From Sulfurimonas sp. (lineage in GTDB: Bacteria; Campylobacterota; Campylobacteria; Campylobacterales; Sulfurimonadaceae): a stretch of 42,533 nucleotides of DNA. Both the position numbers and the translations under genes were made by a program. The notes below the pieces were generated by a model. The model was not told the origin of the DNA and ran no database searches. It saw nothing but the letters and a program-made list of their open reading frames with translations. How positions within the stretch are numbered: the stretch's first letter is position 1; each line of letters opens with the position of its first letter. This document shows, in pieces, positions 1-42,533 of the stretch. The stretch lies in contig JAMOSN010000057.1 of the NCBI GenBank assembly GCA_027068455.1, positions 1-42,533 of the forward strand, written 5' to 3'.

Positions 1-1595
1 CCATTTTCGTCACGAACAAGAGCATGAAGATAGATATCTTTAAATGGAAGCTCACCAATAAAGTGCTCACCCATCATCATCATACGAGCAACCCAGAAGA
101 AGAGGATGTCAAATCCAGTGATAAGGAGTGCATTTGGATAAAACTCTTTCATATCTTCAGACTTGAAGAGTTTGTCCATCTCTACATCACCATTTCCCCA
201 ACCTAACGTTGAAAAAGGCCATAGTGCAGAAGAGAACCAAGTATCTAGTACATCAGGGTCTTGTGTGAAGTTTTTAGAAGCACATTTTGGACACGCAGCA
301 GGGTGTTCTTCAGTTGATGCAAACTCATGTCCACAATCATCACAATAAAATACAGGGATCTGATGCCCCCACCAAAGTTGACGGCTGATACACCAGTCAC
401 GAAGCTCACCCATCCAAGAGTTGTAAGAGTTTATCCAGTGTGGTGGGAAAAATTTTGCTTCACCGTCATTTGTTTTTTTGATAGAGTTATCAGCTACCTC
501 TTTACGTACAAACCATTGTTTTGAGATGTAAGGCTCCACTACATTTTTACAGCGATAACAATGCCCCACTTGGTGTTTGTGGTCTTCGATTTTTACGATA
601 AATCCCTCTTCATCAAGACGTTTTACGATAATGTCACGTGCTTGAAGACGCTCTAAGCCTTTAAACTCACCAGCGTATTCATTTAAAATACCTTTTTCAT
701 CAAAAACAGTGATAAACTCCAAATCGTGTCGTTTACCAACCTCGTAGTCGTTTTGGTCATGAGCTGGAGTTACTTTTACCACACCAGTACCAAACTCCAT
801 ATCTACGTGCGTATCAGCGATTATTTTTACCGTTCTATCAAGTAAAGGGAGTTGAATCTCTTTACCGATGATATCTTTGTAGCGCTCATCATCAGGATGT
901 ACCATAACAGCCGTATCACCAAAATATGTCTCAGGACGTGTTGTAGCAACCTCTACAAAGCCGCTTCCATCAGCAAAAGGATACTTGATGTGGTAAAATT
1001 TACCATCTTCTTCTTCATGTTCCACCTCAATATCTGAAAGAGCACCATCGTGTGTACACCAGTTGACCATATAGTTACCACGAACAATGAGACCCTCATT
1101 ATACAGATGAACAAATGCTTCACGTACAGATTTTTGCAATCCTTCATCCATTGTAAAACGCTCTCTCTCCCATGCAGGAGAAACACCCATCTTACGAAGT
1201 TGTTCTGTCATAATACCAGCAGATTCAGCTTTCCATTTCCAAGCACGCTCTAAAAATGCTTCACGGCCAATCTCTTCTTTTGTTGTTCCTTCAGCAAGAA
1301 GCTGCTTCTCTACAACATTTTGTGTAGCAATTCCTGCGTGGTCTGTTCCTGGTTGCCAGAGAGTTTTGTACCCATCCATTCTTTTGTAACGAGTGATGAT
1401 ATCTTGGAGTGTAAATGTAAGTGCGTGACCGATGTGAAGACGTCCAGTAACATTTGGTGGTGGCATCATGATGGCAAAGTTTTTGCCTTCTTCTTGGATA
1501 GCTTTGTTGCCATCAACTTCGAAGTATTTGCGCTCCTCCCAAATTTTGTAGTATCTATCTTCTGTAGCTTGTGGATTGTATTTGTTATCTGACAT
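1..1595 (-). CDS. valS: Valyl-tRNA synthetase (C-terminus truncated by window edge)
   Basis: Open minus frame, not in the ORF track because it runs off the left edge. Reads MSDNKYNPQATEDRYYKIWEERKYFEVDG...NFAIMMPPPNVTGRLHIGHALTFTLQDIITRYKRMDGYKTLWQPGTDHAGIATQ, with class I HIGH motif and ValS-type PPPNVTG. Confidence 0.95.
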   Translation of the reverse strand, partial: MSDNKYNPQATEDRYYKIWEERKYFEVDGNKAIQEEGKNFAIMMPPPNVTGRLHIGHALTFTLQDIITRYKRMDGYKTLWQPGTDHAGIATQNVVEKQLLAEGTTKEEIGREAFLERAWKWKAESAGIMTEQLRKMGVSPAWERERFTMDEGLQKSVREAFVHLYNEGLIVRGNYMVNWCTHDGALSDIEVEHEEEDGKFYHIKYPFADGSGFVEVATTRPETYFGDTAVMVHPDDERYKDIIGKEIQLPLLDRTVKIIADTHVDMEFGTGVVKVTPAHDQNDYEVGKRHDLEFITVFDEKGILNEYAGEFKGLERLQARDIIVKRLDEEGFIVKIEDHKHQVGHCYRCKNVVEPYISKQWFVRKEVADNSIKKTNDGEAKFFPPHWINSYNSWMGELRDWCISRQLWWGHQIPVFYCDDCGHEFASTEEHPAACPKCASKNFTQDPDVLDTWFSSALWPFSTLGWGNGDVEMDKLFKSEDMKEFYPNALLITGFDILFFWVARMMMMGEHFIGELPFKDIYLHALVRDEN

Positions 1596-1669
1596 ATAAT
1601 CGCCTTAAAATCTGTGATTTAAAAATTGCGCGATTATAGCCAAAATGTGGTTATAAAAAGATTAGATGG

Positions 1670-2494
1670 TTATATGCCAGTGATACGTTTTTTAATCTCT
1701 ATCTTGTCTTTATACATATTTTTATCTGCAAGTTCAATCACTGTGCCGAGTTCATCACCTTTTTTAAAAGGGGTGATTCCATATGAGAAGCTTGTTTTAA
1801 AAGTTGTATCATGAGCTTTGAGTTTTTTAGTTAAAATAGTCTCTCTAGTTTCATGAAGAAGTTGTTTAATGTTTTTGAGAGAAAAGTTGTTATCAAAAAG
1901 AACTATAAACTCATCACCACCATAGCGTACAATATTTTTATCGATTTTTTTAAGTTGGTTGGCTATAAAGATAAGTACTTTATCACCTATAACATGCCCA
2001 TGAGTGTCATTAATTTGTTTGAAATAGTTAAGATCGATGATTGCTAAGATACCATTTGTTTTAAATAATTGAGATTCTTCATCAATATAGTTGTCATGCA
2101 ACCATTTTCTGTTATAAACATGAGTAAGTTCATCTTTATATACAGAAGCTTTTAGTTTTTCTATCTCATATCTGAGTGATTCTGTTTCTTTTAAAATATC
2201 ATTTAATATGTTGTTATCTTTTTCTTTGATGGCGTGAATTGCCTTAGAAGTATTTTTACTAAGTACTTGAACACTTTTAGAGGCTTGATCTTGGAGTTCA
2301 GTAAGATTGGAACATTCTGTTTTCATAAGATCATGAGCCAACTCCTCTTCATTTTCTATGGTTTGGTTATGTTTTAAAGCAAATTCAGAAAAAATGGAAG
2401 CATACATACTTGGAGTAACAACATTAAGTTGGTCTATAGAATCTTTTGTTTCATTTGATATCACTTCCAATATCTTTTTGTCTATTTGCTGCAT
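1670..2494 (-). CDS. GGDEF-domain diguanylate cyclase
   Basis: DELTHVYNRKWL...IIDLNYFKQINDTHGHVIGDKVL...RYGGDEFIVLF; intact GGDEF signature, helical N-terminus without a recognised sensor domain. Confidence 0.9.
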   Translation of the reverse strand: MQQIDKKILEVISNETKDSIDQLNVVTPSMYASIFSEFALKHNQTIENEEELAHDLMKTECSNLTELQDQASKSVQVLSKNTSKAIHAIKEKDNNILNDILKETESLRYEIEKLKASVYKDELTHVYNRKWLHDNYIDEESQLFKTNGILAIIDLNYFKQINDTHGHVIGDKVLIFIANQLKKIDKNIVRYGGDEFIVLFDNNFSLKNIKQLLHETRETILTKKLKAHDTTFKTSFSYGITPFKKGDELGTVIELADKNMYKDKIEIKKRITGI

Positions 2495-2630
2495 AATAAA
2501 AATTCCTATCTAAATAATGTTATTAATAAAATCCTAACATATAGATTTATTAAATCTTATTAAAAGTATCAAAATTTTGATACAAAAAAAAATATGGGAA
2601 AATTAATCATAAAAAAAGTATAATCCCGCC

Positions 2631-4712
2631 ATGCCTTTATCACGTCTTAATGAAGAACAGCACGCTGCTGCTACATCTACACAAAGTAAAAACCTTATTA
2701 TCGCCTCTGCAGGAACAGGAAAAACATCAACTATTGTTGGTCGTATCGCCTATCTTCTTCAAAATGGTATTGCACCTCAAGAGATTTTACTCCTTACCTT
2801 TACCAATAAAGCTGCTGCTGAGATGGTAGCTCGTGTAGCAGAATATTTTGGAAGTGAAGTTGCCAAAAAAATAGATGCTGGGACATTTCATGCTGTAAGC
2901 TACAGATGGTTGAAAAAAAAAGATAAAAAGATAGTTTTAAAGCAACAACGAGAGCTCAAAACCCTTTTTCGCTCTGTTTATGAAAAACGCTCTTTTGGGC
3001 ATTTAGATGCAGAAGTACCACCATACGGTGGGAACCATCTATATGATTTGTATTCTTATTACCAAAATACAGAACTGAGTAAAGATTTTGAAAGCTGGCT
3101 TATTGAGAACTATCCAGAACATGAACTCTTTGCCATGATATATGCCGATATTGTTGATGAGTTTGAAGCTTTGAAAACAGAATACGGTTTTGTTAACTTT
3201 AATGATCTGCTTTTACATTTTCGTGCTATGTGTAAAAACGAAAATCTAGGCTACAAAGAGGTGCTTGTTGATGAGTATCAAGATACCAATGCACTTCAAG
3301 GCACACTTATCGATGCAATGCAACCACCTTCACTTTTTTGTGTAGGTGATTATGATCAGTCGATTTACGCCTTTAATGGTGCGGATATCAATATCATCGC
3401 TTCTTTTACAAAAAAATATCCTGATGCTGTTGTTCATACGCTTACAAAGAACTACCGTTCAAGTATGCCTATACTCTCTTTGGCAAATAAAGTAATAGAG
3501 ATTAATGAACGTATCTATCCTAAAAAACTGGAAGTAACACGCAAATTTGATGCAAAAGCACCGACGTTGCTGGCATTTGATGAACTTTTTGATCAGTATC
3601 ATGGTGTTGCTGCAAAGATTCAGGAATCTCAAACGCCACATGAAGATATAGCGGTGATCTTTCGCAATAACTCCTCAGCTGATGGGATAGAAGTTGGACT
3701 TCGTGAACTTGGTATAAAGTGTAAACGAAAAGGGGGTACAAGTTTTTTTGATTCTCGGGAAGTTAAAGCTATCCTGGATTTATATACTTTGTTAGTAAAT
3801 GAGGCTGATATGATGGCATTTATTCATCTTTTTGAGTTTGCACGGGGGATTGGAAGTGCGATGGCAAAAGAGCTCTATATTGCACTGAAAACTCTTGGGC
3901 ATGGAAAGTTGTTTTATGGTCTTTATGCGGCAGATGAATCTATAAAAAATCCTTTTGAAAAAAGAAAACTCAATCATCAGTTAGGTCTTTTTGATGACTT
4001 TATAGAGCTTGGAGCTGTGGGCAAGTTTGCAAAACTCGGTTTTGAAGCAAAGTTTATGAAAAATCCTATTTTAAAGCATCCCAAACTCACCAAAGACAAT
4101 GCAACTTTTTTACATAATTTTTATTTGTTATTTAGAGATTTAAAAGGGATTAAACAACCTAAAACTGTTGTAAAAAAAATCGCATCTTCTGAACTCTTTG
4201 GTTACATAGTTGATGTACTTTCCACAAAAAGAGCAACACTTAAAGATGGAAGTGTCGATGAAAAACAAAGAGAGGAGTCTAAAACACGTATAACACGCAA
4301 GATGGTTTTACTGCAAGAGTTGGCAAAACCTTACGGTGAACATGATAGATTTTTAAATGCGATGATACTTGGCTCTTCAGACTTAACACAAGGGGAGGGT
4401 GTGAATCTTTTGAGTGTACACGCAAGTAAAGGGCTTGAGTATAAAGAAGTATATGTTGTTGATTTGATGGATGGACGCTTTCCAAACCGTAAGCTTATGG
4501 TTCGAGGTGGCAGTCTTGATGAAGAGAGACGACTTTTTTATGTTGCAGTCACACGAGCCAAAGATATTCTCTATCTGAGTTATGCAAAATATGACAAGAT
4601 TAAAAAACAAAATTTTTTGCCAAGTCAGTTTTTATATGAAGCAGGGCTTGTTCCCAAGGATGAAAACTATACATCCTTGGTTATGAAAGAAGCAGATAAA
4701 GAGGAAGACTAA
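2631..4712 (+). CDS. UvrD/Rep/PcrA-family ATP-dependent DNA helicase
   Basis: Walker A ASAGTGKTSTIVGR, LLTFTNKAAAEM, VDEYQDTN, VGDYDQSIYAFNGA, LSVHASKGLEYKEVYVV, VAVTRAK motifs. Confidence 0.95.
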   Translation: MPLSRLNEEQHAAATSTQSKNLIIASAGTGKTSTIVGRIAYLLQNGIAPQEILLLTFTNKAAAEMVARVAEYFGSEVAKKIDAGTFHAVSYRWLKKKDKKIVLKQQRELKTLFRSVYEKRSFGHLDAEVPPYGGNHLYDLYSYYQNTELSKDFESWLIENYPEHELFAMIYADIVDEFEALKTEYGFVNFNDLLLHFRAMCKNENLGYKEVLVDEYQDTNALQGTLIDAMQPPSLFCVGDYDQSIYAFNGADINIIASFTKKYPDAVVHTLTKNYRSSMPILSLANKVIEINERIYPKKLEVTRKFDAKAPTLLAFDELFDQYHGVAAKIQESQTPHEDIAVIFRNNSSADGIEVGLRELGIKCKRKGGTSFFDSREVKAILDLYTLLVNEADMMAFIHLFEFARGIGSAMAKELYIALKTLGHGKLFYGLYAADESIKNPFEKRKLNHQLGLFDDFIELGAVGKFAKLGFEAKFMKNPILKHPKLTKDNATFLHNFYLLFRDLKGIKQPKTVVKKIASSELFGYIVDVLSTKRATLKDGSVDEKQREESKTRITRKMVLLQELAKPYGEHDRFLNAMILGSSDLTQGEGVNLLSVHASKGLEYKEVYVVDLMDGRFPNRKLMVRGGSLDEERRLFYVAVTRAKDILYLSYAKYDKIKKQNFLPSQFLYEAGLVPKDENYTSLVMKEADKEED
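3536..3544 (+). repeat. AACACGCAA word, exact
   Basis: Exact match in helicase gene; encodes V-TRK frame. Confidence 0.9.
4292..4300 (+). repeat. AACACGCAA word, exact
   Basis: Exact match in helicase gene; I-TRK frame. Confidence 0.9.
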
Positions 4713-5494
4713 GCTTCACTCCGTAATTTTCTTACCTCTATAAAGTAGCTATGCCCCAAATAGATAACATAAAATACAGAAGCAAAAAAGATAACAAAAG
4801 GGATAAGTGAAAGAAGATAGAGTGCTAAAGTTTTCATTCGCAGTGTGCTGCCATGGAAAAACTTGATCTTCATTGCTTCCTCTTTTGTGCAGATGTTTGA
4901 ACTTACATCATAGGTTATCATCTTATGAAAAAAGTAGTAAAGGGGAAAGTTAAAAGCTATCACATTGATAACAGGGATAAAATACAATGGAACAAATACA
5001 ATAAACAATACAACCATAACCAAAGCCCACTTTATGGTTAGTACAATCCCTTCAATAGCGTTGGAATATCCAATCATCTCTACATCATCATAGTGGCGTA
5101 TTTTTATTTCATACAAGATTGAATGTGTTAAAAAACCGATAATTAATACAGCTACAAATATAGAAGCATAAAGTGTTATAAAACCACCAATGGTATAGAC
5201 TAGAAATGAAGCTATCCATGATGTCAATGCACTGCTCATTAAAAACTTGATGATTGCTGTGTCTTCTAAAGTTGCTGAAAAACTTTCAGTATGAGGTACA
5301 CCGTTTTCGATACTCATCTGTGAACTCTCTACAGTCATTGTACCGAGCTGGTCAAGACCAATACCAGCAACTACAAAAAAGAGTATGTAAAGAACAATCA
5401 TAGAAAGTACGAAAGGAAGAATGGAGTACTGCAACATTTTTGCAGTAAAGAGATCCTTTAGACTTTTTGAGAGAATACTTGGTTCATTATCCAT
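4709..5494 (-). CDS. EI24-domain (CysZ-like) membrane protein
   Basis: Multi-TM protein with PLYFIPVINVIAFNFPLYYFFHKM pattern typical of EI24 proteins. Confidence 0.65.
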   Translation of the reverse strand: MDNEPSILSKSLKDLFTAKMLQYSILPFVLSMIVLYILFFVVAGIGLDQLGTMTVESSQMSIENGVPHTESFSATLEDTAIIKFLMSSALTSWIASFLVYTIGGFITLYASIFVAVLIIGFLTHSILYEIKIRHYDDVEMIGYSNAIEGIVLTIKWALVMVVLFIVFVPLYFIPVINVIAFNFPLYYFFHKMITYDVSSNICTKEEAMKIKFFHGSTLRMKTLALYLLSLIPFVIFFASVFYVIYLGHSYFIEVRKLRSEA

Positions 5495-5495
5495 T

Positions 5496-6017
5496 TTAGA
5501 GGTTTTCCTTTATCAGTTTAAAAGATTTGTTTGTATCATCATCACTCATAGCTCCAGATTTATAAAAAAGCACTTTACCATCTTTATCAAATATGATGAT
5601 ATTAGAAGCATCATCTGCTACTTCCCACTCTTTGACAAGTACAGAGCTTTTATCTTTTACATAGATAGTATTTGGAAACTCTTCTTGTTTGGAGCTAAGG
5701 ATTTTTTCTATAACGAAGTTTGGTTTCCATGTTGCAGCAAGATTGATAATGGCTATACTTTGAAAATGAAGATTGTTCTCTTTTTTAAATTTTTTAAGAG
5801 CTTGTGTATAGTGTTCATTTACATCTTTTTCATCAGGATCTACATAAAACATAACAAATACATTTCCTTTGAGGGTATTTGAGTTCCAAGCAGAACCATC
5901 TTTGACAAGTCCACCGTTATCACCTTCGATTATCACTTGTTTTGGTGTTTCTCCTACTGTGAGGGCACTAAGGTTGAGTGTTAGCAGCAAGGCTGTAAGT
6001 GTTGCTTTTATTCTCAT
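5496..6017 (-). CDS. YtfJ-like periplasmic thioredoxin-fold protein
   Basis: Signal peptide; GNVFVMFYVDPDEKDVNEHYTQALKKF...IIIFDKDGKVLFYKSG pattern. Confidence 0.6.
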   Translation of the reverse strand: MRIKATLTALLLTLNLSALTVGETPKQVIIEGDNGGLVKDGSAWNSNTLKGNVFVMFYVDPDEKDVNEHYTQALKKFKKENNLHFQSIAIINLAATWKPNFVIEKILSSKQEEFPNTIYVKDKSSVLVKEWEVADDASNIIIFDKDGKVLFYKSGAMSDDDTNKSFKLIKENL

Positions 6018-6976
6018 AATTTACTCCAGAGTTTTTTATTGAGTTTTAACTCTTCTATGATGCCAACGGCTAAATGAAGAGTTTGTATATATTCCATCGC
6101 TATTTTATACTTTAAAAGTGAATGAAATACAGATGGTTCAAATAAGTCTTTATTATATTCAATGGCTATATGGATATTTTTGTTGACAAATGAGACAGAT
6201 ACAGGGTGTTTGGAGCGTTTTTTAAGGATAAGAAGTTTTTCCATAAAAGCTGGTGTTAAAATATAACGTGCTTCGATTTGGTCTGTTCCATAAACAACGA
6301 ACTCTTTTTCAAATGCAGGATTGTCCATCTTTACCAAATCAGCTCTTTGAAAATTATTTTGTTGCAAGAGATGTCCTAAATAATCACCAAATGTTTTTTG
6401 TGCAGTATCTGGTAAAATAACTGTACGTCCGTGAAAGTTCTTGTTAAATTCACTGACGATAAATAAACCCATAAAGATAGTTGTGTATTCTTCATTTCCT
6501 TTGGAATTTTCATGTTTTGTTTCTACCTGAAGATCGGAGAATTTGATAGCAACATTATCTATTGTTCCTTGAACATAGTCATTGCCAGTTATACGGTCAG
6601 GTTCACTTGTAAAGAGTTTAGATTGGACAAAGTAATGTGATGGCAGATGAAGTGATGGTGAGTAGGTGAGATTTTTATCGATTGCTTTTATCAAAGGTGC
6701 AATAATTTTAAATTTAAAATCATTTGTATAGTCTTTAATAAGCCACCTGTATAAAAATCCCATTCCTGCTATATAGATAAAAACAACTCCAAAAAGAGCT
6801 TCAGTACTGGCATCATAACTTAAAAGAAAAAGAGTGATTATCCCTATTAAAAGTGTATAAAAAAAACCTATACCAATAAGTTTATTTTTTATTTTTTTAC
6901 GCTCATCTTCCAATTCTTGAAGTGACGGATAAAGATGTTTATAATAAATATCGGTGAGTTCACTAACTGTTTTCAT
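6014..6976 (-). CDS. DUF3137-domain membrane protein
   Basis: Two N-terminal TM segments; GNDYVQGTIDNVAIKFSDLQVE...FMGLFIVSEFNKNFHGRTVILPD, typical of proteins paired with LemA. Confidence 0.75.
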   Translation of the reverse strand: MKTVSELTDIYYKHLYPSLQELEDERKKIKNKLIGIGFFYTLLIGIITLFLLSYDASTEALFGVVFIYIAGMGFLYRWLIKDYTNDFKFKIIAPLIKAIDKNLTYSPSLHLPSHYFVQSKLFTSEPDRITGNDYVQGTIDNVAIKFSDLQVETKHENSKGNEEYTTIFMGLFIVSEFNKNFHGRTVILPDTAQKTFGDYLGHLLQQNNFQRADLVKMDNPAFEKEFVVYGTDQIEARYILTPAFMEKLLILKKRSKHPVSVSFVNKNIHIAIEYNKDLFEPSVFHSLLKYKIAMEYIQTLHLAVGIIEELKLNKKLWSKL

Positions 6977-6979
6977 ATT

Positions 6980-7537
6980 TTAAGATGCAAAAAGCTCTTT
7001 TACATTAACATTTTCTCTTTGTTCTTTAGGAATCTCAAACACCTCTTTGCGTGTATAACCCATAGCATTTGCCATAAAGTTTGTAGGGATCTGCTCTAAA
7101 GCATTGTTGTAGTCCGTTACAGCTTGGTTGTATGCTCTTCTAGCTGCTGCTATTTGTTCCTCTACCTCAGAGAGAGTATGCTGGAGATGAATCACATTTT
7201 CATTGGCTTTGAGTTCTGGATAGTTCTCAACTGCAATCATTATAGAACCTAATGCTGAAGTAATCTGTGCATCAAGTTTTATTTTTTCATTATCTGAAAT
7301 ATTTGGTTTGTTTGCTTCAGCACGCAGTTTAGTAATATCTTCAAGTATAGATCTCTCATGCTCCATATATTTACTGACAGAGGCAACAAGATTTGGTATG
7401 AGGTCATAACGTTTTTTGAGTTGCGTATCGATGGAAGCAAAGATATTTTCTACCTGATTCTTTTTTGCAACTAAAGAGTTGTACATTAAAATCAAAAGTA
7501 TAATAACAACTATGAGAATAATTAAAGGTGTTGACAT
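6980..7537 (-). CDS. lemA: LemA family protein
   Basis: N-terminal TM, NSLVAKKNQVENIFASIDTQLKKRYDLIPNLV, AYNQAVTDYNNALEQIPTNFMANAMGY. Confidence 0.92.
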   Translation of the reverse strand: MSTPLIILIVVIILLILMYNSLVAKKNQVENIFASIDTQLKKRYDLIPNLVASVSKYMEHERSILEDITKLRAEANKPNISDNEKIKLDAQITSALGSIMIAVENYPELKANENVIHLQHTLSEVEEQIAAARRAYNQAVTDYNNALEQIPTNFMANAMGYTRKEVFEIPKEQRENVNVKELFAS

Positions 7538-7568
7538 TATGTATCCTTTTTGTTTTCTTTTAACCTTA

Positions 7569-7688
7569 TTATAGCAAAGTTAGAATCGAACGCAGTTTCT
7601 TCTTCCCAATCGCTTCACTAATTGTTTGATTGATATCAATAGAAACTACATTTATACTTGCAATATCATTGGCATTTGGAAATCTCAT
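7569..7688 (-). pseudogene. Short ORF resembling the N-terminus of a CBS-domain protein, possibly a truncated remnant
   Basis: Minus strand MRFPNANDIASINVVSIDINQTISEAIGKKKLRSILTLL*; VVSIDINQTISEAI resembles the start of a CBS domain but the ORF ends after 39 aa. Confidence 0.35.
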
Positions 7689-7722
7689 ACTACTCTTTTT
7701 CTTATAATATCAAAAATAATAT

Positions 7723-8919
7723 TTAATTATGATGAAGCTTCTTTTTAATAATATCCTGTGCTGCCAAATAGCCACTCGCCCAGGCAAAAGCAAAGTTAAA
7801 TCCACCACGGCGACCCACAACATCTAACACCTCTCCTGTAAAATAGAGGTTCTTTTTTTTGTAGGATTCAAAGGTTTTAGGATTTATCTCTTGCGTGTTA
7901 ACACCACCGCCACTTACCTCTGCGTGTCTAAATCCATGGGTGTCAGTAACTTCAAATTTCCAGTTAAGGATTTGATTGGCTATTTTTTTTGTAAGCTTTG
8001 TTGTGATGGGTGTTGCGTGTTGTATATCTAGCGTTTCCAAAACAGCTTTGAGTATCTTTTGAGGTAAAAGCCCTGCCAAAATATCTTCTATGCTTAAAAG
8101 AGGATTTGCTTTTGCAACTTTTTGTATATGGTTGGAGAGTTTTTGTATCGTAAACTCTGGTAAGAGATTGATACTGATATCAACAGCTTGAAAATGTAAA
8201 AGTGCCTCACTCACAAAGTGTGAAATATCCAAAATCGCAAACCCTGAAACACCATAGTTGCTAAAAAGCACATCTCCTTGTGTCTGCATCTCTTTTTGTC
8301 CATTTATATAGAGTGAAACCTCTGTAAAGATTTTTGCCCCTGTCATCTTTTTGACAATCTTCTCTCTTAGATGAAGCTGCACGAGACTTGGAAATGTTGG
8401 GATGATGGTATGTCCAAACTCCTGTGCAAATGTGTATCCGTCTGCACAACCGCCAAGATGGGATGCAGCTTCACTTCCTGTGGCAACAACAACTGCATCA
8501 TAGTCTTTAAAAAGTGGAGTAAGTGTTGTGATTTTTGTATCGGTTAAAATCTTCACACCTAAAAGTGTTGCGTGCTGCATCAAAAGTGTTGCTACTGATT
8601 TTGCTTCATTGGAGAGGGGATAGACTCTGCCATCATCTGTTCTTTGCAGTACAAGTCCCATATCTGATACATATTTTTCAAACGCTTTGTAGTCAAAATT
8701 TTGGAGCGCATATGTAACAAAAGATGGATTTTGTGAAAAGTAATCTTGTGGTGAGAGTTGCGTGTTGGATATATTACATCGTCCATTACCTGAGACTAAA
8801 ATCTTTTTGGCAGGTTTGGAATTTTGTTCAAAAACAGTAACATTAAGACCATTTTTTGCACACTCTATCGCACATAAAAGTCCACTAGCTCCTGCTCCAA
8901 TAATGGCAATTTTTTTCAT
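7723..8919 (-). CDS. NAD(P)/FAD-dependent oxidoreductase, HI0933/BaiN family
   Basis: MKKIAIIGAGASGLLCAIECAKNG dinucleotide-binding fold; VSGNGRCNISN; GGGVNTQEINPKTFESK-type region; FTGEVLDVVGRRGGFNFAFAWASG. Start taken at the MKKIAIIG methionine rather than the longer track ORF. Confidence 0.92.
   Translation of the reverse strand: MKKIAIIGAGASGLLCAIECAKNGLNVTVFEQNSKPAKKILVSGNGRCNISNTQLSPQDYFSQNPSFVTYALQNFDYKAFEKYVSDMGLVLQRTDDGRVYPLSNEAKSVATLLMQHATLLGVKILTDTKITTLTPLFKDYDAVVVATGSEAASHLGGCADGYTFAQEFGHTIIPTFPSLVQLHLREKIVKKMTGAKIFTEVSLYINGQKEMQTQGDVLFSNYGVSGFAILDISHFVSEALLHFQAVDISINLLPEFTIQKLSNHIQKVAKANPLLSIEDILAGLLPQKILKAVLETLDIQHATPITTKLTKKIANQILNWKFEVTDTHGFRHAEVSGGGVNTQEINPKTFESYKKKNLYFTGEVLDVVGRRGGFNFAFAWASGYLAAQDIIKKKLHHN
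7891..7899 (-). repeat. AACACGCAA word, exact
   Basis: TTGCGTGTT on + strand; NTQ in oxidoreductase. Confidence 0.9.
8013..8021 (-). repeat. AACACGCAA word, exact
   Basis: TTGCGTGTT on + strand; QHAT frame in oxidoreductase. Confidence 0.9.
8758..8766 (-). repeat. AACACGCAA word, exact
   Basis: TTGCGTGTT on + strand; NTQ in oxidoreductase. Confidence 0.9.
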
Positions 8920-8921
8920 TT

Positions 8922-9611
8922 TTACAGTACCTCCCATGGTGTAGCATACTCTTTGAGAGCTTCTTTGCAAGCATCACTTACAAATCTCTCCCCCTCTAAA
9001 GGTGCAAGTGTAAAGTGGTAAGTTGTATTTTTATAGTTAAAGGTGAGTCCATAAGCATGCAAATATCCCCTTTGCTCTTTTTTTGCGTCTATAGCATTAG
9101 CATAGCGGATATCTCCTACTATGGGGGCACCTATACTTTTGAGTGCAACACGCAACTGATGGGTTTTGCCTGTATAGGGTTTGAGAAGAAAAAGTCTCTC
9201 ATTGGGTTGAATAGATTTTGAACAAAACTGCGTAACGGCTGGATTGTTTTTGCTTTGAAGTAACTTGTAGCTTCCTCTTCTTGAGAGTGCCATATCTGCT
9301 TTTATCCACCCTTGCTTTTTCTTTGGTTTTTTTGTTGCAATGGCTAGATAATATTTTTGAATCTCTTTATTTTGAAACATGGTGGCAAAATCATTGGCAA
9401 CTTTACTTGACTTGGCAAGTATCAAAAGACCCGAAGTCATCTTATCAAGCCTGTGAACACTTAAAAGATTAGGGTGAAACATCTTTTGCGCAAGCACAAC
9501 ACAGCCAGCCTCGTTATCTTCTGAATGGAAGTTGAGATTGGCAGGTTTATAGAGAATGAGAAAATCATCATTTTCATAATGGACGAAGATAGTATGGTTT
9601 GGTGTTTGCAT
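8922..9611 (-). CDS. RluA-family pseudouridine synthase
   Basis: FLILYKPANLNFHS, LLSVHRLDKMTSGLLILAKS, KPYTGKTHQLRVALKSIGAPIVGD. Confidence 0.93.
   Translation of the reverse strand: MQTPNHTIFVHYENDDFLILYKPANLNFHSEDNEAGCVVLAQKMFHPNLLSVHRLDKMTSGLLILAKSSKVANDFATMFQNKEIQKYYLAIATKKPKKKQGWIKADMALSRRGSYKLLQSKNNPAVTQFCSKSIQPNERLFLLKPYTGKTHQLRVALKSIGAPIVGDIRYANAIDAKKEQRGYLHAYGLTFNYKNTTYHFTLAPLEGERFVSDACKEALKEYATPWEVL
9147..9155 (+). repeat. AACACGCAA word, exact
   Basis: Antisense to the RluA-family gene; encodes LRV there. Confidence 0.9.
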
Positions 9612-9613
9612 AG

Positions 9614-11836
9614 TTACAGATGAACGATTTTGGCACCAAAGCCACCAAGATGTTGTGGAGCATCTTCAAAACTCTTTACCCGTGGATGGTGTTTTAAAAA
9701 CTCTTTGACTGCATAAGAGAGCTTCCCTGTACCTATGCCGTGATAGACAATCACTTCATCCCAGCCATTGATAAGCGCATCATTTAAAAACTTGTCAAGC
9801 ACTTCACACGCTTCATCACCACGCATACCGTGAAGATCACATTTAAGACCCGCTTTTTTTGTCACATTGACACTCACATCGGTTTTTGGTTGTGTTTTGA
9901 GAATCTTTGTAGGTTTGAGATGTTTGGTTTTGACACGGATTTTCATACCGTTTATCTCAACCATCGCTTCATTTTTCCCTTTCATAGCTACAATAGTACC
10001 GCTTTGGGTGTGGTACTTGACTTCATCACCAACATGGAACTCTATTTCTCTTTTTATTGGTGCTTTTTGCTCTTTTGGCAGTTTTTTGTTTGCCTTGTTC
10101 ATAGCTCTGTGAATCTCTTTAATATCATCACCACGAGCAGCTTTTTTTGCTTCATTGATGGCATCTTCATAACTTTTTTTAAGTTTTTGTTTCTCTTTTT
10201 CGAGTTCTTGAAGAAGTTGCTCTTTTTGTTCTTGAAGAAGACGCTCTTTCTTTTGTAAATTTTCAAGTTTCTCATCCACTTGTTTGTGTTTGTGTTTGAG
10301 TTCTCGCTCAAGCTGACTGCCTCGCTCTATAAGTAAAGAGAGCTTCTCGGAGTTGTCCCCATAAACCTGTTTGGCTTTTTCAACCAAAGTGTGTGCAATG
10401 CCGTAGCGACTTGCTGTTTCAAAAGCGTAACTTTTCCCAATGATACCCTGCATAAACTCATACGTTGGGCGACGAGCTTCCTCATCGTAGATAGCAGCCA
10501 TAAGCTCAACATCATCACGGTCAGCCATAAGTGCAGCGAGTCGTTTGTGGTGGGTGGTGACTACCACTTTTTGTCCCCGTTTGATCAAATCATCAAGAAT
10601 CACCTTAAAAAGTGCTGCCGCTTCATCAGAGTCGGTTCCAAGTTCTATCTCATCGACACCCACCAAGATATTTTTATGTTCAAATATTTTGCTAAATTGT
10701 TGCATTCTTCCTGCAAATGTTGAGATATCATTTTTCACATTTTGTGGATCATCAATGATGGCAAGTACTTTTTTAAAGTTACCTATATGACTTTTATGGG
10801 TATCTATTTTCATGGGGATGGTGTATTTTGCCATAAATGTAGCAGCTAAAATCGATTTCAAAAGCATCGTTTTTCCACCAGCATTTACCCCTGTAATCAT
10901 TAAAATATTTTTTGAAAAATCTACATTAATGGGTTTTGCATTGTGAAGTGCAGGGTGGATAAAATCTTTTAAAATGATTTTGGTATCGTTTTTACTCTTA
11001 AGCAGTTCAAGATTTTGTGAGCGAGCAAACATAACACGTGCTTGATAGTTGTCAAACTTATCAAACTCTTTGTCTATAAAGTTGATAAAAGGCAAAAGCT
11101 CTGCAAGTTTTGTTGAAAACTCTTTGGCATACGTGTAAAAGATAGCTTCCCGCTCCTGTTCAATAAAGCGAATCTTCTCTTTTGCTTTTAAAATTGAATC
11201 GGGTGCAACATAAAAAAAGCCACCACTGCTTCTTCCAATTACAGCACCTTTGAGTACATGGTTAAATCCTCCGCGAACAAGTAAACACTCTTCGTTGTTG
11301 ATGAAGTGTACTTGCGTGTCCACAAGGTAAGGGGCAATTTTTGAACTGTTCATAAGCCGTTTGAGTGAGCCGCTGATATCGTTTTTATGTTCTTGAACAC
11401 GCTTTGAGAGTTGAAAAAGGTTCTCATCAAGGTTCTCTTCAAATTTACCGTCATGTGTGAAGTATTTTTCAATCTCTTGAAATTTCTCAGGGATGATGAT
11501 CTTATCCATCCACTGTTTTAAAATGCCATCAAGTTCTTTTTTACCAAAATAGCGAAAATAACGTACCACTTTAACTATTTCAAATATTTGTTCAAAACTA
11601 AGCACCCCATGTTTCTTGAGGTGGAGTTTGAGTGTTGTAAAGTCTGTTACTTTTGGAGGTGCTTTAAACTCTAGGGCATCAAGTGCTTTTATGTAACGAA
11701 AATGGAGTTCCTGATCACCTTGAATGTATAAAGTGTGCTCACGAGAGAAAAATGTTTGAAACTGAGTTATATGCTCTTTGAGGTCGAGTTGTGCTATAAG
11801 CACATCGAGTTGCGTGTTGGAATCTTTTACTGACAT
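9614..11836 (-). CDS. mutS2: Endonuclease MutS2
   Basis: MutS ATPase (MITGVNAGGKTMLLKS, DEIELGTDSDEAAAL, VVTTHHKRLAAL), coiled coil and C-terminal Smr domain (CDLHGMRGDEACEVLDKFLND...VIVYHGIGTGKLSYAV). Confidence 0.96.
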   Translation of the reverse strand: MSVKDSNTQLDVLIAQLDLKEHITQFQTFFSREHTLYIQGDQELHFRYIKALDALEFKAPPKVTDFTTLKLHLKKHGVLSFEQIFEIVKVVRYFRYFGKKELDGILKQWMDKIIIPEKFQEIEKYFTHDGKFEENLDENLFQLSKRVQEHKNDISGSLKRLMNSSKIAPYLVDTQVHFINNEECLLVRGGFNHVLKGAVIGRSSGGFFYVAPDSILKAKEKIRFIEQEREAIFYTYAKEFSTKLAELLPFINFIDKEFDKFDNYQARVMFARSQNLELLKSKNDTKIILKDFIHPALHNAKPINVDFSKNILMITGVNAGGKTMLLKSILAATFMAKYTIPMKIDTHKSHIGNFKKVLAIIDDPQNVKNDISTFAGRMQQFSKIFEHKNILVGVDEIELGTDSDEAAALFKVILDDLIKRGQKVVVTTHHKRLAALMADRDDVELMAAIYDEEARRPTYEFMQGIIGKSYAFETASRYGIAHTLVEKAKQVYGDNSEKLSLLIERGSQLERELKHKHKQVDEKLENLQKKERLLQEQKEQLLQELEKEKQKLKKSYEDAINEAKKAARGDDIKEIHRAMNKANKKLPKEQKAPIKREIEFHVGDEVKYHTQSGTIVAMKGKNEAMVEINGMKIRVKTKHLKPTKILKTQPKTDVSVNVTKKAGLKCDLHGMRGDEACEVLDKFLNDALINGWDEVIVYHGIGTGKLSYAVKEFLKHHPRVKSFEDAPQHLGGFGAKIVHL
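11810..11818 (-). repeat. AACACGCAA word, exact
   Basis: TTGCGTGTT on + strand; NTQ near MutS2 N-terminus. Confidence 0.9.
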
Positions 11837-12156
11837 GTTGAAGCGTTTATCATCTCTGCATAGTGTGGCGTGTTCTCTTTACCTATAAAAGTAAATGTAC
11901 CAATACTCAAAGAAAATTGAGTTTGATTGACCTCGACACCATTACAAAGAAGTGTTTTTCCCTGTTCAAATTTTGTTTGTATGGCAAGTAGTTTTGCCTG
12001 TTGTTCCTGATTGTATTTATTGTAAACAATAGCACTAAAAATAATAAGAAAAACAACGGTAGTGGCAATTATTTTTTGCTTTTTATCAAGTTCTGTAAAG
12101 TAGTGCATTGTTGCAAAGAAAAGAGCAACAATAATGAGTCCATAAATATATGCCAC
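11827..12156 (-). CDS. Hypothetical membrane protein between mutS2 and murC
   Basis: Two TM segments; tightly spaced with both neighbours. Confidence 0.7.
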   Translation of the reverse strand: MAYIYGLIIVALFFATMHYFTELDKKQKIIATTVVFLIIFSAIVYNKYNQEQQAKLLAIQTKFEQGKTLLCNGVEVNQTQFSLSIGTFTFIGKENTPHYAEMINASTCQ

Positions 12157-13470
12157 TTAGTTTGCACCTCTTATCTGGTATGTGATATCACCGGCACCAA
12201 AACCGATAATAAGCCCTTTGTCAAGAGTTTTTAACTCCTCATGATCTTTTAAAACACGTATTTTATTTTTTGAACGTTTGATGGTATCGGCCATTGTAAG
12301 GTTGTAGTTTTTGAATTTTTTGGCAAAATCTATCTCTCTTGGTGCTTCTCCAGCTGCCCAAACAGGCAGGATGATAAGCTCTTGAGCACCTTGAAAACAC
12401 TCTATAAAAGCATCAAGATTATCGATGGTACGTGAGTATTTATGGGGTTGCCAAATAGCTGTGATTTTGTCAAAACCTTTAAGTTCGGCATACTCTTTGA
12501 CCGATTCAAAAGTTGCTTTTATCTCTGTTGGATGGTGACCGTAATCATCAATGATAACACTCTCCTTTTCAAGTCCAACAATATCAAAACGTTTTTTAAT
12601 CCCCTTAAAACCAAGGAGCTTTTTTCTAATGGTTTCTATATCCATAGAATCAGATGCCGCCAAAATAGCCAATGCCGCATCAAGTGCTATATGTTTGCCA
12701 AATCCCCAAACATCAAAAGAGCCTAAATCTTTAAGCACAAAGCGGGTATGGGGTTCATTGTCTATAAGAACATATTTTATATTTTTTATATCTTTGCTGG
12801 GGTAGAGCCATGTTGCCTCAACTTCATCTATAAGTGTTGCTAAGAACGGGTCTTCTGCATTAAGTACTTTTTTTGGTGCTTCATTGATAAAGCGTTTGTA
12901 AGAATCGTAAAAACGGTCATAATTGTAGTCGTAGTATTCCATATGCTCAGGCTCAGCATTGATAACAATAGCACAGTGAGCATTGGCATTGATAAAGCTT
13001 CCATCACTTTCATCTGCTTCAAAAATCATAGTGTCATTGGTCGCATCATAACGAACATTGGAACCAAAAGCCTTTGACTCTGCACCAATAATGGTACTTC
13101 CATCCATAATAGAAGCTAAAATAGCGGTTGTTGTACTTTTCCCATGCGCTCCAGCTACAGCATACACTTTTTTGTCATTGAGGATTTTAAGTAATGCTTC
13201 GCGTCTTGCTAAAACCTCGATACCTTTTTCTTTTGCTGCTATGATCTCTGGATTGTCAGGGCGAATAATAGCAGAGTGAACTACTAAATCCTGATCATCA
13301 ATAGCTTCACTTTGGTGTGGTACAGTCACTTTGATACCAAGTTTTTGAAGCTTTTGTGTAATAAGTGTTTCTTTAATATCAGAACCACTCACCTCATGCC
13401 CTTGGTAATGCATATATTGTGCAAGCCCTGAGATACCTATGCCACCAATTCCGATAAAATGTATTTTCAT
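12157..13470 (-). CDS. murC: UDP-N-acetylmuramate--L-alanine ligase
   Basis: MKIHFIGIGGIGISGLAQYMHYQGHEVSGSD, AVAGAHGKSTTTAILASI, DDYGHHPTEIKAT. Confidence 0.97.
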   Translation of the reverse strand: MKIHFIGIGGIGISGLAQYMHYQGHEVSGSDIKETLITQKLQKLGIKVTVPHQSEAIDDQDLVVHSAIIRPDNPEIIAAKEKGIEVLARREALLKILNDKKVYAVAGAHGKSTTTAILASIMDGSTIIGAESKAFGSNVRYDATNDTMIFEADESDGSFINANAHCAIVINAEPEHMEYYDYNYDRFYDSYKRFINEAPKKVLNAEDPFLATLIDEVEATWLYPSKDIKNIKYVLIDNEPHTRFVLKDLGSFDVWGFGKHIALDAALAILAASDSMDIETIRKKLLGFKGIKKRFDIVGLEKESVIIDDYGHHPTEIKATFESVKEYAELKGFDKITAIWQPHKYSRTIDNLDAFIECFQGAQELIILPVWAAGEAPREIDFAKKFKNYNLTMADTIKRSKNKIRVLKDHEELKTLDKGLIIGFGAGDITYQIRGAN

Positions 13471-13473
13471 CTG

Positions 13474-13977
13474 CTATTTCCCCTTCTTTTGGGTCTTCTC
13501 AAGCAATTCTTGTGCCTTTTGTTGAAACTCACCTATATAAAAAGTTCCCGCTTTTTGAGTAGCATCAATATCTGCTATCGTATCTAAAAAATTCTCAAAC
13601 ACAAGATTTTCCTGTGCTGCAATCCAATGGATTTTCATCGCATCTGAAAATTTTGGATCATTACTGAGACCACTGAGCACTTCAAAGAGTGCTGCCGCAC
13701 TTGGTTTGTCATCAGCACTGTAATGCTCTATGGCATATTCATAGAGTGCGCGGAGTGTTGCAAAGTCCTGAACATCTTGCATATCCATTTTTCTGTGGGC
13801 TTCTAATGTATTTGTAAGTTTTTCAAGAGCTAAATCTAAAATGTTTGCATAAAATCCATGGAGTGTTTCTTCATCAAAAGTCTCATGAGCTTCTTGTTCC
13901 ATCATATATAAAGAGGCTATATCTTCATCTTTGTGTGCGTGTAGTATCTTTTGTTTTAAACTCTCTTCTTTACTCAC
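13474..13977 (-). CDS. Hypothetical helical protein
   Basis: Operonic ORF between murC and an aminotransferase; no family recognised. Confidence 0.75.
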   Translation of the reverse strand: MSKEESLKQKILHAHKDEDIASLYMMEQEAHETFDEETLHGFYANILDLALEKLTNTLEAHRKMDMQDVQDFATLRALYEYAIEHYSADDKPSAAALFEVLSGLSNDPKFSDAMKIHWIAAQENLVFENFLDTIADIDATQKAGTFYIGEFQQKAQELLEKTQKKGK

Positions 13978-15109
13978 CTAAACACTCCTTAATTCTTTGT
14001 AATGCATCTTTTGTTTTTGCTTCAGACTCTACAAGAGCTATTCGTATATATCCAGTACCTGGATTATTGCCCTGTGCATTCTCTCTTGCTAAAAACTCTC
14101 CTGGAAGTACTTTAACATTGTACTCTTTATAGAGCTTTTTTGTAAATGTAAGTGCATCTTCAACACGCAACCAGATATAAAAGGTTGCTTCTGGAATCTC
14201 AACTCCTAAAATCTCTTTGGCAATAGCGAAATTTTTTGTATAGATTTCACGTGACAAAGCAACATGTTCCTCATCATTCCATGCTGCTGCTGCTGCACTT
14301 TGGAGTGGAAGAGGGGAAGCACATCCGACATAGGTACGATACTTCATATACTCTTTGAGTATTTGCGCATCTCCAGCGATAAAACCTGAACGAAGTCCAG
14401 GAGCACAAGAGCGCTTGGAGATGGAGTTGATAACAAGTATATTTTTATGTTGCGTGTTACCAACAGCCAAAGAAGCCTCTAAGAGTGACGGGGGTGGTGT
14501 TTTTGTATATATTTCGCTGTAACACTCATCATTTAAAAGAACAAAATCATATTTGAGTGCAAGTTCCACCCATTTAGAAAGTTCTTCAAGCGATAGTGTC
14601 GCACTTGTTGGATTGTTTGGAAAATTTATGATAACCAAATCACAAGATGCCAGTTTATCTTCATCTATTTTGGGTTGAAAATTATTTTTAGCATCAAGGT
14701 TAAGATGGATAGTTTGAGAGCGTGTAGCGATTGCTGCTCCCTCATATATTTGATAAAAAGGGTTTGTGTAAGCCATAACAGGCTCTTTTTTATCAAAGAG
14801 CAAAAACTGTGGAAAGTTAAATAAAACCTCTCTTGTTCCAAATGTTGGGATAATCTCTTCGTTTGTAAGTGTCACATTAAAACGTTTTTTTACAAAAGAG
14901 AGCATTGCTTCTCTTAGTGATGCTTCTCCTGTTGTTTTTGGATACTTTTGAAGAAGTGCACTGCTTGCGCATAACTTTTCTTGAATAAAAGCTGGTGTTT
15001 CAAATTGTGGCTCACCTATTGTAAGAACAGAGGGTGTATATGCTGGATTTGGTGTAATATCTTGAAGTAAAGCGTTGAGTTTTTCAAATGGATATGGTTC
15101 AAAGTTCAT
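13970..15109 (-). CDS. Class I/II PLP-dependent aminotransferase (succinyldiaminopimelate transaminase-like)
   Basis: PLP fold I: VLTIGEPQFETPAFI, NFPNNPTSATLS, LLNDECYSEIY, NSISKRSCAPGLRSGFIAG. Assignment as DapC is inferred. Confidence 0.85.
   Translation of the reverse strand: MNFEPYPFEKLNALLQDITPNPAYTPSVLTIGEPQFETPAFIQEKLCASSALLQKYPKTTGEASLREAMLSFVKKRFNVTLTNEEIIPTFGTREVLFNFPQFLLFDKKEPVMAYTNPFYQIYEGAAIATRSQTIHLNLDAKNNFQPKIDEDKLASCDLVIINFPNNPTSATLSLEELSKWVELALKYDFVLLNDECYSEIYTKTPPPSLLEASLAVGNTQHKNILVINSISKRSCAPGLRSGFIAGDAQILKEYMKYRTYVGCASPLPLQSAAAAAWNDEEHVALSREIYTKNFAIAKEILGVEIPEATFYIWLRVEDALTFTKKLYKEYNVKVLPGEFLARENAQGNNPGTGYIRIALVESEAKTKDALQRIKECLGE
14162..14170 (+). repeat. AACACGCAA word, exact
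   Basis: Antisense to aminotransferase; encodes LRV there. Confidence 0.9.
14450..14458 (-). repeat. AACACGCAA word, exact
   Basis: TTGCGTGTT on + strand; NTQ in aminotransferase. Confidence 0.9.
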
Positions 15110-15204
15110 AGTTTATAGTGCCGTTGTTAAAATTTTTTGTAATTATATCGAAAATATAGTTTAAATTATTGTACAATAACTTTTAAATAGTAGAAGGAAA
15201 GCGT

Positions 15205-15747
15205 ATGAAAATAGTATTATCAACAGTTGTTGCACTGTTTTTACTTGGATGTAGTGAAAATAACACGCAACATATACAAGAAGAAGAAACACAAACAGTA
15301 CAAAAAACACAAGAAACAAAGCAGTCGATGACGCAAAGTGCAACTAAAGCACAAGAAGAAGTGAGTAAAAAAGTACAAGAAACTACAAAAGAGTTGGCTA
15401 CGCAAGTGAAAGAAAAAGCGATAGAGGTGGAATCTGTTACTACTGAAGTTGTGGATAAAAATTTAGCAGTAGTAAAAGCAAAGACACAAGAACATACACA
15501 ACCTAGTATTGATGCGGCAAAACTTTTTAATGGTTGTGCAGCTTGTCATGGAAAAGATGGTTCAAAATCTGCTTTAAATAAATCGAAAGTGATTAAAGGA
15601 TGGGAAAAATCCAAAACTGTTGAGACACTAAAAGGGTATCAAAACGGTACATATGGTGGTGCTATGAAAGGGATAATGAAAGGGCAGGCTGGTAAGCTTA
15701 ATGATGATGAGATTAATGCTTTAGCAGAGTATATTTCCAAGCTTTAA
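15205..15747 (+). CDS. Lipoprotein c-type cytochrome
   Basis: Lipobox FLLGCSEN; long Gln/Lys/Glu/Thr-rich linker; KLFNGCAACHGKDGSKSA heme motif CAACH; C-terminal GKLNDDEINALAEYISKL. Confidence 0.9.
   Translation: MKIVLSTVVALFLLGCSENNTQHIQEEETQTVQKTQETKQSMTQSATKAQEEVSKKVQETTKELATQVKEKAIEVESVTTEVVDKNLAVVKAKTQEHTQPSIDAAKLFNGCAACHGKDGSKSALNKSKVIKGWEKSKTVETLKGYQNGTYGGAMKGIMKGQAGKLNDDEINALAEYISKL
15262..15270 (+). repeat. AACACGCAA word, exact
   Basis: NTQ just after lipobox Cys of cytochrome c lipoprotein. Confidence 0.9.
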
Positions 15748-15815
15748 TTTACATAAAGCATGGAAAGTTTAAGCATTTCAAGATACAATCTGCCAAAAAT
15801 AAAAAGAGTTGTATT

Positions 15816-16016
15816 ATGAATATAATCATTAATGGTCAAACCAAAGAGTTTCAAGATAATGCTACCCTTTTAGAAGTGATACAAGAGCTTCAACTAGAGG
15901 GTAAAGTGATGGCTGCTGCTGTTAATATGGAGATAGTAAAACAAGATGAGTGGGGTCAGCATCACCTTCATGAAGGTGACAAGTTAGAACTGCTTGATTT
16001 TGTCGGTGGTGGATGA
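15816..16016 (+). CDS. thiS: Sulfur carrier protein ThiS
   Basis: 66 aa ubiquitin-fold-like protein ending LLDFVGGG (C-terminal Gly-Gly). Confidence 0.9.
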   Translation: MNIIINGQTKEFQDNATLLEVIQELQLEGKVMAAAVNMEIVKQDEWGQHHLHEGDKLELLDFVGGG

Positions 16017-16367
16017 GTTGCGTGTTTGAACATCTACTACACTAATGGCATACTCCCCATCATGTGTGATGGAGAGTGCTACATCTAAGATCTCAAACTT
16101 TTGTATAATCTTTTTTGAGAGTGCAATATGTGGTGCACCTTTATCCGTCTTATAGATTCTTATATCAAAAAAACTACACTCTTTTCCTATACCCGTTCCC
16201 AAAGCTTTTGAAAATGCCTCTTTTGTTGCCCAAAATCCAGCAGCGGTTTTATGGTTTTTAACAAGTAAAATTTCATCAGGATGTAAAAATCTTCGTAGCG
16301 CTTTTTCTCCAAAGCGCTCTAAAAAGCGCTCCATTCTGGAGAGTTTAATAATATCGATGCCGATCAT
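15984..16367 (-). CDS. acpS: Holo-[acyl-carrier-protein] synthase
   Basis: MIGIDIIKLSRMERFLERFG, GFWATKEAFSKALGTGIG, LSITHDGEYAISVVDV. Confidence 0.93.
   Translation of the reverse strand: MIGIDIIKLSRMERFLERFGEKALRRFLHPDEILLVKNHKTAAGFWATKEAFSKALGTGIGKECSFFDIRIYKTDKGAPHIALSKKIIQKFEILDVALSITHDGEYAISVVDVQTRNSSTTDKIKQF
16018..16026 (-). repeat. AACACGCAA word, exact
   Basis: TTGCGTGTT on + strand, 1 nt after thiS stop codon; within acpS 3' end (QTRN). Confidence 0.9.
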
Positions 16368-16376
16368 ATGAAGAGG

Positions 16377-16931
16377 TTATTGAATGACAAATTCAGTAAA
16401 ATAGATACCTTTAATCTGCCCATCAGTAATCATAGAGTTAAGTGTATCCATAATTTGTTGAGAAACTTTTTGTTTCCCTTTTTTTGAAGAGATTTCTTCA
16501 AGAGTTTTGGAAGATAAAATTCTAATGATTCTATCACGAAGCACTGGTGATTTAGCATCAAGTTCAAGACTGAGCTCTTCACCTTCAAGTTCCAAAGACA
16601 TTGTTACTTTAAGATATCTTCTTCCTGAATCACTTTTTAAATTGACAGTAAAAGTATCCAAAGGATAGAGTACGCCTATCTCACTTAAAGGTCTTGTATC
16701 ATCAAGTACAGCAGAAGAGCCTCTTGGTTTATTGGAAATTTGTTTCTCTTTAGTCTGAGGTGGTGTATTTTGTGTAGTGTCTTCTTCATCTTCACTCATA
16801 AGAAGAATTGCGACTACTGCACCAATAACGATGATTAAAATCAAAATAACAATGATGATAATCATTAAGAGGTTACTTGATTTTTTCTCTTTTGGGGCAG
16901 ATTCTTCCTCTTTTGTTTCTTCTTCAGCCAT
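16377..16931 (-). CDS. fliL: Flagellar basal body-associated protein FliL
   Basis: Acidic N-terminus, single TM, YPLDTFTVNLKSDSGRRYLKVTMSLEL, FTEFVIQ C-terminus. Confidence 0.88.
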   Translation of the reverse strand: MAEEETKEEESAPKEKKSSNLLMIIIIVILILIIVIGAVVAILLMSEDEEDTTQNTPPQTKEKQISNKPRGSSAVLDDTRPLSEIGVLYPLDTFTVNLKSDSGRRYLKVTMSLELEGEELSLELDAKSPVLRDRIIRILSSKTLEEISSKKGKQKVSQQIMDTLNSMITDGQIKGIYFTEFVIQ

Positions 16932-16986
16932 TTTTATTCCTTCAAAATATAATAATTGTTGTTAGTATATCAAAATTTATAAAAGA

Positions 16987-17643
16987 TTATAAATTTTCCT
17001 GCTCTTTTGAGAGATTATTTAAGGGTAAAAATTCATAGCTATCAGCATCATAGTATTCTATTTTACCAGTTTCTATATCATAACACCAGCCATGAATATG
17101 GAGATTACCATTTTCAAACTTACGTTTTACATTAGGGTATGTTAAGATATTTTCTATCTGTTTTACCACAGAAAGTTTTTCTGTTAAACGTAAAAGAGCA
17201 TCAAGAGGTGCATCATTGCCAAGACTTAAAATCGCTGATTTTTTTGCACTCTCTCCAAGTTCCAACCATTTCTTCGTGTGAATAAGTGATGGATCTTCTA
17301 TCTCCTCATAAAGGTGTTGGCATGCACCACAATGGGTATGACCACAAATAATCACCTCCCGAACCTTTAAAACACTCACTGCATATTCAATACCTGAAGC
17401 TGTTGCATGGAAATCTTCATCAGGTTTATAAGGTGGGACGAAGTTTCCAACATTTCGAATAACAAACAAATCACCAGGATTTGACTGTACCATGAGATCG
17501 GGAATAACTCTAGAATCGGAACAACCGATAAAAAGCGCTTTTGGAGATTGTCCACTCTTTACAAGTTCTAGCAAAGACTCTTTGTTTTTCTTAAAATAGG
17601 TACGAAAGAGTTGGTTACCTTGTGCATATTCTTGTAAATTCAT
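16987..17643 (-). CDS. Beta-class carbonic anhydrase
   Basis: ALFIGCSDSRVIPDLM, DLFVIRNVGNFVPP, VIICGHTHCGACQ zinc-ligand motifs. Confidence 0.95.
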   Translation of the reverse strand: MNLQEYAQGNQLFRTYFKKNKESLLELVKSGQSPKALFIGCSDSRVIPDLMVQSNPGDLFVIRNVGNFVPPYKPDEDFHATASGIEYAVSVLKVREVIICGHTHCGACQHLYEEIEDPSLIHTKKWLELGESAKKSAILSLGNDAPLDALLRLTEKLSVVKQIENILTYPNVKRKFENGNLHIHGWCYDIETGKIEYYDADSYEFLPLNNLSKEQENL

Positions 17644-17660
17644 TGGAGATTCCCTTTACT

Positions 17661-17921
17661 TTAATTACACGCTTTAATATCTAATGCCTGCATCATCTCT
17701 TCAAAAATCGCACCTGCTTCTCTGGATATATCATCATGATATTCTATCACAAGAACTTCTTTGCCATTGGATACCTTTGTCATATGTATCTCTGGTTTCA
17801 TAGAGTATTTTGTAATAATGTTATCTACACATCGATTAACTTGTTCTTTTTCCTCTTGGGTCTCATATGCTAATGCAAGTCTTGAAAATCTTTCTTCACT
17901 TCTAAATTCAGCGTCTATCAT
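17661..17921 (-). CDS. Hypothetical small protein
   Basis: 86 aa ORF (MIDAEFRSEERFSRLALAYETQEEKEQVNRC...), collinear with flanking minus genes. Confidence 0.65.
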   Translation of the reverse strand: MIDAEFRSEERFSRLALAYETQEEKEQVNRCVDNIITKYSMKPEIHMTKVSNGKEVLVIEYHDDISREAGAIFEEMMQALDIKACN

Positions 17922-17993
17922 TTTTCACCTTCAAAATATTAATGGAGATATTATACAACTAATATGGAAAAAAGGAGCTTTATATTGCTTAAT

Positions 17994-19340
17994 TTAATAC
18001 CACTCTAAAAGTTTTGTTACTTCATCGACTATAAAAGTTTTGATTGAAGTTTTTTCAAGTGGTTTTTTCGCAACAAGAGCTTTGGTAATATTTTGCATTT
18101 TAGCTTCTTTGAGCCTTACATCAAGTCCATAAACCTCTCTTACATCACCAACTAAAGAAACTTCACCTATAAATATAGTTTCTTTGGATATAGCACGGTC
18201 TCGAAAACTTGAAATGATGGCGGCAAGAATAGCTAAATCAGCAGCGGTCTCTGTGATTTTTATCCCTCCTGTTATGTTTATAAATACATCATAACCAGAG
18301 AGTGGAATCTCTAACTTTCTCTCTAAAAGTGCTAAAAGCATATTGAGACGATTGTTGTCAAATCCAGTAGCTTGACGTTTGGAGTTTGGAGTGTGTGATT
18401 CACTTACAAGTGCTTGAACTTCAAGTATAATAGGGCGACTCCCTTCCATAATGACTGTAAGAGCAGAGCCGCTTTGCTGGGAGTCTCTGTTGAAAAATCT
18501 TGAAGCTATATCTGTGGCACTCACAAGTCCGTCTGAGCGCATCTCAAAAACACCTATTTCACTTGTTGCACCAAAACGGTTTTTAAACCCACGAAGTATG
18601 CGTAGCTCCTGAGAAGAATCTCCCTCAAAATAAAGTACAGTATCAACCATATGTTCTAAAACTCTTGGACCCGCAATGGAACCCTCTTTCGTGATATGTC
18701 CGATGATAAAAATCGCCAAATCTTTCTCTTTTGCTATACGCATCAACTCAAACGTTATTTGTCTAACCTGTGTGACACTCCCAGGAGCTGATGAGATATT
18801 TTCTGTATAGATGGTTTGAATAGAGTCAATGATGAGAAAATCATAATGTCGATGCTCAAGTTCAACTAAAATCTGCTCTAAGCGAATTTCACTCAGTAGA
18901 TAGAGTGAATCATGATTTGATTTAAGACGATTGGCACGCAGTTTGATCTGCCCAGCAGACTCCTCTCCTGTTACGTAGAGAACATCTCGACCAGTTGAGG
19001 CGATATTTGAGCCTACTTTTAAAAGTAATGTAGATTTTCCAACCCCTGGACTTCCACCTATGAGGGTGAGGCTTCCTGGTACTATACCACCACCTAAAAC
19101 ATTGTCAAGTTCATTGTCAAGGGATGAAAACCTGTAAACTTTCTCTTCCACTATTTTGTTTATACTTACTGCTTTTGGTTTGGATGATGCAGATTTTTTT
19201 GTTTGTTTTATCACCTCTTGTTGCTGTTGGTTGAGTTCTATAAAACTGTCCCATGCACCACAGTTAGTACATTTGCCCATCCATTTTGGGGTTGTCATAC
19301 CACAATGTTGACATTCGTAAAGTATTTTTTGTTTCGCCAT
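17994..19340 (-). CDS. radA: DNA repair protein RadA
   Basis: N-terminal CQHCGMTTPKWMGKCTNC zinc finger, GGSPGVGKSTLLL Walker A, GRDVLYVTGEES, KNRFGATSEIGVFEM (KNRFG). Confidence 0.97.
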   Translation of the reverse strand: MAKQKILYECQHCGMTTPKWMGKCTNCGAWDSFIELNQQQQEVIKQTKKSASSKPKAVSINKIVEEKVYRFSSLDNELDNVLGGGIVPGSLTLIGGSPGVGKSTLLLKVGSNIASTGRDVLYVTGEESAGQIKLRANRLKSNHDSLYLLSEIRLEQILVELEHRHYDFLIIDSIQTIYTENISSAPGSVTQVRQITFELMRIAKEKDLAIFIIGHITKEGSIAGPRVLEHMVDTVLYFEGDSSQELRILRGFKNRFGATSEIGVFEMRSDGLVSATDIASRFFNRDSQQSGSALTVIMEGSRPIILEVQALVSESHTPNSKRQATGFDNNRLNMLLALLERKLEIPLSGYDVFINITGGIKITETAADLAILAAIISSFRDRAISKETIFIGEVSLVGDVREVYGLDVRLKEAKMQNITKALVAKKPLEKTSIKTFIVDEVTKLLEWY

Positions 19341-19445
19341 AATAAAAGTTACCTTGATTGTATATGATGGGTATTATAAAGAAAAAGTGTTTGGTTTGTT
19401 GAAAATATGACAAAATGAAATATTATCCCTTAAAAAAGGATAATA

Positions 19446-20597
19446 TTACTGCTTATACTGCCATTTGTTGTTTGTATATTGGATATGTGTATCAACAGGA
19501 GTATTGGCATAGTTGACTAAAGCCTCTGTATCGGAGAGTCTTTTAAGAAGTATAAGACGTTCATCTATAAGAAAGGCTTCTAGTTGTTCCTCTTTTTCGT
19601 CTTCTATCTCTTCTTCTGTTTCTGTCTCTTGAGCTTCCTCTTTTATAGTTTCTTCTTGAATTTCTTGAGTCTCAGTTTGTTGAGTAGATTCTTGAACCTC
19701 CTCTTCTTGCGTGTCTTGATCCTCTTGAGGTTCATAGATTGCATCAAGTAAACCATCTACAAATTCATATTTGTCAAACGGTGTTAAATCCTCAGGCTGT
19801 TCCCCAGTACCCACAAATAAAATAGGAAGTTCAAGGGCATAAGCGATAGAGAAAACACTTCCACCTTTTGCGGTACCGTCAAGTTTAGTGATGATGATAC
19901 CATCAACACCCACCATCTCATTAAAAGCCTGTGCCTGTGTAATTGCTGAGTTTCCCTGTGTCCCATCTATGATGAGGATTGTTCTATGAGGTGCACCTTC
20001 ATGCGCTTTGTTACAGATACGATTGATCTTTTTAAGCTCATTGGCAAGATTGGTTTGTGTATGGAGTCTTCCTGCGGTGTCTATAATGACATTATCATAC
20101 CCTTTTGCTTTTGCAGAGTCTATCGCATCATAGGCAACAGCAGAAGAATCATGCCCCTGCTTTGAAGAAACGATAGGAATATCAAGTCTTTTTGCCCAAA
20201 GTGTAAGTTGCTCAATGGCTGCTGCACGGAAAGTATCACCTGCACCTAGAAGTACTTTTTTTCCTTCATTTTTATAGCGAAGTGCAAGTTTTGATATGGT
20301 AGTAGTCTTTCCTGCACCATTGACACCAATGATTAGTTCTATAAAAGGTGGTGTAAATTCGGGCTCTTTATATGTAGTATATGCAAGAGTTGCCAAAAGT
20401 TTGGAACGTAAAATATCACGAGTAATCTTCTCTTGGTATATCTCATTGAGAATAATCTCAACAAGTTCATAAGAAACATCAGCCTCAAGTAAAATATCTT
20501 CAAGTTCATCTTTTGTAAAAGTAATCTTTCTTTTTGGAGCGACCGTTTTAATCGCATCAACTGTTTTTCCTAATGATTTTTTTATAAAGCCAAACAT
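19446..20597 (-). CDS. ftsY: Signal recognition particle receptor FtsY, with acidic C-terminal region
   Basis: [62 protein letters not shown]; about 90 residues Glu/Gln-rich region after the NG domain. Confidence 0.95.
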
Positions 20598-21170
20598 CTA
20601 TTTTCCTAATGCGCGTTTAATATCGCTCTCTATGAACTCTTCTTCAATAGCACCTTGATAAAAACGGATAAGTTTGCCATCTTTATAAATCGCTAAAAGT
20701 GGAATACCAAAATTATTACCTAGTTTGAGTTGTTTTGCTAAAGTATCAATAAGGCGACGGTTCTGATCAGAATTTACAAGTGTATAGGTTGCATTATGCT
20801 GTGTTGCAAACTCTTGAAGTTTTGCATTGTCGATGTTGTCTTCAACACTAACACCTATCACTTTAATATCTTTTTCATATTTTTTCTGTAATGAAGAGAG
20901 ATGTGATGCTGATGCCTGACAAGGTGGACACCATGTGGCAAATACATCAATAAGTAAGAGTTTGTTTTTATCGTTTTGAAGATAAAAACCCTGTGTTGTT
21001 TTTTGCAGTGTGAGTTGCGTGTTGTCAATAGAGCGAAGAGGAAATTCATTTGTACTTAAAATAGCATTTGCTTTTTGTGTGGAGGATTGCTCTTTTTTTG
21101 TTTCATTGGAACAAGCTTGAAAAAATAAACTAACAGCAAGCAGAGGGATGAAAATTGTTGTTTTAAACAT
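20598..21170 (-). CDS. TlpA-like thioredoxin-fold lipoprotein
   Basis: Lipobox SLFFQACSN, FATWCPPCQASASHL CXXC motif; start taken at MFKTTIF rather than the longer track ORF. Confidence 0.88.
   Translation of the reverse strand: MFKTTIFIPLLAVSLFFQACSNETKKEQSSTQKANAILSTNEFPLRSIDNTQLTLQKTTQGFYLQNDKNKLLLIDVFATWCPPCQASASHLSSLQKKYEKDIKVIGVSVEDNIDNAKLQEFATQHNATYTLVNSDQNRRLIDTLAKQLKLGNNFGIPLLAIYKDGKLIRFYQGAIEEEFIESDIKRALGK
21015..21023 (-). repeat. AACACGCAA word, exact
   Basis: TTGCGTGTT on + strand; NTQ in TlpA-like protein. Confidence 0.9.
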
Positions 21171-21265
21171 AAAAAGTGACCTTTGTTTTTTTTCTTTGTG
21201 TAAAATAAATCTCTTGTTTCTACAAGAGTTTTTAATGTGCAAAATTATAGCGATAAAGATTTAAT

Positions 21266-21853
21266 ATGACTCTTACAAAATCGATTTTTAGAACAAAATG
21301 TTTAAAAACAATAAAAAAATCACCAAAACACAATCAAGTTTATAAAACAGCATTGTTACAAAAAAAACTGATGCGTGTTCTTGGTAAAACAAAAGGGAAA
21401 AAAATCCTTTTTTACTATCCACTCGATTTTGAAGCTGATGTTGTAAAAACATTGCAAAAACTAAGAAAAAAAAGTTCTGTTTTTGTACCATTTATGGAAG
21501 GCGAAAGTTTTAAAATGGTACCATTTAGACTGCCGCTGAGGAAAAAAAAATTTGGTATTTTCGAAGCAGGTAATACAAATAGAAAAATAAATAAAATAGA
21601 TATAGCCATAGTTCCTGTTGTAGGCGTTGATGGTAATTTTCAAAGAATCGGTTTTGGAAAAGGAATGTATGACCGCTTTTATGCAAAATTACCAAAAAAA
21701 CCATATACCATTTTTGTACAAAGAGAACTATGCTATACAAAAAAATCTTTATGTGACTCTTATGATGTAACAGGAGATATTTTAATAACACCGACAAAAG
21801 CAGTAAAAAAGAAAAAAATTGCGTTAAATAAGGATATGCAAGATGTTAAATGA
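21266..21853 (+). CDS. 5-formyltetrahydrofolate cyclo-ligase
   Basis: IDIAIVPVVGVDGNFQRIGFGKGMYDRFYAKL, canonical C-terminal GFGKGxYDR motif. Confidence 0.9.
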   Translation: MTLTKSIFRTKCLKTIKKSPKHNQVYKTALLQKKLMRVLGKTKGKKILFYYPLDFEADVVKTLQKLRKKSSVFVPFMEGESFKMVPFRLPLRKKKFGIFEAGNTNRKINKIDIAIVPVVGVDGNFQRIGFGKGMYDRFYAKLPKKPYTIFVQRELCYTKKSLCDSYDVTGDILITPTKAVKKKKIALNKDMQDVK

Positions 21854-23411
21854 GATACTACTTGGTGGCGGTATTGCCACGGTAAGTGGGGTCGTAGGAT
21901 TTTTCATCTCTAAAAAAATAGCAAGTGCAAATTTTGATATATATGTGCAACAGGCCAAAGCGAAAGCAAATACGATAGAAAATGAAGCGCACAATCTACT
22001 AGAGCGTGCACGCCTAAAATCTCGAGAGATGGAGATTGAGGCAAAAAAAGAGTATGAAAGTGCAAAAGCAAGAGCTAAAGCTGATCTAAGCCAAAGAGAA
22101 GAAGCATTAATATCAAAAGAACAAAAATTTGAGCGTTACAAGCAAGAGGAAGAGGAAAAAATAAACGCTAAACTCAAGTTTATTAAAGCACAAAAAATTA
22201 ATTTAGAGAGAAATGAGAGATCACTCGCTTCACTGAAAAAAGATTATGAAATAAAAATTGACGAAGCACTTCATGCTATAGAACATTGTGCAGGAATGAC
22301 ACAAGAGGAAGCAAAAGCGATTCTACTTGAAAAGATAGAAGAGAAATCCCGAGGTGAGGTTGCTCATATTGTAAGGCGTTATGAAAGTAAAGCTAAAGAG
22401 GAAGCAGAACGTAAAGCAAACTTTATCTTAGCTCAGGCTACAAGTCGTTTTGCAGGTGAGTTTGCAAGTGAGAGGCTGACCAATTTGGTTCATCTTGAGA
22501 GTGATGAGTTAAAAGGACGGATAATAGGTAAAGAGGGGCGTAATATCAAAGCGCTTGAGACTCTTTTGGGTGTTGATATTATAATTGATGATACGCCAAA
22601 TGCGATACTTGTGAGCAGTTTTAATCTTTATCGCCGTGCAATAGCAACCAAAACATTGCAACTTCTTATAGAAGATGGCAGAATCCAGCCTGCACGGATT
22701 GAAGAGATATTTAAAAAAGTTTCTGATGAGTTTGAATCAAAAATTCTCTCAGAAGGGGAAGAGTTAGTAGCAGAGCTCAACATTGGGGTGATGCACCCTG
22801 AGTTGATGAAACTTATAGGAAGACTTCGATACCGTGCTTCCTATGGGCAGAATGCTTTGGCTCATACTCTTGAAGTTGCTCATCTGGCAGGGATTATGGC
22901 ATCAGAGATGGGTGGAGATCCTATTTTAGCCAAAAGAGCAGGGCTCTTGCATGATATTGGAAAAGCATTAACGCATGATCATGATGGAAACCATGTTGAT
23001 TTGGGTGCTGAGGTATGTCGTCGCTATAACGAGTGTGATGTAGTGATTAATGCTATTTATGCACATCATGGTCAGCAGGAGATTCATTCTATAGAGTGTG
23101 GAGCAGTGTGTGCAGCAGATGCTCTCTCTGCAGCACGACCAGGTGCAAGAAGAGAGGTATTAGAGAGTTTTCTAAAGCGTGTAACTGAGATAGAGGATAT
23201 AGCATCATCACACAGTGGTGTACGACAAGCCTATGCGATTAATGCAGGAAGAGAGGTAAGAGTTATTGTTAATGCAACACTTGTTAATGATGATGAAGCT
23301 GTTCTAATGGCTAGAGAGATTGCTAAAGAGATTGAAGAGAGGGTACAGTACCCTGGTGAAATCAAAGTTAATGTTATTCGTGAAAGTAGGGCTGTTGAGT
23401 TTGCAAGATAG
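21843..23411 (+). CDS. rny: Ribonuclease Y
   Basis: N-terminal TM plus coiled coil, KH domain (GRIIGKEGRNIKALETLLGVDIIIDDTP), HD domain (AGLLHDIGKA), GEIKVNVIRESRAVEFAR C-terminus. Confidence 0.97.
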   Translation: MLNEILLGGGIATVSGVVGFFISKKIASANFDIYVQQAKAKANTIENEAHNLLERARLKSREMEIEAKKEYESAKARAKADLSQREEALISKEQKFERYKQEEEEKINAKLKFIKAQKINLERNERSLASLKKDYEIKIDEALHAIEHCAGMTQEEAKAILLEKIEEKSRGEVAHIVRRYESKAKEEAERKANFILAQATSRFAGEFASERLTNLVHLESDELKGRIIGKEGRNIKALETLLGVDIIIDDTPNAILVSSFNLYRRAIATKTLQLLIEDGRIQPARIEEIFKKVSDEFESKILSEGEELVAELNIGVMHPELMKLIGRLRYRASYGQNALAHTLEVAHLAGIMASEMGGDPILAKRAGLLHDIGKALTHDHDGNHVDLGAEVCRRYNECDVVINAIYAHHGQQEIHSIECGAVCAADALSAARPGARREVLESFLKRVTEIEDIASSHSGVRQAYAINAGREVRVIVNATLVNDDEAVLMAREIAKEIEERVQYPGEIKVNVIRESRAVEFAR

Positions 23412-23422
23412 TGCAAACTCAA
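23395..23422. terminator. Likely bidirectional terminator between rny and DUF3365 gene
   Basis: Perfect inverted repeat TTGAGTTTGCA-agatag-TGCAAACTCAA (11-bp arms, 6-nt loop) at a convergent gene junction; rny stop codon lies in the loop. Confidence 0.6.
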
Positions 23423-23442
23423 TAATTAATATGGAAGTAAGA

Positions 23443-24039
23443 TTATTTGACAGATTTATCTATAGTTACAACAACTGCACCTCTTAAATCACCTATTTTA
23501 TAATGTTTTGCCTTGTCAATTGGGTATCTGTCTGCAATAACACGTTTGATATCTGTATCTTTAATATCTCCGTGACATTTTAAACATACTTTTTTCTTAA
23601 TAACAAGAGGTTTATAAAATTTATAAACTTTATTATCCACTTTTTCAACAATATGGTTTGGTAAGATAACATTGTTTTTTTGTAGGCTTTCTAATGCTTT
23701 GAGGATTTTTGCTTCATCTGCCTCTGGAGCATTGGCTGGATTTCTGAATTTTAAACTGATTCTTTTGACTCTAACGCCACGAGGAAGTCTTTTGTTCACT
23801 TTCTCTGTCAAGTTGTAAGCTTCATTGGAACAAAAATCAAGTGCTTTGAGTGGACCACCCTCTTTCATTTTCTTTTTCATATTGCCACCCAATGTTTTAA
23901 GAAGCATCTTAGAACCTTTTTGTCCCATTTTGACAACACTTTTAAGTTCTGCATTTTTGTTTGGATTTGCTGCGATAAGAAGCGATGCACTTAAGCTTAC
24001 AATAGCCAAAGATTTAAGTATATTCATAATTTCCTCCAT
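23443..24039 (-). CDS. DUF3365/Tll0287-like heme-binding sensor-type protein
   Basis: Signal peptide, KALDFCSNEAYNLTEKVNKRLPRGVRVKRISLKFRNPANAPEADE, CLKCHGDI heme motif. Confidence 0.82.
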   Translation of the reverse strand: MEEIMNILKSLAIVSLSASLLIAANPNKNAELKSVVKMGQKGSKMLLKTLGGNMKKKMKEGGPLKALDFCSNEAYNLTEKVNKRLPRGVRVKRISLKFRNPANAPEADEAKILKALESLQKNNVILPNHIVEKVDNKVYKFYKPLVIKKKVCLKCHGDIKDTDIKRVIADRYPIDKAKHYKIGDLRGAVVVTIDKSVK

Positions 24040-24137
24040 ATATTGTTATAATTGTGCCTAATTATAGCAAGACTTAGAATAATTTAATGCAACTTTGAGT
24101 ACAATTGCGTAATTTTTAAAGACAAGGGAGCACTCCT

Positions 24138-24812
24138 ATGGGTGAATTGTTTACTTTTTTCGGTCTTATTTCTCACGATAAGACATTCATTTTTATGACA
24201 CACATGTTGCTATCGGCTGGTATAGCTCTTCTTCTTGTTAGAATGGCTATGGCTAACCTTCAAGTAGTACCTAGAGGTGCACAGAATTTTATGGAAGCAT
24301 ACATAAATGGTGTTTTACAAATGGGTACGGATGTTATGGGTAAAAGTCATGCTCGTAAATATGTAGCGTTAGTTGCAACAATTGGTCTTTTTGTTGGTAT
24401 CGGAAACTTAGTTGGTGTTATTCCAGGTTTTGAAGCTCCAACTGCATTTTTAGAGATGCCATTGGCATTAGCTATCACTGTATTTGTATACTATAACTAT
24501 GTTGGTATCAAAGCTCACGGTGTAGTAAACTACTTTAAACACTTTCTTGGACCTGTTTGGTGGTTGTACTGGTTAATGTTCCCAATTGAGATTGTATCTC
24601 ACTTTTCTCGTTTAGTATCTCTCTCTTTCCGTTTATTTGGAAATGTTAAGGGTGATGATATGTTCTTGATGGTTATCTTGATGCTTGCTCCTTGGTTGTT
24701 ACCAATGATTCCATTTGCATTACTAACTTTTATGGCTTTCTTACAAGCTTTCATCTTCATGATGTTAACATATGTTTACCTCGGTGGCGCAATAGCTGTT
24801 GAGGAACACTAA
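24138..24812 (+). CDS. atpB: F0F1 ATP synthase subunit a
   Basis: PRGAQNFMEAYINGVLQM, LVGVIPGFEAPTA, VSLSFRLFGNVKGDDMFL, LQAFIFMMLTYVYL. Confidence 0.97.
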   Translation: MGELFTFFGLISHDKTFIFMTHMLLSAGIALLLVRMAMANLQVVPRGAQNFMEAYINGVLQMGTDVMGKSHARKYVALVATIGLFVGIGNLVGVIPGFEAPTAFLEMPLALAITVFVYYNYVGIKAHGVVNYFKHFLGPVWWLYWLMFPIEIVSHFSRLVSLSFRLFGNVKGDDMFLMVILMLAPWLLPMIPFALLTFMAFLQAFIFMMLTYVYLGGAIAVEEH

Positions 24813-24821
24813 AAACTTTTT

Positions 24822-25085
24822 ATGCAAAAAGATATATACGAACGTATCATAAACTTTTTGCTTGGAGCATCATGGGCAATTGTCCTTTTTGGTGCTCTAC
24901 TTACTTTTAAAATTTTTCTTACATTTGGTCTTGTTCTAGCCCTTTTTATAGCACTTTTATATATCATCATATCTTTATTTCTTATCTTACTGCTTGATGC
25001 TTTTTTAGTCCATAAACAAAGACTTCAAGAAGCAAAAAAACAGACAAAACTTTTAGAAAAAATCTACGCAAAACATACAAAATAG
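24822..25085 (+). CDS. Small hypothetical membrane protein downstream of atpB
   Basis: 87 aa with two TM segments and basic C-terminus; 9 nt after atpB. Confidence 0.75.
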   Translation: MQKDIYERIINFLLGASWAIVLFGALLTFKIFLTFGLVLALFIALLYIIISLFLILLLDAFLVHKQRLQEAKKQTKLLEKIYAKHTK

Positions 25086-25159
25086 TTACCCTATTACCTC
25101 TTTTAAAGTAAAGATGGGATAAAATAGAGCACTATTAATATATTATGCTAAGGAAAATT

Positions 25160-26590
25160 ATGTTTGAAGTGGTTATAGGACTTGAGGTCCATGTTCAACT
25201 CAATACAAAAACGAAACTTTTTTGCTCGTGTCCTACGAGTTTTAATCATAAACAAAATACAAATACATGTCCGACTTGTTTGGCACTCCCTGGAGCATTG
25301 CCAGTTCTTAACAAAGAGGTTGTGCATAAGTCTGTTATGCTAGGAACAGCGATTGAAGCAACAATAAATAGAGTTTCATACTTTGACAGAAAATCATATT
25401 TTTACCCAGATTCCCCATCAGCGTATCAGATTACACAGCTTTACACTCCAATTGTGGAAGATGGAAAGCTTATGATAGATTTTGAAGATGGTTCCTCCAA
25501 AGAGATAAGAATCAACCGTGCACACATTGAAGCAGATGCAGGGAAAAATATTCATGATGGTGATATCTCCAAAGTAGATTTAAATCGTGCAGGAACACCA
25601 CTTTTAGAAATAGTAAGTGAACCAGATATGCGTAGTGCAGAAGAAGCTGTGCTTTACTTGAAAAAACTTCACTCAATCATCCGCTATACAGATATCGGAG
25701 ATGCAAATATGCAAGAGGGGAGTTTTCGTGTAGATGTCAATGTTTCTATCCGTCCTAAGGGTGATGAAAAGCTTTATACTCGTGTCGAGATAAAAAATAT
25801 AAACTCATTTAAATTTATCCAAAAAGCGATAGAGGTGGAAGTGCAGCGCCAGATTGAAGCGTGGGAAGATGGTACTTATGATGAAGAGATAGTGCAAGAG
25901 ACACGACTTTTTGACCAGATTAAAAGTGAGACTCGTTCTATGCGTGGTAAAGAGGAGGCTGCTGATTATAGATATTTTCCTGAGCCAGACCTTTTAAAAT
26001 GTGTAGTCACTGATGAGATGATGGAGGAGTACACAAAGATACCTGAACTTCCTGATGTGAAAAAAGAGCGTTTTATCTCTGAATATGGTATGAGTGCGTA
26101 CAATGCTTCTGTTATCACTTCAGCAGTTGAGATGGCAAACTTTTTTGAGACGATGATGGCTGAAAATGGTGTAAGTGCCAAAACAGCTACTACATGGTTG
26201 ACAGTTGAATTGCAAGCGCGATTAAAAGGGGAGATCAATATTATGAACTCACCTGTAGATGCAAAAAAACTAGGATTTTTAGTCAAACGTATAGATGACA
26301 AAACCATCTCTGGAAAAGCAGCAAAAGAGGTGCTTGATTATTTAATGGAAAATGAAAGTGTCAGTGTTGATGATGCTATTGATACTCTTGGATTAAAGCA
26401 GGTGACAGATACAGGTGCAATTGAGGCTATGTGTGATGAAATTATCAATGCAAACCAAGACAAGGTTGAACAATACAAAGCTGGAAAAGAGAAACTTTTT
26501 GGTTTTTTTGTCGGACAGGTGATGAAAGCATCCAAAGGGAGTGCTAATCCTCAAGTAGTTAATGAGATTTTAAAAGCTAAGTTAGGATAA
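25160..26590 (+). CDS. gatB: Aspartyl/glutamyl-tRNA amidotransferase subunit B
   Basis: [64 protein letters not shown]. Start taken at MFEVVIG. Confidence 0.97.
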
Positions 26591-26593
26591 CAA

Positions 26594-28156
26594 ATGCTTA
26601 AGCGCCTGATACTTGATGCTGCATACTATTTACAAACTTCACAATCGTATCAGGCACGTAAAAAGTTTTTTTACGATATTTTAGAAAATGATAATTGTAA
26701 ATATAAAAAATATATAGATATGATGATGATGGTGTTTATTTTTATAAGCGTTGCAGTCTTAATCCGTGAAGTGAAGTTTCATGTCAATGATTATCTTCTT
26801 TTCTTTAGCAACTATATCATCTCTTTTATATTTTTTATAGAGTATATGTTACGTTTATGGGTGAGCAGTAGTGTCAGTGAGATTATTGTAGCTCGAGCCG
26901 AACATGATACTTTTTTATTAAGGGAAGTGAATCTTGCAAAGGCTTTAAGAAAAGCGTTGCATGTTAAGCTCTCTTATATGCTCTCGATTCAGGCTATTAT
27001 AGACCTTTTGGCAATTCTACCATTTTTCCATGAACTTCGATTGCTGAGAATTTTTATCCTTTTTCGTGTTTTTAAACTCTTTCGTTATGCAAAAAGCTTT
27101 CAAACACTTTCTAGTGTCCTTGCAACTAAAAAGTTTGAGTTTTTTACCTTAGCGATCTTTGCTTCTATTGTTATCTTTGTTTCTTCTGTTTTGATTTATG
27201 TTATGGAAGCAAATAATGACGCATCACCTATCAATACCCTTTTTGATGCCATTTACTGGTCTATCGTAACTATCTCAACAGTAGGGTATGGAGATGTGAC
27301 AGCAGTAACACAAGAGGGTCGTTTTGTTGCTCTTTTAGTTATTACAGCAGGTATTGCTGTTCTTGCATTTACAACATCACTGTTTGTTTCTGCTTTTACT
27401 GAAAAACTTTATGAAATTAAAGAGATAAAAACGATTGAGGATGTTTCAAAATTAAAGAATTTTTATTTGATTTGTGGGTATGAAAAAGTGGCACAGGAGC
27501 TTAGTTGTAAACTTGCAAATAATGGAAATAAAATCATTGTTTTAGATGATGATGAATATCGTATTAATAAAGCACAACAAGATGGTTTTATCGCTTTACA
27601 TTATAATCCTGGTTCTGTTGAGAGTTATAAAAAACTCAACATTGATATTGATAAGCAGGTAAAAGCCATTTTGTGTTTAAGAGAAGATGATATTGAAAAT
27701 GTATATACTGCTTTAACAGTTCGTTCTCTCAATAAAGATGTTTTTATACTTTCACTTCTGATAAATGATACTAATCGTAAAAAATTGAAGTTTGCGGGTA
27801 TCAATAAAATAGTCTATCCTCAAGAATTGGTAGGACTTATAACAAAAGAGTTGGTTGGTAAACCAGTTGCTTTTGAAGTTATTCATGAACTTAGAAGTGA
27901 TCATACGGGTGTTATAGTAGATGAGATAGGAATAACTTCTAGAATAGTTGAAAATTTTACAACTGTAGGAGAACTCGGAAATAAAGAGTTTAGAGTTGTT
28001 CTTCTTGGTATATATAAGCATAAAGATGATCGTTTTTATTTTAATCCTCTTGATTCTATGTTTATAGAAAATGGAGATTACCTTTTAGTGATTGGATATA
28101 AAATCTTTATCAAGGAATTTGAGAAACATCTTCATACGAAGGTTAGACATGGATAA
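26594..28156 (+). CDS. Voltage-gated-like K+ channel with C-terminal RCK (TrkA-N/TrkA-C) region
   Basis: Six-TM-like N-terminus, LLRIFILFRVFKLFRYAKSF S4-like segment, TISTVGYGDVTAV selectivity filter, FYLICGYEKVAQELSCKLANNGNKIIVLD. Confidence 0.92.
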   Translation: MLKRLILDAAYYLQTSQSYQARKKFFYDILENDNCKYKKYIDMMMMVFIFISVAVLIREVKFHVNDYLLFFSNYIISFIFFIEYMLRLWVSSSVSEIIVARAEHDTFLLREVNLAKALRKALHVKLSYMLSIQAIIDLLAILPFFHELRLLRIFILFRVFKLFRYAKSFQTLSSVLATKKFEFFTLAIFASIVIFVSSVLIYVMEANNDASPINTLFDAIYWSIVTISTVGYGDVTAVTQEGRFVALLVITAGIAVLAFTTSLFVSAFTEKLYEIKEIKTIEDVSKLKNFYLICGYEKVAQELSCKLANNGNKIIVLDDDEYRINKAQQDGFIALHYNPGSVESYKKLNIDIDKQVKAILCLREDDIENVYTALTVRSLNKDVFILSLLINDTNRKKLKFAGINKIVYPQELVGLITKELVGKPVAFEVIHELRSDHTGVIVDEIGITSRIVENFTTVGELGNKEFRVVLLGIYKHKDDRFYFNPLDSMFIENGDYLLVIGYKIFIKEFEKHLHTKVRHG

Positions 28157-28856
28157 CACAACAGCACTTGTATTTGGTAAGAATAAATATGCCTCAGAAA
28201 TTGTTGCTAACGTTAGAGATAAATATCAGCATGTACGTATCTTTAGTCTTTACAATGAAGAAGACAATGAGATTGAAAAATTTGATTTAAGTGATAGTTG
28301 GGAGAATATTCAAGAAGATATTAATGCAAAACAATCAATAGCGTTTTGTGTTCTTGAAGATACTGCTGAAAATATATTTTTAACCATTTCACTCAGAGCG
28401 CATTTTCAGGATTTAACCATTATTGCCATTGCATCCAATAAAGAGAGCGCCAATAAGCTTAAAATGGCAGGAGCGAACAAAGTGATACCATTGGTTGAGA
28501 CAACAGCCGATATAATAACAAATATGTTAGAAAAGCCAATTTCAAGTAGAGTGCTTAATAGTATTTTATATGAAGAGAGTGATTTAAAAATCGCACAGAT
28601 TAAGATAAGCCAAGAAAGTCGTTTTAACAATATACAACTAGCAAATATTGACTGGAGCAGATATAACGGTATAATTGTATTATCTGTTATACACAGTGAT
28701 ATGCAGGGTGAATTTATATACTCTTCAAAAGTAGAAGATCATATTATAAAACCTGGAGATATTTTGGTTATTGTAGGATATGAACATGATATTCAAGAGT
28801 TTGAGAAAAAGATAGGGAGCAAAAGATATGTCAATTGGAGTCATTGGAGCTGGTAA
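28149..28856 (+). CDS. Stand-alone RCK/TrkA-type regulatory protein
   Basis: TALVFGKNKYASEIVANVRDKY..., KMAGANKVIPLVETTADIITNML, IIKPGDILVIVGYEHDIQEFEKKI (TrkA-C end). Start MDNTTALVF overlaps the channel gene stop by 8 bp. Confidence 0.85.
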   Translation: MDNTTALVFGKNKYASEIVANVRDKYQHVRIFSLYNEEDNEIEKFDLSDSWENIQEDINAKQSIAFCVLEDTAENIFLTISLRAHFQDLTIIAIASNKESANKLKMAGANKVIPLVETTADIITNMLEKPISSRVLNSILYEESDLKIAQIKISQESRFNNIQLANIDWSRYNGIIVLSVIHSDMQGEFIYSSKVEDHIIKPGDILVIVGYEHDIQEFEKKIGSKRYVNWSHWSW

Positions 28857-29715
28857 ATGGGGCAGTGCACTTGCTTTTGCCTTAAGTGAAAAAAATGATG
28901 TGTATATATACTCAAGAAATAAAAGAGACGTAAAAAATTTTGTTTCATTAGAGAAGATACTTCAATGTGAATATTTGATCATTACTGTACCAGCTCAAGC
29001 TGTATCATCATGGTTAGAAGAATCATTTGTTTTTAACGGACAAAAGATTCTCGTAGCATCAAAAGGGATTGAAGCTTCTACAGGTAGATTTTTAAATGAA
29101 ATCTACAATAAGTATGTACCCAATGAAAATATCGCTTTTCTTTCAGGTCCATCTTTTGCAACAGAGGTGATGCAGTCACTTCCTACTGCTTTGGTTATTA
29201 ACTCAACAAATAATGTTTTAGCAGATGATTTTGCTAATCTTTTTCCATCTTTTATCAAAACATATACCTCAAGTGATGTCATTGGTGCTGAAGTTGCAGG
29301 CGCATATAAAAATGTGATAGCTATTGCAGCAGGTATAGTTTCAGGTTTAGAACTAGGTAATAATGCAGCTGCAGCACTTATCTCTCGAGGCCTTGTGGAG
29401 ATGCATAGATTTGGTACATTTTATGGTGCACAAACAGAGAGTTTTTTAGGTTTGAGTGGTGCAGGGGACCTTTTTTTAACGGCGTCTTCAACAATGAGCA
29501 GAAATTTTAGAGTTGGGCTTGGCATTGCACAAGGAAAAACACAAAAAGAGATTTTAGAATCTTTGGGGGAAGTGGCTGAAGGTATTGGTACAACCTATGC
29601 GCTTTATGAAATAGCATTAAAACATAATCTCTATCTACCAATTGCAAAAGAGGTATATGAGATGCTTGAGGGAAAAAACCCACAAAAAAGTTTACAAGAT
29701 TTACTCTCAAGATAA
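28828..29715 (+). CDS. gpsA: Glycerol-3-phosphate dehydrogenase [NAD(P)+]
   Basis: MSIGVIGAGKWGSALAFALSEKN, FLSGPSFATEVM, GAEVAGAYKNVIAIAAGIVSGLELGNNAAAALISRGLVEM, GLSGAGDLFLTASS. Confidence 0.96.
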   Translation: MSIGVIGAGKWGSALAFALSEKNDVYIYSRNKRDVKNFVSLEKILQCEYLIITVPAQAVSSWLEESFVFNGQKILVASKGIEASTGRFLNEIYNKYVPNENIAFLSGPSFATEVMQSLPTALVINSTNNVLADDFANLFPSFIKTYTSSDVIGAEVAGAYKNVIAIAAGIVSGLELGNNAAAALISRGLVEMHRFGTFYGAQTESFLGLSGAGDLFLTASSTMSRNFRVGLGIAQGKTQKEILESLGEVAEGIGTTYALYEIALKHNLYLPIAKEVYEMLEGKNPQKSLQDLLSR

Positions 29716-29731
29716 AAAAGAGGAAACAGGG

Positions 29732-31093
29732 ATGGCGAAGTTGCTAATGTATTCTGATGGAGTAAAACTGTTATTTGCTCTTATTATTGGCGTTATAGGA
29801 TATTTTCTTTCTATATTCTTTCTTTCTCAGCAGCAGAGTATATTAGTTGGTATCATAGCGATGTTAATTGCTTTATGGACCAATGAGGTATTGCCTCTTG
29901 GTGTTGTCTCTCTTTTACCGATTGTTTTATTTCCTGCATTTGGTATTATTGATACAAAGATGACAACAGCGAATTATGCTCACCCTATTATATACCTATT
30001 TTTGGGTGGATTTATGTTGGCAATAGGGGTTGAAAAAACCAAGCTTCATATTTTTATAGCTGATAAAATATTGTCCTTTTTCCCTTCAACTCCGCGTGGT
30101 ATGATTTTTTCTCTAGCATTAACTTCAGGTTTGTTAAGCTCCATCCTTTCAAATACCACAACAACTCTTTTACTTATCTCCATAGCTATTTTTTTAACCA
30201 ATAATGCAAAGCTTAAAATGCGTTTTGCATTGGCAATTGCATATGGTGCAAGTATCGGTGGTATTTTAACTCCTATAGGGACACCACCAAACCTCATTCT
30301 CTTGGGTATTATGCAAGAACATAATATGGAGCTTATCCCATTTTTCAAGTGGATGATGATGGTGGCACCTTTGGTTTTTGTGATGTTAGTGAGTGTGAGT
30401 CTTTTACTTTCAGTAGGTGTTGGTAATATGAAGATACAAAGAGATATTGAAGTGCATCCTTTAAACACGCAACAAAAGAAAGTTCTTGGTTTAATGTTTG
30501 GTTTAATTGCTTTACTCTTTGTTAATGCTCCTATAAGACCTTACTGGGATGGTTTAGGTATGAGTGAAAGTGTTATTTTACTAAGTTTTGGACTTTTGTT
30601 ATTTTTTCCTTATTTTCAGGTACTTGATTGGAGAGATGATGCACATAAAATCCCTTATGCGATTATGTTTTTATTTGGTGCTGGATTTTCAATAGCAAAA
30701 GCATTTTCACATACTGGTTTGGCTGATGAACTAGCGTCTTATCTCTTACAAATTACAGATATGACGCCTGTTCTTTTACTCTTATCAATTGCAATTCTTA
30801 TTACTTTTACAACAGAAGTAACATCAAATACAGCGCTTATTTCGATTATGTTACCTGTGATCTATTCGGTAGCTGAGCAATCAGGAATCAATACAACCCT
30901 TTTTATGATGGTAGCAACTGTATGTGCTAGTTATGCGTTTATGTTGCCAATAGCAACAGCACCTAATGCGATTGCTATGAGTAGCGGTGCTGTACATGTT
31001 AAAGATATGATACGTTACGGTATTATCTTGAATCTTTTGGGAATCTTTTTTATTGTTATTACAGCATCACTATTTTGGAAAAATATTCTTTAG
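29732..31093 (+). CDS. SLC13/DASS-family sodium:anion symporter
   Basis: ILSNTTTTLLLISIAIFL, GASIGGILTPIGTPPNLILLG, TEVTSNTALISIMLPV, FMLPIATAPNAIAMSSG. Confidence 0.92.
   Translation: MAKLLMYSDGVKLLFALIIGVIGYFLSIFFLSQQQSILVGIIAMLIALWTNEVLPLGVVSLLPIVLFPAFGIIDTKMTTANYAHPIIYLFLGGFMLAIGVEKTKLHIFIADKILSFFPSTPRGMIFSLALTSGLLSSILSNTTTTLLLISIAIFLTNNAKLKMRFALAIAYGASIGGILTPIGTPPNLILLGIMQEHNMELIPFFKWMMMVAPLVFVMLVSVSLLLSVGVGNMKIQRDIEVHPLNTQQKKVLGLMFGLIALLFVNAPIRPYWDGLGMSESVILLSFGLLLFFPYFQVLDWRDDAHKIPYAIMFLFGAGFSIAKAFSHTGLADELASYLLQITDMTPVLLLLSIAILITFTTEVTSNTALISIMLPVIYSVAEQSGINTTLFMMVATVCASYAFMLPIATAPNAIAMSSGAVHVKDMIRYGIILNLLGIFFIVITASLFWKNIL
30464..30472 (+). repeat. AACACGCAA word, exact
   Basis: NTQ in DASS transporter. 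Confidence 0.9.
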
Positions 31094-31281
31094 GAATCTG
31101 TTTTTCTTTTTTTTATAAGCATATAGATATCTTTGAGTACCAAAAATGCACAGTAAAGCCATAAGATGTCTAAAATATAGTTCTCTTTAAGACCATTGGC
31201 ATACATCCAAGGCAGTCCTACAAGGATGGGCCATTTTAAAAAATAAAAGAACATAATTCCAGCGCCATAAACCTCTTTCAT
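31090..31281 (-). CDS. Small hypothetical membrane protein
   Basis: 63 aa, TM segments, convergent with upstream transporter. Confidence 0.55.
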   Translation of the reverse strand: MKEVYGAGIMFFYFLKWPILVGLPWMYANGLKENYILDILWLYCAFLVLKDIYMLIKKRKTDS

Positions 31282-31366
31282 ATTTACCTCCTGGTTAGTT
31301 TTAAAATCTTACCTAAATATTATCAAAAGCATAGTAAAATGGCGAAATTTTTTTAAAGGAATGGGG

Positions 31367-31660
31367 ATGATTGTTCATATCGTTATGTTTAAGTTCAAAG
31401 AGGAAAACAAAGTACTCAACCTTGCAAAGGTAAAAGGGAAATTGGAGAAGCTTGAAGAGCAGATAGATGTACTAAAATCTATGGAAGTTGGAGTCAATTT
31501 TACAGAGTCGCCAAGAGCTATGGATATGTCTCTTTATTCCACTTTTGAATCACAAGAGGATCTTAAAATCTATGCAACACATGAAGCACATCTTAAAGTG
31601 GTAGAGTTTATTAAAGAGGTGACAGTTGAGTCAAAAGTTGTTGATTATATTTTAGAATAA
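31367..31660 (+). CDS. Dabb (stress-responsive A/B barrel) family protein
   Basis: MIVHIVMFKFKEENK...VNFTESPRAMDMSLYSTFESQEDLKIYATHEAHLKVVEFIKEV. Confidence 0.88.
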   Translation: MIVHIVMFKFKEENKVLNLAKVKGKLEKLEEQIDVLKSMEVGVNFTESPRAMDMSLYSTFESQEDLKIYATHEAHLKVVEFIKEVTVESKVVDYILE

Positions 31661-31811
31661 AAAATTTCATATTTAAAGTTACTTCTTTTATGCTGACGTT
31701 AAAATAATATAAAAAATATACTTAAATCGTCAAGTTAAGTTTTTTCTCTTGTAGTAACTTTTATATTCTTGTGATACTATTTGCTCAAATTAACTATGAC
31801 AAGGATGATAT

Positions 31812-32003
31812 ATGAGTGAACCTACATTACAGAGTATTGGTGATTATAATGAACTTAAAGGTGAAAAAAAGAGAGTTGTTTGGGTAGTTGTAATCGCTGG
31901 TCTTATCATTGGAAGTATCTATGTGATTGTGAATAATATTTACGGTGATGCTGAAGATAAGATAAAAGTTGAAAAAACTATTCAAACTATACCTGTCCAA
32001 TAA
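31812..32003 (+). CDS. Small single-TM hypothetical protein
   Basis: 63 aa; preceded by AAGGATGATAT spacing suggestive of an RBS; TM VVWVVVIAGLIIGSIYVIV. Confidence 0.6.
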   Translation: MSEPTLQSIGDYNELKGEKKRVVWVVVIAGLIIGSIYVIVNNIYGDAEDKIKVEKTIQTIPVQ

Positions 32004-32047
32004 TAAAAAATGATAAAATGGCAGTACAAAAAATATTTTAAGGTAAA

Positions 32048-33310
32048 ATGATGTTACTAACGATTATGGGCGTATATACTGTGTATGTACTAATTTCTAT
32101 ATATACAAGTGTTATGCAAATAGGTTATATCGACATAGCTAAGAGAAAAACACCTATATTACTTGGTGCTGCTGATTTTTTAAAAGCAGGTAATTATGCT
32201 ATAGCAAAAGAGAGAATGTCTATCGCAAATACTATTGTAGATTATCTCCTTTTCATTGCTTGGCTTAGTTTTGGTATAAAAGCACTAGAGACAAATTTTT
32301 ATAATTTTGAGAGTGATGCTTTTAAAAATGTAGTGATAGTGATGGGATTCATTCTTATCAATTCTCTTATTTCTTTACCGTTTTCCTATTATGAAAAGTT
32401 TGTTCTTGATGAAAAGTTTGGATTTAACAAATCAACACTTGCACAGTGGATTAAAGATACACTAATCTCATTGGTGATGACCATTATATTTGGTTCATTG
32501 GTTGTGTGGGGTGTTTATGAGATTATGACAAACTTTGAGTTGTGGTGGTTTTGGAGCTTCTTATTTATTTTTGCAGTGATTGTTTTTATCAATATGTTTT
32601 ATCCAACATTTAGAGCGATGTTTTTTGATAAACTGACTCCATTGCAAGATGAAGCACTTGATAATGAGATAAAAACACTTATGGATAAAACAGGTTTTGT
32701 AAGCAGTGGTGTGTATGTTAGTGATGCATCAAAACGTGATGCAAGATTAAATGCTTATTTTGGTGGGTTAGGAAAATCAAAACGAGTAGTACTTTTTGAT
32801 ACACTTCTTGAAAAGCTTACAACAAAAGAGTTATTGGCAGTTTTGGGTCATGAGCTTGGACATTTCGCTCATGGTGACATTTACAAAAACATAGCACTTG
32901 TTGGCGGAATGCTATTTGTTATGTTTGGGATATTTGGAAATTTGCCAAAGAGTCTTTATATGGAGCTTGGCATTGCCAATGAACCTTATGCGACAATGAT
33001 TTTACTTTTGCTTTTTATGCCTGTGCTTGGTTTTATTATGATGCCGATAATGGGTATAGTGAGTCGCCATAATGAGTATGAAGCAGATAAAATGGGGAGT
33101 GAACTTGGTGGTCCAGCTGGTGCAATAGAGCTTGCAAACGCATTGAAAAAACTTGTGACTGAAAATAAAAGTTTTCCACTTTCACATCCTGTGTATATTT
33201 TCTTCCATTATACTCACCCGCCAGTAATAGAAAGACTCAAAGAGTTGGGTGTTGATGTTGGATATATGGATGATGAAGCACTCGAGGGTCAATGCAACAT
33301 AGATATCTAG
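32048..33310 (+). CDS. M48-family metallopeptidase (Ste24/CAAX protease-like)
   Basis: VLGHELGHFAHGD zinc-protease motif, multi-TM, EYEADKMGSELGG. Confidence 0.93.
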   Translation: MMLLTIMGVYTVYVLISIYTSVMQIGYIDIAKRKTPILLGAADFLKAGNYAIAKERMSIANTIVDYLLFIAWLSFGIKALETNFYNFESDAFKNVVIVMGFILINSLISLPFSYYEKFVLDEKFGFNKSTLAQWIKDTLISLVMTIIFGSLVVWGVYEIMTNFELWWFWSFLFIFAVIVFINMFYPTFRAMFFDKLTPLQDEALDNEIKTLMDKTGFVSSGVYVSDASKRDARLNAYFGGLGKSKRVVLFDTLLEKLTTKELLAVLGHELGHFAHGDIYKNIALVGGMLFVMFGIFGNLPKSLYMELGIANEPYATMILLLLFMPVLGFIMMPIMGIVSRHNEYEADKMGSELGGPAGAIELANALKKLVTENKSFPLSHPVYIFFHYTHPPVIERLKELGVDVGYMDDEALEGQCNIDI

Positions 33311-34125
33311 TTTCAGAACTTTTACAAACTATAACGCAAGAGCTTTCTCAAAGTGTTGAGCGAGCATCAAGGGAAGCACAGCTTTTTGTTATGGAGTTTC
33401 TTGGTGTTGATGAGCTATGGCTAATAACACATCCTAACACGCAAGTGCAAAAGGATTTAGGACAACTTTTTGAGTGGATTGCAAGACGTAAAAAAAATGA
33501 ACCTTTTGAATATATAGTACAAAAGGTAAGTTTTTATTCTCAAGAGTTTTATATCGACAAAGGTGCATTAATCCCTCGACCTGAGACAGAACTTCTTATA
33601 GATGAGGTGATACACAATGTTGCTGATAGCAACACGCAACAAAGGTTTGTGGAAGTTGGTGTCGGCAGTGGTATTATCTCAATAGTGTTAGCACAACACT
33701 TTAAACACGCAACCTTTATTGCAGTTGATATATCGCAAGAGGCGTTGCGTGTTGCAAGAAAAAATATACACAAATTTAATCTTCAAGAGAGAATTGAACT
33801 AAGAGAGAGCTCATTTTTAGATAATGTTGATGAGCAAATAGACTATCTAGTATCAAATCCTCCTTATATTGCCAATGATGCAGCATTAGAATCAAATCTC
33901 TCTTATGAACCTCAAAATGCACTCTTTGGTGGTGAGGTTGGAGATGAGATGATTAAAAAACTTCTTGATGAAGTCTTAAGTCAAAATATTAAGTTTTTTA
34001 GTTGTGAGATGGGTTATGACCAAAAAGATAAAATACAAAATTATTTAGCAGATAAAAGATATAAGAGCCTCACATTTTATAAAGATTACAGTGGATTTGA
34101 CAGAGGCTTTACATTAAAGGTATAA
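33292..34125 (+). CDS. prmC: Peptide chain release factor N5-glutamine methyltransferase
   Basis: IPRPETELLIDEV, VEVGVGSGIISIVLA, IDYLVSNPPYIA (NPPY). Confidence 0.95.
   Translation: MQHRYLVSELLQTITQELSQSVERASREAQLFVMEFLGVDELWLITHPNTQVQKDLGQLFEWIARRKKNEPFEYIVQKVSFYSQEFYIDKGALIPRPETELLIDEVIHNVADSNTQQRFVEVGVGSGIISIVLAQHFKHATFIAVDISQEALRVARKNIHKFNLQERIELRESSFLDNVDEQIDYLVSNPPYIANDAALESNLSYEPQNALFGGEVGDEMIKKLLDEVLSQNIKFFSCEMGYDQKDKIQNYLADKRYKSLTFYKDYSGFDRGFTLKV
33436..33444 (+). repeat. AACACGCAA word, exact
   Basis: NTQ in PrmC. Confidence 0.9.
33631..33639 (+). repeat. AACACGCAA word, exact
   Basis: NTQ in PrmC. Confidence 0.9.
33704..33712 (+). repeat. AACACGCAA word, exact
   Basis: KHAT frame in PrmC. 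Confidence 0.9.
33745..33753 (-). repeat. AACACGCAA word, exact
   Basis: TTGCGTGTT on + strand; LRV in PrmC; inverted relative to 33704 copy. Confidence 0.9.
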
Positions 34126-34127
34126 AT

Positions 34128-34607
34128 GTGAAAAGAAATATATATATAGATTTTAGTTATCTTATTGTTTTAGCGGCAACATTCGGTGCTGTCATAGTCT
34201 TGGGTGCTGTTGTAGCACCTGTTGTTTTTCATACAGACACATTAACGGTGGGATTATTGATAGACCATTATAATGCTGGCATCATTATGGGTGAGATCTT
34301 TCATAGATTTTCTTATTGGATATATTTTGTAGCTGTGTATGTTGTTATTTATGAAGCAGCAGCATATAAAATGGGGCAGCGTGATGCTATTTTATTTGGC
34401 GCTGGTATAACAGTGCTTTTTTCATCTTTGATGTTTGCTTCGGTGTATGTTCCTAAAATTCTTTCTATGCAAGCACTTGGTGCAGAAGCAACACAAAGTG
34501 ATACATTTGAAAATATTCATATTGCCAGTGAGATAGATTTTAAAATATTAGCTGTTGCACTTTTGGTGCTTTTCATTCGAAGGCTTATGCTTTTACGCGT
34601 CAATTAA
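34128..34607 (+). CDS. DUF4149-like membrane protein
   Basis: GTG start; four TM segments, AATFGAVIVLGAVVAPVVFH; follows prmC. Confidence 0.7.
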   Translation: MKRNIYIDFSYLIVLAATFGAVIVLGAVVAPVVFHTDTLTVGLLIDHYNAGIIMGEIFHRFSYWIYFVAVYVVIYEAAAYKMGQRDAILFGAGITVLFSSLMFASVYVPKILSMQALGAEATQSDTFENIHIASEIDFKILAVALLVLFIRRLMLLRVN

Positions 34608-34663
34608 CACTCTCTTAACACTTTTAGGGTATATTAACTAAAATATTTCTAAAGAGAGAGTAG

Positions 34664-35323
34664 ATGTTTATACGGCTGTTTATCTTTTTATTTTTGTCTG
34701 TTATTGTGGTTTTGCAAGCTTCTTCATACTCTCAAACTATGAAAGAGAAAAAAATCTATCCTATGGGGCAAAAAATTCACCAAAAAAAATGTCCCCATCT
34801 TGAGATTTCCCAGTACGCAAGTTACGATTCCCTTTTACAAGCTGTTGAAGAACAACATATATGTGGTAATCTCAATACAAAATATTCAGAAGCACTTAGT
34901 TTGTACTTATGGGATAAAACACGCAACCATACAAAACATTATGAAAAGCTTACTGTAGATAAAAAGGAAAAATGTCCTGTATGTGGTATGTTTTTATATA
35001 AATATCCTCAATGGATCTCTCGCATATATTATGATGATAAATCTTTTTCATTTGATGGAATAAAAGATATGATGAAGTTCTATTTTGACAACAAAGAGGG
35101 TGTTAGAGAACTTTTAGTTCAGGATTATTACACAGGAAAAACTATTGATGCAAAACAAGCTTATTTTGTTATAGGCAGTGATGTTTATGGACCTATGGGT
35201 AATGAACTGATAGCATTTGATACACTTAAAAGCGCAAAACACTTTTTACTTGACCATCGGGGTAAAAAGGTTATAGAGTTTTCTGAAATAACTCCTGAGT
35301 TGGTATATAAGCTTGATGAATAG
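34664..35323 (+). CDS. NosL-domain lipoprotein/periplasmic protein
   Basis: EKCPVCGMFLYKYPQWISRIYYDDKSFSFDGIKDMMKFYF...TGKTIDAKQAYFVIGSDVYGPMGNELIAF; NosL-type CxxCGM motif with extra N-terminal cysteines. Confidence 0.88.
   Translation: MFIRLFIFLFLSVIVVLQASSYSQTMKEKKIYPMGQKIHQKKCPHLEISQYASYDSLLQAVEEQHICGNLNTKYSEALSLYLWDKTRNHTKHYEKLTVDKKEKCPVCGMFLYKYPQWISRIYYDDKSFSFDGIKDMMKFYFDNKEGVRELLVQDYYTGKTIDAKQAYFVIGSDVYGPMGNELIAFDTLKSAKHFLLDHRGKKVIEFSEITPELVYKLDE
34918..34926 (+). repeat. AACACGCAA word, exact
   Basis: KTRN frame in NosL-domain protein. Confidence 0.9.
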
Positions 35324-35603
35324 AAAAAGTTTATATCTCATCAATGGATTTTTTCTTCTTTTTAGTATAGTTCTTTTGGAAATAGCCTATTTGTCTTTGC
35401 AAATGGGTGTATCATCAGATCAAAAAGAGATCAAAAGAAGATTTGCACAAGAACTTCATTTTCCAGATTTGGCATTGTCTCAATCAACTCCCTATATTCG
35501 TAACAGAACCATGAATGTAGAGTTTGAAAAATACCCTTTTATGCAACAGTTTGTCGATACAGATACACAAAGTTTTGCATTCAACATAAAGAATCAGCAA
35601 TGA
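35313..35603 (+). CDS. Hypothetical membrane-anchored protein in NosL/ABC cluster
   Basis: 96 aa, N-terminal TM, overlaps neighbours at both ends. Confidence 0.7.
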   Translation: MMNRKSLYLINGFFLLFSIVLLEIAYLSLQMGVSSDQKEIKRRFAQELHFPDLALSQSTPYIRNRTMNVEFEKYPFMQQFVDTDTQSFAFNIKNQQ

Positions 35604-36772
35604 AAAGATTTAATTTTTACCTTTTAGAATATGCAGTGAGTTATATCTTTCGATATAAAAGTAAAAACTTGTTTGTTTTTACTATTTTAACATCTCTTAT
35701 CTTTATACTTGGATCAGTTTTTTTCCTAGCTGAAAGTATTAAAAATGAGCTTCATTTTAGTGTTGATGGTGTAGGTGATATTATAGTTCAAAATACAAAA
35801 GCTGGTATGCATACAACATTAGATGATACTGTAGTAGAGAAGATTTTAGATATGCAAGGTGTTTCTAATGTAGAGTCAAGAGTATGGGGATATTATAATT
35901 TTAGCCAGAACAATATCCATTTTTTACTTTTGGGTGTTGATGAATTTGAGGTACATAACAATCCTCTCATTGATAAGGTTTTGGAAAATGTAGAACTCAA
36001 TGACAGTTCTATGATAGTATCATCTGGGATTAAAAAGCTTCTGGAAAAAAGCTATTATGATAAGTATTTTAATTTTATATTGGAAGATGGATCAACCGTG
36101 CAAGTTCAGATTATTGCACTTTTAAATGAGATAATAGATTTTGAAGCTAATGATATGATCATTATGAAAAAAGAGCTGGCTCAAAAAATCTTTGGTTTTG
36201 AAAACACCATGGTGAGCGATCTTATTATTAAAGTTGGCAACCCAAAAGAGATACCAATGGTTGCTTATAAAATTCAAGAAAAATTTCCAAACACGCAGGT
36301 TCTTACAAAAGAGGATATTGTTGCATCTTACGAACATGTTTTTAATTATAAAAGTGGTATATTTTTAACACTTTTTATCGTGGGTTTTCTTACATTTTTT
36401 ATGATTGTTTATGATAAAGCAAGTGGGTTAAGCAGTGAAGAGAAGAAAGAGATAGGTATTTTAAAAGCATTGGGATGGAGGATTGATGATATTTTACAAG
36501 CAAAATTGTATGAAGGATTTTTACTCTCTATGGGTGCTTATCTTTTAGGAATAGGGATAGCATTGGCATATGTGTATCTTCTGGGAGCTCCTTTCTTAAG
36601 AGAGTTGTTTATAGCTCCAAATGCTCTGACACAGGATTTTAGATTCTCTTTTACTCTTGATTATGAAACACTCTTTTTACTTTTTTTATTAAGTGTACCT
36701 ATTTATATAGCCGCAACAATAGTTCCATCATGGAGAGTAGCTACACAAGATGCAGATGAGGTGATGCGATGA
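35600..36772 (+). CDS. FtsX/MacB-type ABC transporter permease
   Basis: N-terminal TM, large periplasmic domain, EIGILKALGWRIDDILQAKLYEGFLLSMGAYLLGI. Confidence 0.9.
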   Translation: MKRFNFYLLEYAVSYIFRYKSKNLFVFTILTSLIFILGSVFFLAESIKNELHFSVDGVGDIIVQNTKAGMHTTLDDTVVEKILDMQGVSNVESRVWGYYNFSQNNIHFLLLGVDEFEVHNNPLIDKVLENVELNDSSMIVSSGIKKLLEKSYYDKYFNFILEDGSTVQVQIIALLNEIIDFEANDMIIMKKELAQKIFGFENTMVSDLIIKVGNPKEIPMVAYKIQEKFPNTQVLTKEDIVASYEHVFNYKSGIFLTLFIVGFLTFFMIVYDKASGLSSEEKKEIGILKALGWRIDDILQAKLYEGFLLSMGAYLLGIGIALAYVYLLGAPFLRELFIAPNALTQDFRFSFTLDYETLFLLFLLSVPIYIAATIVPSWRVATQDADEVMR

Positions 36773-37425
36773 TTAAACTACTGAATGTATCTAAAAGATA
36801 TGATGATATAATCGCATTGAAGGATGTTACACTTCAATTTAATGAGGGAGAACTTATTGTGCTTCACGGAGTTAGTGGAAGTGGAAAAAGTTCTATTTTA
36901 AGTTTAATTGCAGCTATATCCAAACCTACAAATGGTGAAGTAGTTGTAGATGGTGATACCATCTCTATGTTGCCTGATCATTTTGCTAGTGTTTATCGAA
37001 GAGATAATATAGGGTTTATTTTTCAAAGATACAATCTTATCCCATCCCTTAATGTGAGTGAAAATATCATCATTCCACTTATTCCTCTTAATCTTACACA
37101 AGATGAGATGATGCAAAAACTTGAATATGTTATGAAAACTTTTAACATTGAACATAAAAGAGATGTTATGGTCAAAAAACTTTCAGGTGGCGAACAACAG
37201 CGTGTTGCAATTGCAAGAGCCAATGTAAATAATCCAAAAATTATTTTAGCAGATGAGCCAACGGCAAACTTAGATAAAAAACTCTCTTTGGAATTTATAG
37301 AGGTTATCAAAGAATTAAAATCTCAAAACAGAACTATTGTTATTGCAACACATGATCCTCTTTTTTTTGATCTAGAGTGTGTGGATAGATTTGTCAAACT
37401 TGAAAATGGAATTGTTGTGTCATGA
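36769..37425 (+). CDS. ABC transporter ATP-binding protein (LolD/MacB type)
   Basis: LHGVSGSGKSSILSLIAA, FIFQRYNLIPSLNVSENI, LSGGEQQRVAIARA, ILADEPTANLD. Confidence 0.96.
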   Translation: MIKLLNVSKRYDDIIALKDVTLQFNEGELIVLHGVSGSGKSSILSLIAAISKPTNGEVVVDGDTISMLPDHFASVYRRDNIGFIFQRYNLIPSLNVSENIIIPLIPLNLTQDEMMQKLEYVMKTFNIEHKRDVMVKKLSGGEQQRVAIARANVNNPKIILADEPTANLDKKLSLEFIEVIKELKSQNRTIVIATHDPLFFDLECVDRFVKLENGIVVS

Positions 37426-38381
37426 TATTGACTCCTGAAATAGTGACTATAGAGATCATTAACGCAATTTTTGTTGTTTTTGCTACAATCACATTTGTGA
37501 TCTCTCTTCGAATTGTTTTACTATGGGAGAATGACTCATACAGCCCCTTGCAATACAAACTCCAACTGCAAAGTTATTTGGCTGCAACTATCATAAAATT
37601 TATACTTTATATTAAAATTCTTCTTTTTATTTTTTTTGTTTATACACTTGATAATATAGCTACTCTTTTGCCTGGAGCTATGTGTGGTGCTGGTGTTGTT
37701 AATGCGACTGTGTATGGAACCCCTTTGTTGTTTTTAAAGATTATCAACTTATACCTTTTTGCCTATTGGATTGTTTTGCATAATCAGGATATGCATACAA
37801 AACATCAAAAATATATTCGATTAAAATTTATACTTTTTATTGTGGTTTATTTTCTTTTTATGAGTGAGATAGTTCTTGAGACATTGATGTTTTATAATAT
37901 AGATATATTAAAAGTGGTAGATTGTTGTGGCTCTATATTTAAAACAACTGATGGTTCCTATCTGTCTTCTATATTGAGTATTTCAGATGCTATTATGTTG
38001 AAGCTATTTTATGCCCTTTATGGATTAATGATAGTGGTTTTCTTTTTTAAAAATCGTTATATATTTTCAATATTGAATCTTTTGTTTGTTATTGTAGCAC
38101 TTATCTCTTTAATAACATTCTTTGGAACATATATATATGAGCTGCCAACACACCATTGTCCATTTTGCTTGTTACAACGTGATTATAACTATATTGGCTA
38201 TCTTCTATATATTCTTCTCTTTTTAGGTACATTTAACGGGCTTGTATTAGGTTTTATTGATTTTGATATCAACACGCAAGTAAAAAAATATAAGTTTGCA
38301 CTCTTTTTTAATGGGATATATATAGTGATTGTAAGTTATTATGTTATGAGTTATTTTTTGAAAAACGGAGTATGGTTGTAA
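37422..38381 (+). CDS. Cys-containing polytopic membrane protein, terminal gene of NosL/ABC cluster
   Basis: Multiple TM segments; conserved-looking cysteines in AMCGAGVV, VVDCCGSIF, THHCPFCLLQRDYNYIGY; overlaps ABC ATPase gene. Confidence 0.8.
   Translation: MILTPEIVTIEIINAIFVVFATITFVISLRIVLLWENDSYSPLQYKLQLQSYLAATIIKFILYIKILLFIFFVYTLDNIATLLPGAMCGAGVVNATVYGTPLLFLKIINLYLFAYWIVLHNQDMHTKHQKYIRLKFILFIVVYFLFMSEIVLETLMFYNIDILKVVDCCGSIFKTTDGSYLSSILSISDAIMLKLFYALYGLMIVVFFFKNRYIFSILNLLFVIVALISLITFFGTYIYELPTHHCPFCLLQRDYNYIGYLLYILLFLGTFNGLVLGFIDFDINTQVKKYKFALFFNGIYIVIVSYYVMSYFLKNGVWL
38271..38279 (+). repeat. AACACGCAA word, exact
   Basis: NTQ in Cys-containing membrane protein. Confidence 0.9.
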
Positions 38382-38409
38382 ATAATTAGTGAGTAATCAC
38401 TAATTATTT
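38380..38409. terminator. Likely bidirectional terminator between convergent genes
   Basis: Perfect inverted repeat AAATAATTAGTGA-gtaa-TCACTAATTATTT (13-bp arms, 4-nt loop) between convergent genes; very AT-rich stem. Confidence 0.5.
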
Positions 38410-39300
38410 GTTCATCTCCTGTAATCTGTCTATTTTTTCATAGATAGGATATGGGAGGATGGTGTTGTTTGCTTCATCTTTGTTAAGCTCAGAGATTCTT
38501 CTATGTAGTTTATCAAAGTACATCTCCTGTTCCTCTTTATCAAGAGCACGGAAGTTAAAAACATCTTGTGCAAGTGTTTGTGTATAGAGTGCAAACTCAT
38601 TTGTTTTTTTAGAAACATCCTCTATCATCTCGTGGTTGTCTGGCTCTTTTTTAATTCTAAGACGAGAGGATTCATAAAGGTTTTGTGCTTGTTCATAATG
38701 TTTTTTAACAAGTTCATCAAGATCTTCATCTTCAAGTTTTTCTAAAATAAGTTTTGCTTTATTAATATTTCTAAAAACAACTGCATCACCATAGAGATCT
38801 TTTGCTTCTGCCATCACCTCTTTTTTGTCTTCAAGAGCTTCTGATGTTTTTCCTTCATCAATTGTTTTGATAAGGTCATTGTAATCATCTAAAAAATCTT
38901 CGTATCTGTCTGGATAGATCTCTTTTGTATTTTGAATTTTCATGCGTCTGTTAATATCTGCTACATCAGCAAGATACTTTTTGACAAGTTTTTTCGTTTC
39001 ATATCCGTGTTTCAATGCTTTTTTTGCTGCTAAATAAGCAGCAAGTTTTTCATCCTTTTGTTCTGCTTCCATAGCCTCTTCATAATAATCTTTAGCATTT
39101 TCAATACTAACTGGTGCATAAAATAGAAGTTCATCTTCATTCATAGCTTGATGAAGTTGGTTACTAAATTCTTTTATCTCAGAAGTGTCAAATTTATTAA
39201 GCTCTTTTTTTTGTGCAGGTGTTAGTTCTGCTGATGGTGTACAGCCACTTAATAATCCGAGTACCACAAAAGTTGATAGAGAGAGTTTTATAATTTTCAT
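38404..39300 (-). CDS. Helical lipoprotein of unknown function
   Basis: Lipobox GLLSGCTPS followed by long acidic helical repeat-like sequence. Confidence 0.75.
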   Translation of the reverse strand: MKIIKLSLSTFVVLGLLSGCTPSAELTPAQKKELNKFDTSEIKEFSNQLHQAMNEDELLFYAPVSIENAKDYYEEAMEAEQKDEKLAAYLAAKKALKHGYETKKLVKKYLADVADINRRMKIQNTKEIYPDRYEDFLDDYNDLIKTIDEGKTSEALEDKKEVMAEAKDLYGDAVVFRNINKAKLILEKLEDEDLDELVKKHYEQAQNLYESSRLRIKKEPDNHEMIEDVSKKTNEFALYTQTLAQDVFNFRALDKEEQEMYFDKLHRRISELNKDEANNTILPYPIYEKIDRLQEMNK

Positions 39301-39357
39301 TTATATCCTTTAAATTATTTTTCGTTATATTTTGCCATACTAAAGCTTATTATAAAA

Positions 39358-39648
39358 TTATCTTCCTGAAAATTTATCTTTCCACCATTGTTCAGGAGAA
39401 TATGTAGCTTTTTTTATGCTTTCTTCATCAAAAGGATACTCAAAATTGTTACAGTATTGCATAATGGTTTCATAGGCATCGTTAATCTGCATACTCATTT
39501 GAGTTGCTTTCTTTGGATCCTCTTTATGTTTGTCAGGATGCCATTTTTTCATAAGATTTTTGTAGTTATTTTTAATCTCTTTAAGAGAGGATTTTTCACG
39601 AAGACCAAGGAGTGATTTGGCCTTCATAAGTTTTGAGAAGTTATCCAA
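39358..39648 (-). CDS. Minimal J-domain protein
   Basis: SLKEIKNNYKNLMKKWHPDKHKEDPKKATQMSMQINDAYETIM; HPD motif. Confidence 0.9.
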   Translation of the reverse strand: MDNFSKLMKAKSLLGLREKSSLKEIKNNYKNLMKKWHPDKHKEDPKKATQMSMQINDAYETIMQYCNNFEYPFDEESIKKATYSPEQWWKDKFSGR

Positions 39649-39653
39649 GGTTT

Positions 39654-40775
39654 TTAATCTTGTTGCTGTCTCATATATGTAGGAAGATCAAGTGTGTCTC
39701 CATCTAGGTCTCCACCGACAACAAGACGAGGGCGAACTTTGGCACGAGGAGCTGGTTGTGCAACAGGTGTTTCTGGTACAAAGTCTTCATTGTTAGTAAG
39801 CTCTTTTTCAAAACCAGTTGCAACAATAGTTATTTTTACATAATCAAGTGGCAGTGATTCATCTGTAGTTGTTCCCCAAATAACAGAAGCTTCATCATGA
39901 GCACTCTCTTCAACAACAAGCATAGCTTCACTCATCTCCATAAACGGGAAATCAGGGTGGATATTAAAGTGTACAAGAACACCCATTGCACCATTGATAG
40001 ACATATTGTCAAGTAAAGGTGATTCAATTGCTGCTTTGATAGCTTCATAAGCAGCATTTTCACCTTCATACTCACCAACACCCATAAGAGCCATTCCTTT
40101 ATGACTCATAACAGTACGTAAATCAGCAAAGTCAAGGTTGATATCATTTTCACCATTGGAAAGGATGATACCTGCTGTACCACTTACAGCTTGAGCTAAA
40201 ACACTATCAACAATTTTAAAACTATCTTTAAGGCCCAGTTTTCTGTCAATGATAGATGTTAGTTTGTCGTTTGGTATAACAACAATAGAATCACTCTCTT
40301 TTTTCAGCTCTTCTAAACCGCTTTCAGCAAGTTTAAGACGTTTCTTCCCCTCAAAACGGAAAGGTTTTGTAACAACTGAAATTGTTAGTGCTCCAACTTC
40401 CTTGGCAATTTGTGCAACAACAGGAGCAGCTCCTGTTCCCGTACCTCCACCAAGACCTGCTGAAATGAAAACAATATCAGCACCCTCTAAAGCGCTACGG
40501 ATATCATCATAGTTTTCAAGGGCAGAGTCCTTTCCAACATTTGGTTGCATCCCCGCACCTAAACCTTTTGTTAGTTTTGCACCTATTTGGATTTTTGTTG
40601 CAGCACTTTGCTCATTAAGTACTTGTGCATCAGTATTAATCATAATCATCTCAATACCTGTAACTTCTTCGCGTAGCATATGACCTATCATATTACCACC
40701 GCCGCCACCGACGCCAACTGCTATTATTCTTGCACCTGTTGGATTATGTGCTTCTTCAACTACAAATGGTTCCAT
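39654..40775 (-). CDS. ftsZ: Cell division protein FtsZ
   Basis: RIIAVGVGGGGGNMIGHM, ISAGLGGGTGTGAAPVVAQIAKE, C-terminal LDLPTYMRQQQ. Confidence 0.98.
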   Translation of the reverse strand: MEPFVVEEAHNPTGARIIAVGVGGGGGNMIGHMLREEVTGIEMIMINTDAQVLNEQSAATKIQIGAKLTKGLGAGMQPNVGKDSALENYDDIRSALEGADIVFISAGLGGGTGTGAAPVVAQIAKEVGALTISVVTKPFRFEGKKRLKLAESGLEELKKESDSIVVIPNDKLTSIIDRKLGLKDSFKIVDSVLAQAVSGTAGIILSNGENDINLDFADLRTVMSHKGMALMGVGEYEGENAAYEAIKAAIESPLLDNMSINGAMGVLVHFNIHPDFPFMEMSEAMLVVEESAHDEASVIWGTTTDESLPLDYVKITIVATGFEKELTNNEDFVPETPVAQPAPRAKVRPRLVVGGDLDGDTLDLPTYMRQQQD

Positions 40776-40788
40776 TTATCTCACTCCT

Positions 40789-42147
40789 TTAAAATAACTG
40801 TGTTGCCCAGTTCCAAAATTTACCAAGCCCGCTTGCTTCGTCACTTTTTTTCTCTTTTTTCTCTTCTAGTGATACCATTTTAGCTTGTTCCTCTTCTAAA
40901 GATGGTGGTGCTATTGGTATCTCTGTTTCAGACTTTAAGTCAACTTTTGTATGCTTTGTTGGTTCTTCATTGCTGTGTCGTACACGTTTATTAACATCTA
41001 TTTCATATGGTGTATATGGTTGTGCCGCATACATTACAAGACCAATGGCACTTGAGTACTCTGGATCTCTTAATGAGTCAAAAAGACCATTCATCTCAAC
41101 AGGTTTTGCAAGTCTTACTGGTAAAGAGCCAAAAGTTGCTATGGCTAAATCTCTAATGCCTTCCATTTTTGAAAAACCACCTGTGATGACAATTCCTGCA
41201 CCTATTTGGTCCTTTAAACCACTTTTTTCGATGAACTGTGCAAGAATCATCAGTGTTTCTTCCACTCTTGCAAAGATAACATTATGTACAACTTCAAGTG
41301 AAACTTCATGTGTAGTTGTCTCATCACCAATGACAGGCAGTTCTATCAGGTCATTACTTGGAGTTAGCAGTGAACCATATTCAAGTTTTACTTTATCTGC
41401 AACATTGAGCGGGGTATGAAGTGCCATTGAGAGGTCACTTGTGACATGATTAGACCCAACTCCTAAAAACTCATTATATCGGATAGAATTTCCAGAATGG
41501 ATAGCGATGTTTGAAGTATTACCACCCATATCAATAACAGCAGCACCAAGTTCACGTTCATCTTCATTAAGTGTTGCAATTGCTGAAGCATAAGAGTTTA
41601 AAACAACATTTTCCACTTCCACACCAGCTCCACGAACAGCCTTTTTAAGGTTGTTGAGATTTGATTTTTGTGTTGTAATGATATGAGTTTCTACTTCAAG
41701 TCTTGATGCGTTCATCCCTAAAGGATCTTCTATATAATCTTGCTCATCTACTTTAAAATTAAAAGGAAGTGCATGAAGTACTTCATATTCATTAGGGATA
41801 TTGGCATTATATAAAGAGGTGCGCATAACACGTTCAATCTCTGCAAAAGAGATCTCTTTTGTCTGAATGTTAACAATCCCGTTAGAGTTTAAACTTTTTG
41901 TATATGCTCCAGAGATAGAAACTATAGCACTTGTTACTTCAGAACCAGCAACTCTTTTTGCATCTTCTACAGCAGTTTTAATGCTTCTTGATGCAAGTTC
42001 AATATTGGTAATACTGCCTTTTTTAAGTCCTTGTGCTCTTGTTGTTCCAGCACCTGTAATAGAGATAGAATTGTCATTAGCTATTTCAGCAATGATTGCA
42101 CAAATTTTTGTTGAACCTATATCTATGGCTAAAACAGTTCTACTCAA
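40789..42147 (-). CDS. ftsA: Cell division protein FtsA (TTG start)
   Basis: VLAIDIGSTKICAIIAEI, AAVIDMGGNTSNIAIHSG, GAGIVITGGFSKMEGI; amphipathic C-terminus GLGKFWNWATQLF. Initiation codon is TTG. Confidence 0.96.
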   Translation of the reverse strand: MSRTVLAIDIGSTKICAIIAEIANDNSISITGAGTTRAQGLKKGSITNIELASRSIKTAVEDAKRVAGSEVTSAIVSISGAYTKSLNSNGIVNIQTKEISFAEIERVMRTSLYNANIPNEYEVLHALPFNFKVDEQDYIEDPLGMNASRLEVETHIITTQKSNLNNLKKAVRGAGVEVENVVLNSYASAIATLNEDERELGAAVIDMGGNTSNIAIHSGNSIRYNEFLGVGSNHVTSDLSMALHTPLNVADKVKLEYGSLLTPSNDLIELPVIGDETTTHEVSLEVVHNVIFARVEETLMILAQFIEKSGLKDQIGAGIVITGGFSKMEGIRDLAIATFGSLPVRLAKPVEMNGLFDSLRDPEYSSAIGLVMYAAQPYTPYEIDVNKRVRHSNEEPTKHTKVDLKSETEIPIAPPSLEEEQAKMVSLEEKKEKKSDEASGLGKFWNWATQLF

Positions 42148-42148
42148 T

Positions 42149-42533
42149 TTACAGTCCTTCGATAAATATCTCTGTTTGATACTTGTTTTGAAGTGTTTTC
42201 ATTAACCCTTCATTGAAAATAGCATTTTTTATTTGTGCTATTGTATCATTATCGTTGTTAGTTTTAGTAAGCAGTTTTTGTTCCAAAATATTATAAAGAA
42301 CAACTTTGCCACTTTTTAGTGTTATAAAAGAGTTCTTTTTATCACTTGTAAAAAGCTTTTGTAGGAACTCTGCTGCCTCTTGTGGCGGTAATGAAGAGAG
42401 TTTGTCTGCATCACTAACAGTTATAAAGTCTGTTGTTGTACCTTTAAAATTTTTATAAGAGTTGTTCGCAATCTCTAATAATTTTTGTTCTTTTGTTTGT
42501 TTGATATAAAGTGGTAATACTTCTGCTTTTGCT
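42149..42533 (-). CDS. C-terminal part of a putative peptidyl-prolyl isomerase (PpiD/SurA-like)
   Basis: Minus frame AKAEVLPLYIKQTKEQKLLEIANNSYKNFKGTTTDFITVSDADKLSSLPPQEAAEFLQKLFTSDKKNSFITLKSGKVVLYNILEQKLLTKTNND...; family inferred from C-terminal pattern and location upstream of ftsA. Confidence 0.45.
   Translation of the reverse strand, partial: AKAEVLPLYIKQTKEQKLLEIANNSYKNFKGTTTDFITVSDADKLSSLPPQEAAEFLQKLFTSDKKNSFITLKSGKVVLYNILEQKLLTKTNNDNDTIAQIKNAIFNEGLMKTLQNKYQTEIFIEGL

Follow-up and report, generated by a model that had tools for sequence, protein, structure and literature searches.

The prmC gene of a sulfur-oxidising, Sulfurimonas-genus bacterium (Campylobacterota) carries four copies of the nine-base word AACACGCAA in 318 bp. 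This locus raises the question of whether such a cluster is an element in its own right or a local outcome of something that concerns the whole genome. We examined it within a window of 42,533 nucleotides (the whole stretch of DNA that was analysed), which belongs to an assembly of 1.54 Mb that is 76% complete. A sequence-only reading had placed four copies of the word in prmC, the last two as an inverted pair. All four proved to be exact and to lie inside the gene (Table 1), and the inversion, with its 32-nt spacer, was confirmed. Intact orthologues of prmC occur in the genus, and the named relatives of this copy, with protein identities that reach 70%, all come from Sulfurimonas, which places the window in that genus. 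In total, the window holds 19 exact copies of AACACGCAA. It was also observed that 9.4 kb of the window (21024-30463) is without the word; conserved genes in that stretch include rny, atpB, and gatB.

Table 1. Positions of prmC, the word copies, and the inverted pair in the window.
Feature	Position	Strand	Context	Remarks
prmC, HemK-type release-factor glutamine methyltransferase, 277 aa	33292..34125	+	ORF	host of cluster
Word copy 1, AACACGCAA	33436..33444	+	in prmC, N-T-Q, codons 49-51	exact match; variable codons, entropy 2.6-2.8 bits
Word copy 2, AACACGCAA	33631..33639	+	in prmC, N-T-Q, codons 114-116	exact match; slot also used by dialects C, D, E, F
Word copy 3, AACACGCAA	33704..33712	+	in prmC, K-H-A-T, codons 138-141	exact match; slot also used by dialect D
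Word copy 4, AACACGCAA	33745..33753	-	in prmC, antisense, L-R-V, codons 152-154	exact match; same slot is TACATGTA in G202, G183
Inverted word pair, predicted hairpin	33704..33753	+	copies 3 and 4	fold
AACACGCAA elsewhere in window	3536..3544; 4292..4300; 9147..9155; 14162..14170; 15262..15270; 30464..30472; 34918..34926; 38271..38279	+
AACACGCAA elsewhere in window	7891..7899; 8013..8021; 8758..8766; 11810..11818; 14450..14458; 16018..16026; 21015..21023	-

The word, the prmC cluster, and the inverted pair

When the word was counted genome-wide, 811 copies of AACACGCAA were found, 408 and 403 on the two strands, compared with 2 copies of the reversed control. The word exceeded its Markov expectation about 30-fold, and AACACGCAAC about 80-fold; in a 290-kb sample, the enrichment corresponded to a z of 67.6. 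Sequences flanking the word were random except at position 10, where S (C or G) occurred in 87%, yielding AACACGCAAS (689 copies in the genome). Because the flanks were unconserved apart from this position, a longer repeat carrying the word was ruled out. Position 9 accepts A or G and the inner core tolerates little: the one-mismatch forms AACACGCAG and GACACGCAA reached 9.7 and 7.7 times their expectation, respectively, and most inner-core changes were not enriched. The extended form of the word is AACACGCARS.

The cluster had been described as far denser than the window average, and four copies in 318 bp indeed amount to about 28 times the window mean. For one gene of prmC length at the sampled density, the probability of at least four words was 0.0012. 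Clustering statistics were drawn from stretches totalling 552-615 kb of the 1.54 Mb assembly. Over 615 kb of this genome, prmC ranked about 5th of 573 genes in word density; over 552 kb, windows with four words in 309 bp were seen six times (four separate loci), compared with 0.21 expected from uniform scattering. Moreover, per-gene word counts were overdispersed, with an index of 1.58. As to whether chance might produce such a cluster, it goes beyond uniform scattering, yet it is one of several dense loci in a genome that is overdispersed throughout. The prmC cluster belongs to the upper tail of a mild genome-wide clumping and is no special element. Among the other word-dense genes were an apparent pdxA-like and an apparent tilS-like gene, both named by eye.

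The RNA of the inverted pair, which the sequence-only reading had suggested be folded, was predicted to form a strong hairpin (-20.2 kcal/mol, z -4.5; with flanks, -22.5 kcal/mol, z -3.4). Inverted pairs of uptake words serve as terminators in Neisseria and Haemophilus, and this precedent, together with the hairpin and the density of words for a single gene (P = 0.0012), would fit a specific functional element in prmC, such as an attenuator, an internal terminator, or a recombination hot spot. However, close inverted pairs were not enriched, in that 10 inverted and 13 direct pairs lay less than 60 bp apart in 552 kb. Also, 97% of words were within ORFs, in line with a coding fraction of 95% of bases, and further genes of the genome are word-dense. 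The prmC hairpin itself lies mid-gene, has no T-run, and is missing in relatives. An excess of inverted pairs and an intergenic position, the marks of terminator dyads, were thus both absent among these pairs and words, and a terminator or dyad role was dropped. Because any two inverted copies of the word would fold in this manner, the hairpin was judged to be a by-product, and the notion of a special element gave way; we regard a specific functional element as very unlikely. Genomes using CTCACGCAR were seen to have an inverted pair of their own, which lies elsewhere in the gene, around codons 11 and 18. By itself the cluster is modest; the real finding is the word system that underlies it.

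Probable dialects of the genus and shared slots in prmC

Each of the other 134 genomes of the genus contained only 0-11 copies of AACACGCAAS, and AACACGCAAC was equally rare in a wider family sample. Candidate words of the relatives were first read from their loci, and the main ones were then counted genome-wide. CTCACGCAR was found at 532-836 copies in 7 genomes and TAAACGCAG at 110-782 copies in 27 genomes; about 19 genomes had the palindrome TACATGTA, with a maximum of 848 sites. These words of relatives were enriched to the same extent as the word studied here and, apart from the palindrome, were balanced by strand. AACACGCAR, CTCACGCAR, and TAAACGCAG have a common 3' core, ACGCAR, which TACATGTA lacks. 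There were no two-class genomes (overlap-free ACGCAR classes versus TACATGTA, P = 0.002, uncorrected for phylogeny). About 80 genomes of the genus had none of the four words at an enriched level, and some of these may carry others. In a prmC tree, the CTCACGCAR genomes formed one clade and the TAAACGCAG genomes did not; the present genome was not placed confidently beside any one dialect.

Several further observations were made on the words of relatives. TACATGTA lies in coding sequence, for instance in L153, L155, L158, and L159 (G053, G117, G142, and G138, respectively), and is not enriched in genomes that use ACGCAR words. Single loci of relatives gave the candidate words CACATGCC (D; L015, L019, L030, L039, L046), TGATGCTAAG (L027/L065), and CTGCATCA (F; L037/L047); words D, E (TGATGCTAA), and F are known from loci of 9-18 kb only. 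AGGTGGAAC occurred in 11 copies on both strands within 2.4 kb of one genome (L163 10402-12784, G089) and is a local repeat array, not a genome-wide word.

To place the words within the gene, 74 distinct prmC sequences were aligned and the own word of each genome was mapped, resulting in 35 placements. These words sat on variable codons (mean entropy 1.60 versus 1.03 expected, sd 0.13), and the mean for the four words of the present genome was 2.03 versus 1.03 (P = 0.005). Codons 113-116 held words of five dialects, and codons 138-140 and 170-172 held words of two dialects each, with small locus samples for slot classes D, E, and F; at codons 152-154, AACACGCAA is found here and TACATGTA in two other genomes. 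CACATGCC, TGATGCTAAG, and CTGCATCA each sit in a prmC slot shared with other dialects. A uniform null predicts 2.15 dialects at one codon and 3.0 slot-sharing dialect pairs; five (P = 0.0004) and 12 (P < 0.0002), respectively, were seen, P values that would be less extreme under a null weighted by codon variability. Part of this sharing follows from the preference of words for variable codons, and inheritance of older words at a given position may contribute as well. Our preferred reading is that words build up at sites where the protein tolerates them. With respect to conservation in sister genomes, the exact cluster was absent from every relative examined, and turnover of sites was clear, the same slots being occupied by the words of other dialects.

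A putative DNA-uptake word

We propose that AACACGCAA, or AACACGCARS, quite probably serves this Sulfurimonas-genus lineage as its DNA-uptake word, and that its sites would have spread by uptake of kin DNA and recombination. The sequence-only reading of the word as one of the uptake type is well supported by its abundance, its strand symmetry, the dialects of relatives, and the competence genes; genome-wide enrichment, equal use of both orientations, dialects that share a core, and the presence of competence machinery are all features of uptake sequences that were found here. The word would be bound by a receptor on the cell surface, in all likelihood a minor pilin of the type IV or competence kind, and binding would lead to preferential uptake of kin DNA. 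In the course of repeated uptake and recombination, such biased gene transfer may have spread word sites wherever the encoded protein tolerates them. prmC would then offer at least four permissive slots, all four filled in this genome, while overlapping slots hold the dialects of other lineages; the inverted pair would be one random outcome of orientation rather than a terminator or a separate element. A palindrome such as TACATGTA would be an unusual tag for a pilin to read, which counts against the uptake reading.

Other accounts of the word were weighed against this proposal. The word is short, frequent, genome-wide, and non-palindromic, as a recombination or segregation signal (Chi-like or KOPS-like) might be. 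However, it showed no consistent strand polarity (408/403 overall; chi-square P = 0.05 along 20 contigs, which are fragments, so that weak polarity is possible), and its enrichment of about 30-fold for the 9-mer, or about 80-fold for AACACGCAAC, also speaks against such a signal. Moreover, signals of the Chi or KOPS type change slowly, whereas the words here are wholly different among species of one genus; we consider this account improbable. Methylation of the words as modification-enzyme sites, marking self DNA, has a precedent within the phylum, where transformation of Campylobacter jejuni depends on methylation by CtsM at RAATTY, and the palindromic form of TACATGTA is one that many methyltransferase targets have. 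Nonetheless, words of 9-10 bases with a degenerate end exceed ordinary methylase sites, for which enrichment to hundreds of copies is not normal, and we give this explanation little credence. Finally, the word might be a by-product of amino-acid or codon usage (N-T-Q, L-R-V), given that sense frame 0 (N-T-Q) was the commonest among coding copies (124 of 326). Yet copies occur in all six frames, for which reason an amino-acid artefact was dropped; also, enrichment was seen neither for the reversed word, nor in relatives with similar proteins, nor for most inner-core substitutions. A by-product of this kind is extremely unlikely.

Competence machinery is present in the genome. ComEC is encoded on C74 and DprA on C42; C89 encodes a pilin, an MshE-type ATPase, and a GspF-type protein, and C52 carries a type II secretion locus. 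In addition, a minor-pilin set adjoins an 1815-aa protein on C27, with homologues in several other genomes that have one or another enriched word. In the parts read of the 76% complete assembly, neither ComEA nor pilins linked to comEC were found. Many relatives have a pilin pair at a distance of about 8 kb from comEC; a pilin of G001 adjoins a ComEA-like protein. The comEC-near pilins, the G001 pilin, and the minor-pilin set are candidates for the receptor; several pilins were found, and none was seen to co-vary with dialect. The machinery does not predict the word, given that genomes lacking all of the searched words likewise have ComEC, DprA, and pilins. A 10-kb pilin locus first thought to track the word was rejected; it is a type II secretion locus, occurs also in genomes without searched words, and is missing from the pilin hits in the word-rich G001.

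Four side observations concern these loci. The type II secretion locus (L214, G000 C52) is nearly word-free, with 9.35 kb lacking a copy, which might mean that the locus arrived late or is under strong constraint. Upstream of comEC, an ORF (L218 10-1851, G000 C74) has a start that is intein-like by eye, possibly in a replicative helicase gene. At about 8587-8661 of L135 (G000 C23), a pilin start like that of the G001 ComEA-linked pilin soon runs into a stop, leaving a 38-aa frame and indicating a broken or fragmentary gene. In G119, an ORF between the two comEC-near pilin genes (L228 8801-9385) is, by eye, like a REP-associated transposase.

Comparison with known uptake systems

It seems reasonably likely that an uptake-word system evolved independently in Sulfurimonas and comprises at least four words that exclude one another, including a palindrome, with slot-by-slot replacement of dialects in prmC; the genus would then be the third natural instance beside Neisseriaceae and Pasteurellaceae. 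No earlier report of such words for Campylobacterota, Epsilonproteobacteria, or Sulfurimonas was found in an open-access library, which does not extend to subscription papers and preprints. If true, a third independent case with many dialects in one genus would allow study of how words originate and switch and of their co-evolution with the receptor, and prmC would provide a concrete record, in which identical codon slots hold different words by species.

According to a 2025 paper (PMC12616744), no families other than Neisseriaceae and Pasteurellaceae are known to employ motifs of this kind. The DUS of Neisseriaceae occur as dialects, with one main word per genome and related words in related species (PMC3630211), and are bound by the receptor ComP (PMC3868556). 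Like the DUS, the word studied here is short and non-palindromic, has hundreds of copies on both strands, is the one main word of its genome, and retains its inner core in the variants of related species. Unlike the DUS, the Sulfurimonas words belong to a different phylum, are unrelated in sequence, and include a palindrome in some species; copies of the present word are coding in about 97% of cases, as coding density predicts, and form no DUS-type terminator dyads, and the receptor and uptake bias are putative here. The USS of Pasteurellaceae, Hin AAGTGCGGT and Apl ACAAGCGGT (PMC12616744), resemble the present word in that a core of 9 bases recurs in hundreds of copies in an A+T-rich genome and variants keep a conserved core. 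The core is different, however; the H. influenzae USS, rejected as a candidate for the word, has only 2 copies in this genome, and more than two word types are found within the one genus Sulfurimonas. With the CtsM system of Campylobacter jejuni, the Sulfurimonas system shares the phylum and a (here putative) discrimination of kin DNA, but the CtsM signal is a modified 6-mer and not an enriched 9-10-mer.
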